In this document: in pieces, positions 1 to 64,000 of the stretch
Layout: each line of letters starts with the position of its first letter
Numbering within the stretch: position 1 is the first letter of the stretch
NCBI GenBank assembly: GCA_021773035.1
Contig: JAJFKU010000017.1
Span: forward strand, 62,001-126,000
DNA length: 64,000 nucleotides
Direction of reading: 5' to 3'
Origin: Woeseiaceae bacterium
Lineage (GTDB): Bacteria > Pseudomonadota > Gammaproteobacteria > Steroidobacterales > Woeseiaceae
Program-made: the position numbers and the translations under genes
The notes under the pieces: model-generated
What the model was told of the DNA's origin: nothing
Databases searched by the model: none
Seen by the model: the letters and a program-made list of their open reading frames with translations, nothing else

Positions 1-2
1 AG

Positions 3-227
3 GGCTGCAAATCCTGCAACGGCGGTTATAAAGGGCGACTTGGTATTTTCCAGGTGATGGAAGTATCGGAGATCATGGGCCGGATAATCATGGAAGGCGG
101 CAACGCCATTCAGATAGCCGATCAGGCGTACGAGGAAGGGGTTATCGATTTACGACAGGCCGGATTGAACAAAGTCAAGGACGGGGTTACCAGCCTTGAA
201 GAGGTCAATCGGGTTACCATTGAGTAG
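3..227 (+). CDS. pilB: Type IV pilus assembly ATPase PilB, C-terminal end (partial)
   Basis: Only the last 74 residues are in the window; the gene begins upstream. The frame opens with GCKSCNGGYKGRLGIFQVMEV-type sequence, which contains the second CxxC of the zinc-binding tetracysteine motif found in PilB and GspE secretion ATPases. It then continues through the usual C-terminal helices to a TAG stop. PilB is the cytoplasmic hexameric ATPase that drives pilus extension on the PilC platform. The next gene, pilC, starts 37 bases later, which supports a pilBCD operon. Identification rests on the short motif plus context. Confidence 0.9.
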   Translation, partial: GCKSCNGGYKGRLGIFQVMEVSEIMGRIIMEGGNAIQIADQAYEEGVIDLRQAGLNKVKDGVTSLEEVNRVTIE

Positions 228-264
228 GTTTTTGCCCGGAAAACCGGGATAACGGACGAGAAAG

Positions 265-1485
265 ATGGCCAATACAGCAGTAGCAGCAAGCACGCCTTTT
301 TTGTGGGAAGGAACCGACAGAAACGGAAAAAGAATCAAGGGCAAGAGCCTCGCCAACGACGAAGCTCAGGTACGGGCCGACCTGCGCCGCCAGGGCGTGG
401 TGCCAACGCGCATCAAAAAACAGAGCAAGGGTCTGTTTGCTGGCGGCGGCAAGATAACGACCGGCGACATCTCGATTTTCAGCCGCCAACTCGCCACGAT
501 GCTGGCCGCCGGTATTCCGCTGGTGCAGGCGTTTGAAATCGTTGGCAGCGGGCACGAAAACGCTGCAATGCAGAAACTCATTCTCGCGATCAAAAGCGAT
601 GTCGAAGGTGGTAGTTCACTGGCCGAAGCGCTGAGCAAACAACCGCTGTATTTCGACGATTTGTTCGTAAACCTCGTTGAGTCCGGTGAACAGGCAGGTG
701 CGCTTGAGTCGCTGCTCGACAAGATTGCCACCTACAAGGAAAAAACCGAGGCGATCAAGAAAAAAATCAAGAAGGCGCTGACTTACCCGGCTGCAGTACT
801 GGTAGTAGCATTCGTCGTGACGACCATTCTTTTGATTTTCGTTATACCCTCGTTTGAAGATCTATTCCGGGGATTCGGCGCCGACCTGCCAACGTTTACG
901 CGCATGGTTATTGACCTGTCGGCTTTCGTGAGAGCGAAAGGTTTCTATATCGTAGTCATTGTCGGATCGGCGGTCGCAACATTCCTCTACTTCAGGAAGC
1001 GCTCACGGCCAATGCGGCATTTTCTGGACCGCATGATGCTCAAGACGCCGATAATCGGACCCATTCTGCAAAAGGCATCTATCGCGCGATACTCACGAAC
1101 TCTGTCGACGATGTTCGCGGCCGGTGTACCTTTGGTCGAAGCATTGGAATCTGTCGCAGGTGCGACCGGCAACATCGTTTATGAAACCGGCGTACTCCAG
1201 ATGCGCGACGAAGTGGCAACCGGACAACGACTTCAACAGGCGATGGAAAACACCGACCTGTTTCCGAACATGGTTATTCAGATGATCGCCGTCGGCGAAG
1301 AGTCCGGTTCGCTCGACGAAATGTCGGGTAAAGTCGCCGACTTCTACGAAGCCGATGTCGACGACGCCGTCGACAACCTTTCGAGCCTGCTCGAGCCGAT
1401 GATTATGGCGATTCTCGGCGTGCTGGTCGGCGGACTCGTCGTTGCCATGTACCTGCCTATCTTCAAACTGGGCGCGGTTGTTTAA
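265..1485 (+). CDS. pilC: Type IV pilus inner membrane platform protein PilC
   Basis: The 406-residue product has the usual length for PilC/GspF. It shows two tandem T2SSF domains, roughly residues 70-195 and 275-395. Each begins with a FSRQLATML or YSRTLSTMF type motif and carries a VxxGExSGxL motif (VESGEQAGAL, VGEESGSLDE). Hydrophobic membrane segments lie near residues 170-195, 220-240 and 375-400. PilC is the inner membrane platform that PilB turns or engages to assemble pilin. The ATG was chosen because the sequence from the first residues matches the family. It lies in the same direction as pilB and pilD. Confidence 0.96.
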   Translation: MANTAVAASTPFLWEGTDRNGKRIKGKSLANDEAQVRADLRRQGVVPTRIKKQSKGLFAGGGKITTGDISIFSRQLATMLAAGIPLVQAFEIVGSGHENAAMQKLILAIKSDVEGGSSLAEALSKQPLYFDDLFVNLVESGEQAGALESLLDKIATYKEKTEAIKKKIKKALTYPAAVLVVAFVVTTILLIFVIPSFEDLFRGFGADLPTFTRMVIDLSAFVRAKGFYIVVIVGSAVATFLYFRKRSRPMRHFLDRMMLKTPIIGPILQKASIARYSRTLSTMFAAGVPLVEALESVAGATGNIVYETGVLQMRDEVATGQRLQQAMENTDLFPNMVIQMIAVGEESGSLDEMSGKVADFYEADVDDAVDNLSSLLEPMIMAILGVLVGGLVVAMYLPIFKLGAVV

Positions 1486-1512
1486 GAGACTTCAGCCCTG
1501 TTTGCAAATCTG

Positions 1513-1545
1513 CGGCGTTCGGAGGACACTCCGGACGCCGTTTTC
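1513..1545 (+). terminator. Stem-loop with short T run between pilC and pilD
   Basis: A 12-bp inverted repeat (one G-T wobble) around a GACA loop is followed directly by TTTT. It has the shape of an intrinsic terminator, but the T run is short and the hairpin sits inside what looks like one operon. It may only attenuate transcription or trim the message between pilC and pilD. A good ribosome site (GGAGG) for pilD follows. Confidence 0.5.
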
Positions 1546-1578
1546 GTATGTTGCCAGATCGTCTGACGGAGGCTTCGG

Positions 1579-2466
1579 ATGCTTGAACTGATCAGCGAGT
1601 CGACCCCGCTGTTTATCGTTATTGTGTTCGCTTTCTCGCTGCTCATCGGCAGCTTTCTGAACGTCGTCATTCATCGACTGCCAATAATGATGGAGCGCGA
1701 GTGGCGCGAGCAGGCCGACGAACTTGCTAAATCGCCGCCCGAACAAGAGCTGCCAGAGGGGCGCTTCGACCTCGCCGCACCACGCTCGCGATGCCCGGAA
1801 TGCGGGTCGCTGATTACGGCGTTACAGAACATTCCGGTGCTTAGTTATCTCTTTCTGAGAGGTCGCTGCGCAAATTGCAGAGCCCCGATCTCCGGCCGCT
1901 ACCCGGCCGTAGAGCTGATGACGGCCCTGCTGGCAGCAAGCTGCGCCTGGCACTTTGGCGCCGGCTGGGAGGCGCTTATGGCTATTGTTCTGACCGTCTC
2001 CCTGGTCGCGATAGCGATGATCGATGCCGACACGCAGTTAATCCCGGATTCGATCGTATTACCGCTTATGTGGCTTGGCCTCATCATGAGTTTGTTGCAT
2101 CCGGTAGACGCTAGCGACACGCTGTTCATTGCGCCGAAGGACGCGATTGTCGGTGCAGTAGCCGGTTACCTGTCTCTGTGGAGCGTCTTCTGGCTGTTCA
2201 AACTTGCAACCGGCAAGGACGGCATGGGCTACGGCGATTTCAAGCTTCTCGCCGCCCTGGGCGCGTGGCTGGGCTGGCAGCAGTTGCCGGCCATTATTCT
2301 CCTGTCAGCGGTTGTCGGCGTCCTCATCAACATCACTATGATCGCTTTTCGCGGCCAGGATCGCAGCAAACCGGTTCCGTTCGGACCCTACCTTGCCGCC
2401 GCCGGCTGGATCGCCATGCTGTGGGGCGAGACGATCAGGACCAGCTATCTTGACCTGATGCTCTAA
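1579..2466 (+). CDS. pilD: Prepilin peptidase and N-methyltransferase PilD
   Basis: The 295-residue membrane protein fits the bifunctional prepilin leader peptidase family. The N-terminal domain has the two zinc-type CxxC pairs (CPEC near residue 74 and CANC near 99), which are linked to the methyltransferase half. The aspartic protease signature GMGYGDFK lies near residue 216. The second aspartate is probably in AMIDADTQLIPD near residue 150. About seven to eight hydrophobic segments are visible. The enzyme cuts type IV prepilins and type II pseudopilins at the inner membrane and methylates the new N-terminus. The stop codon abuts the coaE start. The ATG has a GGAGG ribosome site 7-8 bases upstream. 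Confidence 0.97.
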   Translation: MLELISESTPLFIVIVFAFSLLIGSFLNVVIHRLPIMMEREWREQADELAKSPPEQELPEGRFDLAAPRSRCPECGSLITALQNIPVLSYLFLRGRCANCRAPISGRYPAVELMTALLAASCAWHFGAGWEALMAIVLTVSLVAIAMIDADTQLIPDSIVLPLMWLGLIMSLLHPVDASDTLFIAPKDAIVGAVAGYLSLWSVFWLFKLATGKDGMGYGDFKLLAALGAWLGWQQLPAIILLSAVVGVLINITMIAFRGQDRSKPVPFGPYLAAAGWIAMLWGETIRTSYLDLML

Positions 2467-3120
2467 GTGACTGCGGACAACGGCATACAGACATTCCGGG
2501 TCGGGCTGACCGGCGGCATAGCCAGCGGCAAGTCCACGGCCGAGCGAATGTTCGCTGACCTGGGCGTGCCGATCATCGACACCGACGTGATAGCACGCGA
2601 GGTCGTCGAGCCGGGAAGGCCCGCACTCGAACAAATCGCGCGGCGATTCGGCGATCACATAATAGATCGCGCCGGCAAACTCAACCGACGTAAGCTCAGA
2701 GAGCTCGTGTTCTCAGATGACATAGCACGGCTTGACCTTGAAGCCATACTGCATCCGCGAATTGCGGAAGAAACGCGGCGACAGTCAGCAGCTGCGGGTG
2801 GCGCCTACCAGATTATCGTCATCCCGTTGCTGGTCGGTTCCAGGCTGCTCCGGTTCATCGATCGTGTTTTGGTCGTCGATTGCGACGAAAACACGCAAAT
2901 CGAACGACTCATGGTCCGCGATGCCGACACACGGCAGCAGGCGCAGCGAATCCTGGCGGCGCAGGCGAGTCGCGAAGAACGCCTGGCAATAGCCGATGAC
3001 GTGATCCGAAACGACTCCGACCTGCAGCGTCTTCGCGATCAGGTTATTAATCTGAACGAGGTATATCGGCATCTTGCAGCGCATCCAGATCCGCGCGAAC
3101 GGTCGCCTGAAACGCCCTGA
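2467..3120 (+). CDS. coaE: Dephospho-CoA kinase
   Basis: The 217-residue product starts with a GTG placed immediately after the pilD stop. The P-loop reads GLTGGIASGKST (residues 14-25), followed by the family motif DxDxIAREVVEPG. CoaE phosphorylates dephospho-CoA in the last step of coenzyme A synthesis in the cytosol. Linkage to pilD is classic in gammaproteobacteria. The last 74 bases overlap, on the opposite strand, the 3' end of the converging GT-C/TPR gene, which is unusual. The C-terminal tail (after about residue 200) is variable in this family, so the overlap costs no known active residue. Confidence 0.96.
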   Translation: MTADNGIQTFRVGLTGGIASGKSTAERMFADLGVPIIDTDVIAREVVEPGRPALEQIARRFGDHIIDRAGKLNRRKLRELVFSDDIARLDLEAILHPRIAEETRRQSAAAGGAYQIIVIPLLVGSRLLRFIDRVLVVDCDENTQIERLMVRDADTRQQAQRILAAQASREERLAIADDVIRNDSDLQRLRDQVINLNEVYRHLAAHPDPRERSPETP

Positions 3121-5026
3121 TATCTGCTTCGCTGACGCGCGAGCCTCGAAACGGCGATATCCCCTGCTCGTCAAGCTGTGACAAAGCCTGGTCGGAAAAA
3201 TGCAACGCCTCCGCTGCGAATTCGTTGGTCGCAAGCACTGCCGCCATTAGCATAGCGTGACTTGCACCGGGCTGCGCTTCGAGCGAGTCTTCAAATGCCG
3301 CAGCGGCTTTTTGTCGCTGGCGGGCGTGAGCATATGAAAACCCGATCAGGTACTTGATCTGTGAATACTCCAGCGACGTTGGATCTGCGTTACGCGGGAC
3401 CTCGAGCATCCGGGTAAACATGACACTCAGTTGCGTCGCCGCTATCTCCGGGCATCGGCCAGCGACCACCAAACCCGCCAGCGCGGAATAAACCCTGATT
3501 AAACGGACATCGTACGGAACCTGCGACAACTCGCGTGCCTCCGTATCGAACTCTGCCGCTTGCAGTTGGCCCATATCGCAGAGAGTGACAAGCCGGTTCA
3601 CGTTGAGCAGCGGCTTGAACGTTGGAGAGTTTTCTATCGCTTGATCGATAACCTGCAGGGCCTCTGCGTGCCGATCTGCCTTGAACAAGATGAGCGAGTA
3701 CTGCGCCTGCGCGCGCGCGGAGGTCGGTGCCTTCCGCGCCGACGCCTCAACGATGCTCGGAAAACTGGCCCAGATACTGGCCGAGTAGCGGGTGAAACCG
3801 GCCATCGCCAGCACAACGAATACCATGGCCAGGAAGTAAGTACCGGGTCGGAGTTTCCTTCGTGCCAAAACAGCAACCGGCAAGAAAAGAAAGGCAGCCG
3901 GTAAGTAGTTACGGTGCTCGAAATACAGTTCGAGATTGATAACCGTGGACTCCAGAATATGGCCACCGTAAAAGAAAAGTATCGCGAAGGCGACGATCGG
4001 CCAGCGGCGCCGATTGACGAGAGCAAATGCTATTGTCGCAGCGTGAAACAGGATCGCGATCAACGTCGTGACGGGCGTCAACAGATTCGTCGACTTCAGA
4101 AAATGATCCTGGAACACGCCGGTCGTGTATAACTTCGGGAAGAACCAGTTTTGCAAATAATCGACAAGAATTCGCGGTTGCGTCAACATCCGTTCATAGA
4201 TACTGAAATCACGTGGAGGCACGATTTCGAAAAACGTGTCGCGCGTAACGCGCTCACCAACATAAACCGCAACGACCAAAGCCGGCAGTACAATAAACGC
4301 CGCACGCCAAAACCGGTTAATGTCCGGTATCCGCGGCCGCTGGCTTGCGAAGATGGTCAGCTCCAGAATACCAATGAGCAGCGGCAACAGAATACCGTTC
4401 TCCTTGGAGAACACCGCGAGCAGCGTAGCAAAGCCGATAGCGGCGCTCATGGCCAGGTACGCCCGCATCGGCGCGGCGGCGAGTAAGGATCGGCCATGGA
4501 TGTAGGTTGCAAGACCTGCCAGCACGAACAGGGTCGAGAGTTGCGTCATTCGTTGCACGACGTACAAGGTTGTTGAGATCAGGAATGGATGCAGCAGCCA
4601 AAACGCGACAGAGAATGCGGCAATCCATTTGGCATCACTATCCGCATAGTTCACGGTTCGCAAAATCCGGTACGTCACGAGGCCGAGTAAGCTGCCGTTA
4701 AGCAGGTGAATAACAAGGTTCGACCGTTTGAACGGCCAGGGATCGGCGGGCCAGTTATTGGCATCGATCAGAAAACTCAGTAACGATATAGGACGACCGG
4801 TCGGGCCAGTGGCACCGCCGAACACGAAGGCCTTGAAAGTCTCCCAGTCAACAACGCCGCCTCGATCGCCAAGCGCGGCGATAGAACCAAAATCGTCAAG
4901 GACGAACGGACCGCTCAGACCCGGCCAATAAGCGGCTACCGCCACAAGAAAAACCCCGGCCCAGGCTGCGATGTAAGGAAGGTTTCTCCACTGGTCTTCG
5001 TCACCCATACGGCCAGGGATAGTCAT
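3047..5026 (-). CDS. Multi-pass membrane GT-C/TMTC-like protein with C-terminal TPR repeats
   Basis: The 659-residue product has a hydrophobic N-terminal part of about ten membrane segments (residues 15-420) and a soluble tail with TPR-like helices (about 430-640). After the first membrane segment comes PFVLDDFGSI. An acidic Asp-Asp pair in the first outside loop is typical of GT-C glycosyltransferases such as PMT and TMTC proteins, which use lipid-linked sugars. By that analogy it may glycosylate a secreted or surface protein, perhaps pilin given the pil genes beside it. That role is inference; no acceptor is shown. It is transcribed opposite to pilD-coaE and overlaps the end of coaE by 74 bases. 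Confidence 0.65.
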   Translation of the reverse strand: MTIPGRMGDEDQWRNLPYIAAWAGVFLVAVAAYWPGLSGPFVLDDFGSIAALGDRGGVVDWETFKAFVFGGATGPTGRPISLLSFLIDANNWPADPWPFKRSNLVIHLLNGSLLGLVTYRILRTVNYADSDAKWIAAFSVAFWLLHPFLISTTLYVVQRMTQLSTLFVLAGLATYIHGRSLLAAAPMRAYLAMSAAIGFATLLAVFSKENGILLPLLIGILELTIFASQRPRIPDINRFWRAAFIVLPALVVAVYVGERVTRDTFFEIVPPRDFSIYERMLTQPRILVDYLQNWFFPKLYTTGVFQDHFLKSTNLLTPVTTLIAILFHAATIAFALVNRRRWPIVAFAILFFYGGHILESTVINLELYFEHRNYLPAAFLFLPVAVLARRKLRPGTYFLAMVFVVLAMAGFTRYSASIWASFPSIVEASARKAPTSARAQAQYSLILFKADRHAEALQVIDQAIENSPTFKPLLNVNRLVTLCDMGQLQAAEFDTEARELSQVPYDVRLIRVYSALAGLVVAGRCPEIAATQLSVMFTRMLEVPRNADPTSLEYSQIKYLIGFSYAHARQRQKAAAAFEDSLEAQPGASHAMLMAAVLATNEFAAEALHFSDQALSQLDEQGISPFRGSRVSEADIRAFQATVRADLDALQDADIPRSD

Positions 5027-5142
5027 CGTGCGGAATCACCTCGGTAAGCTGCCAGCGCGTATTCTAACGTGACTGACGCGTTGGCCACAGCAACGCAGCA
5101 CGCACATTTGCCAGCCGCCACCGCGTAGCGCAAAATAGCTGA

Positions 5143-5943
5143 ATGGCCAAACCCGCCGGAAATATCGCCGCTCAGCCCGACGCCGGAGCTGCACACTATG
5201 AGCAGCCCCTGTCAGAGCGTATGCGAACCTTCCTCCGGCTCGAATTCCTCTACCACCCCATGCTGGAAAACAGCGAGCGGGATGACGACTGGGCCACGCG
5301 GGCCACGATTTCCACGCTTTTGGAGATCCTCGCCATCCTTTCACGCGGCGATGTACGAAGCGAAGTGCTCAGTGAGCTCGATCACCAAATTGGCGCACTG
5401 GAGCGGTTTCAGAGCCATACAGGGGTTGACGGAGGCCGTTTGGGCAACCTGATGCACAACCTGTCCGCCAGCCGCGAGGAGCTGAGTACGGTGGGTACAG
5501 GATTCCTGCAAGCCCTCAAGGACAGCGACTTCCTGAACGCCGTCAAACACCGCAGCGCCATCCCGGGTGGCACCTGCGAATTCGATCTCCCCGAATACAG
5601 CCATTGGCTGCGTCAACCGATCGAGCGACGGCAAGAAGATATGGCTCAATGGATACAGGCTATCCGGCCACTCTGCGATGCCGTCACCGAGGTACTCTGG
5701 TTGATTCGCGAGAGCGCGCAGCCGACGGAAAAGCAGGCAAGCAACGGCATGTACCAACACACCATGCAGAAAGACAGCAACTGTCGCTTACTGCGAGTAA
5801 GCCTTGCTCAGGGGTCGTCGCTGTTCCCCGAAATCAGCGGCAGTCAGCATCGCTTCACAGTACGCTTTCTGGAGTGGTCGACCGTCGAACAACGTGCCGT
5901 ACAAACCGGTTCGGACGTGCCGTTTCAGCTCTCGATCTGCTAG
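5143..5943 (+). CDS. zapD: Cell division protein ZapD
   Basis: The 266-residue product matches the ZapD (YacF, DUF1342) family: an N-terminal alpha-helical region starting with YEQPLSERMRTFLRLEFL, then a C-terminal beta-rich part that includes CRLLRVSL and FTVRFLEW. ZapD binds the C-terminal tail of FtsZ and bundles filaments at the division ring. Its place near coaE and mutT matches the E. coli order, but the small zinc protein gene yacG that often follows is absent here. The gene is divergent from the GT-C/TPR gene across 116 bases in which I see no clear promoter. Confidence 0.93.
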   Translation: MAKPAGNIAAQPDAGAAHYEQPLSERMRTFLRLEFLYHPMLENSERDDDWATRATISTLLEILAILSRGDVRSEVLSELDHQIGALERFQSHTGVDGGRLGNLMHNLSASREELSTVGTGFLQALKDSDFLNAVKHRSAIPGGTCEFDLPEYSHWLRQPIERRQEDMAQWIQAIRPLCDAVTEVLWLIRESAQPTEKQASNGMYQHTMQKDSNCRLLRVSLAQGSSLFPEISGSQHRFTVRFLEWSTVEQRAVQTGSDVPFQLSIC

Positions 5944-5952
5944 CGGCCTACG

Positions 5953-6345
5953 CTAGTGACGCTGCTTTAAGGCTGCAACCACGGGCACATCGGCCGGCAG
6001 CAGTTCGTCGGCATCCAACAGTTCCGACGGTACCCATCGAAGCGCCTGGCCTTCGCGGCCGATCGGGTCGCTGTTCCACTCGCTGACAATGAAGAACTCG
6101 ATCGACACGATACGATCGTCATACTCATGCCGCAGATTCATAAACGAGGAACAGGCAGTAACTTCGATTCCAAGCTCTTCCGCGAGCTCCCGCGACAGCG
6201 CACGCTGCGACGACTCACCCGGTGCAATCTTTCCGCCCGGAAACTCCCACATTCCATGAAATGGACCGTCGCCGAGACGTTCGGCAATCAGGATGCGACC
6301 CTTGGCGTCGCACAGTATTCCTGCCGCAACATCGAAGTGATTCAT
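5953..6345 (-). CDS. mutT: MutT family Nudix hydrolase (8-oxo-dGTP diphosphatase)
   Basis: The 130-residue product carries a complete Nudix box, GGKIAPGE followed by RELAEELGI (about residues 36-58), with the glutamates needed for metal binding. MutT removes 8-oxo-dGTP from the nucleotide pool and prevents A-to-C transversions. The reading frame is open further upstream into secA, but the family begins at MNHFDVAAGIL, so the ATG at 6345 is used. This leaves a 10-base gap to the secA stop. Size and secA-mutT linkage both fit E. coli MutT. It has no TMP synthase-like fusion. Confidence 0.93.
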   Translation of the reverse strand: MNHFDVAAGILCDAKGRILIAERLGDGPFHGMWEFPGGKIAPGESSQRALSRELAEELGIEVTACSSFMNLRHEYDDRIVSIEFFIVSEWNSDPIGREGQALRWVPSELLDADELLPADVPVVAALKQRH

Positions 6346-6355
6346 CGCAATTCCA

Positions 6356-9247
6356 CTAGGCGTTGAGCTTGCCGTGGCACTGCTTGAATTTCTTGCCGGA
6401 ACCACAGGGACAAGGTTCGTTGCGACCCACCTTGCGGCCGCCGCGTACAAACGGCTCCGCGACCGGCGGCGGCGCAGCGGCGCCCTGCCGCTGACCGCCC
6501 CCTGCCTGGCCGCCCTGCGGCTGGCCACCCAGAGTCGGCGCCTCGGCATGTTGAAACTTCATGGAGTCGACGGGCTGTCGACGCTCGGCCATCTCGGCCA
6601 GGTCGTCCTCACCCTGGATGCGAATACGCGACAGGATGCTGATCGTATCGTGTTTGACCTGCTCAAGCATTGCACCGAACATTTCGAACGCTTCACGCTT
6701 GTACTCCTGTTTCGGGTTTTTCTGCGCATAGGAGCGAAGCCCGATACCTTGCCGCAAATGGTCCATGCCGGCGAGATGCTCCTTCCAGTGGTGGTCAAGC
6801 TGCCGCAACATGACCTGCTTCTCGACACCACGCATCAGTTCGGCACCAATGCTCGCCACCTTGGCATCGTAGGCACTGCTACCCGCCTCGATACACCTTT
6901 CGACGACAGCCTCGGTGTTTAGCGTCTTGTCCTCGTGCATCCAGCGCGTAACATCCGCCTGTACGCCAAACTCGGACTCGAGCGCCTTACTCAAGCCCTC
7001 GGCGTCCCACATCTCATCGAGGCTGCCGGGCGGAATGTACTGCTCTACCGTAATTGCTATCACTTCTTCTCGAATAGCGCTTACGGATTCTTCAATCTCA
7101 TCAGCATCCATCAACTCGGCACGCTGGTGATAAACGACCTTGCGCTGGTCATTCGCGACATCGTCGTACTCGAGCAGATTCTTTCGAATATCGAAGTTGT
7201 GCGCCTCCACCTTGCGCTGTGCACGCTCGATCTGGCGTGTCAGAAGCTTGCTCTCAATCGCCTCGCCCTCGCGCATCCCGGCGCGCGACAGCAGGCGCTT
7301 GGTGCGCTCCGGGTCGCCGAAAATTCGCATCAGGGTGTCTTCCATCGAGAGGTAAAATCGCGACGAACCGGGGTCACCCTGGCGCCCGGAGCGCCCTCTG
7401 AGCTGGTTATCGATGCGCCGGGATTCATGTCGTTCGGTGCCGACGATATGCAGACCACCGGCCTCTAATACCTGCTCGTGCCGCAGCTTCCAGGCTGACT
7501 CGATTTCCGCAATATCGTCTTTCTCACCGGCATTCACCTTCGCCGCGTCAAGACTGCCGCCCAATACGATATCCGTGCCGCGACCCGCCATGTTGGTAGC
7601 AATGGTAATCGCGCCGGGCTGGCCGGCGTTTTGCACAATATGCGCTTCGCGTTCGTGCTGTTTTGCGTTCAACACCTCGTGGTCGATTTTCTGTTTTTTC
7701 AACAAGGAAGACAGCAGCTCGGAAGCCTCGATCGAGGTCGTGCCGACGAGAACCGGCTGACCGCGCTCGCTGCAATCGATAATGTCCTCAATGATCGCCT
7801 CGAACTTGTCTTTTTCGGTCAGATACACGAGGTCCGGCTGATCATCGCGAATCATGTCCTTGTGCGTCGGAATAACAACGACTTCCAGTCCGTAAATCTG
7901 CTGAAATTCGAACGCCTCAGTGTCCGCCGTACCGGTCATGCCCGATAGATTGTTATAGAGTCTGAAGTAGTTTTGGAACGTGATCGAGGCAACCGTCTGG
8001 TTTTCCTGTTTGATCGACACGCCTTCCTTGGCTTCGACCGCCTGATGCAGGCCATCGCCCCAGCGGCGCCCGGGCATCGTGCGGCCCGTGAACTCGTCAA
8101 CGATGACAACCTCGCCATCGTTGACGATGTAGTCGACGTCGCGCTGATACATCGCGTGCGCACGCAATGCCGAACCCAAATGATGCAACAACTTGATGTT
8201 AGCTGCGTCATACAGACTTTCGCCTTCAGCCAGCAGCCCTGCCTGTGTCATCAGGGCTTCGACGCGCGAGTGCCCTTCTTCGGTAATGTGCGCCTGCTTT
8301 GCCTTTTCGTCGACCGTGTAGTCGCCCCTGGTAACCAGCCGGCAATTCGCAAGCTTGCCATCCTTGGACGTCAACACCACATCGGCATCGCGGTCTTCAG
8401 CGATGCTGACAGCCTCTTCGAGCGTCATCTCCGCTGAATCCTCGCCGGCCAACACAACCTTGTGCGCCTGGATATCGAAGTTGATCGCATCCTCTGTCTC
8501 TTCATGCCGACGGAGTTTTGGAATCAGTTTGTTGATCTTGGCGTACAAATCGGTACTCGACTCGGCCGGCCCGGAAATAATCAGCGGTGTTCGGGCTTCG
8601 TCAATAAGAATCGAGTCAACTTCGTCGACAATAGCGAAGTTGAGCTTTCGCTGGGCTTTATCAGCGGTCGAGAACGCCAGGTTGTCGCGCAGATAATCGA
8701 AGCCCAATTCATTGTTGGTCGCGTAGGTAATATCGCTTTGATAGGCGGCGCGCTTCTCTTCCGGGGTCTGGCCGCTCTTCGACACACCCACCGTAAGGCC
8801 GAGAAACTCATAAACCGGCCGCATCCATTCGGCATCGCGCTGTGCAAGATACTCATTAACCGTAACAATGTGGACGCCGTCGCCGCTGATCGCGTTCAGG
8901 TATGCGGGCAATGTCGCCATCAGGGTCTTGCCTTCACCAGTACGCATTTCCGCGATGTTGCCGGCGTGCAGAACCATACCGCCGATCAACTGCACATCGA
9001 AGGGGCGCATCTGCATGGTCCGCACAGAGGCCTCACGAGCTACAGCAAACGCCTCTGGCATCAATTGCTGCAAGCTCTCTCCGGTCGCGTAACGTTCCCT
9101 GAATTCTGCTGTCTTTGCTTTGAGCGCGTCGTCGTCGAGCGCCTTCAGGCCCTCTTCGAAATCGCCGATCAGGCTCACTGTTTTTGAGTACTGACGCACC
9201 AGTCGCTGGTTGCGGCTGCCAAAAATGCGTGTCAGGAAATTGGCCAC
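6356..9247 (-). CDS. secA: Preprotein translocase ATPase SecA
   Basis: The 963-residue product has the full SecA set: Walker A MRTGEGKT near residue 104, DEAD-type [14 protein letters not shown] near 210, [10 protein letters not shown], motor domain 2 with [12 protein letters not shown], and the C-terminal zinc motif [13 protein letters not shown] that contacts SecB. SecA drives proteins through SecYEG. Compared with E. coli SecA (901 residues, from memory) there is an extra stretch of about 50 residues around 245-300, between PKLRR and DYTVDEK, which contains [12 protein letters not shown]. It lies in nucleotide-binding domain 1 before the preprotein crosslinking region. The start codon is GTG. 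mutT lies just downstream. Confidence 0.97.
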
Positions 9248-9396
9248 TGAGGGGCTCCTGGGATCCGGTCGAACAAAGGCCGCTATTCTAAGGTGTCGCG
9301 GGGCTATTTAGAATCTAATGTCGCGATTTATGGGCGAAAAACACGATCACAAGGAGCCGCCGCCGGCGCTGGCGGCAGGAATCTTCTTACGGTGGC

Positions 9397-10329
9397 TTAC
9401 TTGGAAGAATCGCGTATGTATTTCACCGGGTTTACCCGGCTGCCGTTCTGCAATACCTCAAAGTGCAGATTTGGGCCGGTAGCCCGCCCGGTCTCACCCA
9501 TCAACGCGACAATCTGACCTTTCTTAACTTCGTCCCCGATCGACACGAGGTTTTCCGAATTATGCGCATAACGCGTCGCATAGCCGTTGCCATGGTTTAT
9601 TTCAACCATGATGCCATAGCCATAGCGGTCGGAAGACCAGGTGACAACACCGTCAGCGACAGCGACGATTTCAGCACCCATTTTGCCGGCAAAATCGACA
9701 CCGGTATGGTTTGCTGCCTTGCCCGTGAACGGATCGGTACGCTTGCCGAAATAGGACGAAATCCAACCGGCACCGACCGGCCGGCCCTGCGGATAGACCC
9801 GATCCTTGAGGTTCTGGTTCATTAGAACGCCTTCCAGCACGTCCAGCTGCGCTTCGCGGTTTTCGAGCTGCGCACCCAGCGTGTTCATAGCTTCAAGCAT
9901 TTCGGGAATTGCGACGTTCGAGCCGGCGGCCATTGGTTCTTCCGGTCCACCGACGGCCGGGTCGGAGTCAAAATCAAACTCACCGTCGTCAATGTCGGCC
10001 ATATCGGTCAGGCGTCGTCCCAACGCGTCAAGACGAATCATTCGGGCATTCATCTGCGCAACGCGGATCGACAGTGCATCCAGCGTATCTTCGTTTTCCT
10101 GACGGATGGCATCGATACTGCTGCGCTGCGCCTGCAGCTGGCCCGTCAGACCCTGTAGCTCATCGCTACTGACGCCGGACCCGGTCCGCGAGGTATTCCA
10201 GGAACCGGCCGCAAAGCCGATACTGAGAACAACGCCGGCAACAACGACAACGGACAGACCGGCGCCTAAGCCAGTCAGGTTCATTTGCCGAGGTTTTCCA
10301 AACCCCTTGCCGAAGATGACTACATTCAT
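9397..10329 (-). CDS. Membrane-anchored M23 family peptidase with coiled coil
   Basis: The 310-residue product has a short cytoplasmic start, one membrane segment (about residues 22-45), a periplasmic helical region (about 55-165) with an acidic stretch (DIDDGEFDFDSD), and a C-terminal M23/LytM domain (about 185-305). Zinc ligands are seen in NHTGVDF (His, Asp) and in LHFEV (His), and YAHN holds one catalytic His. The usual HxH motif reads NLH here because the first His is Asn (codon AAT), so hydrolase activity may be weak or lost. M23 proteins cut peptidoglycan cross-links or activate amidases. An M23 gene between secA and lpxC is common. A c-di-GMP-I riboswitch lies upstream. Confidence 0.88.
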   Translation of the reverse strand: MNVVIFGKGFGKPRQMNLTGLGAGLSVVVVAGVVLSIGFAAGSWNTSRTGSGVSSDELQGLTGQLQAQRSSIDAIRQENEDTLDALSIRVAQMNARMIRLDALGRRLTDMADIDDGEFDFDSDPAVGGPEEPMAAGSNVAIPEMLEAMNTLGAQLENREAQLDVLEGVLMNQNLKDRVYPQGRPVGAGWISSYFGKRTDPFTGKAANHTGVDFAGKMGAEIVAVADGVVTWSSDRYGYGIMVEINHGNGYATRYAHNSENLVSIGDEVKKGQIVALMGETGRATGPNLHFEVLQNGSRVNPVKYIRDSSK

Positions 10330-10445
10330 GTCGTACGCCCCGGATGCGTCTGATCAGATCGCTTCTGTATAGTGCAAGTCGCGAATTCGCCGAGCCTGCG
10401 CTCGCGTTCGCTTGTTCGCATTGTTATAAACTTGCTGTCCCTGCT

Positions 10446-10533
10446 CAATTCGGTAGCCCCGCTGTCCTAGGAACGAGTCCCTTAGACCGGTGGTTTTGCG
10501 ACCCCGCCTTTCAGCGGGTTTGCCGTTATCGTG
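10446..10533 (-). ncRNA. c-di-GMP-I (GEMM) riboswitch upstream of the M23 peptidase gene
   Basis: Read on the minus strand, this stretch follows the GEMM-I consensus and the Vibrio Vc2 aptamer: CGGCAAACC, a hairpin closed by GAAA, then GGGGTCGCAAAACC, ACCGGTCTAAGG (tetraloop receptor side), a variable hairpin, and CAGCGGGGCTACCG. The ligand-contacting G (G20 of Vc2) and the stacking A (A47) are both kept, which favours c-di-GMP over cGAMP. G50 of Vc2 is A here. The M23 gene begins 117 bases downstream. That leader holds a GCGAATTCGC palindrome (10381-10390) and no T run, so control is more likely translational than by intrinsic termination. The mechanism is inference. Confidence 0.88.
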
Positions 10534-10535
10534 TG

Positions 10536-10555
10536 CGACAATATGCATAATGTCG
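10536..10555. promoter_or_regulatory. 20-bp near-perfect palindrome at the riboswitch promoter region
   Basis: CGACA and TGTCG flank an inner TATGCATA palindrome with one mismatched pair of A residues. It lies between the riboswitch (minus strand) and the DUF721 gene (plus strand). A weak minus-strand promoter candidate (TTGTAA, 17 bases, CATATT) overlaps it, so it could be an operator. No known regulator site was recognised. Confidence 0.35.
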
Positions 10556-10638
10556 GAAATCATTACAAGGTAAGGCTCCGGGAACGGTGACCGGAGTCAC
10601 CAGAAATAGGAAGAAAGCGCCAACTGCGTCACATTTTC

Positions 10639-10938
10639 ATGTCATCCAATAAACTCGAAAAACTGTTAAACCCCAGTACTGACGGGGACTTAGGCAGCCT
10701 GATCAGCCGTGCGCGCCGTATGGGCGAACTTACCGGGATACTGTGTCGGGCGCTGCCGGAGTCGGACCGAAATGCCATTGTCGCCGCGAATCTCCGGGAC
10801 GATGGGGAGCTGGTCGTTATTTGCGCGTCGTCAGCCTGGGCATCGCGCTTGCGTTACGAGACCGACCGACTTTTGCAGGCGGCCACCGACGCCGGCATCG
10901 CAGCGCGTAGCTGCAGGGTTCGCGTCAGTCAGGGTTGA
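10639..10938 (+). CDS. DUF721 / DciA-like protein
   Basis: The 99-residue product resembles the DUF721 family: a helical N-terminus (SLISRARRMGELTGILCRALP), then a small mixed domain with GELVVICASSAWASRLRYE. This pattern, a strand followed by an SSAWAxxLR motif, is shared with DciA, the helicase loader that brings DnaB to the origin in bacteria lacking DnaC. This copy is short and lacks a long extension, so a loader role is possible but not shown. A gene of this family beside secA and lpxC is common in gammaproteobacteria. It converges on lpxC with only one base between the stop codons. A short hairpin (GGTGAC/GTCACC) lies upstream at 10586-10601. Confidence 0.75.
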   Translation: MSSNKLEKLLNPSTDGDLGSLISRARRMGELTGILCRALPESDRNAIVAANLRDDGELVVICASSAWASRLRYETDRLLQAATDAGIAARSCRVRVSQG

Positions 10939-10939
10939 T

Positions 10940-11848
10940 TTACGCGTACGACGGCGTTGCGTATGAGATTGGTGCTTTGCCGGAGTCTTTGAAGGTCACT
11001 TCTTCCCAAGCCGTCTCGTCGGCAAGCATCGCGCGCAGCAACTTGTTGTTTAGATCATGGCCCGACTTGTAGGCACGAAGTTCGCCGATCAGGCTGCGTC
11101 CCAGCAAGTAGGCATCGCCGATGGCATCGAGAATCTTGTGAATGACGAACTCGTTGGCGTAGCGTAAGCCGTCTTCGTTAAGAATTCGGTAATCGTCCAG
11201 CACGATCGCATTGTCCATGCTACCGCCAAGCGTCAGGTTGCGCTCGCGCAGTGCCTCAACATCACGCAGGAAACAGAAGGTACGGGCGCGACTGACCTCT
11301 TTCAGAAACGACGTCGATGAAAAATCGATGCTTGCCTGCTGGCTGAGTTTGTTGAATACCGGGTGATTGAAATAGACCTCGAAATTCACCTTAAAACCGT
11401 TGAACGGCACGAGCTCCGCCCATTTGTCGCCTTCTTCGACACGCACTTTCTTTTTGATGCGAATAAATTTCTTGGCGGCATTCTGCTCTTCGATGCCGGC
11501 GGACTGCAGCAGGAATACAAACGGTCCCGCACTGCCATCCATGATCGGAACTTCCGGTGCCGAGAGATCGACGCACAGGTTGTCGATACCGAGCCCGGCC
11601 ATCGCCGACATCAGGTGCTCAACCGTTGCGACTTTGACACCGTCTTTAACAAGGGTCGTGCCCAACATCGTCTCACCGACGAGTCGCGGATCGGCCGGAA
11701 TATCGACCGGCTCTTCCAGGTCGATGCGCCGAAACGTGATCCCGGCGTTCGCCGCCGCCGGCCGCAAGGTCATATAGACCTTCTCACCGGTGTGCAGTCC
11801 GACACCGGTCGCACGGATCGTGGTCTTCAGGGTTCGTTGTCTCAGCAT
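10940..11848 (-). CDS. lpxC: UDP-3-O-acyl-N-acetylglucosamine deacetylase LpxC
   Basis: The 302-residue product has the LpxC opening [19 protein letters not shown] followed by TGEKV, the zinc motif [12 protein letters not shown] near residue 78, and HKILDAIGD with the further zinc ligands near residue 240. LpxC carries out the committed step of lipid A synthesis in the cytosol and is controlled by proteolysis in E. coli. The ATG at 11848 was chosen because the family begins with MLRQRTL; the open frame extends 13 codons further upstream. It lies downstream of ftsZ in the same direction, as usual at the end of the dcw cluster. Confidence 0.97.
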
Positions 11849-11966
11849 ATCGCGCGGAAGACTATCACAAAAGCTCAACCAAGCCAAAAAACATCAGGAA
11901 TTCAATCTGTTAGCACAGATCGATCAGGTATCGAGCGAAATACCTGGGCCCGGGGTCGATCAGGTA

Positions 11967-11990
11967 GCCGGACCGGATAACCGGTCCGGC
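11967..11990. repeat. Perfect 10-bp stem-loop between ftsZ and lpxC
   Basis: GCCGGACCGG and its exact complement flank an ATAA loop. Outer pairs (CAGGTA/TACCTG and GCCCGGGG/CCCCGGGC) could extend the fold to about 11947-12013. No T run follows on the minus strand, so it is not a classic terminator. It may stabilise the ftsZ message or attenuate readthrough into lpxC. Confidence 0.5.
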
Positions 11991-12037
11991 ATGCGGAGTT
12001 ACCTGCCCCGGGCTTCAGGCTGCCCGGCTCACCGGCG

Positions 12038-13180
12038 TCAGTCGGCCTGCCGCCGCAGGAATGCCGGGATGTCCAGCAGCTCCTCCTGCAGTCCACTGCC
12101 TTCCAGTCCATCACCGACGGCTCGCTGCCGTTGTACTGTCGGCTTATCCAGCGTCTGATAATTGGGCTCGGTCTGCGCCGTCGGCCGACGCACGATGCGC
12201 ATCGGAGATTCGGCGTTCGCAGCCTGTTGCCCAAGACCGGTGGCGACGACTGTAACGCGGATACGATCCGTCATCTCGGGATCGATAACGGTGCCGACAA
12301 CGACCGTGGCATTCTCGGAGGCGTATTCCTTCACTGTGTTACCGACTTCCTGGAATTCGCCGATAGACAGATCCATGCCGGCTGTGACGTTCACCAGTAT
12401 GCCGTTCGCACCTTTCAGGTTGATGTCCTCAAGCAGCGGGCTCGAAGCCGCAGCTTCCGCCGCTTCGCGAGCACGATCTTCACCGGACGAAACACCAGAG
12501 CCCATCATCGCCATGCCCATTTCGGACATCACGGTACGGACGTCGGCGAAGTCGACATTGATCAGACCCGGCCGGGTAATCAGTTCCGCGATACCCTGCA
12601 CTGCGCCTTGCAAAACCTGATTCGCCGAACGAAAAGCGTCCAGCAAGGTTGTTTCGCCACCGAGAACCGTCAACAGCTTCTCATTGGGTATCGTGATCAG
12701 AGAATCGACATATTTGCCCAGTTCACCGATACCGTGCTCGGCAATCTGCATTCGCTTGCCACCCTCCATCATGAACGGCTTGGTAACGACCGCAACCGTC
12801 AGAATACCCAGCTCCTTTGCTACCTGGGCAACGATGGGCGCCGCACCGGTACCGGTACCGCCGCCCATGCCGGCCGTGATGAACAGCATATCCGCACCTT
12901 CGATGACTTCAAGTATGCGATCGCGATCCTCCATAGCAGCCTGACGGCCAATATCGGGATCGGCGCCAGCGCCGAGCCCTTTCGTGATGTTGCAGCCAAT
13001 CTGCAACGAGGTACGTACCTGCGATCCCTTCAGCGCCTGCGAATCGGTATTCGCACAGATGAAATCGACACCTTCGATGCCGGTTTCGACCATGTGCGAG
13101 ACGGCGTTGCCGCCGCCACCGCCGACACCAATCACCTTGATGACAGCAGTCGAGCTATGCGCATCCATTAATTCAAACAT
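12038..13180 (-). CDS. ftsZ: Cell division GTPase FtsZ
   Basis: The 380-residue product shows the tubulin signature GGGTGTG near residue 105, the N-terminal GVGGGGGNAV loop, the T7 catalytic region NVDFADVRTVM, and the conserved C-terminal peptide LDIPAFLRRQAD that binds FtsA, ZipA and ZapD. FtsZ polymerises into the ring at midcell. A variable linker (about residues 320-365) precedes the tail. It is the last division gene before lpxC and lies 41 bases after ftsA. Confidence 0.98.
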   Translation of the reverse strand: MFELMDAHSSTAVIKVIGVGGGGGNAVSHMVETGIEGVDFICANTDSQALKGSQVRTSLQIGCNITKGLGAGADPDIGRQAAMEDRDRILEVIEGADMLFITAGMGGGTGTGAAPIVAQVAKELGILTVAVVTKPFMMEGGKRMQIAEHGIGELGKYVDSLITIPNEKLLTVLGGETTLLDAFRSANQVLQGAVQGIAELITRPGLINVDFADVRTVMSEMGMAMMGSGVSSGEDRAREAAEAAASSPLLEDINLKGANGILVNVTAGMDLSIGEFQEVGNTVKEYASENATVVVGTVIDPEMTDRIRVTVVATGLGQQAANAESPMRIVRRPTAQTEPNYQTLDKPTVQRQRAVGDGLEGSGLQEELLDIPAFLRRQAD

Positions 13181-13221
13181 TGAGTCTTCCTCCGCTTTGT
13201 AAACTTTTGTAGTGCATTATT

Positions 13222-14460
13222 TTAAAACTGACCCTGGAACCACGATTTCATGCGTTCCCAGACTTCTCCTAAATTGCCGCCAATCGGCGTACTGCGACGA
13301 TCGCGACGTGACAGATTCTCAAAGCCGTACAGCAGCAGCCCGACGCCTGTGGCATGTATCGGATTGCGTATGACGTCCATTAGTCCGTCGACGTACTGTG
13401 GCGAACCGAGCCGCACCGGCATGTGAAATACTTCCTCCGCCAGTTCGACCGCACCCTCCATTTTTGCGCTGCCGCCGGTGATAACCACACCGGCTGCTAT
13501 CAATTCTTCGAAACCGCTGCGGCGCAGTTCGTCACGCACCAGCCCAAACAGCTCCTCGTATCGAGGCTCGACGATCTCCGCCAGCGTCTGACGCGCAAGC
13601 CGGCGCGGCGGACGTTCGCCAACGCTGGGCACTTCAATCGTTTCGTCCGGATTCGCCAGCTGCGACAGCGCACAGGCGTACTTGATCTTGATCTCTTCCG
13701 CATACTGCGTCGGTGTGCGCATCGAAACGGCAATGTCGTTTGTCACCTGGTCACCGGCGATCGGTATGACCGCTGTGTGCTGTATAGCACCGCCGAGAAA
13801 CACAGCGATGTCGGTGGTGCCACCACCGATATCCACGATGCAGGAACCCAGTTCCTTTTCATCCTCGGTCAGTACCGAATAGCTCGACGCCAGCTGCTCC
13901 AGTACGATGTCGTCGACTTCAAGACCACAGCGTTGCACACACTTGACGATGTTCTGCGCGGCGCTCTCGGCACCCGTCACCATGTGCACCTTCGCTTCCA
14001 GGCGAACGCCGGACATTCCGACTGGCTCGCGAATGCCCTCCTGGTTATCGATAACGAACTCCTGCGGCAGGATATGCAGAATTTTCTGGTCCGCCGGAAT
14101 CGCCACGGCACGAGCCGCATCGATAACTCTGTCCACATCGCCGGGACTGACTTCCGAATCCCGGATCGCAACGATGCCGTGTGAATTCAGACTCCGCACA
14201 TGACTGCCTGCGATACCCGTGTAGACGGAATGAATGTCGCAGCCCGCCATCAGCTCCGCCTCTTCGACCGCGCGCTGTATCGAATGCACGGTCGATTCGA
14301 TATTAACGACCACGCCCTTCTTCAGGCCGCGCGACGGATGCGATCCGATGCCGACAACTTCGATGTTGCCCTCTTCGTTGACCTCGCCAACTATCGCCAC
14401 CACCTTCGAGGTGCCGATGTCGAGACCGACAATCAGATTTTTGTCAGGTCGTTTGGACAT
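13222..14460 (-). CDS. ftsA: Cell division protein FtsA
   Basis: The 412-residue actin-like ATPase begins NLIVGLDIGTSKVVAIVGE (phosphate 1 motif). It has the phosphate 2 motif DIGGGTTDIAVF near residue 206 and an adenosine motif GVVITGGSAKMEG near residue 335. The C-terminus ends VWERMKSWFQGQF, the amphipathic helix that tethers FtsA to the inner membrane. FtsA anchors FtsZ filaments and recruits later division proteins. Its ATG directly abuts the ftsQ stop codon. Confidence 0.97.
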   Translation of the reverse strand: MSKRPDKNLIVGLDIGTSKVVAIVGEVNEEGNIEVVGIGSHPSRGLKKGVVVNIESTVHSIQRAVEEAELMAGCDIHSVYTGIAGSHVRSLNSHGIVAIRDSEVSPGDVDRVIDAARAVAIPADQKILHILPQEFVIDNQEGIREPVGMSGVRLEAKVHMVTGAESAAQNIVKCVQRCGLEVDDIVLEQLASSYSVLTEDEKELGSCIVDIGGGTTDIAVFLGGAIQHTAVIPIAGDQVTNDIAVSMRTPTQYAEEIKIKYACALSQLANPDETIEVPSVGERPPRRLARQTLAEIVEPRYEELFGLVRDELRRSGFEELIAAGVVITGGSAKMEGAVELAEEVFHMPVRLGSPQYVDGLMDVIRNPIHATGVGLLLYGFENLSRRDRRSTPIGGNLGEVWERMKSWFQGQF

Positions 14461-15273
14461 TCAGTTCGTTCCTCTGGCTGCAAGCATTTCCTGCTCCGTT
14501 CTTTCCGGATCGCTAACCGGTGTTCGCGATCCACTCTTCCAACCAATCGTGAAACCATTGCCGTAGCGCATATCGATGTAGTCGATATCCGCCGCACGGC
14601 CCGTGATGATGTTCGCGACGACACCGAGAAACAGCTCCGTACGATCACCCACATCGCGCCGTCCGAGTCGCACCTCTATGCCGTTACTCAGGGTCATTTC
14701 CCAGGACCCGCGCGCATCGAGGTGAACTCGTCGTACATCGAGACCAACGGGAATCAGCTGCTCCCGCACCGCCAGATAGCGCGTCGCCACCTCTGCGGAA
14801 CGTGCATCCGGCCCGCTCAGTCTCGGCAGCTCCGCTGGCACATGCCGTGCCTGGGTTACGAACAGTTCGCCACGAGTATTCAGCAACCCGCTATCGCCCC
14901 ACACGGCGGCGGGTACCTGCTCCGAAACCGAAATCGATAACTGGCTTGGCCAGCGCCGGGCAACCCGGGCCTGGTCGATCCAGGGCAGAGCAACGATTTG
15001 TTCCTGAATACTGTCGATATCAGCACCCACAAAACCGGCATCGATTTCGTCGGCGATAGCGGCTTCGATATGCAATGCCGTTACGCGCTGAAACGGGCCG
15101 CTGATTTCTATTGATGAGATTTCCCGGTCCAGCATCGCGAGACTCAACTGATAAGTCGCGAAAACGACACTGACAGCAATCAGCGGTGCCACGATTCTGC
15201 CCATACGAATCGTTGGCATCTGATAGCGTTTTGCCGGTTTTTGCTTGCGTCTTCGGGCTTGCTTACGTGCCAT
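14461..15273 (-). CDS. ftsQ: Cell division protein FtsQ
   Basis: The 270-residue product has a basic cytoplasmic tail (MARKQARRRKQKPAKR), one membrane segment (about residues 25-45), a POTRA domain (ISSIEISGPFQRVTALHIE onward) and a beta domain. FtsQ links early and late division proteins through FtsB and FtsL in the periplasm. The ATG at 15273 is preferred over one nine codons upstream because GAGGTG lies at ribosome-site distance. That choice gives an 11-base overlap with ddl. Confidence 0.94.
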   Translation of the reverse strand: MARKQARRRKQKPAKRYQMPTIRMGRIVAPLIAVSVVFATYQLSLAMLDREISSIEISGPFQRVTALHIEAAIADEIDAGFVGADIDSIQEQIVALPWIDQARVARRWPSQLSISVSEQVPAAVWGDSGLLNTRGELFVTQARHVPAELPRLSGPDARSAEVATRYLAVREQLIPVGLDVRRVHLDARGSWEMTLSNGIEVRLGRRDVGDRTELFLGVVANIITGRAADIDYIDMRYGNGFTIGWKSGSRTPVSDPERTEQEMLAARGTN

Positions 15274-16264
15274 GAGCCGCCACCTCGACAGTTCCTGCAA
15301 CTTCGCCGCTCACGAAGCTCGTTTCCAGAATTCTCCAGCACAATTCGTTGAAATCGATACCGGCTTCGCTGGCAGCCATCGGTACCAGGCTATGGCTGGT
15401 CATGCCCGGGACCGTATTCACTTCAAGTACCAGCGGCTGACCGTCGGCACCCGTCATGAAATCGACGCGACCCCAAGCCGAGCAACCCAACGCGTCAAAC
15501 GCAGCGATGGCCAGGTTCGCATATTGCTGCTCCTCGGCATCGCTGCTGGTACCCTTACAGATGTATTCGGTGCGCTCCGATTCGTATTTCGCGCGATAGT
15601 CATAAAACACACGCGGCGTCGCGATCCGGATACTGGGCAAAGCCCGGCCCTGCAAGACTGCGACAGTCAGTTCGTCACCCACTATGCAACGTTCCAGCAA
15701 AACGGTATCGCCGTACTGCAAGGCAAGTGTCACCGCATCCTTTAATTCCACACGCTCGAAGATCTTCGACATCCCGACACTCGAACCCTCACCCGACGGT
15801 TTGACGATCAACGGAAAGCCGATCTGTTCAGCTGAGATCGATGCCTGGTCTTGTGTGTAAACAACCGCATAGTCGGGCGTCGGGATACCGGCAGCCTCGA
15901 ACAGACGTTTGCTGCGTACTTTATCCATGGCAATCGCCGAGGCCATCACACCGCTGCCGGTATAAGGCATAGCCTGCCACTGCAGCGCACCTTGCAATGC
16001 ACCGTCTTCCCCACCCGGGCCGTGCAGCGCGATCCAGGTGCGATCGAAGCCAGCACCGGCGAACTCAGCCATCGAATGTTCCGCCGGGTCCCAGGCATGA
16101 GCATCGACGCCTTTGGCGCACAACGCCTTCAAGACAGCCGTTCCGGTATTCAGCGACACTTCGCGTTCGCTGGAATCGCCACCCAGCATGACGGCAACCC
16201 GACCGAAATCCATTGGGTCGCTGATCGCGTGACGATGTTCAAGCATGAAGTCCGGTTTGCTCAT
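15263..16264 (-). CDS. ddl: D-alanine--D-alanine ligase
   Basis: The 333-residue ATP-grasp enzyme begins its core with GRVAVMLGGDSSEREVSL. It has ALHGPGGEDGALQG, the nucleotide loop PSGEGSSVGMSK, and the magnesium-binding end VLEVNTVPGMTSHSLVPMAA. The tyrosine loop reads FYDYRAKY, as in ligases that make D-Ala-D-Ala rather than D-Ala-D-lactate. It supplies the dipeptide that MurF adds to the cell wall precursor. An N-terminal extension of about 20 residues precedes the usual start. It overlaps murB by 4 bases (ATGA) and ftsQ by 11. Confidence 0.97.
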   Translation of the reverse strand: MSKPDFMLEHRHAISDPMDFGRVAVMLGGDSSEREVSLNTGTAVLKALCAKGVDAHAWDPAEHSMAEFAGAGFDRTWIALHGPGGEDGALQGALQWQAMPYTGSGVMASAIAMDKVRSKRLFEAAGIPTPDYAVVYTQDQASISAEQIGFPLIVKPSGEGSSVGMSKIFERVELKDAVTLALQYGDTVLLERCIVGDELTVAVLQGRALPSIRIATPRVFYDYRAKYESERTEYICKGTSSDAEEQQYANLAIAAFDALGCSAWGRVDFMTGADGQPLVLEVNTVPGMTSHSLVPMAASEAGIDFNELCWRILETSFVSGEVAGTVEVAAHGT

Positions 16265-17160
16265 GTCGCGAGCTCCCCCACAATGCGCACCTCATGCAAC
16301 AGACTGATTCCGTGCCGCTCAAGCACTGTACTGCGAACGTGTTCGATCAATGCTTCAATATCAGCGGCAGAGGCAGCGTCGCGATTAATGATGAAATTCG
16401 CGTGTTTATCGGAGACTTCAGCACCGCCGATCCGATAGCCTTTCAAACCCGCCGCCTCGATCAGTCGTGCAGAATGATCTCCCGGCGGATTTCGGAATAC
16501 CGAGCCACAGCTCGGCAAGCCCAGAGGCTGAGTTGTCTTACGACGCTCGAGCATTGAACTCAGGGTCTCGAAACTCGGCGTCACCTCCGGATCGAAAACG
16601 AAGGTCGCACCCAGGAACCATTCATCCGCCGGACCACTTACGCTGCGATAGCCGACCGTGTATTCAGCGGGTAAACGCTCATGAACCTCACCGCTGCGAT
16701 CAATCGTGCGCACGGATTCCACGCGCTCCCAGGTCTCACCGCCGTGCGCACCCGCATTCATCGCCAGCGCGCCGCCCACCGTGCCGGGAATACCGGCGAA
16801 AAACTCGGACGGTCCAAGTTCCCAGCGTATGCACTGCCTGGCCAGCTGCGTACAGGGCACGCCGGCTCCGGCGTCGACATGATAGCGATCGACGCGGTCG
16901 AGGTTTCGCAGCATTTTCGTTGCCGAAATCACAACACCGCGAATACCGCCATCGCGTACCAGTAAGTTGCTGCCAACGCCGTGCCAGAACAGCGGTATGT
17001 CAGTATCCAGCTCCGCCAGAAAAGCGGCGAGGTCTTCGACACTGGCCGGCACAAAGAACATCTCGGCCGCACCGCCCGCCCGCCAGGACGTATGCCGACT
17101 CATCGGCTCGTCGTAGCGCATCTCGCCCTGCACCGTCAGGTCTCTTGCAGCCGCCATCAT
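16261..17160 (-). CDS. murB: UDP-N-acetylenolpyruvoylglucosamine reductase MurB (type II)
   Basis: The 299-residue flavoprotein reduces UDP-GlcNAc-enolpyruvate to UDP-MurNAc with NADPH. FAD-binding motifs are [18 protein letters not shown] and [20 protein letters not shown]. The catalytic serine is in SCGSVFRNP (about residue 220). HANFIIN near the end matches short type II MurB proteins, not the roughly 340-residue E. coli type I. The ATG overlaps the murC stop by 4 bases. A second ATG follows at once. Confidence 0.96.
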
Positions 17161-18581
17161 TGCTGCACCTTCAATGTCGGGCCGCTGCTGATCAGCTCCG
17201 GCAACGCGGCAGCATAGGCGCCGATATCCCCGGCTCCCATGGTCAGGACCAGATCGCCATCCTCCAGCAAATCCATTAATACCGGCTGCAGGTCGTCGAG
17301 CGCTTCCACAAACACCGGCTCTGTCGCGCCGCGTGTGCGCACCGCGCGGGCCATCGAGCGTCCATCGGAGCCCGTAATCGGCTCCTCTCCCGCCGCGTAT
17401 ACCTCGAGCAGCACGAGGACATCGGCGTCTCCAAGAACCGTCGCAAAATCATCCATCAGATCGCGAGTACGCGAATAACGATGCGGCTGAAAAACGAGTA
17501 CGACCCGTTTGTCCGGCCATCCCGACCTCGCAGCCGATAGCGTTGCTGCGATTTCGGTCGGATGATGACCATAATCGTCGACCAGCATGACGGTGCCGGC
17601 AGCCGTTTTCACTTCACCCATTCTCTGGAAACGGCGGTCTATACCCTCGAATTTCTGCAAAGCCTTCACGACCGCTTTGTCGCTGATCTGCAGCTCGTCC
17701 GCGACGGCGATTGCCGCCAGCGAATTCAGGACATTGTGCATACCGGGCAGTTGTAAACTGATGTGCAGCAAAGCCGGATTGTCTTTTCGTTGCACATCAA
17801 ATTCCGCCGCGCTTTCCCGGAACACGATGTTTGTTGCACATACGTCGGCATCTGCGTTCGTTCCATAGGTCGTAATGGAACGGCCAATGTCACCAAGAAC
17901 GTCATTCACACCGGGATCGTCGCTGCAGACGACTGCAAGACCGTAGAATGGCAGGTTGTGCAGAAACTCGATAAAGCTACTCTTTAGCTTCTCTAGATCA
18001 CCGTCGTAGGTCGACATATGATCGGCATCGATGTTGGTGACAATGGCCAGCATCGGCTTCAGATGCACAAATGAGGCATCACTCTCGTCGGCTTCCGCCA
18101 CCAGGTAGTCGCCCTGCCCGAGTCGGGCGTTAGCATCGGCGCTCTTCAGGCGGCCGCCGATGACGAAAGTCGGGTCGAGCCCTCCTTCGGCGAGCACGCT
18201 CGCGACAAGACTCGTCGTGGTCGTTTTGCCATGGGTACCGGCAACCGCGACCGAATAGCGAAAACGCATTAACTCGGCAAGCATTTCTGCGCGACTTACG
18301 ATCGGCATCAGCTGCTCACGAGCAGCCGCAACTTCAGGATTCGTTTCGTCAACCGCGCTGGATACGACCACGGCGTCTGCGTCGCGAATATTATCAGCAG
18401 CGTGATCGACAAATACGTTCGCACCAAGTTTCTCGAGACGCTTTGTCTGCTTGTTCGGTTTCAGGTCGGAGCCTTGCACGGCATACCCGAGCGACAGCAT
18501 GACCTCGGCAATTCCGGACATTCCCGAACCACCGATTCCGACGAAGTGCACAGAGTGAATACGACGCATTCGCTTGATCAT
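17157..18581 (-). CDS. murC: UDP-N-acetylmuramate--L-alanine ligase MurC
   Basis: The 474-residue Mur ligase starts [20 protein letters not shown] with the Rossmann GIGGSGMSG motif. It has the P-loop [12 protein letters not shown] near residue 115 and the central EADESDASF metal and substrate motif. The C-terminal domain includes [10 protein letters not shown] and FQPHRYSRT. It adds L-alanine to UDP-MurNAc. The open frame extends 39 codons upstream into murG, but the start at 18581 matches the family and gives an ATGA overlap with murG. Confidence 0.97.
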
Positions 18582-19666
18582 TCGACAGCTCCTGCGTATT
18601 CCAGACACAACGACGTGATGCGGCGCAGCGATTCGGGCTGCGCCAACGCGCGTGCCTTGTCCGCCCGCTGCATCAGTGTCGCCCGCGACTGCAGCCATTC
18701 GCGCAACAAAGCAGCGAGCAGCTCCGGCGTGAGCGCTTGTTCCTGCACGATGGCTGCTGCACCTGCGGCGACCATCGGGCCTGCGTTCGCTGTCTGATGA
18801 TCATCGACAGCTGCCGGATAGGGAACGAACAGCGCCGGCAGACCGGCGGCACAGAGTTCGGCAACAGTGAGTGCGCCAGCGCGGCAAACTACGAGGTCCG
18901 CCCAGGCGTATACCTCCGCCATATTCTCGATGAAAGGCAGCAGCTCAACGTCGACATCCTGTTCTGCATAAGCAAGCTTCGCGGTTTCGAACGTACGTTC
19001 GCCGCATTGATGACGCACGACTGGCCGTACTTCCGCATCGAGTTCGGCAAGCGCCGCCGGCACGGTGCGATTCAACGCAAGAGCACCCTGACTGCCACCC
19101 AGAACGAGCAGGCGCAGCGGACCTTGCCGCTGGTTGTAGCGCTCGGCAGGCGGAGCAATAGCTGCGATCTCGTCGCGCACCGGATTACCGACGGTTTCCG
19201 CGGCAACGTCTGCGTTAAAACTGCCCGGGAAGGCTTGCAGCACAACCCGGGCAAGACGCGCCAGAAGACGGTTGGTCATGCCCGCAGCGGCGTTTTGCTC
19301 ATGGATAATCAGCGGTCGGCGAGTCAACCAGGCAGCGACTCCGCCAGGTCCGCTCACGAACCCACCCATACCCAATACCATTGCGGGACGACGACGAAAA
19401 ATTACGGCCAGGGACTGCATCAGCGCCCAGCACAGTTTTACGGGGGCAACAAGCAACGCGAGCAGGCCTTTTCTCCGCAGACCCGTCACGCTGATCCACT
19501 CCATGGCGATTCCGGCCTCGGGAACGACGCGCGACTCGAGGCCGCGGTGTGTTCCCAGCCAGACAACCTCACGCGAGCCGGCCTGCAGTGCGCGCGCAAC
19601 CGCCAGTGCCGGGTAGACGTGTCCGCCAGTGCCGCCGGCCATCACCAGAATCGGCCGCGTAGTCAT
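18578..19666 (-). CDS. murG: Lipid II synthase MurG (GlcNAc transferase)
   Basis: The 362-residue GT-B enzyme begins [19 protein letters not shown], the glycine-rich loop that contacts the lipid carrier. It has [28 protein letters not shown] and [20 protein letters not shown] for UDP-GlcNAc binding. It transfers GlcNAc to lipid I at the inner face of the membrane, producing lipid II for the FtsW flippase or polymerase step. It overlaps ftsW and murC by 4 bases each. Confidence 0.98.
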
Positions 19667-20865
19667 GACTTCCGACCCCGCGCCTTGCTTTTACGCCGCT
19701 TGCGATTCACGGGCTTCGCATCCACCGCGAGTTCGTGGTGAATTCGGAACAGCAAGGCTATACAGATCATGGTAATGATCAGGCTGCTGCGACCGTAGCT
19801 GATCAACGGCAGTGTCAGCCCCTTGGTCGGCAGCAGGCCCATATTCACACCGATATTGATAAACGCCTGAATCCCGAGCCAGGTACCCAGACCGATGGCA
19901 ACATAGGCCTCGAAAAACCGTTCTGCGTCAGCAGCACGCATCGCGAGCCTGAATACACGCCACACAAGCGCCAGGAACAGGCCGATCAACAGCAGCGAAC
20001 CGACGAGCCCGAATTCTTCTGCGTAAACAGCGAACACGAAGTCGGTATGTGCTTCGACCAGGTAAAACAGTTTCTGCACGCTCTCGCCCAAACCGACACC
20101 AAACCACTCACCGCGACCGATCGCGATGAGGGACTGCGTCAGCTGGAAGCCGGAATCGAAGGGATCGGCCCAGGGGTCGAGAAATCCGGTAATGCGACGC
20201 ATTCGATACGGTGACGCCACTGCCAAAGCGGCCATGGCCACGACCGCTGTCACGACAAACAACAGAAAATCACGCCAGCGTGCACCGGCAACGAACATCA
20301 TCACCATCGCTGTTGCCAGCAAGACCACCGTCGCACCGAAATCCGGTTCCGCAAGCAGCAATACACAGGCGATACCCAACACGACCATCGGTCTTAAAAA
20401 ACCAGTGAACTCTTCGCGAAGGCTCTTGTTGCGTCGCACCAGGTAGCCGGCGAGGTACAGCAAAAAACACAGACGAGCGGGCTCCGAGACCTGCAGGTTT
20501 ATGATGCCAAGGCGTACCCAGCGTGTACTGCCGTTCACTTCGTGGCCAACGCCGGGGATGAGCACAACAATCAACAACAGCAGCCCAAGCAACAGCATCA
20601 CCGGGCCGAGGCTCCGCCAGACCTGCATCGGAATGAACAGACATACAAAGCCGGCAACTCCGCCAATAGCAGCAGCAAACAACTGCCGCTGCACGTAGAA
20701 GAACGCGTTGCCGGTCGCGTTGTCGGACTCGGTAATCGATGCAGACGCGAGAATGACGAAGCCACCCAGCAGAAGAGCAAGGACTATCGACAGCAACACC
20801 GGGTCGATCTGCAGTTCCGTCTTGATACGCGCCGGAAATGGCATGATTACATTGCGAGTCGTCAT
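19663..20865 (-). CDS. ftsW: Septal peptidoglycan glycosyltransferase FtsW
   Basis: The 400-residue SEDS protein has about ten membrane segments and motifs such as GSTRWVRLGIINLQVSEPARL, the conserved active loop region with FDSGFQLTQSLIAIGRGEWFGVGLG, and the ending GLTLPLISYGRSSLI. It polymerises septal glycan strands with FtsI. The ATG at 20865 gives an ATGA overlap with murD and is preferred over a start nine codons upstream. The short basic C-terminal tail ([12 protein letters not shown]) is cytoplasmic. Confidence 0.97.
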   Translation of the reverse strand: MTTRNVIMPFPARIKTELQIDPVLLSIVLALLLGGFVILASASITESDNATGNAFFYVQRQLFAAAIGGVAGFVCLFIPMQVWRSLGPVMLLLGLLLLIVVLIPGVGHEVNGSTRWVRLGIINLQVSEPARLCFLLYLAGYLVRRNKSLREEFTGFLRPMVVLGIACVLLLAEPDFGATVVLLATAMVMMFVAGARWRDFLLFVVTAVVAMAALAVASPYRMRRITGFLDPWADPFDSGFQLTQSLIAIGRGEWFGVGLGESVQKLFYLVEAHTDFVFAVYAEEFGLVGSLLLIGLFLALVWRVFRLAMRAADAERFFEAYVAIGLGTWLGIQAFINIGVNMGLLPTKGLTLPLISYGRSSLIITMICIALLFRIHHELAVDAKPVNRKRRKSKARGRKS

Positions 20866-22202
20866 CGCTTCAATGCCTCCACAGCAGCGCAAAAAGCGTC
20901 GCCACGTTGCATATAGTTGCTGTACTGATCAAGGCTTGCGCAGGCCGGCGCCAGCAGCACGGTGTCTTCGGGCTCTGCGCATTTTGCTGCCATACTCACG
21001 GCAGCGCCCATCGTGTCAGCAAAATGGACCGGTACTACGGTATCCAGCGCGGCGGCAATTTCCTCGGCGTCCTTACCGATCAGAACCGCGCTGCGCAACT
21101 TGTCCTCCAGCGCCGTCGCCAACTCTCCAAAGTCGCCACCTTTGCCGTCACCACCGGCGATCAGTATCAGCATCGTATCGACCGACTGCACCGACGCAAC
21201 GGCGGCCGCAACATTGGTCGCCTTGGAATCATTGATGTAGTCAACAGCATCGACGCGTGCGACGAACTGCATGCGATGCGGCAACCCCGGAAACTCCACC
21301 AGGACCTGTAACATCGCTGCTTTATCGAGGCCCAACAGGTCGCCAGCCGCGAGCGCGGCAAGCGCATTGAGCTGATTGTGTACGCCGTACATGGCGAGAT
21401 CGCGCGTTGACAACAGCAGGGTCTTGCCGCAAGCCAGGTAGGTCTCACCGTCGTCGACCTGCAGGCCGTAGTGGCCGTCTTCGGGAGCGTCAAGGCCGAA
21501 GCTAACGATGCGATCACACCGCGCAGCGTACTCTGCGGCCGCTTCGTCCGCGCGGTTAATGACGGCCGCTGCCGCGTTGCCATAAATGCTGTACTTCGCC
21601 GCCCGATACTCACGCTCGTCGGCATGCCAGTCCAGATGGTCCGGCGATACGTTAAGCAACACTGCAACGGTTGCCGGCAGGCTCTTCGTACGATGTAACT
21701 GGAAGCTCGATAACTCCAGCACATAAACATCCGGTTGCTCCTGGCTAAGCAAGTCGAGCGCCGGCTCGCCCAGGTTTCCACCTGCAAGAACACTGCGGCC
21801 ATCCGCGCGGCACATCTGGTAGAGCAGAGTCGTAACGGTGCTCTTTCCATTTGAGCCTGTTATCGCGACAAATGGCGCACTAACCTCACTGACGAACAGC
21901 TCGATGTCGGAGATGACATCAAGCTTTTTCTGCAACGCCTTTTTGAGAAGCGGATGGCTATCGGGCACACCGGGCGATGCGATTATCCGTTCAACGCTTT
22001 GCGGCAAGCCAGCATCGCCAAGCAGGACTTCTGCGTCCGGCAGTATTGCTTCGAACTGTTCCATGTACGGTGGTTCATCACGACTGTCGAAGTAGGTCGC
22101 TACCCTGTCGCTGCGCTGTAGATAGCGAGCGATCGATAGCCCGGTCGCGCCGAGGCCGACGACCAGGTCTTTGTTGTCGCATGTTTCCTTGCGAGCGTTC
22201 AT
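20862..22202 (-). CDS. murD: UDP-N-acetylmuramoylalanine--D-glutamate ligase MurD
   Basis: The 446-residue ligase has an N-terminal domain beginning [16 protein letters not shown], the P-loop [15 protein letters not shown] near residue 116, [22 protein letters not shown] and [11 protein letters not shown]. These are the standard order for MurD. It adds D-glutamate to UDP-MurNAc-L-Ala in the cytosol. It overlaps mraY by 4 bases and ftsW by 4 bases. Confidence 0.98.
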
Positions 22203-23281
22203 CGTATTTTCAAACTCGCCAGACCAACCAACACAAGGATCACAGTGATAATCCAGAAACGAACGATAACTTTGGGTTCAGCCCAGCCTTTGAGTTCGAA
22301 ATGGTGATGCAGCGGCGCCATGCGAAACACGCGCTTGCCGGTAAGCTTGTAAGACGTGACCTGAATAACGACAGAGAGGGTTTCAACGACGAACACACCA
22401 CCCATGATCGCCAGGACAATTTCCTGCCGAACGACTACAGCTACAACACCCAGCGCTGCGCCGAGAGAAAGTGCGCCGATATCACCCATAAACACCTGGG
22501 CGGGATAGGTGTTAAACCAGAGGAAGCCCAGACCCGCGCCGGCCATCGCCGCGCAGAAAACCATGACTTCGCCGGTTCCCGCCACATACGGAATACCCAG
22601 GTAATCCGAAAAATTGACATTGCCGGTTACGTAAGCGAACAGGCCCAGCGCGCCGCCCACCAGAACCGTAGGCATTATCGCGAGACCGTCCAGGCCATCA
22701 GTAAGGTTTACCGCGTTACTGAAGCCAACAATAAAAAAGTACGTCACGGCAACTTGAAACATGCCAAGCGGGATCGCCAGATCCTTGAAATACGGAATCA
22801 ACAACGAGGTCTGCACCTCGTCGGTCACCGTAACGTACAGAGCAATGGCGGCGATTAGCGCCGCGCTAGACTGCCAGAAGAGTTTTTGCGTCGCCGAGAT
22901 ACCGGCGGGGTTCTGCAATACGAGCTTTTTGTAGTCGTCGACATAGCCGATGACGCCAAAGGATAGCGTTACAAAAAGCACAATCCAGACATAGTGGTTT
23001 TCGAGGTCGGCCCACAGCACCGTTGCCGCCGAGATCGCAGTAAGTATCAGCGCGCCGCCCATGGTTGGCGTGCCCGCCTTGAGCAAATGCGTTTCCGGAC
23101 CGTCATCGCGAACCGGTTGCCCGAGCTGGTTAACACTCAGGCTCTTGATCATTCTCGGGCCGATAATGAAGCAGATGATCAGCGCCGTCAGTGCCCCCAG
23201 GATTGCGCGCATCGTCAGGTAGCTGAAGACATTGAAGCCGGACTCGAACTGTGCGAGATATTCAGTGAGATAGAGCAGCAT
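22199..23281 (-). CDS. mraY: Phospho-MurNAc-pentapeptide translocase MraY
   Basis: The 360-residue protein has ten predicted membrane segments and the catalytic motifs of MraY: GTPTMGG, the aspartate-rich GYVDDYKK near residue 116, [13 protein letters not shown] near residue 188, and the histidine loop [12 protein letters not shown] near residue 325. It transfers phospho-MurNAc-pentapeptide to undecaprenyl phosphate to make lipid I. The gene overlaps the murF stop by one base (TGATG). Confidence 0.98.
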
Positions 23282-24639
23282 CAGGCTTTCCTCCTCACTG
23301 CTTCGGCCTGGCGCATTGCATCGACCACGTGCTCCATGTGCATTGATCGTGAACCCTTTACGAGCACGTTCACACCGGCACCGGCATCGCCGAGCTCATG
23401 CAGAAGCTCATCAAGACCCCCGTACCAGGTTGCTCCATCGCCGAAGCCCTCGACGCTGTGCTGCGTAAGACCGCCAAGCGCGAACAAGCGTTTAACACCG
23501 CTTGCCCGCGCTGACGCTCCAACCTCGCGATGCATATCCGCTGCATCTTCACCGAGTTCCTTCATATCGCCGAGAACCAGCCAGCCTTCGCCGTCGAGGC
23601 TCGCCAGAAATTCTGCGGCGGCCATAACGGACAGTGGATTGGCGTTGTAGCTGTCATCGAACAACGCACAGCCGTTAATACCCGGAAGTGGCTGCAGGCG
23701 ACCTTTAACCGGCGCAATACCCTCCAGCGCCCGCTTGATTTCCGATCCGTCAATATCGAATGCACTGGCAACTGCTGCCGCTGCGCAGGCGTTACGGACG
23801 TTGTGGATGCCCGGGAGCGGCAGTGCTATCGGTACCGACTCGTTGGGTAATTGCAGGGTAAAGTCGGAACCTGACGCGGTTGCAACTATGTTCGCCGCGC
23901 TGACATCCGCCGACTCCCCAAAACCGAAACTCAGGCAGCGCACATCCTCGAGCAGCGATTTCCAATAACCGTAGTAGGCATCGTCCGCATTCAGGACCGC
24001 AAGATCCGGACGACGCTCGTTCTGCAGTATCTCTCCTTTGGCATGCGCAACACCCTCTATCGAGCCAAAGCCTTCAAGATGCGCCGCACCCGCGTTAGTA
24101 AGAGCAACGACATCGGGATTCACCAGGGACGTAAGATAGGCAATTTCACCGGCGTGATTCGCTCCCATCTCCAGCACCGCGTACTCGTGTTCGTCAGCGA
24201 TGCGCGCGAGCATCAGCGGTACGCCGATTTCGTTGTTGAGGTTGCCGTGAGTCGCGAGTGTCGGCGCTTTCGTGGCAAGGCAGGCGGCAACCAGTTCCTT
24301 CAAGGTCGTTTTACCATTGCTGCCGGTGATCCCGACCACGCGTACGGTTTTGTCATCGCGCCAGGCCGCAGCGAACCGGCCCAGCGCGTGTTTTACGTCG
24401 GCAACGACAATCTGTGCAATATCCTCCGTAACGAGATCACTGACCACAGCAGCAGCCGCACCTTTGGCACGTGCCTTGCTGACGTAGTCATGACCGTTAA
24501 AGTTCGGGCCCTGCAACGCGAAAAACAGTTCGCCGGCATTTATTGAACGCGTATCGGTGCTAATACCGGCAAAAGGCCGGTCAGCGCCATGTAACGAACC
24601 GTTCATTTCATCCGCGGCAACACTGAGTGAATCAAGCAT
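23281..24639 (-). CDS. murF: UDP-N-acetylmuramoyl-tripeptide--D-alanyl-D-alanine ligase MurF
   Basis: The 452-residue ligase has the N-terminal substrate domain ([19 protein letters not shown]), the P-loop [14 protein letters not shown] near residue 105, [13 protein letters not shown], and the C-terminal [14 protein letters not shown] and VLGDMKELG motifs. It adds D-Ala-D-Ala to the tripeptide precursor. The open frame continues 44 codons upstream into murE, but [16 protein letters not shown] is the family start, which gives an 8-base overlap with murE. Confidence 0.97.
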
Positions 24640-26137
24640 TCGCCGCCTCCTTTGCACCGAGCGCCGCAGCCGCAACAGCGACATCTGAAAACGCGCGTCG
24701 CTCGCCGTTGATCTCCTGATAGGTCTCATGACCCTTACCGGCGATGAGTACGACGTCCGACGGCCCCGCATTCGCGATTGTCCAGGCGATTGCCGCCGCC
24801 CGGTCCTCGATAACCGTTGCGTTTGCAGGGCGGCTCAGACCAGTCAGTACTTGTCGAATGATTTCCTGTGGATCCTCGCCACGCGGATTGTCGGACGTAA
24901 GCACCATCTTGTCCGCCAGGTGTGCCGCCACCTGCCCCATCAGGGGTCGTTTACCGCTATCGCGATCGCCGCCGCAACCGAATACGCACCATAAACTGCC
25001 GCCGCAGTGCGGGCGCAGCGCACGTAGCGCCGATTCGAGAGCATCCGGAGTATGTGCGTAGTCGACGTAAACCGGCGTACCGGTTTTCGCTATCCGCTGC
25101 ATGCGGCCCGGAGGCGCTTCGACCTGCTGCAAGACATCGCAGGCACGTTCGACACCAACACCTGCACTCAGCAGGGTGGCGAGAACGGTCGATGCGTTAG
25201 CGACGTTGAAGTCGCCAGGCATCGGCAGCATGAACTGCCCGTCACCCCAGGAGCTGACAAAGCTGATTCGGGAGCCTGCCTGATTGGCAACCACTGAGCG
25301 TACAAAAACAAAGGGGCGGCCGTTGGCTACGCGGTCGAACCTGGTCGAGACCGTGACCACATCCTGTCCGCAGCGAGCCGCCAGCTCATCTCCGAACTCA
25401 GAATCAAGATTGACGATCCTGCGCTTCGCCGCGTGTTGCAGAAATAGCAGAGCCTTGCTTTCGAAATAGCTCCGCATGTCACCATGGTAGTCGAGATGAT
25501 CTCGGGTCAGATTCGTGAACAACACGGCATCGAATTCCACACCGTCAACGCGTCGCTGCGACAACGCATGCGAGGACACCTCCAGCGCGGCGTGCGTCGC
25601 CCCCTGCTCAAGGAATCCGGCAAGTCGCCCGTGCAACTCTATTGCCGCCGGCGTCGTCATGCCTTCGGCGATGCCGACTTCATCCACTCCGAAACCGAGC
25701 GTGCCCAGATAAGCGCAACGCTCGTCGAGCCGCTGCAGGCATTGTGCCAATAGCCATGCAACTGTTGTCTTGCCGTTGGTACCCGTGACACCAATGGTCT
25801 TCAGCTTGCTGGACGGGTTACCGTAGTAGCGGTTCGCGATCAAACCGAGTTTCGTGCCCAGGTTCTCCACAGCAAACATCGGTATTCCAATATCGGCGGG
25901 TTGCCGCGCTGTGCTGGAATCCCAGGCAACTGCACACACACCGGCGTCGCTCGCCTGTTGCAGGTAGTCGAGGCCATGACTACTTGCGCCCTGGCAGGCG
26001 AGAAACAGGAAACCTTCCCGTAACTGGCGACTATCGCTCGCGATACCGTGAACGGCCAGGTCGGGAGCAACGGCGAAATCGCGCAGCAGTTCCGTGAGTG
26101 TTGGCATCGACGATATGTGCATTGCCGGCACGCTCAT
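24632..26137 (-). CDS. murE: UDP-MurNAc-tripeptide synthetase MurE (meso-diaminopimelate adding)
   Basis: The 501-residue ligase has IASDSRQLREGFLFLACQG, the P-loop GVTGTNGKTTVAWLL near residue 115, EVSSHALSQRRV, and DYAHTPDALE. The DNPRGEDP motif near residue 410 is the meso-diaminopimelate specificity motif of Gram-negative MurE. It adds the third residue of the stem peptide. The ATG overlaps the ftsI stop by 4 bases; a second in-frame ATG follows five codons later and cannot be excluded. Confidence 0.97.
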   Translation of the reverse strand: MSVPAMHISSMPTLTELLRDFAVAPDLAVHGIASDSRQLREGFLFLACQGASSHGLDYLQQASDAGVCAVAWDSSTARQPADIGIPMFAVENLGTKLGLIANRYYGNPSSKLKTIGVTGTNGKTTVAWLLAQCLQRLDERCAYLGTLGFGVDEVGIAEGMTTPAAIELHGRLAGFLEQGATHAALEVSSHALSQRRVDGVEFDAVLFTNLTRDHLDYHGDMRSYFESKALLFLQHAAKRRIVNLDSEFGDELAARCGQDVVTVSTRFDRVANGRPFVFVRSVVANQAGSRISFVSSWGDGQFMLPMPGDFNVANASTVLATLLSAGVGVERACDVLQQVEAPPGRMQRIAKTGTPVYVDYAHTPDALESALRALRPHCGGSLWCVFGCGGDRDSGKRPLMGQVAAHLADKMVLTSDNPRGEDPQEIIRQVLTGLSRPANATVIEDRAAAIAWTIANAGPSDVVLIAGKGHETYQEINGERRAFSDVAVAAAALGAKEAANA

Positions 26138-27876
26138 TGACTCGCATCCCGGTCAGCCATCGCCTGAATGAGGCTGCCGGGATCACGCGCGGGCATCGCA
26201 TCGGGAGGCACGGCCAGCAGCCGTAAAGACTCTGTCATGATGTTGGAAAAAACCGGCGCGGCGACGTCGCTGCCGTAGTACAACTCCTTGCTGGGTTCGT
26301 CGATAACCACAACGGTCACCAGCCGCGGATTACTGACCGGAGCCAGGCCCGCGAATACCGAGAAATACTTGTCCGTGGAGTAGCCGCCTTTCGAGAACTT
26401 CCAGGCTGTTCCTGTCTTCCCGGCAACTCGATAGCCGTCGACGGAGGCCTTGTTACCGGTACCGTCGGGCCTTACAACCTCTTCCATCATGCGACGAACG
26501 GCGAAGGCCGTTTCAGCAGAAATGACGCGTTCGCCGACGACCGTGTCTTCAACGGCGAATAGTGAGACAGGGTGCATGACACCGCCGTTACCAATCGTTG
26601 CGTAGGCCTGGGCAAGCTGCAGCGGTGTTACCGAAACACCGTAACCATAGGCAATCGTTGCCTGACCGATCTGACGCCAGTTACTGAAGTGCGTCAACAT
26701 GCCGGCCGACTCGCCCGGGAAACCGCTGCTCGTCATCTCGCCGAGGCCGAACTGGCTCATCGTGCCCCAAAGCTGATCCGGTGGCAGCGTCATCGCCAGT
26801 TTGGCCATACCGACATTGCTCGAGAGTGCCAGGATGGTCGTCAGGCTGATGCGACCGAGGTTGCGGCTGTCCTTGATGGTCTTCGCACCGACCTGGATGT
26901 AACCCGGCGCGGTATCGATAACACTGCTCGGCCGATACTGGCCGCTTTCCAGTGCCGCCGCGACGATTATCGGCTTGATGCTCGAGCCGGGCTCGAAAAT
27001 ATCCGTAATCGCACGATTTCGGTAACGCTCCGCCACGAACTGAGAACGGTCGTTCGGGTTATAGGTCGGCTGATTCACCATCGCCAGTACTTCGCCGGTC
27101 TTGATATCCAGAATGACAACGGAGCCCGAACGGGCATTGTGTGCCTTGACGGCAGCTTTCAATGTTCGATAGGCGAGATACTGCAGACGCAGGTCGATGC
27201 TGGTACGCAGGTCCTTACCGTGGTGCGGCGGTCGAATACTCTCGACGTTTTCGATCGAGCGGCCGAAGCGGTCTTTGAGCACGCGCTTGGCACCGGGCTC
27301 ACCTTCGAGCCAGTAGTTCATCGCCAACTCCAGGCCTTCCTGGCCCTGATCGTCGATGTTGGTAAACCCGACCAGATGACCGGTCACCTCCGACGCCGGG
27401 TAATAGCGACGGTATTCCCGCTGCACGTTTATTCCCGGCAGCTTCATCGCCATGACACGCTCAGCCGCTGACGGATTAAGGTGCCGTTTCAGATACAGAA
27501 ACTCCTTATCCATGCTGCGTGTTATTCGCCGCATCAACGTTTCGGGTTTGAGCTCCAACGCCTTCGCGAGCTGTGGAATTTTGTCGACTGCGCTGGCGAA
27601 CTCCTGCGGGTTTACCCAGATGCTGTCAACGGGTGTACTTATTGCCAGCGGCTCGCCGTTACGATCCAGAATGGTACCGCGATGCGCCGAGATCGATTCA
27701 GTACGCAGGTGGCGCATGTCGGCCTGCCGATTCAGAAAATCTTTATCGAGAACCTGCAGGTAAACTGCGCGCGCAACCAGCGAGGACGCAAGCAGCGCAA
27801 AGAACGTCATGACCAGCGTCACTCTGCCTACGAAGCGTCGTGCAGTTTTTTGTTTTGTCTCTGCGCCGCGTGTCAT
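26134..27876 (-). CDS. ftsI: Septal penicillin-binding protein 3 (FtsI) transpeptidase
   Basis: The 580-residue class B PBP has a short cytoplasmic tail and one membrane segment (about residues 18-42). The dimerisation/pedestal domain begins with RGTILDRNGEPLAIS. The transpeptidase domain carries the active Ser motif SSIKP near residue 300, SSN near 350, and KTGTA near 485. It cross-links septal peptidoglycan together with FtsW. It follows ftsL with a 4-base overlap. Confidence 0.98.
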   Translation of the reverse strand: MTRGAETKQKTARRFVGRVTLVMTFFALLASSLVARAVYLQVLDKDFLNRQADMRHLRTESISAHRGTILDRNGEPLAISTPVDSIWVNPQEFASAVDKIPQLAKALELKPETLMRRITRSMDKEFLYLKRHLNPSAAERVMAMKLPGINVQREYRRYYPASEVTGHLVGFTNIDDQGQEGLELAMNYWLEGEPGAKRVLKDRFGRSIENVESIRPPHHGKDLRTSIDLRLQYLAYRTLKAAVKAHNARSGSVVILDIKTGEVLAMVNQPTYNPNDRSQFVAERYRNRAITDIFEPGSSIKPIIVAAALESGQYRPSSVIDTAPGYIQVGAKTIKDSRNLGRISLTTILALSSNVGMAKLAMTLPPDQLWGTMSQFGLGEMTSSGFPGESAGMLTHFSNWRQIGQATIAYGYGVSVTPLQLAQAYATIGNGGVMHPVSLFAVEDTVVGERVISAETAFAVRRMMEEVVRPDGTGNKASVDGYRVAGKTGTAWKFSKGGYSTDKYFSVFAGLAPVSNPRLVTVVVIDEPSKELYYGSDVAAPVFSNIMTESLRLLAVPPDAMPARDPGSLIQAMADRDASQ

Positions 27877-28160
27877 GGTCGTTCAATTACGTAGATTTCC
27901 GTTGTCGACGGTCGCACGAGCGACAGATCGTCAGTCGCGACCCGCTCTATTCGTGCGTGTGTAGCCCAGGTACTTTGCTCAATCTGCAGCTGACCCCATT
28001 CGATGTTCAGTTGGTCGCGTTCGTGTGTCAGCCCCTCCAACTCGACGAATAGCTTTCTGGAGTCGTGCTTCGTGTAGACCAGTGCTATTGCGCTCAATAC
28101 GCAGACGATGGCGAACACGAATACCAGCAAGGTAGGCTGCTGTGCTTTCACAGGCTGCAT
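27873..28160 (-). CDS. ftsL: Cell division protein FtsL
   Basis: The 95-residue product has one membrane segment (LLVFVFAIVCVLSAIALVY) and a periplasmic coiled coil (LEGLTHERDQLNIEWGQLQ), as in FtsL. FtsL forms a complex with FtsB and FtsQ and activates FtsWI. The ATG at 28160 overlaps the rsmH stop by one base. A TTG one codon earlier is also possible. FtsL is weakly conserved in sequence, so gene order between rsmH and ftsI carries much of the call. Confidence 0.93.
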   Translation of the reverse strand: MQPVKAQQPTLLVFVFAIVCVLSAIALVYTKHDSRKLFVELEGLTHERDQLNIEWGQLQIEQSTWATHARIERVATDDLSLVRPSTTEIYVIERP

Positions 28161-29095
28161 CAACTGCGCTCCGCTATTCGAAGTCGCGCACTGCGGGCTC
28201 TGCGGTTAAGTTCGATTTCTTCATCGTTCGCGACAATGAGTTTGCCAACCGTTTTTAGTTTCGGCCGAAATTCTTCGGGCATGCTTGGCATACCCCGATA
28301 CTGCTCTGGCTCACTGGATGCGCTTCGCATGAAGCGCTTCACGATACGATCCTCAAGCGAGTGAAAACTGATAACACACAGCCTTCCACCCTTCTTCAGA
28401 GCGTCTACCGACTGCTGCAACAATGCCTCTAACTGCTCAAGCTCGCCGTTTACTGCAATACGGATCGCCTGAAACGTCTTCGTAGCGGGGTGCTTCTTCT
28501 GCGCCCTGGCCTTCGCGGGAACCGCGGCTTCGACAATGCCCGCAAGCCTTGCTGTGCCTGCGATCGGCGCATCAACACGAGCATCGCAAATTGCCCGTGC
28601 AATTCGCGATGCGTGAGTCTCTTCACCGAATTGTCGTAGTACTCGAATCAATTCTTTTTGTTCCACACGCTGTAGGAATTCACTTGCCGACGTACCTGAG
28701 TCCGGGTCCATTCGCATATCGAGCGGGCCGTCACGGAGGAAACTGAAGCCTCGATGGGCTTCATCCAGTTGCGGCGAGGAGACGCCCAGGTCGAAGAGGA
28801 GCCCATCGACTTCTCCGAGCAGTTTCCTTTCAGCAATGATTGTCTTAAGTTGCGCACACTCACCTCTTACCAGTTCGAAGCGCGGATCCTCCGTCAGGGA
28901 TTTCGCTGCCGAAGCGATGGCGTCCGGATCGCGATCGATGCCGATCAATCGTCCGTTCGGACCAAGTCGCTTCAGTATTTCCCCACTGTGACCACCGCGG
29001 CCGAACGTTCCATCGACGTAACAGCCGTTCTCCCTTATTTCCAGTCCATCGAGAACTGGTCCCAGCAGCACCGGGACATGCTCGTTGCTGCTCAT
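28160..29095 (-). CDS. rsmH: 16S rRNA (cytosine-1402 N4) methyltransferase RsmH
   Basis: The 311-residue enzyme begins EHVPVLLGPVLDGLEI and has the SAM-binding GTFGRGGHSGEILKRLGPNG region. It also has LLFDLGVSSPQLD, a helical insert, and the C-terminal CVISFHSLEDRIVKRFMR motif. It methylates C1402 in the decoding centre with SAM. It is the second gene of the dcw cluster, 15 bases after mraZ. Confidence 0.97.
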   Translation of the reverse strand: MSSNEHVPVLLGPVLDGLEIRENGCYVDGTFGRGGHSGEILKRLGPNGRLIGIDRDPDAIASAAKSLTEDPRFELVRGECAQLKTIIAERKLLGEVDGLLFDLGVSSPQLDEAHRGFSFLRDGPLDMRMDPDSGTSASEFLQRVEQKELIRVLRQFGEETHASRIARAICDARVDAPIAGTARLAGIVEAAVPAKARAQKKHPATKTFQAIRIAVNGELEQLEALLQQSVDALKKGGRLCVISFHSLEDRIVKRFMRSASSEPEQYRGMPSMPEEFRPKLKTVGKLIVANDEEIELNRRARSARLRIAERS

Positions 29096-29110
29096 GAGAA
29101 GACCCGCTCC

Positions 29111-29560
29111 CTAGAAAGCAATCGATTCGAGATCGGCAGGCATTTCGCCGTCGTCCTCGTCGTCAAGCCACGCGTCGCGCTTCTCGTCCCAGGTTTTGTC
29201 GTCCCACAATTCAAACTTGTTACCCTGCCCGATCAGCATTCCCTGCTTTTCGAGGCTGGCGAATTCACGCAATTCCTTCGAAACGAGAATCCTGCCGTTG
29301 GCATCCATGTCGACCTCGGTCGCATAACCGACCATAATGCGTACTAGTCGACGTGCGGCTTTGTTCATGCTGGGCAGACGCACCAACTTACGCTCGAGCT
29401 CTTCCCAGTCGGGCAGCGGATACACGAGGAGGCAGTGGTCTTTGTCCACAGTCACAATAATCTGGCCATCGCAACGCGCAGACAGCCGCTCCCGATACCG
29501 GGTCGGTATTGCCATGCGCCCCTTGGCGTCCAGGGATACTTTTGTTGCCCCTCTAAACAC
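29111..29560 (-). CDS. mraZ: Transcriptional regulator MraZ
   Basis: The 149-residue protein has two AbrB-like swapped-hairpin halves, each with a DxxGR motif: SLDAKGRMAIP near residue 9 and DMDANGRILVS near residue 87. In E. coli MraZ binds tandem TGGG boxes before its own gene and represses the dcw operon. The start is GTG at 29560, judged by the family opening MFRGAT. Matching boxes and a strong promoter lie upstream. Confidence 0.97.
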   Translation of the reverse strand: MFRGATKVSLDAKGRMAIPTRYRERLSARCDGQIIVTVDKDHCLLVYPLPDWEELERKLVRLPSMNKAARRLVRIMVGYATEVDMDANGRILVSKELREFASLEKQGMLIGQGNKFELWDDKTWDEKRDAWLDDEDDGEMPADLESIAF

Positions 29561-29614
29561 GGATGTCCGGACTTGCCGGGGATCGCTCTTCTGGCGCGAT
29601 TACCGGGCAGATAG

Positions 29615-29639
29615 CCCATTTCCTCCCACTTTTTTCCAC
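29615..29639 (-). promoter_or_regulatory. Three MraZ boxes upstream of mraZ
   Basis: On the minus strand GTGGA, GTGGG and ATGGG occur with exact 10-base spacing (centred at about 29637, 29627 and 29617). This matches the tandem TGG-type MraZ boxes known in E. coli. They sit just downstream of the predicted transcription start, a position that fits repression of the dcw operon by MraZ. Confidence 0.85.
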
Positions 29640-29647
29640 TTTTCAAC

Positions 29648-29676
29648 ACTATAGGGACGCCCCTGATGGCGGTCAA
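29648..29676 (-). promoter_or_regulatory. Sigma70 promoter of the dcw operon
   Basis: Minus strand -35 TTGACC (29671-29676) and -10 TATAGT (29648-29653) are separated by 17 bases. Both hexamers are one or two bases from consensus. Transcription should start near 29641, immediately before the MraZ boxes. No other promoter as strong was seen within the dcw cluster. Confidence 0.85.
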
Positions 29677-29931
29677 TAACGATGCTTAGTTAGTTGTTGT
29701 TGTACAGGGACTTAGAGGCCATCCGATGGCCCAAAAAAGGCAAAAAGTGGCAGCTTTCGCGCTAAACAAATCAGTCGCTTACAGCTACTTCCTAGACGAG
29801 GCCTTAAAAACGGGTCGGAAAACGGCGACAACCGTGCTCTGGAGAGCTTCTTGCGGGGCATTTGCGCAAACGCGCCGCAATGGCTACCCGCTCAAGTCGG
29901 GCGCCCATAAGTTACTGATATTAAAAGAAAA
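29677..29931. other. Intergenic stretch between mraZ promoter and mtrB; no convincing gene
   Basis: This 255-base stretch separates the dcw promoter from the end of mtrB. A 71-codon plus-strand frame (29726-29941) opens with an ATG preceded by AGAGG. Its product is basic (starts MAQKRQKVAAFAL) and matches no family I know, and it runs into the mtrB 3' end. It is A-rich compared with its surroundings. I see no terminator. It is left as an unassigned stretch. Confidence 0.4.
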
Positions 29932-32055
29932 TTATGGCTGACTCACCGCGGGCGACAGATCGCCGAGGCGGTAATGGAATCCGAGCCCCAGAATCAGCGA
30001 CCTGTCGTCGTAGGGCGATGCGCCCAGCGACAGGAGTTGCGGCACCGTCGTCACATTGAGCCGCGACCAGTCTGCAGTCTCGAAACGCTGATAACGGAGA
30101 TCGAAACTCATACCCAGCCGCTCCGAACGCCGATAGTTGAGCCTGAGCCTCAGGTAATCGAGTTCCGACCTGAGGTCGGGAAAGCGGTCCGTGCCGGGCT
30201 CCGCGGTATCGACGTCAATCTTTGTCGTCCCGTCGGAACGCCGGTAATCCAGCTGCAAATCCACGTCGCCCGAGATCTCCCGGACACGAATACCCGCCCC
30301 AAGCGTAGTGAAGTCGTCATCATGGGAGGCGTACCAGTCAGCTGCGGCAAACTGCTCGCTGCCGGATTGCTGCGATTGCATCGATTCCACGCCGGCGTTC
30401 AGGTAGAACGAACTGCGCTCCGACACCGACCAGCTGAAATCGGCGGCAACGCCGAACTCATCGCCGGCCGTAATGCCGAGTTGTGAATGCGTGTATTCGT
30501 CATCGGCTACGCGTCCGCTCAGAGATACCGATACGGGCAAATCGGCGGGTGACCAGCTCAGCCGCAGGTCGCCGTAGCGGCGATACCGGTAAGCGAGATT
30601 GTATTTTCTGAGCAGCGGATTCTCACCAAGCGATGCTGCGAAAACCTCGTTGTAGCTATCGATATCGCGCTGCGACGTGCCGCCGCGAACATCGATTTCG
30701 ACGCTTGCTGACGGCCGCCATCTCAAGCGGCCCCAACCGGCCTCCTCTGTCTGGCTCGCGACCTCCTGGAAATCCCTGTCGATCTCCTTGCGATCGTAGC
30801 CGCCGGACAAACGAAGCGAAGCGAACAGGTCGTAGTCGGCGCTCAGCCGCAGCGTTGCGCGCTCGAAGCCATAGGGTGTATTCAACTCGGGATCACCGCT
30901 CAAAACGCTGTCGACAATGACGCGTTCCCACAGATCCTGAGCGGTTTTGTTGTCGCGCTCGTCGAAACGGTAGCTTAGTTTCACGCGCGTCTTGTCCAGC
31001 GGCCTGGACGTCAGCGCGATTGCAATATTCGTCGTATCGATATCGCCATTAAGCGCGGAGCGCGGCAGCGGCTCCGGGGACAGATTGTCGTTCGTCGTAT
31101 AGGCGAGGAAAGCTGTGTCCTGCTCTATGTTGCCGAAACTGGCCGACGCACTCAGGACCGTTCCGTAGGCGGAAAATGCATAAGCTGTAGCCAGGGACAG
31201 CTGTTGAAAACGGCTATCGGGTGCACGCGCCTGCTCGAAGGTACCGGTACCTAGCGGCGGGCTAAAGGAAAACGGCTGCTGCCAGCGAAATCCAGCCGCA
31301 CCGTTCTCAAAGTCGGACAAATACCATCGCAGCGAAACGAAGCCTCTCGCGTCACCGTAGCGCACACCGAAATCAACCTCGTCAGTAACGTAATCGAAAG
31401 GCATCGGCAGCAGGCTCGCACTGGTGAATGACGAGCCGCCGCGAATCTTCAGGCCGTCGGACTCCTGTCGCCGGTAGTCGGCCGAAAAACTGAGTCGCTC
31501 GGACCTGAGATAGCGGCCGCCGATATCGAACACACGGCGGTCGCTGCCGATCGCCCGGTTCTGGAGATTTGCATCGAGTGCCGTGAACCCCGTTGTCTGC
31601 GCAGCCGCCACCCAGCCTGGCGGCAGTGACAGCGTATCGGCGGTGGATTGCACGAAAATAGTAGCAGTTGAATCGAAGCGACGTCGTGGCAATTCCCGGT
31701 AGGCAATCCTGACATCGAACTTCCCGGGACGTCCGCCGCGCACTTCGGCGGCGCGCGAGTCCAGACCGAGGTCCTCCAGCCGCCAGCGCCATCGATAGCT
31801 GTCGTTCGCGTAACGTCCCTGGCCGTCCAGGTTGGCGTATACGCCCTCCTCGTCATAGCCCGTCGCATTGCCGATATAGGCCGAGTCTTCGCTGACGCTG
31901 GTGACACCAACGCTATAGTCGGCCGTGTAGCCGCTCTCGAAGGGGCAATACTCGCACAGCCATTCGCTGGTATCAGCCGCTTGCGAAGAGGCAGCCGGCG
32001 CCAGTACCGCAGCTGCCAGTAATGTAACTACCAGCCAGTTTGCTTTGCACTTCAT
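29932..32055 (-). CDS. mtrB: MtrB/PioB family outer membrane beta-barrel
   Basis: The 707-residue product has a signal peptide (MKCKANWLVVTLLAAAVLAPAA) and, just after cleavage, the CxxC of the family (WLCEYCPF). The rest shows alternating polar/hydrophobic strands ending in LGFHYRLGDL, as in a large barrel of about 26-28 strands. MtrB-type porins enclose the periplasmic decaheme MtrA and hold it in the outer membrane so that electrons pass to MtrC outside. The ATG at 32055 is preceded by GGAGG and replaces a 59-codon upstream extension. It is the last gene of the mtrC-mtrA-mtrB operon, 11 bases after mtrA. Confidence 0.9.
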   Translation of the reverse strand: MKCKANWLVVTLLAAAVLAPAASSQAADTSEWLCEYCPFESGYTADYSVGVTSVSEDSAYIGNATGYDEEGVYANLDGQGRYANDSYRWRWRLEDLGLDSRAAEVRGGRPGKFDVRIAYRELPRRRFDSTATIFVQSTADTLSLPPGWVAAAQTTGFTALDANLQNRAIGSDRRVFDIGGRYLRSERLSFSADYRRQESDGLKIRGGSSFTSASLLPMPFDYVTDEVDFGVRYGDARGFVSLRWYLSDFENGAAGFRWQQPFSFSPPLGTGTFEQARAPDSRFQQLSLATAYAFSAYGTVLSASASFGNIEQDTAFLAYTTNDNLSPEPLPRSALNGDIDTTNIAIALTSRPLDKTRVKLSYRFDERDNKTAQDLWERVIVDSVLSGDPELNTPYGFERATLRLSADYDLFASLRLSGGYDRKEIDRDFQEVASQTEEAGWGRLRWRPSASVEIDVRGGTSQRDIDSYNEVFAASLGENPLLRKYNLAYRYRRYGDLRLSWSPADLPVSVSLSGRVADDEYTHSQLGITAGDEFGVAADFSWSVSERSSFYLNAGVESMQSQQSGSEQFAAADWYASHDDDFTTLGAGIRVREISGDVDLQLDYRRSDGTTKIDVDTAEPGTDRFPDLRSELDYLRLRLNYRRSERLGMSFDLRYQRFETADWSRLNVTTVPQLLSLGASPYDDRSLILGLGFHYRLGDLSPAVSQP

Positions 32056-32066
32056 CACGGCCTCCA

Positions 32067-32987
32067 CTAACGCATCAACTTCGAACCGGACGGATGATTC
32101 GAACCATGCACCTGTGAATGACAGTTCATGCAGCTTTGCCCCAACAGGTACTGTGACGGCAAATCTGCCGCCAAGCCGTCCGTTGTATTGGCGATGCTGG
32201 GGTGTCCCGAGGCCGAATGGCAGCTCTGGCACAGCAACGGGGCACGTTGCGTCAACATACCCGCGTGATTAGACCCGTGGGGTGCATGGCACAATCCGCA
32301 GTCCTCACTGACCGGCGCATGCTCCCAGAGAAACGGTCCGCGCTTCTCGGCATGACACTGCTCGCAGCTTGCATTCAAGGTCTGCTGCGCGAACGCCGTG
32401 GCCGCCTCGTCGCTATGTGCGCTGTGGCAACCGCTGCAATCCATCTTGCCCTGCAGCAACGGATGCGAAAACGCCTTCATCGTTTCGCTGCGCTGTCGTT
32501 GATGGCAATCGAAGCAAACCTCCGCCTGCGTCGAGGTCTGCATGACGGCATCGGCGGGCGCGTGGCTGACGTGACAGTCCGCACAGGCAACTTCGTCGCT
32601 GGGGTGCACGCCGGTATGCCAGCCAAAACCAACGTCGTCTTTGTGACACTCGAGACATATGCCGTTCTGATCTTCCAAGGATGCGACCGGGCCCGAGCCA
32701 AAATGCGGGATAGCGGGCCTTTCCTCACCCCGGCGGACGCGGCCCGAGTGCGCATCGCCCGGCCCGTGGCAGGACTCGCATTGCAGTTGCCCGTGCCCGA
32801 ACGGGCCGCTGGAATCTGACGGTACGGCATGTACGGTTTTGAAAATCGCGAGCGTCACCTCATCGTCATGACAGGACAGGCAGGTATCCGCACCCTTGCG
32901 ACTGTAATCAGTCTCCTGTCCGTCGGCAGACGCCATGGCGACCACAACAAGTGCTATGGCCACGATGACGACTGCAATCCACTTCAC
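32067..32987 (-). CDS. mtrA: Periplasmic decaheme cytochrome MtrA/DmsE family
   Basis: The 306-residue product has a hydrophobic signal sequence (MKWIAVVIVAIALVVVAMASA) and exactly ten CxxCH heme sites: CLSCH, CESCH, CLECH, CADCH, CFDCH, CSGCH, CEQCH, CGLCH, CQSCH and CMNCH. Extra histidines can act as distal ligands. MtrA-type proteins carry electrons through the MtrB barrel; DmsE does the same for extracellular DMSO reductase. Position between mtrC and mtrB favours an MtrCAB conduit. The start codon is GTG. The gap to mtrC is 21 bases. Confidence 0.94.
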   Translation of the reverse strand: MKWIAVVIVAIALVVVAMASADGQETDYSRKGADTCLSCHDDEVTLAIFKTVHAVPSDSSGPFGHGQLQCESCHGPGDAHSGRVRRGEERPAIPHFGSGPVASLEDQNGICLECHKDDVGFGWHTGVHPSDEVACADCHVSHAPADAVMQTSTQAEVCFDCHQRQRSETMKAFSHPLLQGKMDCSGCHSAHSDEAATAFAQQTLNASCEQCHAEKRGPFLWEHAPVSEDCGLCHAPHGSNHAGMLTQRAPLLCQSCHSASGHPSIANTTDGLAADLPSQYLLGQSCMNCHSQVHGSNHPSGSKLMR

Positions 32988-33008
32988 GGTAATCGTCCGC
33001 TTACCGGT

Positions 33009-35234
33009 CTAGTTGAACTGGAATTCGCCGACACCATGCACTTCCTTGACGTCTGACGAGCGTCCCGGTCCATGACAGAGCTGGCAGGTTTCGATACCCG
33101 ATGAAATCAGGCTGCTGTCAGCCGCTTTCGCCGCTGTGAAGTCACCGCCGTTTTGCATCATGTGCTGCTTCGCCAGATCTGTCGTATGACAGGCAGAGCA
33201 GACAGCAGAGTTCGGCGAGATCACGACATCGTCGGTCGGCGACGTCAAATCCGCACCGACGTCGATAGTTGTTGCCAACACTTCCGCCGGGTCCACCGGA
33301 TAGTAACCGCCATCGAGATGACAGCCTTCGCAGTTGTTAAGTCTGCCGGGATACGTGAAATCGAAAACGTGAGTACTGTTGCCGAAACCGCAAGCTTCAT
33401 ACGGCTCACCGCTCACGTCCATTCCGTGCAGGGCATGAATCATGTACTTCATGTCTATCGATACATCATCGGTACCGAGGTCGGTAGCACATTGGCCTGC
33501 ACGACGGTTCACATCCGTTGCGTTCGGGTTGTGGCAGACAACGCAAACTTCCGGATTGTCGGTACGGTTATTGCCGTGCATCGACAACTGGTTGTGGCAA
33601 TCGTCACACTTGGCAATCGCGACGGCGTTGCGCCTTGGCACGGCTGTTGTATCGGTAATGGCCGCATAGGCAACGGCGTTGGTAACGGCGATGCGTTCGA
33701 AGTTGCCATCGACCTCGACGGCCGGGTGACCGTCAATGGTGACCGCGGCGGTGCCCGTCGTGCCCGCCGGAACCGGTGTCGTCGATGCCACGCTGAATAC
33801 ACCGCCCCCTTCGTCTGTCGATGTTCCGCCACAGGCGGTCAACGGGTTCAGGGATACCGGCTGCCCGGGTGCATTGCCGCTTCCGGTATTGGTGTAGTCA
33901 TCCGTGTCCCAGGCGATACTGATCGCCAAACGACTGAGTCCAAACGTACAGGTCGTAAACGCTGTATCCGTGTGGATGTTATAGGGTGCATCGCCGTTCG
34001 TCGGATCCGTTATCGAAAACTGCACGACCGGCAGTTCACCAGGCGCCGTGTTCGCTACGTTAAGAATGTTGAACTCAAATGCTTCGCCAGCCTGCTGCGT
34101 ACCGATAGTATGCGCAATCGCCGTTCGTACTTCACCGCCGTTGACGGTGGCATCGGGGCCGTGGCAATCGACGCATTGCGTGTCATCGGTAAAGGTGAAG
34201 CCGCCCGGATGACCGCCGTTCGCCCAGTCGATGTCATCGTGACACGAGCCGCAGCTCACACGATTGGCGACGAGTTCCCAGTTACTCGCGTCCGGTGTGT
34301 TGGCATCCGAGTCGTCATGGCAGGTCGAGCAATTCCTGACGTCCTGCGGAAACTCGACGGTGGAGTAATCGTGTACCGTGCCGCGAAAGCCGACAACGGT
34401 GTAGCCGTTAACGAGGTCAATGCCGGAGTGAATCTTGTGGATCATGACTTTCATATCCACCGAACCTCCCCAGGGTTCGCTAACCGTATCACCGTCGATC
34501 GACGATGGGTTGTGGCAAGTGACGCAGTACGTGACGTCGGTTCGCGGACCGCCATGAAACTCAAGCACGTCATGACAGGCATTGCAGGTGTCATTGTCGA
34601 CAATGTTACGAGTAAAGGTTGGCGCTCCACCGGTTGGTACAAAATCGAAAATGCCGTTTGACGAAATCGGCGCCTGCCCGCGAATTTCAATACCGAGGCG
34701 GTGAGTGCGGGCTGCGTCGAAGACCGGACCACCGGGATAATCGGTCAATGCCTGCGAAAAAGTGTATTGATACGTTCCGTCATTGTTATCGACGAAGGTG
34801 CCCGCGCTCGCCGTTTCCGTCGTTGCCTGCGCATCGGGAATACCCGCACTGCTGCGTGTGACGTAGGACTGCCACTCGCTGGATTCTCCGCTGGAAAGCG
34901 CAGCGGGCGACAACTGCGACAGTACGAAACGAATGTCACCCGCCGGCAAGCCGACAAGCCCCTGCGTCAGGTCGTTTGTCAGTGTCAACTCCACAACCGG
35001 TGCGCCGCCGCCGGCTGCAACGCTAACGCTCGACACCGCTATATTGATTCTGTCCGCGCTATCGATGGGTATGCCACCACCACCGGTAGCCGGTGGCCCG
35101 GGTGGGCCTGGAGGACCGGCCGGGCCCGTTGGGCCGGCAGTTCCGGCGGCACCATCGTCACCGCTGCAGCCCCACATCAGAAATACCGTAATCACCACCC
35201 CGGCCAGAAAGGCTGGTCTGCTTCGATTCTTCAT
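33009..35234 (-). CDS. mtrC: OmcA/MtrC family decaheme surface lipoprotein cytochrome
   Basis: The 741-residue product has a lipoprotein signal with lipobox LMWGC, so it is likely anchored to the outer membrane. A collagen-like G-x-y run (GAAGTAGPTGPAGPPGPPG) lies at about residues 27-48. A beta-domain comes next, then ten CxxCH sites: CNACH, CVTCH, CSTCH, CGSCH, CVDCH, CDDCH, CVVCH, CEGCH, CSACH and CQLCH. OmcA/MtrC proteins pass electrons between the MtrAB conduit and minerals, flavins or other outside partners. It is the first gene of the mtrCAB operon and divergent from the diheme cytochrome gene. Confidence 0.92.
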   Translation of the reverse strand: MKNRSRPAFLAGVVITVFLMWGCSGDDGAAGTAGPTGPAGPPGPPGPPATGGGGIPIDSADRINIAVSSVSVAAGGGAPVVELTLTNDLTQGLVGLPAGDIRFVLSQLSPAALSSGESSEWQSYVTRSSAGIPDAQATTETASAGTFVDNNDGTYQYTFSQALTDYPGGPVFDAARTHRLGIEIRGQAPISSNGIFDFVPTGGAPTFTRNIVDNDTCNACHDVLEFHGGPRTDVTYCVTCHNPSSIDGDTVSEPWGGSVDMKVMIHKIHSGIDLVNGYTVVGFRGTVHDYSTVEFPQDVRNCSTCHDDSDANTPDASNWELVANRVSCGSCHDDIDWANGGHPGGFTFTDDTQCVDCHGPDATVNGGEVRTAIAHTIGTQQAGEAFEFNILNVANTAPGELPVVQFSITDPTNGDAPYNIHTDTAFTTCTFGLSRLAISIAWDTDDYTNTGSGNAPGQPVSLNPLTACGGTSTDEGGGVFSVASTTPVPAGTTGTAAVTIDGHPAVEVDGNFERIAVTNAVAYAAITDTTAVPRRNAVAIAKCDDCHNQLSMHGNNRTDNPEVCVVCHNPNATDVNRRAGQCATDLGTDDVSIDMKYMIHALHGMDVSGEPYEACGFGNSTHVFDFTYPGRLNNCEGCHLDGGYYPVDPAEVLATTIDVGADLTSPTDDVVISPNSAVCSACHTTDLAKQHMMQNGGDFTAAKAADSSLISSGIETCQLCHGPGRSSDVKEVHGVGEFQFN

Positions 35235-35439
35235 GGCTAGTCCCCGGTTTCGGTAGCCGCTGCGAAACTCCGCGCGGTTCTTTGTTTACGCATTATTTTT
35301 AACAAATCCACCACAGCATTTTTATGCTGGCATGTACCTAAGGATTAGGCGCAGTTTTTGGCGGCTATCCAGTATGGGAAATTGCTGTTAGTAGTGGCAT
35401 TCACGTAACAGGAACCTATTCGCCGCAAGGACTTTCATC
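35235..35439. promoter_or_regulatory. Divergent control region between mtrC and the diheme cytochrome gene
   Basis: This 205-base AT-richer gap must hold the promoters of both electron-transfer operons. Visible elements are a CAGCAT-TTTT-ATGCTG stem-loop (35314-35329) and a TTTGTT/AACAAA inverted pair 14 bases apart (about 35285-35310). I found no good FNR (TTGAT-N4-ATCAA) or CRP (TGTGA-N6-TCACA) site and no promoter good enough to assign. Confidence 0.4.
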
Positions 35440-36048
35440 ATGAAACAATCTGCTCTTCTCGCCTGCCTGCTCGTCACCCTTACGATTGCACCTGCCGGTG
35501 CCGAGGACGTCAACGCCATCGTCGAATCCTGCGCAGACTGCCACGGCGAAAACGGCGTCAGTCAATGGACCGATGTTCCGACAATCGCCGGTGTTGACGC
35601 GTTCGTCGGATCGGAAGCCCTGTACATCTACCGGGATTCAGAAAGGCCGTGCGCCTCCAGCGCCTACCGTCAGGGCGATACTGACAGACCGGAAGCCACA
35701 ATGTGCAAACTCGTCAGCAACTTCAGCGATGACACCATCGACACGATCGCCGAGCACTTTGCCGGCTTGCCCTTCGTTGCAGCAAAGCAGGACTTCGATG
35801 AACAACTCGCTGCTGCCGGCAAAAGAATCCACGACAACAAGTGCAGCCGCTGCCACTCCGACGGCGGCTCAAACCCCGACGACGAGGCCGGCATCCTGGC
35901 GGGTCAATGGACAGGCTATCTGCGAACGACATTTGCAGAATATGCATCCGGCGAACGGGAACAGCTCGGCAAAATGAAAAAGGTAATGGATAGTCTGAGC
36001 GACGATGACACCGAGGCACTCATCAACTACTACGCGAGCCAGCAATGA
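35440..36048 (+). CDS. Periplasmic diheme cytochrome c (c4-like)
   Basis: The 202-residue product has a signal peptide (MKQSALLACLLVTLTIAPAGA) and two CxxCH sites, CADCH near residue 32 and CSRCH near residue 138. It is built as two c-type halves like cytochrome c4 and related soluble electron carriers. Two additional cysteines (RPCASS, TMCKLV) lie between the hemes and could form a disulfide. It could shuttle electrons between the NapC-like quinol dehydrogenase and MtrA, or to an oxidase; this is inferred from neighbours. It overlaps the next gene by 4 bases (ATGA). Confidence 0.85.
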   Translation: MKQSALLACLLVTLTIAPAGAEDVNAIVESCADCHGENGVSQWTDVPTIAGVDAFVGSEALYIYRDSERPCASSAYRQGDTDRPEATMCKLVSNFSDDTIDTIAEHFAGLPFVAAKQDFDEQLAAAGKRIHDNKCSRCHSDGGSNPDDEAGILAGQWTGYLRTTFAEYASGEREQLGKMKKVMDSLSDDDTEALINYYASQQ

Positions 36049-36419
36049 GACCTGACGACGAACAGCAGTCGATGTTGCGCGATTTGTTTGCGGCGATCGA
36101 TAGCAAGGATACCGCCGCATTCCTGGATTTTCTTAGCGAAGACGCACGCTTTCGCTTTGGTTCTGCCCCACCTGCTATCGGTCATGCAGCGATCGGCGCG
36201 GCGGTCGGCGGTTTCTTCGACACCGTGGCCGGCCTTTCACACGACGTGGCCTTATCGGTCGCCGGAGATGGCTTCCTGATCTGCGAAGGTGAAGTTACGT
36301 ATAGACGGCACGACGGCAGCACTGTCACATTACCGTTTGTCGACGTTTTCGAACTCGAAACGGAACGGATCTCGAATTACAAGATATACATGGACATCGG
36401 GCCACTGTACGCCACGTAG
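36045..36419 (+). CDS. NTF2-like (SnoaL-type) small protein
   Basis: The 124-residue protein has the pattern of the NTF2/SnoaL fold: an N-terminal helix (MLRDLFAAIDSKDTAAFLDFL), then strands ending in VDVFELETERISNYKIYMDIGPL. No signal peptide is seen, so it should be cytoplasmic, which is odd between two exported cytochromes. The fold serves many enzymes and ligand-binding roles, and no catalytic residues can be named here. Tight coupling (4-base overlap) with the cytochrome gene suggests a shared job such as cofactor binding or assembly, but this is unproven. Confidence 0.7.
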   Translation: MRPDDEQQSMLRDLFAAIDSKDTAAFLDFLSEDARFRFGSAPPAIGHAAIGAAVGGFFDTVAGLSHDVALSVAGDGFLICEGEVTYRRHDGSTVTLPFVDVFELETERISNYKIYMDIGPLYAT

Positions 36420-36446
36420 CCTGAAGCCGATACCGGAGTCAAAGCA

Positions 36447-37076
36447 ATGGTAGACAATAAGCAGAAACCGCCGTCCAGGTTGTGGCGCCGCCCGTCGAGC
36501 AGGTGGGCGCTCGGAATACCGCTGGGTGCGGTGCTGGCATTCGCACTCGGTGCCGTCGCGCTGGGCACGACCAACTATGTCGTGCATGCAACCAGTTCGA
36601 CAGAGTTCTGCTACTCCTGCCACTCGCACGAGAGCTTCATAAAACCGGAATATGAGGCCTCAAGTCACTTTGCCAACGTGTCGGGCGTTAGGGCCGGCTG
36701 CGCCGATTGCCACTTGCCGCACGACAACTGGTTCGAGCTGATGTGGACCAAGGCTGTCGTATCGCTGGACGCTATCCCGGAATTAGCGGGCAAACTCGAC
36801 ACAGCGGAAAAGTACGAAGCGCATCGAGCCGAAATGGCGCAGGACGTGTGGCGTCAGTTCAAGGACAACGACTCAAAGTTTTGTCGCAGCTGTCACAGTA
36901 TCGACGCGATGCAGCTGGAGGACCAGCATCGTACGGCGGCGAGACGTCACGCAAAGGCCGAGGAAAATGGCGAGACCTGCATAGATTGCCACTACGGCAT
37001 CGTGCACAAGGAACCGGACAACGCGTCTGAGCTTTACGATGCCGTTGCCGCCGAGTATGCCGGCACCGACGACTAG
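36447..37076 (+). CDS. NapC/NirT (CymA-like) tetraheme quinol dehydrogenase
   Basis: The 209-residue product has one N-terminal membrane anchor (about residues 22-45) and four CxxCH sites: CYSCH, CADCH, CRSCH and CIDCH. Length and spacing match short NapC, NrfH and CymA proteins. These oxidise menaquinol or ubiquinol at the inner membrane and pass electrons to periplasmic partners. In Shewanella CymA feeds MtrA and periplasmic fumarate reductase. Here the gene sits in one operon with a diheme cytochrome and frdCAB, and next to mtrCAB, so the same role is likely. Confidence 0.92.
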   Translation: MVDNKQKPPSRLWRRPSSRWALGIPLGAVLAFALGAVALGTTNYVVHATSSTEFCYSCHSHESFIKPEYEASSHFANVSGVRAGCADCHLPHDNWFELMWTKAVVSLDAIPELAGKLDTAEKYEAHRAEMAQDVWRQFKDNDSKFCRSCHSIDAMQLEDQHRTAARRHAKAEENGETCIDCHYGIVHKEPDNASELYDAVAAEYAGTDD

Positions 37077-37081
37077 CCTCC

Positions 37082-37846
37082 ATGCTGCCCGGTCCTGCTC
37101 AACCGGCGCGCACAGAGTCGCGCCGCCAACTGATCTATGAACTACTGAGCGGCGGCAGCGGTCTGCTGTTGGCGCTCTTCATGTGGGGCCACATGGTTCT
37201 GGTCGGAACCATCCTGACCGGCGAGCGCGGGTTCGACTGGCTGGCCACTGCGCTTGAGGACTACTACGTTGCGCAGCCGACGGTGATCGTCATCTTTGCC
37301 CTGTTCCTTCTACATGCCGCGCTTGCCAGCCGCAAGATTCCGGCGCAGCTGAGGGAGAGAAAGACGATCTTGAAACTGGCGCGCGGTCTTGCGGACTCCG
37401 GAAGAGGCAGCGCGTATTCGGCCAGCGAGTTCTCCGTGTTTCGCCCCCACGTCGACTCTCTGCTCTGGATCTGGCAGGTCCGAACCGGCATGGTCGTGCT
37501 CGTTCTTGGCAGTTTCCATATCGTGCTGCTTGGCGTCGACGTATTGACGCCACTGTTCGGTGAGCGTACCGGTATCGAGGCCGTCACCAGCCTCGCCCGC
37601 GTACAGTCGGGCCTGTGGCTGCCCTACGCCGTCCTGCTTGTCTGTGTCGAATTTCATGCCAGCATCGGACTCTACCGGCTCGCGATAAAGTGGGGTGCCG
37701 GCGCGATGCTTAGACGCGAAACGCTACGCGTCATCGAACATATTTTATTGTGGTTCTTCCTGGGACTCGGCACCGTCGTCTTACTCGTGCTGGCCGGAGC
37801 GATTGAGCCACCGCTGCAATTCATCATGCCGGACAGCGGCCCGTGA
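37082..37846 (+). CDS. frdC: Fumarate reductase / succinate dehydrogenase cytochrome b (type B, FrdC)
   Basis: The 254-residue product resembles Wolinella FrdC (256 residues), with five membrane segments. Probable heme b ligands are histidines in GHMVLVG, LLHAAL, SFHIVL and EFHASIG, one per helix as needed for two hemes. The subunit carries electrons between quinone and FrdB in the inner membrane. The order frdC-frdA-frdB is that of Wolinella and Geobacter type B enzymes, unlike the four-subunit SDH usual in gammaproteobacteria. It overlaps frdA by 4 bases (GTGA) and lies 5 bases after the NapC-like gene. Confidence 0.9.
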   Translation: MLPGPAQPARTESRRQLIYELLSGGSGLLLALFMWGHMVLVGTILTGERGFDWLATALEDYYVAQPTVIVIFALFLLHAALASRKIPAQLRERKTILKLARGLADSGRGSAYSASEFSVFRPHVDSLLWIWQVRTGMVVLVLGSFHIVLLGVDVLTPLFGERTGIEAVTSLARVQSGLWLPYAVLLVCVEFHASIGLYRLAIKWGAGAMLRRETLRVIEHILLWFFLGLGTVVLLVLAGAIEPPLQFIMPDSGP

Positions 37847-39786
37847 GCACGCAGTTGAGCAACGTCGATGTACTCGTCATCGGTGGCGGTCTGGCCGGCG
37901 AGCGGGTGGCAATCGAGGCAGCGGCGGCCGGTCACGAGGTTCTGATCCTGTCGCTGGTAACACCGCGACGCAGCCACAGCTGCGCCGCACAGGGCGGTAT
38001 GCAGGCCGCGCTGGGGAACTGCGTCAAGGCGGCAGGCGATAACCCGACGCTGCATTTTCTCGACACGGTGCGCGGCTCCGACTGGGGAGCGGATCAGGAA
38101 GTTGCGAGAATTTTCGCCGAGGAGGCGCCGGCAGCTGTAAGAGAACTTGCCCATTTCGGCGTTCCCTGGACGCGCGTTCGCGGCGGCAAAAACAGCTACT
38201 TCATCAAAGGCGAACGCGTCGAGATCGATGAGGCTGTCGACAATGACGGCCTGATAATGCATCGCGATTTTGGCGGTACGGCGAAATGGCGGGCATGCTA
38301 CGCCGCCGCCGGCACCGGCCACGCCGCTTTGTATGCCGTCGACAGCGAGGTCATTCGCCTCGGCATAAGCGTGCGTGACCGCGTTGAAGCCGTCGAGTTG
38401 ATCCACGACGGCCGGCGCTGCTACGGCGTCGTCGCACGCTGCCTGCGAACGGGCGCGCATTTTTCCATACTGGCCAGGGCGACTGTCATCGCCACCGGCG
38501 GACATGGACGAATCTTCGGCCACTACACGACAAATGCGACCATCAATGAGGGTATGGGCGCCGCGATCGCACTTAATTCCGGTGTCGTGCCGCTCGGCAA
38601 TATGGAGGCGGTACAGTTTCATCCAACAGCGCTGGCACCCAGCGGCATCCTGATCACCGAAGGCTGTCGCGGCGATGGCGGCTACCTGCTCGACCGGCAG
38701 CTACGACGTTTCATGGTCGATGCGGAGCCGGAGAAGCAGGAACTCGCCAGTCGCGACGTCGTGTCCAGGCACATGACGCAGCAGATGCACGACGGCAACG
38801 GCGTAGAGGCCGCGTTTGGCCAGCACCTCTGGCTCGACCTGCGGCACCTGGGCGCCGAACACCTGCAGAGCAAGCTGCGCGAGGTGTTCGATATCTGTCG
38901 CGATTTTGCCGGCATAGACCCGGCGCAGGAGCTGATTCCGGTACGACCGACGCAGCACTATTCGATGGGCGGTATTCGTGTCAACAAAGATGGACAGGCT
39001 TACAATCTTCGCGGCCTGTTTGCGGCCGGTGAAGCCGCCTGCTGGGACATGCACGGCTTCAACCGCCTGGGTGGCAACAGCCTGGCGGAGACGATTGTCG
39101 CCGGCCGTCTGGTCGGCCGCAGCGCCGCCGAATTCGCCACGGGCCACGCGCTCGACGTCAACACAAGACTTGCTGCCGAGACACAGCGCAACGCACAACA
39201 GCGCGCCACCGAGTGGCTGCGACGCACGGGCAACGGACGCAGCGTCTTCGAGATACGCGACGCGATGGCCGAAACAATGATTAACCAGGTCGGAATATTC
39301 CGTGACGGCGGCGGACTGTCGCAGGCAGTGGCGGAACTGGCGGCGCTGCTGCAGGACTGCGAAACAGCGGGACTGAGAAGCAAAGCACCGGGGATGAACC
39401 CGGAATTGACGTTCGCGCTGCGGCTGAAAAACATGCTGCGCCTCGCATTCGTGACGGCGCAAGGTGCCCTCGCCCGCACGGAAAGTCGCGGCGCCCACAG
39501 TCGCAGCGACTTTCCCCTGCGCAACGATGCAGACTGGTTGAATCGAACGCTGGTGCGCTGGGCTGACAACGCCGCGGAACCCAGCTTCAGTTACGAGCCT
39601 GTCGGTCTGCTGGACCTGCCGCCAGGACACCGCGGTTACGGCGGCGATGAACGCATCGAGATGAACACTTCTTTAACTGACTACAACACCGGAGTAGCGG
39701 AACAGCAGCGCGCGCAGGGCCGAAGCGAAACCCGGGATGCTCCGGGCAGCCGCGTCGTCTGGGGAGCCTGGAAGGAACAAATATGA
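37843..39786 (+). CDS. frdA: Fumarate reductase / succinate dehydrogenase flavoprotein
   Basis: The 647-residue flavoprotein begins VDVLVIGGGLAGERVAIEAA (FAD Rossmann motif). It has RSHSCAAQGGMQAA with the His that carries covalent FAD. The catalytic arginine motif is HPTALAPSGILITEGCRGDGG with a central split; Wolinella FrdA has the same TEGCRGDGG. PTQHYSMGGI and RLGGNSLAE are also present. No Tat signal is seen, so the active site faces the cytoplasm. It reduces fumarate to succinate or runs in reverse. The start codon is GTG. Confidence 0.94.
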   Translation: MSTQLSNVDVLVIGGGLAGERVAIEAAAAGHEVLILSLVTPRRSHSCAAQGGMQAALGNCVKAAGDNPTLHFLDTVRGSDWGADQEVARIFAEEAPAAVRELAHFGVPWTRVRGGKNSYFIKGERVEIDEAVDNDGLIMHRDFGGTAKWRACYAAAGTGHAALYAVDSEVIRLGISVRDRVEAVELIHDGRRCYGVVARCLRTGAHFSILARATVIATGGHGRIFGHYTTNATINEGMGAAIALNSGVVPLGNMEAVQFHPTALAPSGILITEGCRGDGGYLLDRQLRRFMVDAEPEKQELASRDVVSRHMTQQMHDGNGVEAAFGQHLWLDLRHLGAEHLQSKLREVFDICRDFAGIDPAQELIPVRPTQHYSMGGIRVNKDGQAYNLRGLFAAGEAACWDMHGFNRLGGNSLAETIVAGRLVGRSAAEFATGHALDVNTRLAAETQRNAQQRATEWLRRTGNGRSVFEIRDAMAETMINQVGIFRDGGGLSQAVAELAALLQDCETAGLRSKAPGMNPELTFALRLKNMLRLAFVTAQGALARTESRGAHSRSDFPLRNDADWLNRTLVRWADNAAEPSFSYEPVGLLDLPPGHRGYGGDERIEMNTSLTDYNTGVAEQQRAQGRSETRDAPGSRVVWGAWKEQI

Positions 39787-40529
39787 CAGCTGATAACGCG
39801 GACACCGGCAGGTCTTTGCACTTCGAGATATTCCGCTACAACGCCGCAGATCCGGACGCCGGACCGACCATGCAGCATTTCTACATCGACGAGACCCCGT
39901 ACATGTCGCTGTTCATCGCGCTTAATCAGATTCGCGAAACACAGGATCCCAGCCTGCAGTTCGACTTTGCCTGCCGATCCGCCGTTTGCGGCTCCTGCGG
40001 AATGATGGTCAACGGCCGCCCGGTGCTTGGCTGTCGTACACTAACCGCTGACCTCCCCGGGCATATTCGACTGCACCCGCTGCCGGTTTTCAAACTCATC
40101 GGCGACCTGTCCGTCGATACCGGCGTATGGTTTCGGGACATGGCCGAGAACACCGGGGCCTGGATGCACACGACGACGCCGTTCGACCCGGACACCCGGG
40201 AGCAGCGCATGGACGACGAGCTCGCGCAGGCCATCTACGAGGGAGACCGCTGTATCGAATGCGGCTGCTGTGTCGCTGCCTGCGGGGCGGCAAACGTAAA
40301 CCCCGATTTCAAGGGACCAGCCGGTCTGAATCGCGTCGCCCGCTTCATGCTGGACCCACGTGACGAGCGCGACGATGCCGACTGGTTCGACATCATATCG
40401 AACCAGGACGGTATCTTTGGCTGCCTCGGCATGATGGCCTGCAGCGACGTTTGCCCGAAACAACTACCGCTGCTTGAGGTGTACGCTTATTTACGTCGCA
40501 AGGCCCTGACGGCACGCCTCACCGAATAG
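39783..40529 (+). CDS. frdB: Fumarate reductase / succinate dehydrogenase iron-sulfur subunit
   Basis: The 248-residue protein has the [2Fe-2S] motif CRSAVCGSCGMMVNG and its distant cysteine in VLGC, the [4Fe-4S] motif CIECGCCVAACG, and the second cluster region CLGMMACSDVCPKQLP. It relays electrons between FAD in FrdA and heme b in FrdC. The ATG overlaps the frdA stop by 4 bases. The stop codon lies 2 bases from the stop of the converging CBS-domain gene. Confidence 0.95.
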   Translation: MTADNADTGRSLHFEIFRYNAADPDAGPTMQHFYIDETPYMSLFIALNQIRETQDPSLQFDFACRSAVCGSCGMMVNGRPVLGCRTLTADLPGHIRLHPLPVFKLIGDLSVDTGVWFRDMAENTGAWMHTTTPFDPDTREQRMDDELAQAIYEGDRCIECGCCVAACGAANVNPDFKGPAGLNRVARFMLDPRDERDDADWFDIISNQDGIFGCLGMMACSDVCPKQLPLLEVYAYLRRKALTARLTE

Positions 40530-40531
40530 AT

Positions 40532-40936
40532 TCAGTGTTTTGCGATCTCCCCGAGCGCCCGCAGTACGTCACGCCGGCTGATCTGACCAACCAGGCGGTT
40601 GTCTTTGGTGACCGGAAAACGTCGAAAACGCGCCGTGATAAACAACTCGGCGGCATCGACGATACTCATGTTCGCATCGACCGTCATCACGTCGGTCACC
40701 ATCAGGTCGGAAACCGGGCCACCCGGTTCACCATGGTAGCCCGCCGCCAGCACCAGCTGCATGCAGTCAAACTCCGACAGCATGCCCACGAGGTTGCCAT
40801 GATCGTCGACCACAGGCGCTCCGGCGATGCGATGCTCAACCAGTTCGTGCACCGCATCGAGGACATCGGTATCGGGAGAAAACGTCACCAGCCTTCCCGA
40901 CATATAGTCTTTTACCAGTCCAGGTTTAGTTGGCAT
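40532..40936 (-). CDS. CBS domain pair protein
   Basis: The 134-residue protein is made of two CBS motifs: VKDYMSGRLVTFSPDTDVLDA onward with APVVDDHGNLVGMLSEFD, and VTDVMTVDANMSIVDA with FPVTKDNRLVGQISRRDVLRAL. CBS pairs bind adenine nucleotides and act as energy sensors. No output domain is fused. It ends the nqr operon, 11 bases after nqrM, so a link to respiratory control is possible. The start at 40936 has GGAGGG ahead and replaces a long upstream extension that runs over nqrM in another frame. Confidence 0.9.
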   Translation of the reverse strand: MPTKPGLVKDYMSGRLVTFSPDTDVLDAVHELVEHRIAGAPVVDDHGNLVGMLSEFDCMQLVLAAGYHGEPGGPVSDLMVTDVMTVDANMSIVDAAELFITARFRRFPVTKDNRLVGQISRRDVLRALGEIAKH

Positions 40937-40947
40937 AAGCCCTCCAC

Positions 40948-41121
40948 TCAACTGCCATCGCTGCTCTTGCAGCGGCCACTGCAGAGCTCGCAACCGCGTC
41001 CGTTCAGTCCACCGCAGCTGCCCTTTATCGGCGCGCGACCCGCTATCACCCCGATGCCCATTGCCGCAATAAGCACCGCGATAACAAGGAAGCTCAGCGC
41101 GATCGTAATCAGCAGATTCAT
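40948..41121 (-). CDS. nqrM: (Na+)-NQR maturation factor NqrM
   Basis: A 57-residue frame encodes one membrane segment (LLITIALSFLVIAVLIAAMGIGVI), then GRAPIKGSCGGLNG and cysteines in CELCSGRC. This pattern (RxPIKGSCGGL plus a Cys cluster) is that of NqrM (DUF539), which helps insert the iron centre of Na+-NQR. The ATG overlaps the apbE stop by 4 bases (ATGA), and CBS follows. Position after nqrF-apbE is the standard one. Its small size makes it easy to miss. Confidence 0.93.
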   Translation of the reverse strand: MNLLITIALSFLVIAVLIAAMGIGVIAGRAPIKGSCGGLNGRGCELCSGRCKSSDGS

Positions 41122-42146
41122 TGTTGAGCCACCATTGTCGTAAACCGTTTTGTTGCACGCTCCTCGATACCGTCGTCGACGCGTAGCAGGAAGAATGCGG
41201 CGATGCCCTCACGCTCGGCGTACTCAAGACCTTCATCCGGCCCAAGTACCAGCAGGGCAGTGGCCATGGCATCGGCGAAAACCGCTGAGTCGGCAACTAC
41301 GGTTACGGACGCACCATCGTGCTCGGCCGGTCGACCTGTGCGCGGATCGATCATGTGCGAATAGTGGCGACCCTCGAACTCGAAATAGTTGCGGTAGTCT
41401 CCGGATGTCGCCACGGCAACATCGCTGACAGCGATAACAGAGCGCACCGAGCGATCGGCAAAACTCGGCGCTTCAATACCAATCGCCCAGGCCCTGTTGC
41501 TGGCATTTCTACCGCGTACGCGCAGCTCGCCGCCTATCTCTACCATGTAGTCACTGATCTGTTCTGCGTCCAGCAGGGCAGCGACCTGGTCCACGGCATA
41601 GCCTTTCGCCAGCGCTGACAGGTCCACGTAAAGAGCAGCAGTCTGTTTCTGCAATGCGGGCACGGTGCAGTCCGCAGTCAGGTAGCGATAGCCCACCGCT
41701 GCCGATACGCCGCCAAGCGCTGCAGGGGATGGCGGAACCGTCGTCGTACCGTCGGGACCAAAGCCCCAGAGGTTCACGAGCGGGCCCACGGTAACATCGA
41801 ACGCGCCGCCGGTTAGTTCGCTGACCGCCAATGCGTTTTCAACGACCGCGCAAAGCTCTGCCGATACCTCGAAAGGAGCCGTGCTCCGGGCCGCATTAAA
41901 CTGCGAAAGCTCGGAGTCGGGTAAATAAGTCGACATGCCCGCGTTGATCGACTTGAGCCGCTCGTCAATAGCCACCTGCAACGCGGCGTCGGCGTGCCCT
42001 GCATGCGCAGCGCCGATCTTGACCGTGTAACTGGTACCCATCGTGGCGCCGGAGAGCTCATACAGCGGTGCACTGCCGGAACCGTCTGCACAGGCAACCA
42101 GCAGCAGCGGCAGCAACCCTGTTCGCACGATAGTCTGCATCGTCAT
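41118..42146 (-). CDS. apbE: FAD:protein FMN transferase ApbE
   Basis: The 342-residue lipoprotein has a signal with lipobox LLVAC, so it faces the periplasm. Family motifs are GATMGTSYTVKI, INAGMSTYLPDSELSQFN, FDVTVGPLVNLWGFGP, DLSALAKGYAVDQVA, EIGGELRVRG and HMIDPRTGRPA. ApbE cleaves FAD and attaches FMN to threonines of NqrB and NqrC. It lies 6 bases after nqrF in the nqr operon. Confidence 0.95.
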   Translation of the reverse strand: MTMQTIVRTGLLPLLLVACADGSGSAPLYELSGATMGTSYTVKIGAAHAGHADAALQVAIDERLKSINAGMSTYLPDSELSQFNAARSTAPFEVSAELCAVVENALAVSELTGGAFDVTVGPLVNLWGFGPDGTTTVPPSPAALGGVSAAVGYRYLTADCTVPALQKQTAALYVDLSALAKGYAVDQVAALLDAEQISDYMVEIGGELRVRGRNASNRAWAIGIEAPSFADRSVRSVIAVSDVAVATSGDYRNYFEFEGRHYSHMIDPRTGRPAEHDGASVTVVADSAVFADAMATALLVLGPDEGLEYAEREGIAAFFLLRVDDGIEERATKRFTTMVAQQ

Positions 42147-42152
42147 AATCGA

Positions 42153-43397
42153 TTAAGCACCGAAATCATCGAGGAAGATAGTGTCGCGCGTTACGCCGAG
42201 ATCCTCCAGCATCGCAATAACGGCGGTATTCATCATCGGCGGACCGCAAATGTAGTACTCGCAGTCCTCCGGCGCGGAATGGTCATTAAGGTACTCAGCC
42301 AGCAGCACCTTGTGTATGAAACCGACATAGCCATCCCAGTCATCTTCGCTACGCGGTTCCGACAGAGCCAGGTGCCAGCTGAAATTGTCGTTCTCCGCCG
42401 CGAGCTGATCGAATTCGCCGACATAGAATGCCTCGCGCAGGCTGCGCGCACCGTACCAGAAGCTGATGCGCCGTTTCGAATGAAGTCGTTTCAACTGATC
42501 GAAAATGTGTGCACGCATCGGTGCCATTCCCGCTCCGCCGCCAATGAAAATCATCTCGTTGTCGGTATCTCTGGCGAAAAAGTCCCCGAACGGCCCGGAA
42601 ACCGTGACGCGGTCGCCCGCTTTGAGGCCGAAGATAAACGAAGAGATGATACCGGGTGGTACTTTGGCGCCAGCGCCCGGCGGCGGTGTCGCGATACGAA
42701 CGTTCAGTTTGATCATGCCACGCTCAAGCGGGAAGTTCGCCATTGAGTACGCTCGCGATGTCACCGACCTGACATGTGACTCGTAGCGCCACAGCTTGTA
42801 ACGGTCCCACTCGTCACGAAAGCGCTCGTCGATGTCGAAATCGGTAAATCGCAGATCATGCGGCGGGCACTCTATCTGCACATAACCACCGGCGCGAAAA
42901 TCCATTTCCTCGCCCTCCGGCAGGCGCAACACGAGTTCCTTGATAAAACTGGATACAGAGCGATTGGACACTACCTCACAATCGTATTTGCGGACACCGA
43001 ACACTTCATCGGGAACCTGGATGCGCATCTCCTGCTTGACGGTCACCTGACACGACAAACGAACGTGTTCGGCCGCCTCGCGCTTGTTGATGAGTGAAGT
43101 CTCGGTCGGCAGTATTGCACCGCCGCCCTCATACACCTTGACTCGGCACTGACCACAACTGCCGCCGCCCGCACACGCCGAGGGAACGAAAATTCCGTGC
43201 TCATCGAGTCCCTGCAACAGTTTGCTGCCAACCGGGATCGCTACCTCCCGGTCGCCGTTGACCAGCACCGATACGCTACCCATGGAAACCAGCTTCGCGC
43301 GCGCCACGAGAATGACGAATACCAGCAACAGAATAATCGCGGTGAACAGCGCGATACCGAGCCCTACCTCGAACAAAATGGAAGACGACGGGTTCAA
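42153..43397 (-). CDS. nqrF: Na+-NQR subunit F (NADH-oxidising)
   Basis: The 414-residue protein has one N-terminal membrane segment, a [2Fe-2S] ferredoxin domain ([16 protein letters not shown] and LSCQV), an FAD domain ([11 protein letters not shown]) and an NAD domain ([19 protein letters not shown], ending DDFGA). It takes electrons from NADH into the sodium pump. The start is TTG overlapping the nqrE stop (TTGA). The alignment with Vibrio NqrF from memory begins a few residues later, so the exact start is uncertain. Confidence 0.97.
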
Positions 43398-44002
43398 AGC
43401 TGTATCCCCGACAGCCCCATGAAGCCGAGCGACATCAGGCCGACAATAATGAACGTAATACCCAGCCCCTGCAGCCCGTTGGGTACATCGCTGTAACGCA
43501 GCTTCTCACGAATTCCGGCCAGTGCTATCAGCGCAATGGCCCAGCCCGCACCGCTGCCGACACCGTAAACCACGCTTTCCGAAAAACCGTACTGCCGCTC
43601 GACCATGAACAGCGTGCCGCCCAGAATCGCACAGTTCACCGTTATCAACGGCAGGAAAATGCCGAGCGCGTTGTAGAGCTTCGGAAAGTAGCGGTCCAGC
43701 GTCATTTCGAGAATTTGTACCAGCGCGGCGATGACGCCGATGTAGCTGACCAGCCCGAGAAAACTCAGATCGACCTCCGGCAGTCCCGCCCAGCTCAAGG
43801 CTCCTGCCTTGAGCAGAAACTCGTTGATCAGGTAGTTGACCGGTACGGTAATCGTCTGCACGGCCACGACCGCAAGACCCAGGCCAATCGCCGTATCCAC
43901 GCGCTTCGAGACGGCAAGAAACGTACACATGCCGAGGAAGAAAGTCAGCGCAAGATTCTCGACGAACGCGGCTTTAACAAAGAGGTTGATATAGGCGTCC
44001 AT
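43394..44002 (-). CDS. nqrE: Na+-NQR subunit E
   Basis: The 202-residue membrane protein has six segments and conserved cysteines in [15 protein letters not shown] and TVNCAILGG, which hold the intramembrane iron centre with NqrD. The ending [14 protein letters not shown] matches NqrE. ATG at 44002 (TGATG with nqrD) is preferred to a GTG one codon earlier. Confidence 0.96.
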
Positions 44003-44661
44003 CACAACACCTCGGTGCGGTGGACTTTGTGGATCTGGTAGTCGGGATGCTCAGCCTGCTTTGGCCGCAGCGTTCGGATAAGCCAGATGAGCAGGCCAAT
44101 GATGAAGAAGGCACTCGGCGGCAACAGCATCATACCGTTCGCCTCGTACCAGCCACCGTTGCCGGTCAACGGCAATATCTCATAACCCAGCAGCGTGCCG
44201 GCACCGAACAATTCGCGGGCGATCGCAACGATGATCAGTACCAGGCTGTAGCCGAGACCATTGCCCAGGCCGTCGAGGAAACTCATCCCGACACCGTGCT
44301 TCATCGCATAGGCTTCGGCGCGGCCGAGAATAATGCAGTTCGTGATGATGAGACCCACGAACACCGACAACTGTTTGCTGGTTTCGAAGGCGTAGGCCTT
44401 GAGCAGCTGATCCACGACGATAACGAAAGACGCGATAATCGTCATCTGCACAATGATGCGGATATTATTCGGGATATGGTGACGAATACTGCTGATCGCC
44501 GCGCTCGATAACATGGCGACGCTGGTCATGGCTATGCACATCAACAACGCCGGCAGCAATGCCGTTGTCACTGCCAGTGCGGAACAGATACCCAATACCT
44601 GCAACGTGACCGGATTGTTGTCCACCAGCGGATCGATCAGGACCTTGCGCGCATCAGCCAT
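44002..44661 (-). CDS. nqrD: Na+-NQR subunit D
   Basis: The 219-residue membrane protein begins [20 protein letters not shown] and has six segments. Cysteines in [12 protein letters not shown] and [18 protein letters not shown] match those that bind iron with NqrE. The open frame extends 29 codons upstream, but the family starts at 44661, overlapping nqrC by 8 bases. Confidence 0.96.
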
Positions 44662-45454
44662 CGTTTGCAGCCTCCTCTTTGAGCCTGGCCAGGTAAGGAC
44701 CGAAGCCGTGCGATCCGGTCCAATAGCGGAGCAGATCGGAGACACCACGTCCGGTCAGCGTCGCGCCGGCCAGGCCATCGACCTGATGACTGTCATCCGC
44801 TGGCGCCTGGCCACGGACAACTTCGATACGAAGTTCGCCAGCCGCATCGAGCAGTGCCTTGCCGCTCCATTGCGCACGCCAGTCCGGTTTGTCTATCTGA
44901 TCCCCGAGCCCCGGAGTCTCGGCATGTTCGTAGAAGCGCAGGCCCCGAATCGTGTTGGCATCGCGTTCCAGCGCCAGGTAGCCGTACATCGTCGACCACA
45001 ATCCGGAGCCGTAGACCGGCAGGATGACCTGCGAGATACCATCGGCATTGCGAACCAGGTAAACCTGAGCGTGAAGCGCTCGACGCCGGATACCGCCAAT
45101 ATCCAGATCCGCCGGCACCGCGATGCTCGACGCCGGGTCTTTGGCGGCAGCAATTGCGTCGAAGTCGTTGACGTCGGGGCTGTCCGCGTAGTCGCCGCTC
45201 GCCAGCTCCACCAGCCGCAATTCGATATTCTCGAACGATTCGTCAATGGCGATGCCGGGCTCATAAAGTCCGGCGACCTCGAGAACGATTTTTTGCCGAT
45301 ACAACTCCTCGTTACGAGTCTGTTGCGGCTTCAGTACCACAGCCGTCGCCGACACCAGGATGGAACAGAAAAGACTGATGCCGATCGCAACAATCAGCGT
45401 ATTCGATATGCTGTCGCGAGACCGTGACGGCTTTTTTTGTTTAGCGTCAGCCAC
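44654..45454 (-). CDS. nqrC: Na+-NQR subunit C (FMN-binding)
   Basis: The 266-residue protein has one N-terminal membrane segment and a periplasmic FMN-binding domain. The flavin attachment motif reads [13 protein letters not shown], in which the usual Ser before GAT is Ala; the Thr that carries FMN is kept. It ends with [13 protein letters not shown]. It passes electrons inside the sodium pump. The start is GTG, overlapping nqrB by 8 bases. Confidence 0.94.
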
Positions 45455-46658
45455 TGCGTTTCACCCGCCGCCTTACATTCGCACGAATAACGAAGTGATC
45501 GATCATCGGAGCGAATATGTTGCCCAACAGAATCGCGAGCATGATGCCTTCCGGAAAAGCCGGATTCACGACACGAATAATGTAGGTCAAAAGGCCGACC
45601 AGGAGTCCGAATACCCAGTGCCCCGCCTGCGTATCGGGCGCACTCACCGGGTCCGTCGCCATGAAGACGGCGCCGAAAGCGAAGCCACCGAGCGCAATAT
45701 GCCAGTACCAGGGCATGGCGAACATCGGGTTGCTGCTGTCGATACCGCCGAACAGCACTGCTGGAACGATCAGGCCCAGGCAAACCGCGACCATGATTCG
45801 CCACGAGGCGATGCCCGTATAGATCAGGATAGCGGCACCGATCAAACAGGCCGCGGCCGAGGTTTCGCCCAGCGAACCCTGCATCTGGCCCAGGAACGCC
45901 TGGGTATAGGTGAGGCCGCTATCCAGCACCCCCTGCATGCCCTCGATAGCGCTAATGCCCAGAGCGGTCGCGCCGCTGAAGCCGTCCACCGGTGTCCAGA
46001 CGGCGTCTCCGGATAGCTGCACGGGGTAGGCAAAGTAGAGAAACGCGCGCCCCACCAGCGCCGGGTTGAGAAAGTTCTTGCCGGTCCCGCCGAATACTTC
46101 CTTGCCGATAACCACGCCAAAGCTGATACCGACGGCCACCTGCCAGAGCGGAATAGAAGGCGGAAGAATCAAGGCAAACAGCATGGAGGTCACGAAGAAA
46201 CCTTCGTTGACCTCGTGATTGCGCACGCTGGCGAACAATATCTCCCAGAAACCACCGGCCATCATCGTCACGACGTAGATCGGCAGGAAGTACAGCAGGC
46301 CGTGCAGGAAATTGTCGTAAAGACTGCCCGGGTCGTGACCACCTCCCAGCATTGCCATAAGCGCACCGCGCCATCCGGGGACAACATCGGCACCGAATGC
46401 CGTCAGCGCCGTGTTCGCCTGAAAACCGGTATTCCAGATACCGACCAGCAGACACGGAGTGACCGCGAAAACGACCAGGATCATCACGCGTTTCAGGTCC
46501 AGCGCATCGCGAACGTGTGGCGAGCCACGAGTGACATCCGGTGGCGAATACAGCAGCGTGTCCACCATTTCGAAGATCGCGTTGAAATTTTGCAGACGAC
46601 CGCCACGCGCAAACAACGGCTCCATTCTATCCAGAAATCCGCGCAGACCTTTCTTCAT
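45447..46658 (-). CDS. nqrB: Na+-NQR subunit B
   Basis: The 403-residue membrane protein has ten segments and the FMN attachment motif GFSGATALGISAIEG (FMN on Thr), typical of NqrB. It also has FGGTGKNFLNPALVGRAFL and MATDPVSAPDTQAGHW. It forms the sodium channel and carries covalent FMN and riboflavin. It overlaps nqrA by 4 bases (ATGA). Confidence 0.97.
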   Translation of the reverse strand: MKKGLRGFLDRMEPLFARGGRLQNFNAIFEMVDTLLYSPPDVTRGSPHVRDALDLKRVMILVVFAVTPCLLVGIWNTGFQANTALTAFGADVVPGWRGALMAMLGGGHDPGSLYDNFLHGLLYFLPIYVVTMMAGGFWEILFASVRNHEVNEGFFVTSMLFALILPPSIPLWQVAVGISFGVVIGKEVFGGTGKNFLNPALVGRAFLYFAYPVQLSGDAVWTPVDGFSGATALGISAIEGMQGVLDSGLTYTQAFLGQMQGSLGETSAAACLIGAAILIYTGIASWRIMVAVCLGLIVPAVLFGGIDSSNPMFAMPWYWHIALGGFAFGAVFMATDPVSAPDTQAGHWVFGLLVGLLTYIIRVVNPAFPEGIMLAILLGNIFAPMIDHFVIRANVRRRVKRSG

Positions 46659-48001
46659 CCGTTCGCCTCTATTTCGTCGAGGTTCATACGCAGAAACGGC
46701 CCGTACTCGTACTTGCCGTTACAAACGAACGAGCACAATGCCAAATCCTCTTCGTCGAGCTCCAGGCAACCAAGCTCCCTGGCCCTGTCGGTATCCTCGA
46801 CCAGCAGGGCCTTCAGCAGCGGTGTTGCCAGAATGTCGAGCGGCATCACCTTTTCGAACGAGCCAATCGGTACCATGGCCCGCGGACTGCCGTTCTGCGT
46901 GGTGGTCAGCGGAAAGCGACCACGATTCAGAATATGACCGGCATACGCCCGCAGCGCTGAGTACTTTTTTCTGCCGAGCCTGGCAAAGGAGAGAAACTCT
47001 CTCTCGCTGTCTTCCGACAAAACCGTGATCTGATTGTGGTAGCGGCCCAGCCAGGCCAGCGGGCCGGACGCACGATGGCCGGACAGAACAGAACCACTGA
47101 TGACACGCAGCGCTCCGCCAGCCGTTTCGCCCCGCAGCAGGTCCGTTGTGCTCGCGCCAATTCTTGTTCGCAGCAAGCGTGGTTTCAGGGTCATCGGACC
47201 GCTCATCGCAACAATGCGAGCGGTCGCGAGCCGGCCCGTGGAAAACAGCTGGCCTATCGCGACAACGTGGTGATAGCGAACGTGCCATACGGTCCGCCCC
47301 TCGCCGACCGGAGCGAGGTGGTGAATATGCGTCCCGACCAGGCCGGCGGGGTGCGGCCCGCTGAATTCCGCGCGCTGGAAACGACCCTTGCCCGGGCTCG
47401 GAACTCCGGAATTGGCCGCGGTGCAGAGGTAAACGGTGCCCGCCGTCAGGCGTTCCAGTACCCGCAACCCGCAAACGAATGCCTCGGGGTCTTCGGCAAT
47501 AACAATCTCCGGATTCGCAGCCAGCGGGCTACTGTCGATCGCCGTAACGAAGATCGCCGACGGCGTGGTATCCGGTGCCGGAATGCGGCTGAAGGGACGC
47601 GTTCTCAAGGCGGTCCACAAGCCGGATTTCAGAAGATTCGATCGTACGGTATCGGCATCGAGTGCCGCCAGTTTATCCGGTGAATAGGCGGGGAACTCAA
47701 CCGCATCATCGCCTTCGAGACGAATAACTACCGATTGCAACGCGCGTCGCGCACCACGATTGATCTCGATCACCTCCCCGGCACCGGGCGATGTGAATTT
47801 GACGTCGGGATTGCGCTTGTCGACGAACAGCGCTTGCCCAAGGCGCACACGGTCACCGACACTGACCGCCATGCCAGGCCGAAGCCCGACGACATCCGTG
47901 CCGAGCGACGCAACGGTCTGCACTTGGGCCGCGTCGGAAATGACTTGCTCAGGCTCGCCGCTGAGAGGGATATCGAGACCCTTTTTTATCGTTATTCGCA
48001 T
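46655..48001 (-). CDS. nqrA: Na+-NQR subunit A (quinone site)
   Basis: The 448-residue cytoplasmic subunit begins MRITIKKGLDIPLSGEP and has the biotinyl-like FTSPGAGEVIEINRGARRAL, GTHIHHLAPVG and VPIGSFEKVMPLDILAT motifs. NqrA takes part in quinone reduction. It follows menA by 36 bases in the same direction, so menA-nqrA-F-apbE-nqrM-CBS may be one transcript. Confidence 0.97.
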   Translation of the reverse strand: MRITIKKGLDIPLSGEPEQVISDAAQVQTVASLGTDVVGLRPGMAVSVGDRVRLGQALFVDKRNPDVKFTSPGAGEVIEINRGARRALQSVVIRLEGDDAVEFPAYSPDKLAALDADTVRSNLLKSGLWTALRTRPFSRIPAPDTTPSAIFVTAIDSSPLAANPEIVIAEDPEAFVCGLRVLERLTAGTVYLCTAANSGVPSPGKGRFQRAEFSGPHPAGLVGTHIHHLAPVGEGRTVWHVRYHHVVAIGQLFSTGRLATARIVAMSGPMTLKPRLLRTRIGASTTDLLRGETAGGALRVISGSVLSGHRASGPLAWLGRYHNQITVLSEDSEREFLSFARLGRKKYSALRAYAGHILNRGRFPLTTTQNGSPRAMVPIGSFEKVMPLDILATPLLKALLVEDTDRARELGCLELDEEDLALCSFVCNGKYEYGPFLRMNLDEIEANG

Positions 48002-48037
48002 GCGAATTCGCGCGCCTCCGTCCTGCTCCGCGTGTAT

Positions 48038-49027
48038 CTAGAGGGTATCGAGGACGGCTGCGTATACTGCGCAGACCGCCAGCCATATCGAGCCGACCGT
48101 GTGAACGCCCAACGTCGCTTCAATCCCCTTCGTCAGTCCCTGCCGATCCTTCACGCCGCGCCGAACCGAAGCGGCCGCTTTGTAGACGAGAAACAACAAC
48201 GCGATCGGTATGACTGCTGCAGCGGGCGGCAAGCTGCCGACGATGGACATCCAGACGATAATGCCAACAGCGAACAATTGGATAAGCACATATAGTGCAG
48301 CCGTTCCGGAGAGGCCCATTCGTACCGGCAACGTTCGCTTACCGGTGGCGCCATCCGCGCTGATATCCGGCACCTCGTTAATCAACAAGATCGCCGCCAC
48401 CCAGGCACTGATGGGTAAGGCAAAAAATACCGACTGCTGATCGATAACGCCGCTCTGTAACCAGGCAGCGCCGGTCACCGGCAATAAACCGAAGGCCACT
48501 CCTACCGCCGCCTCGCCGAGACCGATTGAGCTCAAACGAAGCGGCCCCAGGGAATACAGCACGGCGATGAGAACACCGGCCAATCCAAACCACAAAACCA
48601 TCTGACCGCGAATCAAAAGCAGCAGGAGTCCGGCGGCAGCGGCGACGGCGAGCAGGCTGATACCGAGACGCGCCATGCCGTGCGCCGACATAATGCCGGT
48701 CTGAATAAACCGCGAACCGCCGGTATACGGGTAAATACGGTCGACGTTTTCGCGATCCGTACCACCGGACTCGTCACCGACGTCATTCAGGACGTTAGCA
48801 CCGGCGTGTACGCAGACGGTTGCGAGCAATGCCAGCAGAAAAACCACAATGTCGAAGCTTCCCGCTACAGCACTTCCCCACGCCGTACCGGCGACCACCG
48901 GCAATACCGATGCGGGAAAGAACTTCGGCCGTGTCGCATTGAACAACCTGCGCACCACCGCTCCAGGCGAGTCGCCCACGAACTCTTTCGGTGACGGACC
49001 GGTAACTCCGCTGATCTCCGGTGGCAT
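48038..49027 (-). CDS. menA: UbiA-family prenyltransferase, probable MenA
   Basis: The 329-residue membrane protein has about nine segments, the first Asp motif NVLNDVGDESGGTDRENVD near residue 80 and a second motif EVPDISADGATGKRTLPVR near residue 225. These match 1,4-dihydroxy-2-naphthoate polyprenyltransferase (MenA), which makes demethylmenaquinone; UbiA proteins differ in these motifs. Menaquinone fits the type B fumarate reductase and NapC-like protein nearby. GGGGAGA precedes the ATG. Other UbiA family substrates cannot be ruled out. Confidence 0.82.
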   Translation of the reverse strand: MPPEISGVTGPSPKEFVGDSPGAVVRRLFNATRPKFFPASVLPVVAGTAWGSAVAGSFDIVVFLLALLATVCVHAGANVLNDVGDESGGTDRENVDRIYPYTGGSRFIQTGIMSAHGMARLGISLLAVAAAAGLLLLLIRGQMVLWFGLAGVLIAVLYSLGPLRLSSIGLGEAAVGVAFGLLPVTGAAWLQSGVIDQQSVFFALPISAWVAAILLINEVPDISADGATGKRTLPVRMGLSGTAALYVLIQLFAVGIIVWMSIVGSLPPAAAVIPIALLFLVYKAAASVRRGVKDRQGLTKGIEATLGVHTVGSIWLAVCAVYAAVLDTL

Positions 49028-49160
49028 GGTTTCTCCCCGTTCTCGGCCGGCCGTTCACACCGGCGCAGGCGCTGCTGTCAGTCGTTATGAATTGATTGTA
49101 TAGCGCGGGAAAACGGTTTTGCGGAATAGGCGATACTACTTACGGGACGGGCGAGGTGAG

Positions 49161-49544
49161 AAAGCCGGAGCCGGCAATAAGCCGGGTTCTGTCATCGACA
49201 ACCATTCATCTGGGACAGCCGTCACCGACTGCCTCAAGCAACCTACCCGGGAGTCCGCTCGGAACCGACGGTGCGAGCAAGCTCGCGTACTCCCCTATTT
49301 GGTCTTGCTCCGGGCGGGGTTTACCATGCCACGAACTGTTGCCAGTCGCGCGGTGCGCTCTTACCGCACCTTTTCACCCTTACCGGCCGCCGAAAACGAC
49401 AGCTGGCGGTATATTTTCTGTGGCACTTTCCATAGGCTCGCGCCTCCCAGGCGTTACCTGGCGCCCTGTCCGAAGGAGCCCGGACTTTCCTCCATAGCGA
49501 AAACAGCGTGCTACAGCGATTGTCTGGCCAACTCCGGCTTTCTC
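49161..49544 (-). ncRNA. rnpB: RNase P RNA (type A)
   Basis: Minus-strand sequence holds the universal blocks of bacterial RNase P RNA: GAGGAAAGTCCGGGCTCC near the 5' end, GGTAAGGGTGAAAAGGTGCG, AGAGCGCACC, GGCATGGTAAACCCC, and AGATGAATGGTTGTC near the 3' end, followed by GACAGAACCCGGCTTA. The ends pair (AAAGCCGGAG with CTCCGGCTTT), giving about 384 nt, close to E. coli. It processes tRNA 5' ends. Exact ends are approximate. It lies divergent from the MarR gene, whose first operator is 45 bases away. Confidence 0.97.
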
Positions 49545-49588
49545 GGCGGCGAGTCTACTCGAAGCCGCGACGAAGCTCTTCTTATTAT

Positions 49589-49633
49589 TTGACAAGTCGA
49601 TTGTCAAAATGAATAATGACAACTTAATTGTCA
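49589..49633 (+). promoter_or_regulatory. Promoter of the marR gene with two MarR-type operators
   Basis: -35 TTGACA (49589-49594) and -10 AATAAT (49612-49617) are 17 bases apart. Two palindromes of the same type, TGACAA-N5-TTGTCA, overlap it: O1 (49589-49607) covers the -35 and spacer, O2 (49617-49633) covers the -10 edge and start. This layout predicts autorepression by the MarR protein. O1 also lies about 45 bases upstream of rnpB on the other strand. Confidence 0.8.
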
Positions 49634-49650
49634 ATTCTCAGAGTATTGCC

Positions 49651-50088
49651 GTGACGACAGACAAAAAATACCAGGTCACGTGGCTCGTTCGCCGCCTGTT
49701 CAGAGCGATGGGCGCACGAGCGGACCGATATCTCAGGGCATCCGGGCTGACTGCCGCCGACCGGGCCGTGATGGAATTTCTTTATCCGGCCGAGAAACTC
49801 TCGGTGCCAGCGATCGCCAGCCGCTACCAGGTGTCGCGACAGCACGTACAGGTGACGGCCAACGAGCTCAAAGAGAGAGGCCTGCTGAGATTCGAAGACA
49901 ATCCGCAGCACAAACGCTCCGCCCTGCTCCGCCTGAGTCACCTCGGGCGCAGGAATTTCGAAGCAATCCGTAAGAACGAATCTCAAGACGTCGATCAGCT
50001 GCTCGCCGGCGTCACGGACGGCGAACTGGAGACAACGCGTAGAACACTCGAAATCATGTTGAAAAACCTTGGCTGGGAAAAACAATGA
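49651..50088 (+). CDS. MarR family transcriptional regulator
   Basis: The 145-residue product is a winged-helix protein: LVRRLFRAMGARADRYLRA, then LSVPAIASRYQVSRQHVQV as the recognition helix region, and a wing with EDNPQHKRSALLRLSHLG. The GTG at 49651 is chosen because an upstream in-frame ATG (49609) lies in the spacer of the promoter and would not be transcribed. The first 14 codons from that ATG also encode operator sequence. It likely represses itself and the methyltransferase-like gene, which it overlaps by 4 bases. Its ligand is unknown. Confidence 0.88.
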   Translation: MTTDKKYQVTWLVRRLFRAMGARADRYLRASGLTAADRAVMEFLYPAEKLSVPAIASRYQVSRQHVQVTANELKERGLLRFEDNPQHKRSALLRLSHLGRRNFEAIRKNESQDVDQLLAGVTDGELETTRRTLEIMLKNLGWEKQ

Positions 50089-50552
50089 ACCGTGCGAATA
50101 CTGTTTGCGAAAAAATGCTCTCCTGCCGGCCGCCGCGTGTTGCTCTGGCGCTGCTGATTGCCGCCTCGATTATCCAGATCCTGCTACCGCCAAACGGGCT
50201 GCCGGCGTTCCCGGCTGCCGGAGTCGGCGTGAGTCTTTTGGGACTCGTGTTGATGCTGCGCGCCTGGTGGCTGTTTCGGCGGCACAAAACGGCAATATGC
50301 CCAACGGCCGTGACGACAGCATTCCTGTCAGACGATGTCTATGCGTTGACTCGAAACCCCATGTACCTGGGCATGGTGACTCTATTGCTTGGCATCGCGC
50401 TGGTCTTCGCGAGTTGGGCGCATTACCTGGCAACGGCCGTTTACGCCCTCATTCTCGACCGCGTTTTCTGCCGCTATGAAGAGCAATCGCTGCACAGGCA
50501 GTATGGTAACCGCTACGCACTATACGCCGCGCGAGTGCGGCGCTGGGTGTAG
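50085..50552 (+). CDS. Isoprenylcysteine carboxyl methyltransferase-like membrane protein
   Basis: The 155-residue protein has three to four membrane segments and the family signature RNPMYLGMV, EEQSLHRQYGNRYALYAARVRRW. These mark the ICMT/PEMT (phospholipid methyltransferase-like) group, whose members bind SAM at the membrane. The true substrate in bacteria is usually unknown. Co-transcription with the MarR regulator suggests control by a small ligand. Confidence 0.82.
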   Translation: MNRANTVCEKMLSCRPPRVALALLIAASIIQILLPPNGLPAFPAAGVGVSLLGLVLMLRAWWLFRRHKTAICPTAVTTAFLSDDVYALTRNPMYLGMVTLLLGIALVFASWAHYLATAVYALILDRVFCRYEEQSLHRQYGNRYALYAARVRRWV

Positions 50553-51383
50553 TCAGTCTTTCAGTTGCAACAATCGTTCATACAGTGCGTTTCGTTTCAG
50601 ACCCGTTACATCAGCCGCAACTTTTGCGGCATCTTTCGCCGATAGCTTACTCATCAGGGCAGTCAGCAAACGATCCGTTTCCAACGGCGAATCCTGCGGC
50701 TTGCCTGCTCCGGAAATCACAATGGCGAACTCACCTTTACCAACGATAATGCCAGCGGCAATCTGACGCTGCAGCTCACCCAGCGTTTTATGAACGCACT
50801 GCTCGTGTATTTTTGTCAGCTCACGGCCGATAAACGCCGCTCGATCGGCGCCAAATGCTGCCACCATATCGTCGATGCACTCTTTTATCCGATGCACAGA
50901 TTCGTAGAACACCAGCGTACGTGTTTCCGAAACCAGTGCCGACAGGGCCGTTTTCCGAGCCACTTGTTTTGCCGGCAGAAATCCTTCGAAACAAAAACGA
51001 TTTGTCGCAATCCCGGCCACAGAAAGCGCCGCGGTTACAGCGCTCGCACCCGGTACCGGCGATACCACGATGTTGTTTCTATGAGCCTCCCGAAGCAGCC
51101 TGAAGCCCGGGTCGCTGACGAGCGGCGTGCCCGCATCGCTGACCAGCGCAACAGAATCGCCGTCGAGCAGCCGCTCGATAAGACTGCCGAGTACCCGCTC
51201 TTCGTTATGATCGTGCAGCGCCAAAAGTCGCGCTTTGCAGCCGATATGCATTAGCAATCGCCCGGTGTGGCGGGTATCCTCGGCAGCAATAAGACTCACC
51301 TCACCGAGCGTCTGGCGCGCTCGTGGTGTCAGGTCTTCAAGATTGCCGATCGGCGTTGCTACTACATACAGTATGCCGCTCAT
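50553..51383 (-). CDS. rsmI: 16S rRNA (cytidine-1402 2'-O) methyltransferase RsmI
   Basis: The 276-residue protein starts MSGILYVVATPIGNLEDLTPRA and has AEDTRHTGRLL, ALVSDAGTPLVSDPG, and SPVPGASAVTAALSVAG, the hallmarks of RsmI. Together with RsmH (also in this window) it modifies C1402 of 16S rRNA. The frame stays open 66 codons upstream, but the family start at 51383 fits. It is divergent from lpoA with a 30-base gap. Confidence 0.97.
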   Translation of the reverse strand: MSGILYVVATPIGNLEDLTPRARQTLGEVSLIAAEDTRHTGRLLMHIGCKARLLALHDHNEERVLGSLIERLLDGDSVALVSDAGTPLVSDPGFRLLREAHRNNIVVSPVPGASAVTAALSVAGIATNRFCFEGFLPAKQVARKTALSALVSETRTLVFYESVHRIKECIDDMVAAFGADRAAFIGRELTKIHEQCVHKTLGELQRQIAAGIIVGKGEFAIVISGAGKPQDSPLETDRLLTALMSKLSAKDAAKVAADVTGLKRNALYERLLQLKD

Positions 51384-51413
51384 CTGGCGCGGAATCCTCA
51401 ACTGGTTGGGCAC

Positions 51414-53390
51414 ATGGCATTGAATTTTCGACATCCTGCAGGTAAAGCCGGTTCGCTGGCAAGCGTTGTTGTATTGCTGGCCGCCACGCTGCTTCTCGGC
51501 GCTTGCGAAACTACCGGCCTGAGAGGACTGTCTGGCTCCGGCGAAGATCGTGCCGAGCGCTTTGCGCAGGAAGGCCGCCATCTTGACGCCGCCGGCGAGT
51601 ACATCGGTCTCGCGACGGATGCCGTCGGTGCCGAGCGCGACCGCCTGAGCTTACTGGCCGTCGAGCAATGGCTCGACGCCGGCGACGTGCAGCGCGCGCG
51701 CCAGGCATTGTCCGGCGTTACACAACCACTCTCAGGACCCTTGCTCCCCATCTGGAACACCAACTCGGCGGCATTGCTCTTGTATCGCGGTGATGCGGAC
51801 GCGGCACTGTCGCTGCTGGAAGCCATGAGTCGTCAGTCGCTATCCATGCGCGATCGGCTACGCGTAGAGGCCTTGCGTGCGGACTCCTGGATTCAAAAGC
51901 AGGACCCTGCCCGCGCGGTCGAACTGATGACACAACGCGAGACCTGGCTCGACAGCGCTCAAGACATCGAGCAAAACCGCTGGCGCCTGTGGCAGGGACT
52001 TCTCTACAGTAACCCGCAGGTACTGCGCGAGGCAGCTCAGGCCGCGGCCGACGGGCGTACACGCGCCTGGTTATCCCTGGGTTCGCTCGCAACATCGACT
52101 GGCCAGCAGGGGCCCGGCTGGAGCAATGGTGTTGCACGATGGCGCGATGCTAACCCCGGTCATCCGGCGCTGGGCGTGCTCGGCGAAGCTGAAATATTCA
52201 CCGGGGATTTGCTTGACTACCCGCGCCAGGTCGCATTGCTGCTGCCGCTTTCAGGTCGCTCGGCCGCCGTCGGTAAGGCTATCCAGAACGGTTTTTTAGG
52301 CGCCTACTTCGCGACGGCCAGCGCGCTCGATGAGCAGCAGTCTGTAAAGATCTACGATGTTAACTCGGAGGGCGGTGCCGGCGCTGCCTACCAGAAGGCA
52401 GTAGCAGACGGGGCAGAGTTCGTTGTAGGTCCGTTGCTAAAGAAGAACGTCACCGAATTAGCCAACGACATCCTCGTTCCGGTTCCGGTACTGACGCTGA
52501 ATTATCTTCCCGACGAAACGCTGGCTCCGTCGGGGCTCTACCAGTTCGCTCTCGCTCCGGAAGATGAGGCCGCCTCGGCCGCGCAGCGCGCCATTGGCGA
52601 CGGATATACACGAGCACTCGCGCTGGTTCCGAACAATGACTGGGGCCGCCGCGTATTGCAGAGTTTTGCAACCGAGTTTGAAGGCCTGCACGGAACCCTG
52701 CTCGACTACCGCAGCTACACGCCCGACAAACAGGATTTCTCCGGCGAAATTGAAACCCTGATGGGCCTCAGCGGCAGCGTGCAGCGCTACCAGCGCATGC
52801 GGGCGAACATCGGCGGCAGCCTGCAGTTCGATCCACGGCGTCGGCAGGATGCCGAGTTCATATTTCTGGCCGCCGCTGCCGGGCCGGGCCGCTTGCTGAA
52901 GTCGCAGTTAAAGTTCCACTACTCCGGCGACCTGCCCGCTTATTCGACCTCGTCGGTGAATTCGCTCGACGGGCGTTCAAACGCAGACCTGAACGGCATC
53001 ATGTTCGCAGACACACCCTGGCTCATCGATCCGCAGCCCTGGATTCGCTACCTGCCGGAGATCTACGCCGATCACTGGCCGGAAGAACGGCGACTCGGCC
53101 GGCTGCACGCCATGGGCTACGACGCTTACAACCTGATCGCTTCGCTGCATGCCAGTCGCGGGGGCGAAATCACCGAGCTCGACGGCGCGACCGGCCGTCT
53201 TTTTCTCGATCAGCAGGGACGTATTCACCGCCGCCTCGCGTGGGCCCAGTTTCAGCGCGGTGAGGCGGTAGCACTGCCGGCGCAGGACGACGTAGGCGGC
53301 CCCATTCAGGATATAAGCGAAGACGGCGAGCTGCTGGCACCCGATGCCGCCGACCAGGTACCGTGGGACGTCTCGCAACCGCAACTGTAG
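51414..53390 (+). CDS. lpoA: LpoA-like penicillin-binding protein activator lipoprotein
   Basis: The 658-residue lipoprotein has a signal with lipobox LLLGAC. It has an N-terminal TPR-like helical domain (about residues 40-260) and a C-terminal periplasmic-binding-like domain (about 275-620) starting RQVALLLPLSGRSAAVGKAIQNG. LpoA stimulates PBP1A from the outer membrane. The rsmI-lpoA-yraN-gmhA order is conserved in gammaproteobacteria. The ATG at 51414 is used because the signal peptide starts there; the frame is open further upstream. It overlaps yraN by 28 bases. Confidence 0.93.
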   Translation: MALNFRHPAGKAGSLASVVVLLAATLLLGACETTGLRGLSGSGEDRAERFAQEGRHLDAAGEYIGLATDAVGAERDRLSLLAVEQWLDAGDVQRARQALSGVTQPLSGPLLPIWNTNSAALLLYRGDADAALSLLEAMSRQSLSMRDRLRVEALRADSWIQKQDPARAVELMTQRETWLDSAQDIEQNRWRLWQGLLYSNPQVLREAAQAAADGRTRAWLSLGSLATSTGQQGPGWSNGVARWRDANPGHPALGVLGEAEIFTGDLLDYPRQVALLLPLSGRSAAVGKAIQNGFLGAYFATASALDEQQSVKIYDVNSEGGAGAAYQKAVADGAEFVVGPLLKKNVTELANDILVPVPVLTLNYLPDETLAPSGLYQFALAPEDEAASAAQRAIGDGYTRALALVPNNDWGRRVLQSFATEFEGLHGTLLDYRSYTPDKQDFSGEIETLMGLSGSVQRYQRMRANIGGSLQFDPRRRQDAEFIFLAAAAGPGRLLKSQLKFHYSGDLPAYSTSSVNSLDGRSNADLNGIMFADTPWLIDPQPWIRYLPEIYADHWPEERRLGRLHAMGYDAYNLIASLHASRGGEITELDGATGRLFLDQQGRIHRRLAWAQFQRGEAVALPAQDDVGGPIQDISEDGELLAPDAADQVPWDVSQPQL

Positions 53391-53743
53391 GCCTGCGCGC
53401 GGAGCGCCTGGCGCTGGACTATTTGCTCGCGCGGGGGCTTGTCGCGATCACCAGGAATTTTCGCTGCCGTGGCGGGGAAATCGACCTCATTATGCTGGAC
53501 GGCGATTGCCTGGTATTCATCGAAGTTCGGTATCGAGCGACAGCGGTGTTTTCGCCGGCCAGTCATACGGTCGACCGGCACAAACAGCGCAAGATTGTTC
53601 GCAGCGCCGCGATGTTTAATGCACGTAATCATCGCTATGCGATGCACACGATGCGCTTCGACGTCGTCGCGGTGGAGGGTGAAGAAAAACCGACCATCGA
53701 CTGGATCACTGACGCTTTTCGACCAAAAGATTCAACGTGTTAG
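53363..53743 (+). CDS. yraN: YraN/UPF0102 endonuclease-like protein
   Basis: The 126-residue protein has the UPF0102 pattern GLRAERLALDYLLARGL, RNFRCRGGEIDLIMLDGDCLVFIEVRYR, a PD-(D/E)xK nuclease-like core. The end WITDAFRPKDSTC is near the usual C-terminus. The stop codon TAG lies inside the terminal inverted repeat of a MITE-like element, so the last few residues may be changed by that insertion. The start is GTG, 28 bases inside lpoA. Confidence 0.9.
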   Translation: MGRLATATVGLRAERLALDYLLARGLVAITRNFRCRGGEIDLIMLDGDCLVFIEVRYRATAVFSPASHTVDRHKQRKIVRSAAMFNARNHRYAMHTMRFDVVAVEGEEKPTIDWITDAFRPKDSTC

Positions 53744-53908
53744 GGCCTGTTAATACGATGCGAGTGATCACTGTTGAGTCCCCAAAAGCGCCAATCAAGG
53801 CGCGAGGAGAGTGGTTTGGTCATTCCAAATAAGCGACGAGCAACGCCGAGTGGCGCTTTTGGGGATTCAACCCGAAGGGCTGGACCGCATCGTATTAACA
53901 GGCCCTAA
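53740..53908. mobile_element. MITE-like element with 23-bp terminal inverted repeats
   Basis: A 169-base element is bounded by perfect 23-bp inverted repeats (53740-53762 and 53886-53908, outer ends TTAGGGCCTG / CAGGCCCTAA). A second inverted repeat of 20 bases with one mismatch (53774-53793 and 53851-53870) lies inside. No reading frame is present. TA at both outer edges would fit a TA target duplication as made by IS630/Tc1-type transposases. The nearby yraN stop codon is provided by the left end. Copy number elsewhere in the genome is unknown. Confidence 0.75.
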
Positions 53909-54544
<636 letters not shown>

Positions 54545-54560
54545 TTAGATTCGCACGTAA

Positions 54561-54636
54561 GCAGCAGGGGTTGGGATAACGTCAAACCGCTTCGCGAAAC
54601 ACAGGCGCGATTTGACGTTATCCCAACCCCTGCTGC
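54561..54636. repeat. Perfect 26-bp inverted repeat between gmhA and sspB
   Basis: Arms 54561-54586 and 54611-54636 are exact complements (outer ends GCAGCAGGGG / CCCCTGCTGC), around a 24-base loop that can itself pair (TCGCG/CGCGA). It lies between converging genes, a place for a bidirectional terminator, but no T run follows on either strand. It may be a REP-like or mobile palindrome. Confidence 0.75.
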
Positions 54637-54652
54637 ATTGACCGTGGCAGTT

Positions 54653-55060
54653 CTATTTGACGATCCGCAAATGTGGCCGCGAACGCGTTTCCTCGATTTC
54701 GGTCTGCAACTCCGGCGGCTCGACATGTTCCGTCGCGTCCGCATCCTGCGAGAAAATCATACCCTGCCCGGTTTCCCGCGCATAAATACCCAGGACCGAC
54801 TGCATCGGTACCCAGACATCGAAAGGCACACCGCTAAAGCGCGCACGAAAACTCACGGCATTGTTTGCAAGCTTCAGATTGTGGGCGGCAGATTCGCTGA
54901 TGTTCAGGATGATCTTTCCATCCTTGATATGTTCCGCGGGCACACTGACTCCGTCTGTTGATGTATCGACGACAATGTGCGGCGTATGCAGGTTGTCCCC
55001 CATCCACTGGTGCATCGCACGGATCAGGTAGGGTCGTTTTGAACGGTTGGGATTATTCAC
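54653..55060 (-). CDS. sspB: ClpXP adaptor SspB
   Basis: The 135-residue protein has the SspB core (RPYLIRAMHQWMGDN, HIVVDT, ILNISESAAHNLKLANNAVSFRARFSGV) and a flexible tail ending RPHLRIVK, the XB motif that docks on ClpX. It tethers ssrA-tagged proteins to ClpXP. The start is GTG. It lies after sspA, from which it is separated by 172 bases with no visible gene. Confidence 0.95.
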   Translation of the reverse strand: MNNPNRSKRPYLIRAMHQWMGDNLHTPHIVVDTSTDGVSVPAEHIKDGKIILNISESAAHNLKLANNAVSFRARFSGVPFDVWVPMQSVLGIYARETGQGMIFSQDADATEHVEPPELQTEIEETRSRPHLRIVK

Positions 55061-55232
55061 GAATTTTGTTCTTAAGGCTTCGCTCGATACGGCTAGCTTA
55101 CCACCAATTTCAGCGCCCGCTCAGAACTTAACTTAACACAGGAAAGACTCGTGGAACTTCGCCCGTCGAGCCGCCTCGCCAGTGGCTTAGCCTGCGTTTT
55201 GTGAAGAAGTCGCCGAACAACCGGCGCGAAGC

Positions 55233-55862
55233 CTACAATCGCATCTCTTGCTCGAGTTCCGTCAAGCCCTGCTGAAACGACCGCCGCGCAAAAACGCGTT
55301 CCATATACTCTTCAATGGAGGTTGCATCCTTGCCGAGATCGATGCCATACACGGGCAGCCGCCATAAAAGCGGCGCGATTGTGCAATCCACCAGCGAAAA
55401 TTCTTCGCTGAGAAAGTACGGCCGCGCACCGAAAAGCTCCGTGCTCTGCAGGATACTCTCTCGCAACATCTTGCGCGCCTTTGTCCCGAGCTTGCCATCG
55501 GGACTCGTTTCGGCTTCTTCGGCAATGGAGTACCAGTCTGTTTCGATACGGAACAGCGCCAGCCTGAACTGCGCACGCGTCACCGGGTCGACCGGCATCA
55601 GCGGCGGATGCGGAAACCGTTCGTCGAGATACTCGACGATCACGCGCGAGTCGTACAGAGTCAGGTCACGGTCTACAAGAGTTGGAACCGTATGGTAGGG
55701 ATTGAGGTCCATCAGGTCCTCCGGTAAATCCGGACCAACGACATTCGAGATCTCGATGTTTATGTTCTTTTCAGCCAACACCAGCCGCGTGCGATGGCTG
55801 TGTATATCGGTCGGCCGCGAGAATAGCGTCATTACGGAACGCCGATTGGCTACTACTGCCAT
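55233..55862 (-). CDS. sspA: Stringent starvation protein A (SspA)
   Basis: The 209-residue protein has a GST-like fold: an N-terminal thioredoxin-like half (MTLFSRPTDIHSHRTRLVLAEK, HTVPTLVDRDLTLYDSRVIVEYLDERFP) and a C-terminal helical half. SspA binds RNA polymerase in starvation and acid stress and lacks GST activity. The start codon overlaps the petC stop by one base (TAATG), as in the common petABC-sspAB order. Confidence 0.95.
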   Translation of the reverse strand: MAVVANRRSVMTLFSRPTDIHSHRTRLVLAEKNINIEISNVVGPDLPEDLMDLNPYHTVPTLVDRDLTLYDSRVIVEYLDERFPHPPLMPVDPVTRAQFRLALFRIETDWYSIAEEAETSPDGKLGTKARKMLRESILQSTELFGARPYFLSEEFSLVDCTIAPLLWRLPVYGIDLGKDATSIEEYMERVFARRSFQQGLTELEQEMRL

Positions 55863-56617
55863 TATTTAACATCCTTCCATATTTGTTTCTTGAGCATGTT
55901 GGCGATGATGTAGAAAAACAGCAGGAATATCAGCACCCATACACCCAGCTTACGACGGTCGGAACGCACTGGCTCCGCTATGTAAGCAAGAAAATTAACC
56001 GTATCACGAACGAATGCTTCGTAATCTTCGGAGTCCATTTTTCCGGCAGTGAGTTGTTCGAAACCTTCGAACGACGTTGTTACCGATCCATCGTCGTTTT
56101 CGTGATGCTCAAAGCTCGCCGCCTGGTAGCCCTGCAGCTCCCACAACACGTGCGGCATGCTGGTACCCGATAGTGCCAGGTTGTCCACGCCGGTCGGGCT
56201 GTCCTTCGAAACATAGAACGTCGTCAGGAAAGTGAAAATGTAGTCGGCACCTTTGGCTCTCGCCATCAGCGACAGATCCGGCGGTGCACTGCCGAACCAG
56301 CGAGCAGCATCTTCGGCCGGCATCGACGTCTGGATGGTCTCAAACGTCTTTTCGGCGTTAAACATCAGGTTATCAACCAGCATTTCATCGGGCAGGTCGA
56401 GATCGTTGCCAATAGTCTTATAGCGAACGTATTGCGCCGAATGGCAGCCGGAACAGTAGTTCATGAAGTTCGCGGCGCCGCGCTGCAATGAGTTAACGTT
56501 GTCACGGTCGATATCGGCCGAGCGGTGATCGGTGCCACCGCCAGCCGCAAAGCCAGGCGACGTCGTGAAACACGCAATCAGCATCAAGAGGCCTGCAAAG
56601 CCTTTCACTTTAGTCAT
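55862..56617 (-). CDS. petC: Cytochrome c1 of the bc1 complex
   Basis: The 251-residue protein has a signal sequence (GFAGLLMLIACFTTSPGFA), the heme site CSGCHSAQYVRYKTIG, the axial Met region (GTSMPHVLWELQG), and a C-terminal membrane anchor (LGVWVLIFLLFFYIIANMLKK). It passes electrons from the Rieske protein to a soluble cytochrome in the periplasm. It overlaps petB by 8 bases. Confidence 0.96.
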   Translation of the reverse strand: MTKVKGFAGLLMLIACFTTSPGFAAGGGTDHRSADIDRDNVNSLQRGAANFMNYCSGCHSAQYVRYKTIGNDLDLPDEMLVDNLMFNAEKTFETIQTSMPAEDAARWFGSAPPDLSLMARAKGADYIFTFLTTFYVSKDSPTGVDNLALSGTSMPHVLWELQGYQAASFEHHENDDGSVTTSFEGFEQLTAGKMDSEDYEAFVRDTVNFLAYIAEPVRSDRRKLGVWVLIFLLFFYIIANMLKKQIWKDVK

Positions 56618-57860
56618 GATAGACCACCCTGTCCGGCACCGGTTTTGTCTTGTCTATGGTCGTGTAATACGGCATCAGTATGAAGAACGCGAAATAGATC
56701 ACTGCGAACACTCTGGCAGCGAGCACATACGTCGGTGTAGCCTCCTGCAAACCGAGCCACCCCAATGCAACGAATGTAATCACGAAACCCGTAAGCGCCG
56801 ATTTGTATATCCAACCCCGGTAGCGAATCGATTTCACTCTTGCCCTGTCGAGCCACGGCAGGAACAGTGGCAGTAGAACGGACAGCCCAAACAGGATGAA
56901 ACCCCACAGCTTGTCCGGAACCGCCCGAAGAATCGCGTAGTACGGTGTGAAATACCAGACTGGCGCGATATGTTCAGGCGTCGCCGTCAGATTTGCCGGC
57001 TCGAAATTTGCGTGCTCGAGGAACAGGCCGCCCATTTCCGGGGCGAAAAACACCACCGCACAAAAGATCATCAGGAAAACGATGATGGCTACCAGATCCT
57101 TGCTCGTGTGATACGGGTGAAACGCCACACCATCGAGAGGAACGCCATTAGCGCCCTTCTGCTCTTTGATCTCGATGCCGTCCGGATTGTTGGAACCAAC
57201 CTCATGCAGCGCCACGATGTGCACAAACACCAGCCCGATCAGAGCCAGCGGCAACGCGATCACATGTAGTGCAAAAAACCGGTTTAGAGTGATGTCCGAA
57301 ATCGAATAGTCGCCGCGAATAATCTCGACCAATGCGTCGCCGACCCATGGGATGGCACCGAACAGGGAGATAATGACCTGCGCACCCCAGTAAGACATTT
57401 GGCCCCAGGGCAGCAGATAGCCGGCGAATGCTTCCGCCATCAGCACGAAAAAGATCAGCATACCGATGATCCAGATCAGCTCACGCGGTTTCTTGTACGA
57501 GCCATAAAGCATCGCGCGGAACATGTGCAGATAGACGACAATAAAGAAAAAGGAAGCACCGGTTGAGTGCATGTAGCGAATCAGCCAGCCCCATTCGACG
57601 TCGCGCATGATGTACTCGACCGAGGCGAAAGCCTCGGCTGCGGACGGCTTGTAGTTCATCGTCAGGAAAATACCGGTCACCAGCTGAAGGACCAGTACCA
57701 CCATGGCCAGTACGCCGAAAACGTACCAGATGTTGAAGTTCTTGGAGGCGTAGTACTCCGTGGCGTGGTAGCGCATCGTCTCCGTGAACGGGAACCGATC
57801 GTCGATCCACTTCATGAACCCGCCCTTGGGCTTGCCAACTTCCGCTTCGATTCTCGCCAT
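56610..57860 (-). CDS. petB: Cytochrome b of the bc1 complex
   Basis: The 416-residue protein is a full-length cytochrome b with eight membrane helices and the heme-ligand histidines in MHSTGASFFFIVVYLHMFRA and FFALHVIALPLALIGLVFVH. The Qo-site motif reads PVWY rather than PEWY, which I recall as usual in beta- and gammaproteobacteria. It oxidises quinol at the outer face and reduces quinone at the inner face. It overlaps petA by one base. Confidence 0.97.
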   Translation of the reverse strand: MARIEAEVGKPKGGFMKWIDDRFPFTETMRYHATEYYASKNFNIWYVFGVLAMVVLVLQLVTGIFLTMNYKPSAAEAFASVEYIMRDVEWGWLIRYMHSTGASFFFIVVYLHMFRAMLYGSYKKPRELIWIIGMLIFFVLMAEAFAGYLLPWGQMSYWGAQVIISLFGAIPWVGDALVEIIRGDYSISDITLNRFFALHVIALPLALIGLVFVHIVALHEVGSNNPDGIEIKEQKGANGVPLDGVAFHPYHTSKDLVAIIVFLMIFCAVVFFAPEMGGLFLEHANFEPANLTATPEHIAPVWYFTPYYAILRAVPDKLWGFILFGLSVLLPLFLPWLDRARVKSIRYRGWIYKSALTGFVITFVALGWLGLQEATPTYVLAARVFAVIYFAFFILMPYYTTIDKTKPVPDRVVYHD

Positions 57861-58447
57861 TATGCTGCCCCCGTATCCTGACCGATCAGAATCAGGTCAT
57901 CCCTGACGAAACGGTGCGGTGGAACCCTTAGGTTAGTCGGCGCCGGGACGCCCTTATAGACGCGTCCCGCCAGATCGAACTTGGAGCCGTGGCAGGGGCA
58001 GAAAAACCCGCCGTCCCAGTCTTCCGCCGGCCGCACGTCGAAGTCCATCAACGGAGCGCAACCCAGATGGGTACAGGAACCTTCGACGACCAGGTACTCC
58101 GGCCGCACCGAGCGCGTCGCATTCGCCGCATACTCCGGCTGCTGCTCGATGACTTCCGAGTTCGGATCACGCAGGTCGCCACTGTGCTCCGCAAGGCGCG
58201 ACATCATATCCTCGCTGCGCCGCAAGACGTAAACGAGCTTGCCGCGCCACAGAACCTTCACCATTTCACCCGGCTGCAGCGACCCTATTGGCACTTCAAC
58301 CGGCGCGCCCAGGGCTTGCGCCCTGGCACTCGGCTTCAAGGACGAAATGAACGGAATAGCAGCAAGGCCGGCACCGGCGATACCGGTAACAGCGGTTGCT
58401 ACAGTAAGAAAATGACGCCTATTGCGATCAAGGTCGTCTTCGGTCAT
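57860..58447 (-). CDS. petA: Rieske iron-sulfur subunit of the bc1 complex
   Basis: The 195-residue protein has a Tat-like N-terminus ([21 protein letters not shown]) that also anchors it, and the two Rieske boxes CTHLGC and CPCHGS near residues 125 and 147. It accepts electrons from quinol and passes them to cytochrome c1. It is the first gene of petABC-sspA(B). Confidence 0.97.
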
Positions 58448-58483
58448 CAGGCACTCCCATGCGCCGCTCTTTTGGCGGCCTCT

Positions 58484-58512
58484 TTTACAGCGCGTTGTTG
58501 CTTAAATATGAT
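58484..58512 (+). promoter_or_regulatory. Sigma70-type promoter for the degS-like gene
   Basis: TTTACA (58484-58489) and TATGAT (58507-58512) are 17 bases apart, giving a start near 58519 and a leader of about 136 bases before the GTG start of the protease gene. No other good plus-strand promoter was seen in this gap. Confidence 0.6.
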
Positions 58513-58586
58513 ACTGGTAGATTTGCAGCAGACTCGGTTTGCCGTCAGGATGACTTTGCCCCGGGGCTCGATGCGAAACACGGCGC

Positions 58587-58592
58587 ATTATA
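58587..58592 (-). promoter_or_regulatory. -10 hexamer of a likely petA promoter
   Basis: A perfect TATAAT on the minus strand lies about 140 bases before petA. No convincing -35 is seen 16-18 bases upstream, so an activator may be needed or the site may be chance. Confidence 0.4.
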
Positions 58593-58654
58593 CACGGGGC
58601 TTATAGAAATTGGCTAGCCGCTAGAGCGGCAGCGGAGGAAACTAAGGACATCGC

Positions 58655-59725
58655 GTGACCGGTTTGAAGTCAGCCCTGATATTCCTGTTGCAGTCGATCG
58701 TCGTTGGTTTGGCGGTCGCGTTCGTCGTGGTGCTCGTCCGTCCTGACCTGATGCCCGTCGTTACCGGGGAAAAACAGCCTGCAAGCTACGCTGACGCTGT
58801 CGACCTGAGTTCCGCATCGGTGGCCAATATTTATACAAAACGCCTCGTTCAGGACGCTGCGTCAGATACGTCGCGGCCCCGTTTTCGGGTCGAAACGAGC
58901 TTTGCCTCCGCTGTCATCATCGATCCGGAGGGCTACCTCGTCACCAATTACCACGTCGTTGCGACGGCTGCGGAGATTCGCGTACAGCTCAGCGACGGCC
59001 GCATCACAGAACCCGTGACGGTGGGTGTGGACGCCGAAACGGACCTGGCCCTGCTGAAAGTCGACCTGGGCGTATTGCCCGCGATCAGCATCGGTCGCTC
59101 AGACCGCCTGAGAATCGGCGATGTCGTTCTCGCCATTGGCAATCCCTACGGTTTGACCACTTCGGTCACCCAGGGCATCGTCAGCGCCACCGGCCGCGGC
59201 CTGCTGAACCTGGTGACCTTCGAGAACTTCATACAGACTGACGCAGCGATTAACGCCGGAAACTCCGGGGGCGCACTGATCAACAGCCGCGGCGATCTCG
59301 TCGGCATCAATACCGCGGTGCTGGCACAAGACCCGGGGACAGAGGGCATCGGTTTTGCGATTCCGGTCGACCTCGTCCGCGGCGTGGTCGAACAGATCAA
59401 GCAAAACGGCCGCGTCATCCGCGGCTATATGGGCTTACTGCCCGATGACCTGACCAATTCCGAGCGCGTTTCCCTGGGCGTCGAAAGCGGCAACGGCATC
59501 CTGCTCACCGACGTCTATGAAGGCGGGCCGGCCGCGACAGCCGATCTGCGTATTGGCGATGTCATTCTGGAAATGAACGGCGAACCGGTGTATTCGCAGC
59601 GTCAGGCACTACTGATCTCTGCGGGCACCAGCCCCGGCGATACGGTGGATGTCGTCGGCTTACGAAACGGTGAGCGATTCACTACGACGGTTACTGCCGT
59701 CGAGCGGCCGGATGATCCTCGTTAG
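58655..59725 (+). CDS. degS: DegS/AlgW-type periplasmic serine protease
   Basis: The 356-residue protein has an N-terminal membrane anchor (about residues 6-28), a trypsin-like domain with the catalytic triad (His in TNYHVV, Asp in DAETDLALLKVD, Ser in GNSGGAL), and one PDZ domain (about 255-350). One PDZ and an uncleaved anchor point to DegS/AlgW rather than DegP. Such proteases sense misfolded outer membrane proteins and cut anti-sigma factor RseA/MucA. The start is GTG with AAGGA upstream. Linkage to murA matches Pseudomonas algW, from memory. Confidence 0.92.
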   Translation: MTGLKSALIFLLQSIVVGLAVAFVVVLVRPDLMPVVTGEKQPASYADAVDLSSASVANIYTKRLVQDAASDTSRPRFRVETSFASAVIIDPEGYLVTNYHVVATAAEIRVQLSDGRITEPVTVGVDAETDLALLKVDLGVLPAISIGRSDRLRIGDVVLAIGNPYGLTTSVTQGIVSATGRGLLNLVTFENFIQTDAAINAGNSGGALINSRGDLVGINTAVLAQDPGTEGIGFAIPVDLVRGVVEQIKQNGRVIRGYMGLLPDDLTNSERVSLGVESGNGILLTDVYEGGPAATADLRIGDVILEMNGEPVYSQRQALLISAGTSPGDTVDVVGLRNGERFTTTVTAVERPDDPR

Positions 59726-59729
59726 CCCT

Positions 59730-61591
<1,862 letters not shown>

Positions 61592-61778
61592 ATAATGAAA
61601 TCGTCTTGTTGATCAATAGCGAGTAAACGCAGGAAATGTCCGGCGGCGCGCAGTGTAACTGCAAAACACACGGCTTCCCAATGCTCTGCAATGATTGTGT
61701 ATTATAGCCGCCCCGCAGCAGCCGGCGCGGCCAGAAGAACACCAAGCGCTGGCCGCGATGCGATAAACAAGAAGAACT

Positions 61779-62759
61779 ATGTTTGGCGAAAGTTTTTACT
61801 CCCACATCGGCTCCACGGTCGCTGGATTTATTCTCCTGATCTGGGGTGCCGATCGTTTTGTGCACGGCGCTTCAGCCACCGCAAGAAACCTCGGCCTGGC
61901 ACCTCTGCTGATCGGGCTCACTATCGTCGCATTTGCAACCTCGGCGCCTGAAATCCTGGTCTCCATCGTGGCCGCCGCACGTGGCGAGCCTGGACTCGCG
62001 TTTGGCAATGCCATCGGCTCCAATATCGTCAATATCGGCCTGGTCCTCGGTCTGACGGCCATCGTCAGGGCCATTCCGCTACAGTCCGCGACGCTGCGCA
62101 GCGAAATGCCCGCACTGCTGGCGGTTTCTCTGCTCACGGTCTCGCTGTTTCTGGACACCTTCTTAAGTCGTGTGGACGGCCTGGTGTTGCTGACAGGATT
62201 GGCCATCGTCATGATCTGGTTCGTTCGACTGGGTATCCGCTCGGCCGCAAACGACCCCATCAAGATGGACTTCGAGGCGGAAATTCCGAAGGATGTCACC
62301 ACGAAGGCGGCTCTGATCTGGCTGGCCGTCGGCCTGGGCGCACTGTTGATTGGCGCCGAATGGCTGGTCAGCGGCTCGATCGGCATTGCCACCAGGCTCG
62401 GCGTCAGCGAAGTTGTCATCGGAATTACTATCGTTGCGTTTGGCACCAGCCTGCCGGAGCTCGCGGTTTCCCTGGTCAGCGCGTTGCGGCGCGAGTACGG
62501 GCTGGCGATCGGCAATATCGTCGGCTCGAACATCTTCAATCTGCTGGCGGTTATCGGCGTGGCGGCGGTGATTCACCCGGCAGCGCTGGCCCCCAGCGTG
62601 CTGTCATTGCACATTTTCGTCATGGTGGCATTCACGCTGGTTCTGTTTGCGATGACCTACGATTATGACGGCAAGGCAGCACTCTCCCGAATAGAGGGGA
62701 TCGCGTTGCTGCTGGCCTACTTCGCATACCAGTCCTATGTCATAGCTCAAAACATATAG
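61779..62759 (+). CDS. Calcium/sodium antiporter of the CaCA family (YrbG-like)
   Basis: The 326-residue membrane protein has ten segments and two inverted alpha repeats, LTIVAFATSAPEILVSIVAA with NAIGSNIVNIGLVLG and ITIVAFGTSLPELAVSLVSA with NIVGSNIFNLLAVIG. These repeats form the cation sites of NCX-type exchangers. E. coli YrbG lies beside kdsD and kdsC as here. A 187-base gap before it holds no gene that I can support. Confidence 0.95.
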   Translation: MFGESFYSHIGSTVAGFILLIWGADRFVHGASATARNLGLAPLLIGLTIVAFATSAPEILVSIVAAARGEPGLAFGNAIGSNIVNIGLVLGLTAIVRAIPLQSATLRSEMPALLAVSLLTVSLFLDTFLSRVDGLVLLTGLAIVMIWFVRLGIRSAANDPIKMDFEAEIPKDVTTKAALIWLAVGLGALLIGAEWLVSGSIGIATRLGVSEVVIGITIVAFGTSLPELAVSLVSALRREYGLAIGNIVGSNIFNLLAVIGVAAVIHPAALAPSVLSLHIFVMVAFTLVLFAMTYDYDGKAALSRIEGIALLLAYFAYQSYVIAQNI

Positions 62760-62792
62760 AATAGACTCAGGATTGACCGCTGAGAGCCTCCG

Positions 62793-63776
62793 TTGCCTGA
62801 CAAGCTGACAAACGACGAAATACTCGCATTGGCGAGCGATGTTCTTGCCATCGAAGCACGCGCTGTCGATGCTTTGCGCGGCCGGCTGAACGGTGATTTC
62901 ATCGCCGCCTGTGAGCTGTGCCTGCAGACACCGGGCCGTGTTGTGGTAACCGGCATGGGCAAATCCGGCCATGTCAGTAATAAAATCGCCGCGACGCTGG
63001 CCTCAACAGGCACGCCCGCGTTCTTCATGCACCCCGCCGAAGCAAGCCACGGGGACCTCGGCATGATCACAAGCCAGGACTTGCTGCTCGCCATTTCCTA
63101 TTCCGGTGAGACAAACGAAGTCGTCACCATATTGCCGGTGGTGAAACGCATGGGCGCAAAACTGCTCTCGATCACGGGCAATCCCAGATCGACGATGGCG
63201 GAGGCGGCAGATGTCCACCTTGATATCAGCATTGCCGAAGAAGCATGCCCACTCAATCTTGCGCCAACTGCGAGCACGACAGCTACGCTCGCGATGGGCG
63301 ACGCACTGGCCGTCGCGCTGCTCAAGAGCCGCGGCTTTACCGCCGAGGACTTCGCGCGGTCCCACCCCAGCGGAAGCCTGGGCAAACGGCTGTTGCTGCG
63401 CGTCTCCGACGTCATGCGCAGCGGTGACCGGGTTCCGGCTGTCAGCGCCGGCGTAAGTCTGCGCGACGGCCTCATGGAGATGACCGACAAAGGTCTCGGC
63501 ATGACCGCCATCGTTGACGATGCAAAAATCATCAGAGGCATATTTACCGATGGCGACCTGCGACGCACGCTGGACAGCGGCGCCGATATTCATACGACGA
63601 AGATCCGCGATGTCATGCACAGCAATTGCAAGACGACGTCCCCCGACGTGCTGGCCGCGGAAGCACTGCGCATCCTGGAGGAAAACAAGATCACGTCGCT
63701 GCTGGTCGCCGATGACGATAACAAACTGATCGGCGCATTGAATATTCACGACCTGTTTCGCGAAGGATTAATGTGA
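62793..63776 (+). CDS. kdsD: Arabinose 5-phosphate isomerase KdsD
   Basis: The 327-residue protein has an N-terminal SIS domain (VVVTGMGKSGHVSNKIAATLASTGTPAFFMHPAEA, ISYSGETNEV, HPSGSLGKRL) and two C-terminal CBS motifs (about residues 205-320). It converts ribulose 5-phosphate to arabinose 5-phosphate, the first step to Kdo for lipopolysaccharide. The start is TTG; GAG lies upstream. It overlaps kdsC by 4 bases (GTGA). Confidence 0.96.
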   Translation: MPDKLTNDEILALASDVLAIEARAVDALRGRLNGDFIAACELCLQTPGRVVVTGMGKSGHVSNKIAATLASTGTPAFFMHPAEASHGDLGMITSQDLLLAISYSGETNEVVTILPVVKRMGAKLLSITGNPRSTMAEAADVHLDISIAEEACPLNLAPTASTTATLAMGDALAVALLKSRGFTAEDFARSHPSGSLGKRLLLRVSDVMRSGDRVPAVSAGVSLRDGLMEMTDKGLGMTAIVDDAKIIRGIFTDGDLRRTLDSGADIHTTKIRDVMHSNCKTTSPDVLAAEALRILEENKITSLLVADDDNKLIGALNIHDLFREGLM

Positions 63777-64000
63777 GCGAGCAGGACCTGCGCAATATTC
63801 GGCTGGTTGCCTTCGACGTGGACGGCGTATTCACGGACGGTCGCTTCTACCTTTCCAACGAAGGTATTGAGTCGAAGGCCTTTCATACCCAGGATGGATA
63901 CGGAATCAGGCAATTGCTGAATGCCGGTGTGGCGGTCGCGGTAATCAGTGGCCGCAAATCCTTAGCCGTCGAAAAACGCATGTCCGAACTCGGTGTCGAG
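63773..64000 (+). CDS. kdsC: 3-deoxy-D-manno-octulosonate 8-phosphate phosphatase KdsC (partial)
   Basis: Only the first 76 codons lie in the window. The frame begins with GTG overlapping the kdsD stop and encodes VAFDVDGVFTDGRFYLSNEG, the HAD motif I (DxDGxxTD) of KdsC, then TQDGYGIRQLLNAGV and VISGRKS (motif II). It removes phosphate from Kdo-8-P. The rest is beyond the window edge. Confidence 0.94.
   Translation, partial: MSEQDLRNIRLVAFDVDGVFTDGRFYLSNEGIESKAFHTQDGYGIRQLLNAGVAVAVISGRKSLAVEKRMSELGVE

Follow-up and report, generated by a model that had tools for sequence, protein, structure and literature searches.

Within the window, a 64,000-nucleotide stretch of a genome assigned to Woeseiaceae by its named relatives, the genes for a complete MtrCAB outer-membrane conduit diverge from a tight run of genes for a PdsA-like diheme cytochrome, a SnoaL-like protein, a NapC/CymA-like tetrahaem cytochrome and the fumarate reductase subunits FrdC, FrdA and FrdB (positions 29932-40529; Table 1). 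Gene identities and key residues are established, and the gene order is conserved in the genus. On balance, we favor reading the locus as a quinol-fed respiratory module in which one pool has two outlets. The tetrahaem NapC-like protein would draw electrons from membrane quinol and pass them via the diheme PdsA-like shuttle to MtrA, MtrB and MtrC, and from there to acceptors outside the cell. FrdCAB, presumably encoded in the same transcription unit, would draw on the same pool and reduce fumarate to succinate inside the cell. Outward flow and a common quinol pool are what the gene content suggests to us; the direction of flow is not readable from sequence. Although this sea-floor bacterium has an electron wire and a fumarate enzyme in one small cluster, its genome revealed no known route to the electron carrier on which both presumably depend.

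Table 1. Features of the mtr/frd locus and of the neighboring nqr region (positions in the window; cut-offs in brackets).
Feature	Position	Strand	Evidence
mtrB, outer-membrane beta-barrel sheath	29932..32052	-	TIGR03509 365.9 bits (240.05); PF11854 E 8.7e-122
mtrA, periplasmic decahaem cytochrome in barrel	32067..32987	-	10 CxxCH; TIGR03508 261.4 bits (192.2)
mtrC, surface decahaem cytochrome	33009..35234	-	10 CxxCH; TIGR03507 506.9 bits (209.3)
Divergent intergenic region, 205 bp, probable shared promoter region	35235..35439	.	sequence read
pdsA-like periplasmic diheme cytochrome	35440..36048	+	2 CxxCH; best NCBIfam match PdsA NF049874, 182.9 bits
SnoaL-like small protein	36045..36419	+	PF12680 55.6 bits; 4-bp overlap with pdsA-like
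NapC/NirT-family tetrahaem quinol dehydrogenase (CymA-like)	36447..37076	+	4 CxxCH; PF03264 203.9 bits (24.1)
frdC, dihaem cytochrome b, type B	37082..37846	+	aligns with Wolinella FrdC 2bs2_C, E 5e-20
frdA, fumarate reductase flavoprotein	37843..39786	+	NF006383 933.1 bits (663)
frdB, iron-sulfur subunit	39783..40529	+	NF010071 360.9 bits (264)
CBS protein, after nqr operon	40532-40978
apbE, after nqr operon	41118-42146		NF007774 293.4 bits, below cut-off (498)
nqrF ... nqrA operon (Na+-NQR)	42153..48001	-	nqrF TIGR01941 640.2 bits; nqrA NF003759 660.2 bits
NqrB	45447-46658		within nqr operon
Orphan UbiA-family prenyltransferase (MenA-like), first gene before nqrA	48038..49027	-	PF01040 106.5 bits; both Asp motifs

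All genes that the preliminary description had placed in this locus are present with open reading frames. Ten CxxCH motifs were counted in each of the adjoining mtrC and mtrA genes, a single CxxC lies near the N-terminus of the MtrB barrel, and the diheme, tetrahaem and frdC/frdA/frdB genes are divergent as described, with the SnoaL-like gene, overlooked there and kept in many sister loci, between the first two. The conduit is complete, with MtrC, MtrA and MtrB all above the curated cut-offs, and the family scores of these three proteins, FrdA, FrdB and the NapC-like protein are far beyond chance expectation. MtrA (residues 24-306 with 6r2q_A, E 4e-75) and MtrB (residues 21-695 with chain 6r2q_B, E 4e-68) match the solved complex over almost their full length; MtrC has a lipobox-like N-terminus, judged by eye, and its best PDB match is MtrF (3pmq_A, E 2e-66). 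The mtrB reading frame starting at 32232 runs into mtrA; by eye, we shifted the start to the ATG at 32052, the likelier one, after which a signal-peptide-like stretch comes. Between the two arms there is one promoter-like site on the plus strand (35299-35328), and a search of the divergent region for an FNR-like box with at most one mismatch found none. Regulation by FNR was considered and dropped on this ground, and the missing box counts against the two-outlet reading.

The right arm is compact, with 4-bp overlaps between pdsA and snoaL, frdC and frdA, and frdA and frdB, and gaps of only 27 and 5 bp, and we infer that it is co-transcribed from pdsA to frdB. Beside the conduit, family matches support an electron shuttle in the periplasm and a quinol cytochrome of the inner membrane. 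Since the diheme protein, although matched at full length, stays below the PdsA model's cut-off of 330, we call it only PdsA-like. The tetrahaem protein is a NapC/NirT-type membrane anchor protein as claimed, but the name CymA is not supported as it stands, because the protein falls below every equivalog cut-off: no CymA model matches at E 0.01, and NapC and TorC models match below their cut-offs.

The assignment of FrdCAB to the Wolinella-type (type B) enzymes is supported by its key residues. FrdA and FrdB exceed fumarate-reductase cut-offs, and FrdA scores 766.7 bits with 5xmj_A and 682.4 with Wolinella 2bs2_A, versus 372.1 with E. coli SDH 1nek_A. The single membrane subunit, FrdC, reaches 122.7 bits with NF010072, below the cut-off of 187; its His 37, 78, 146 and 192 and its Glu59 and Glu190 line up with the haem ligands, Glu66 and Glu180 of the Wolinella protein, and presumably serve as haem ligands and quinol/proton glutamates as they do there. 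The four histidines and Glu59 occur in 19/19 aligned FrdC sequences, Glu190 in 17/19. The Wolinella succinogenes complex (PDB 1qlb, 2bs2) is homologous in all three subunits, with the same conserved ligands and glutamates, but unlike Wolinella, the host has no known menaquinone pathway that we could find, and its operon also carries EET cytochromes.

The supposed menaquinone link of the enzyme did not hold up as stated, because MenD and MenB above cut-off were found in only one (G030) of 37 genus genomes, the host included, and MqnA in none of 60 genomes. The family-model search of the host genome (99.99% complete) gave no MqnA and no MenD or MenB above cut-off: its best scores are 78.8 bits for MenD (cut-off 244.2) and 134.7 for MenB (cut-off 342.7), and the seven genomes above cut-off score 365.2-445.7 and 415.8-472.8, respectively. 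With none of MenD, MenB and MqnA found in the host, its quinone pool would not be menaquinone made by any known route. For a rhodoquinone-linked chain, RquA is probably missing from the host genome: it was not seen among 30 of 31 PF08241 matches (25 of 35 families listed), and tblastn against 237 sequences found it only in L144. A position of RquA in front of frdC as a general pattern was considered and dropped, this one locus being the sole case among those examined. UbiG and UbiE are present in the host. With midpoint potentials of +90 mV for ubiquinone and +30 mV for fumarate (PMC4014512, PMC3032769), fumarate reduction from quinol would be uphill if ubiquinone were alone. The missing quinone genes and this uphill step weigh against the two-outlet reading.

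In a rival reading, FrdCAB works as a succinate:quinone reductase, passing electrons from succinate to ubiquinone or a low-potential quinone and on through the NapC-like and PdsA-like proteins and MtrCAB to the outside. NapC/NirT proteins can function with ubiquinone, the only quinone expected from the genes tested, and an operon shared with the outlet suits a donor enzyme equally well as a competing outlet. We nevertheless regard this as unlikely: FrdA and FrdB match fumarate-reductase models best, FrdC retains both glutamates of the Wolinella menaquinol:fumarate reductase, and a separate candidate SdhA-like gene (C8, 353.9 bits) is present, so that FrdCAB need not be the sole complex II.

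The physical linkage of conduit and frdCAB is conserved in the genus. In all 22 testable loci (of 23 examined; the window is included), frdC follows a membrane quinol cytochrome gene, either napC or an H5 gene. What goes beyond earlier reports is that this linkage is constant while the type of cytochrome is exchanged between NapC and a 5-haem/11-haem pair (H5/H11), whose architecture may resemble Geobacter ImcH/CbcL. The exchange amounts to four changes on the FrdA tree, and in L170 the linkage is kept although the order is rearranged, with mtrCAB followed by frdCAB on one strand. On a 78-row tree, EET-linked FrdA rows require three label changes (mean of shuffles 22.9; 0/500 as low). The constant linkage across the exchange and the rearrangement, together with the tight gene overlaps in the window, speaks against frdCAB being a mere passenger next to mtrCAB in a hot spot of redox genes by nqr, which we consider quite unlikely. 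Such adjacency without joint function would fit G010, where mtrCAB-pdsA-snoaL-napC occupies the same site and the CBS-apbE-nqr genes come after napC without an intervening frdCAB, and also other Gammaproteobacteria and Myxococcota, whose close FrdCAB has no multihaem neighbor in the flanks examined. Against the two-outlet reading, mtrC and frdC are separable, as 4/22 genus genomes with MtrC lack a strong FrdC match and 4/22 with FrdC lack MtrC above cut-off.

The combination had been thought uncommon outside Shewanella-like bacteria, which is partly right. Already in print are mtrCAB/pdsA/cymA clusters in Vibrio/Aeromonas (Group 2) and in Group 3 Gammaproteobacteria, and frdABCD adjoining the betaproteobacterial (Group 4) mtrCAB (Baker et al., 2022, PMC8805035), as well as, in 2024-2025, mtrCAB in Woeseiaceae. 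Metagenome studies report mtrCAB or MtrB, and FrdA, in this family (PMC12175321, PMC11442690, PMC8443593); the portions of these papers drawn on here mention neither a single mtr/frd cluster nor the quinone gap. Group 2 and 3 clusters resemble ours in encoding conduit, diheme shuttle and NapC-family protein together, but the corresponding part of PMC8805035 reports no type B frdCAB for them, whereas here it lies in the same strand run as the pdsA-like and cymA-like genes. Group 4 shares the adjacency of fumarate reductase and mtrCAB, but has a four-subunit frdABCD and mtoC/mtoD-type neighbors, whereas the dihaem enzyme here is of type B, has three subunits and lies with genes of the pdsA-like and napC-like kinds. 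In Shewanella, the conduit is homologous and a quinol cytochrome supplies both the outside and fumarate (PMC3032769), but FccA is soluble and periplasmic, while the enzyme described here is a membrane complex whose active site would face the cytoplasm.

The cluster might also run inward, from mineral, Fe(II) or electrode via MtrCAB and the NapC-like protein to the quinone pool and fumarate. According to PMC3032769, electrons from an electrode reduce fumarate in Shewanella by way of MtrCAB, CymA and then the menaquinone pool, and Baker et al. (PMC8805035) suggested that frd next to mtr could work either way. However, no MtoC/MtoD-type or cyc2-type neighbor is among the family matches of the locus, and we consider inward flow improbable.

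Woeseiales are reported to be among the most abundant groups in marine sediments (PMC7082342, PMC8443593). If these bacteria feed outside and fumarate respiration from one pool, as in the two-outlet reading that we prefer, they might form a link from fermentation to metal reduction in sands that alternate between oxic and anoxic states. A low-potential quinone, if present, would mean either that naphthoquinone is made in a new way or that sediment bacteria share their quinones; if there is none, FrdCAB would become a succinate donor for the outlet.

The best candidate for the source of such a quinone is an orphan MenA-like enzyme encoded 7.5 kb from the cluster, outside the span described previously. 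Its product would supply the pool's low-potential quinone, with the naphthoate precursor scavenged or coming from an unknown route. The boldest version, a hub for outside and fumarate respiration on a low-potential quinone for which Woeseiaceae have no known pathway, with the orphan MenA prenylating naphthoate from neighbors (or an unknown route) and one quinone serving NQR, the NapC-like protein and FrdCAB, is a tentative idea that we hold possible but doubtful. The protein scores 106.7 bits with TIGR00751, just above the cut-off of 102.15, 146.3 with NF004751 (cut-off 264) and below cut-off with other MenA models, and is 28-35% identical to men-linked MenA. It is not a simple EET marker, for its presence across the genus follows that of nqrA no less closely than that of mtr/frd (28/1/0/8 and 26/3/0/8). 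FrdC-MenA mutual exclusivity was also considered, as G030, with menD, a men-linked MenA and no orphan before nqrA, first looked like a clean replacement; the exclusivity is not strict, because G216 and G176 have both kinds of MenA. NQR does not report on the quinone either: NqrB has both helix-III glycines of the source paper (135-136), but these are non-discriminating, being described there as conserved in NqrB. Favoring the two-outlet reading, FrdC and MenA tend to occur together: among the 296 members of the order, a MenA-family gene occurs in 52/55 genomes with FrdC versus 49/241 others. Within the genus the orphan lies within 400 bp of nqrA in 26/28 genomes, one of which (G035) was counted from a 93-base nqrA fragment.

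ORF and profile searches of the window bear out, gene by gene, the gene list of the preliminary description, which had proposed an MtrCAB conduit, a CymA-like protein and a menaquinone-linked, Wolinella-type frdCAB as an electron hub. Alignments to chains A and B of 6r2q span almost the whole of MtrA and MtrB, and MtrC aligns with MtrF. On the minus strand, mtrC and mtrA are spaced by 21 bp, and mtrA and mtrB by 14 bp, given an mtrB start at 32052. The plus strand carries pdsA-like, SnoaL-like, NapC-like, frdC, frdA and frdB genes, in this order; neighbours overlap by 4 bp at three junctions and are separated by 27 and 5 bp at the remaining two. As read from the sequence, the six would form one transcript. 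The cluster is flanked by mraZ, whose position is the same in G015 (locus L033), and on the other side by the nqr operon. The SnoaL-like small protein, encoded between two cytochrome genes, is kept in many sister loci.

Coordinates of features in the window and in compared loci
Feature	Sequence	Positions	Strand
mraZ	window	29111-29560	
SnoaL-like protein	window	36045-36419	+
MenA-like prenyltransferase heading the nqr operon	window	46655-49027	
Orphan MenA, full gene	window	48038-49027	-
TIGR00751 match	window	48146-48931	
rquA and type B frdCAB	L144	2147-6552	
Multihaem cytochromes with b561-like domain	L041	14628-18051	
Multihaem cytochromes with b561-like domain	L038	2801-7560	

According to excerpts of the literature, an mtrCAB/pdsA/cymA set occurs in gammaproteobacteria, and frdABCD lies beside Group 4 mtrCAB, with both directions of electron flow suggested (Baker et al.); inward flow through the present cluster is, in our estimate, possible but improbable. 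Excerpts also cover mtrCAB (PMC12175321, PMC11442690) as well as FrdA and iron reduction (PMC8443593) in Woeseiaceae. Literature listings and selected passages of openly accessible papers gave us no description that pairs mtrCAB with a type B frdCAB in Woeseiaceae, and none that mentions the quinone gap.

We favour, with slightly better than even confidence, a model in which the products of the locus drain a single quinol pool by two routes, one leading outside the cell and one to fumarate. Among 60 genomes (37 in the genus, the window's included, and 23 outside), MtrC exceeds the cut-off in 26, namely 22 within and 4 outside the genus, and FrdC reaches at least 300 bits in 22 of the 37. Both occur in 18 genus genomes, MtrC alone in 4, FrdC alone in 4 and neither in 11 (Fisher p 0.0017, too small a value since the genomes are related). 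At all 22 loci with sequence in front of frdC (the 23rd, L066, begins at frdC), the preceding gene encodes the NapC-like protein (3 loci, including the window) or the five-haem cytochrome H5 (19 loci), with a gap of about 2 kb in L056 and L059. This exchange of the quinol cytochrome while frdCAB is retained favours a working link over mere adjacency of conduit and frdCAB, which we consider possible but improbable; what counts in favour of adjacency is G010, where the whole conduit, the shuttle and the NapC gene occupy the same site and frdCAB is missing. NapC/H5-type neighbours are absent from the four loci of other families (L067-L070), one of which has only about 1 kb in front.

H5 matches NapC/NirT weakly, and H11, with about 11 haems, has a cytochrome b561 domain. 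In L041 and L038, the NapC-like gene is replaced by genes for a five-haem membrane protein and for cytochrome c proteins of 11 and 19 haems that carry a b561-like domain at the C-terminus. Extra mtrC-like or pdsA-like paralogues occur in L040, L041, L047 and L044 (G020, G025, G012 and G013). In L062 (G028), mtrA and mtrB adjoin a pdsA-like gene and frdCAB, and the genome has no mtrC match; this conduit either lacks a surface cytochrome or has an unrecognised one.

In a set of 80 named FrdB loci, 28 contain an ORF with at least four CxxCH motifs. Records for 27 of these are titled Woeseiaceae, Gammaproteobacteria, Proteobacteria or Chromatiales; the other is L190 (Pseudodesulfovibrio), with its multihaem gene 15 kb along. 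MtrA, B or C is matched within the flanks of 9 of the 80, a count that excludes a 24% match in L171 and is limited by short contigs. The contigs of several of these 80 also figure among the loci compared above, so the two linkage counts are not independent. In a quick tree built from 78 FrdA rows, the label for linkage to extracellular electron transfer (28 rows, window included, L149 counted through its H5 match) needs 3 changes, with a mean of 22.9 for shuffles and 0 of 500 as low; L154 was omitted as too short, and L190 and loci cut at frdC were labelled "other". The shuffles refer to this first label; the NapC (6 rows) versus H5 (21 rows) label needs 4 changes.

FrdA scores 766.7 and 682.4 bits against quinol:fumarate reductases, but 372.1 bits against E. 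coli succinate dehydrogenase. His37, 78, 146 and 192 of FrdC align with Wolinella His44, 93, 143 and 182, presumably the haem ligands, and Glu59 and Glu190 with Glu66 and Glu180, which we take to be the quinol/proton glutamates. Five of these six columns (the histidines and Glu59) are invariant among 19 aligned FrdC; at the sixth, Ala takes the place of Glu190 in L069 and L070, which come from another family.

The hub model needs a low-potential quinone. Of the 60 genomes, 7 have both MenD and MenB over cut-off, G030 being the sole genus member among them, and MqnA is found in none; the window's genome, 99.99% complete, has neither MenD nor MenB over cut-off, nor MqnA. If ubiquinone is the sole quinone, FrdCAB would act as a succinate donor instead, which we regard as possible but unlikely; besides frdA, the genome carries another SdhA-like gene, adjoined by a putative SdhB-like ORF (by eye only), and one weaker match. 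A published survey states that menaquinone was lost in an ancestor of Pseudomonadota and that some lineages regained low-potential quinones (PMC11707229). A scan of 30 of the genome's 31 PF08241 matches lists 25 of 35 families, and RquA is absent from that list. Since RquA of L144, a gammaproteobacterial MAG, scores 29 bits on PF08241 (298.8 on NF038261), a similar RquA would probably have been listed. A tblastn search with it over 237 sequences, the 31st match included, returned nothing beyond L144 and a pair of weak hits, one being UbiG. In L144, rquA immediately precedes a type B frdCAB, possibly a rhodoquinol:fumarate reductase operon, with an orphan-type MenA 4 kb beyond frdB.

The window's own orphan MenA, 36 bp from nqrA, has both Asp motifs of its family and is 58-72% identical among genus members versus 28-35% to men-linked MenA. 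Its place at the head of the nqr operon is conserved in the genus although menD is absent, and it lies within 400 bp of nqrA in 26 of 28 cases examined, including G051 of another family. A MenA-family match of at least 100 bits occurs in 29 of the 37 genus genomes, 26 of which have MtrC or FrdC, versus 0 of the 8 others (p 4e-6); all 28 genomes in which nqrA exceeds its cut-off are among the 29, and the association is therefore partly a matter of location. Among 296 order members (FrdC at least 190 bits, two weak FrdC omitted; MenD counts cover the 60-genome set), a MenA-family match of any kind occurs in 52 of 55 FrdC genomes (40 orphan, 12 classical only; the exceptions are G067, G151 and G300) versus 49 of 241 without FrdC (p 8e-26), and by genus in 11 of 11 versus 17 of 57 (p 1.4e-5), both p-values being inflated by kinship. 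The 49 genomes with a MenA-family gene without FrdC argue against a dedicated role, as do G216 and G176, which carry both MenA kinds. In Lactiplantibacillus, exogenous naphthoate reportedly serves outside electron transfer. G068 has FrdC and the orphan MenA, and the other two examined members of its family (G040, G054) matched neither; the co-occurrence there looks like an independent case.
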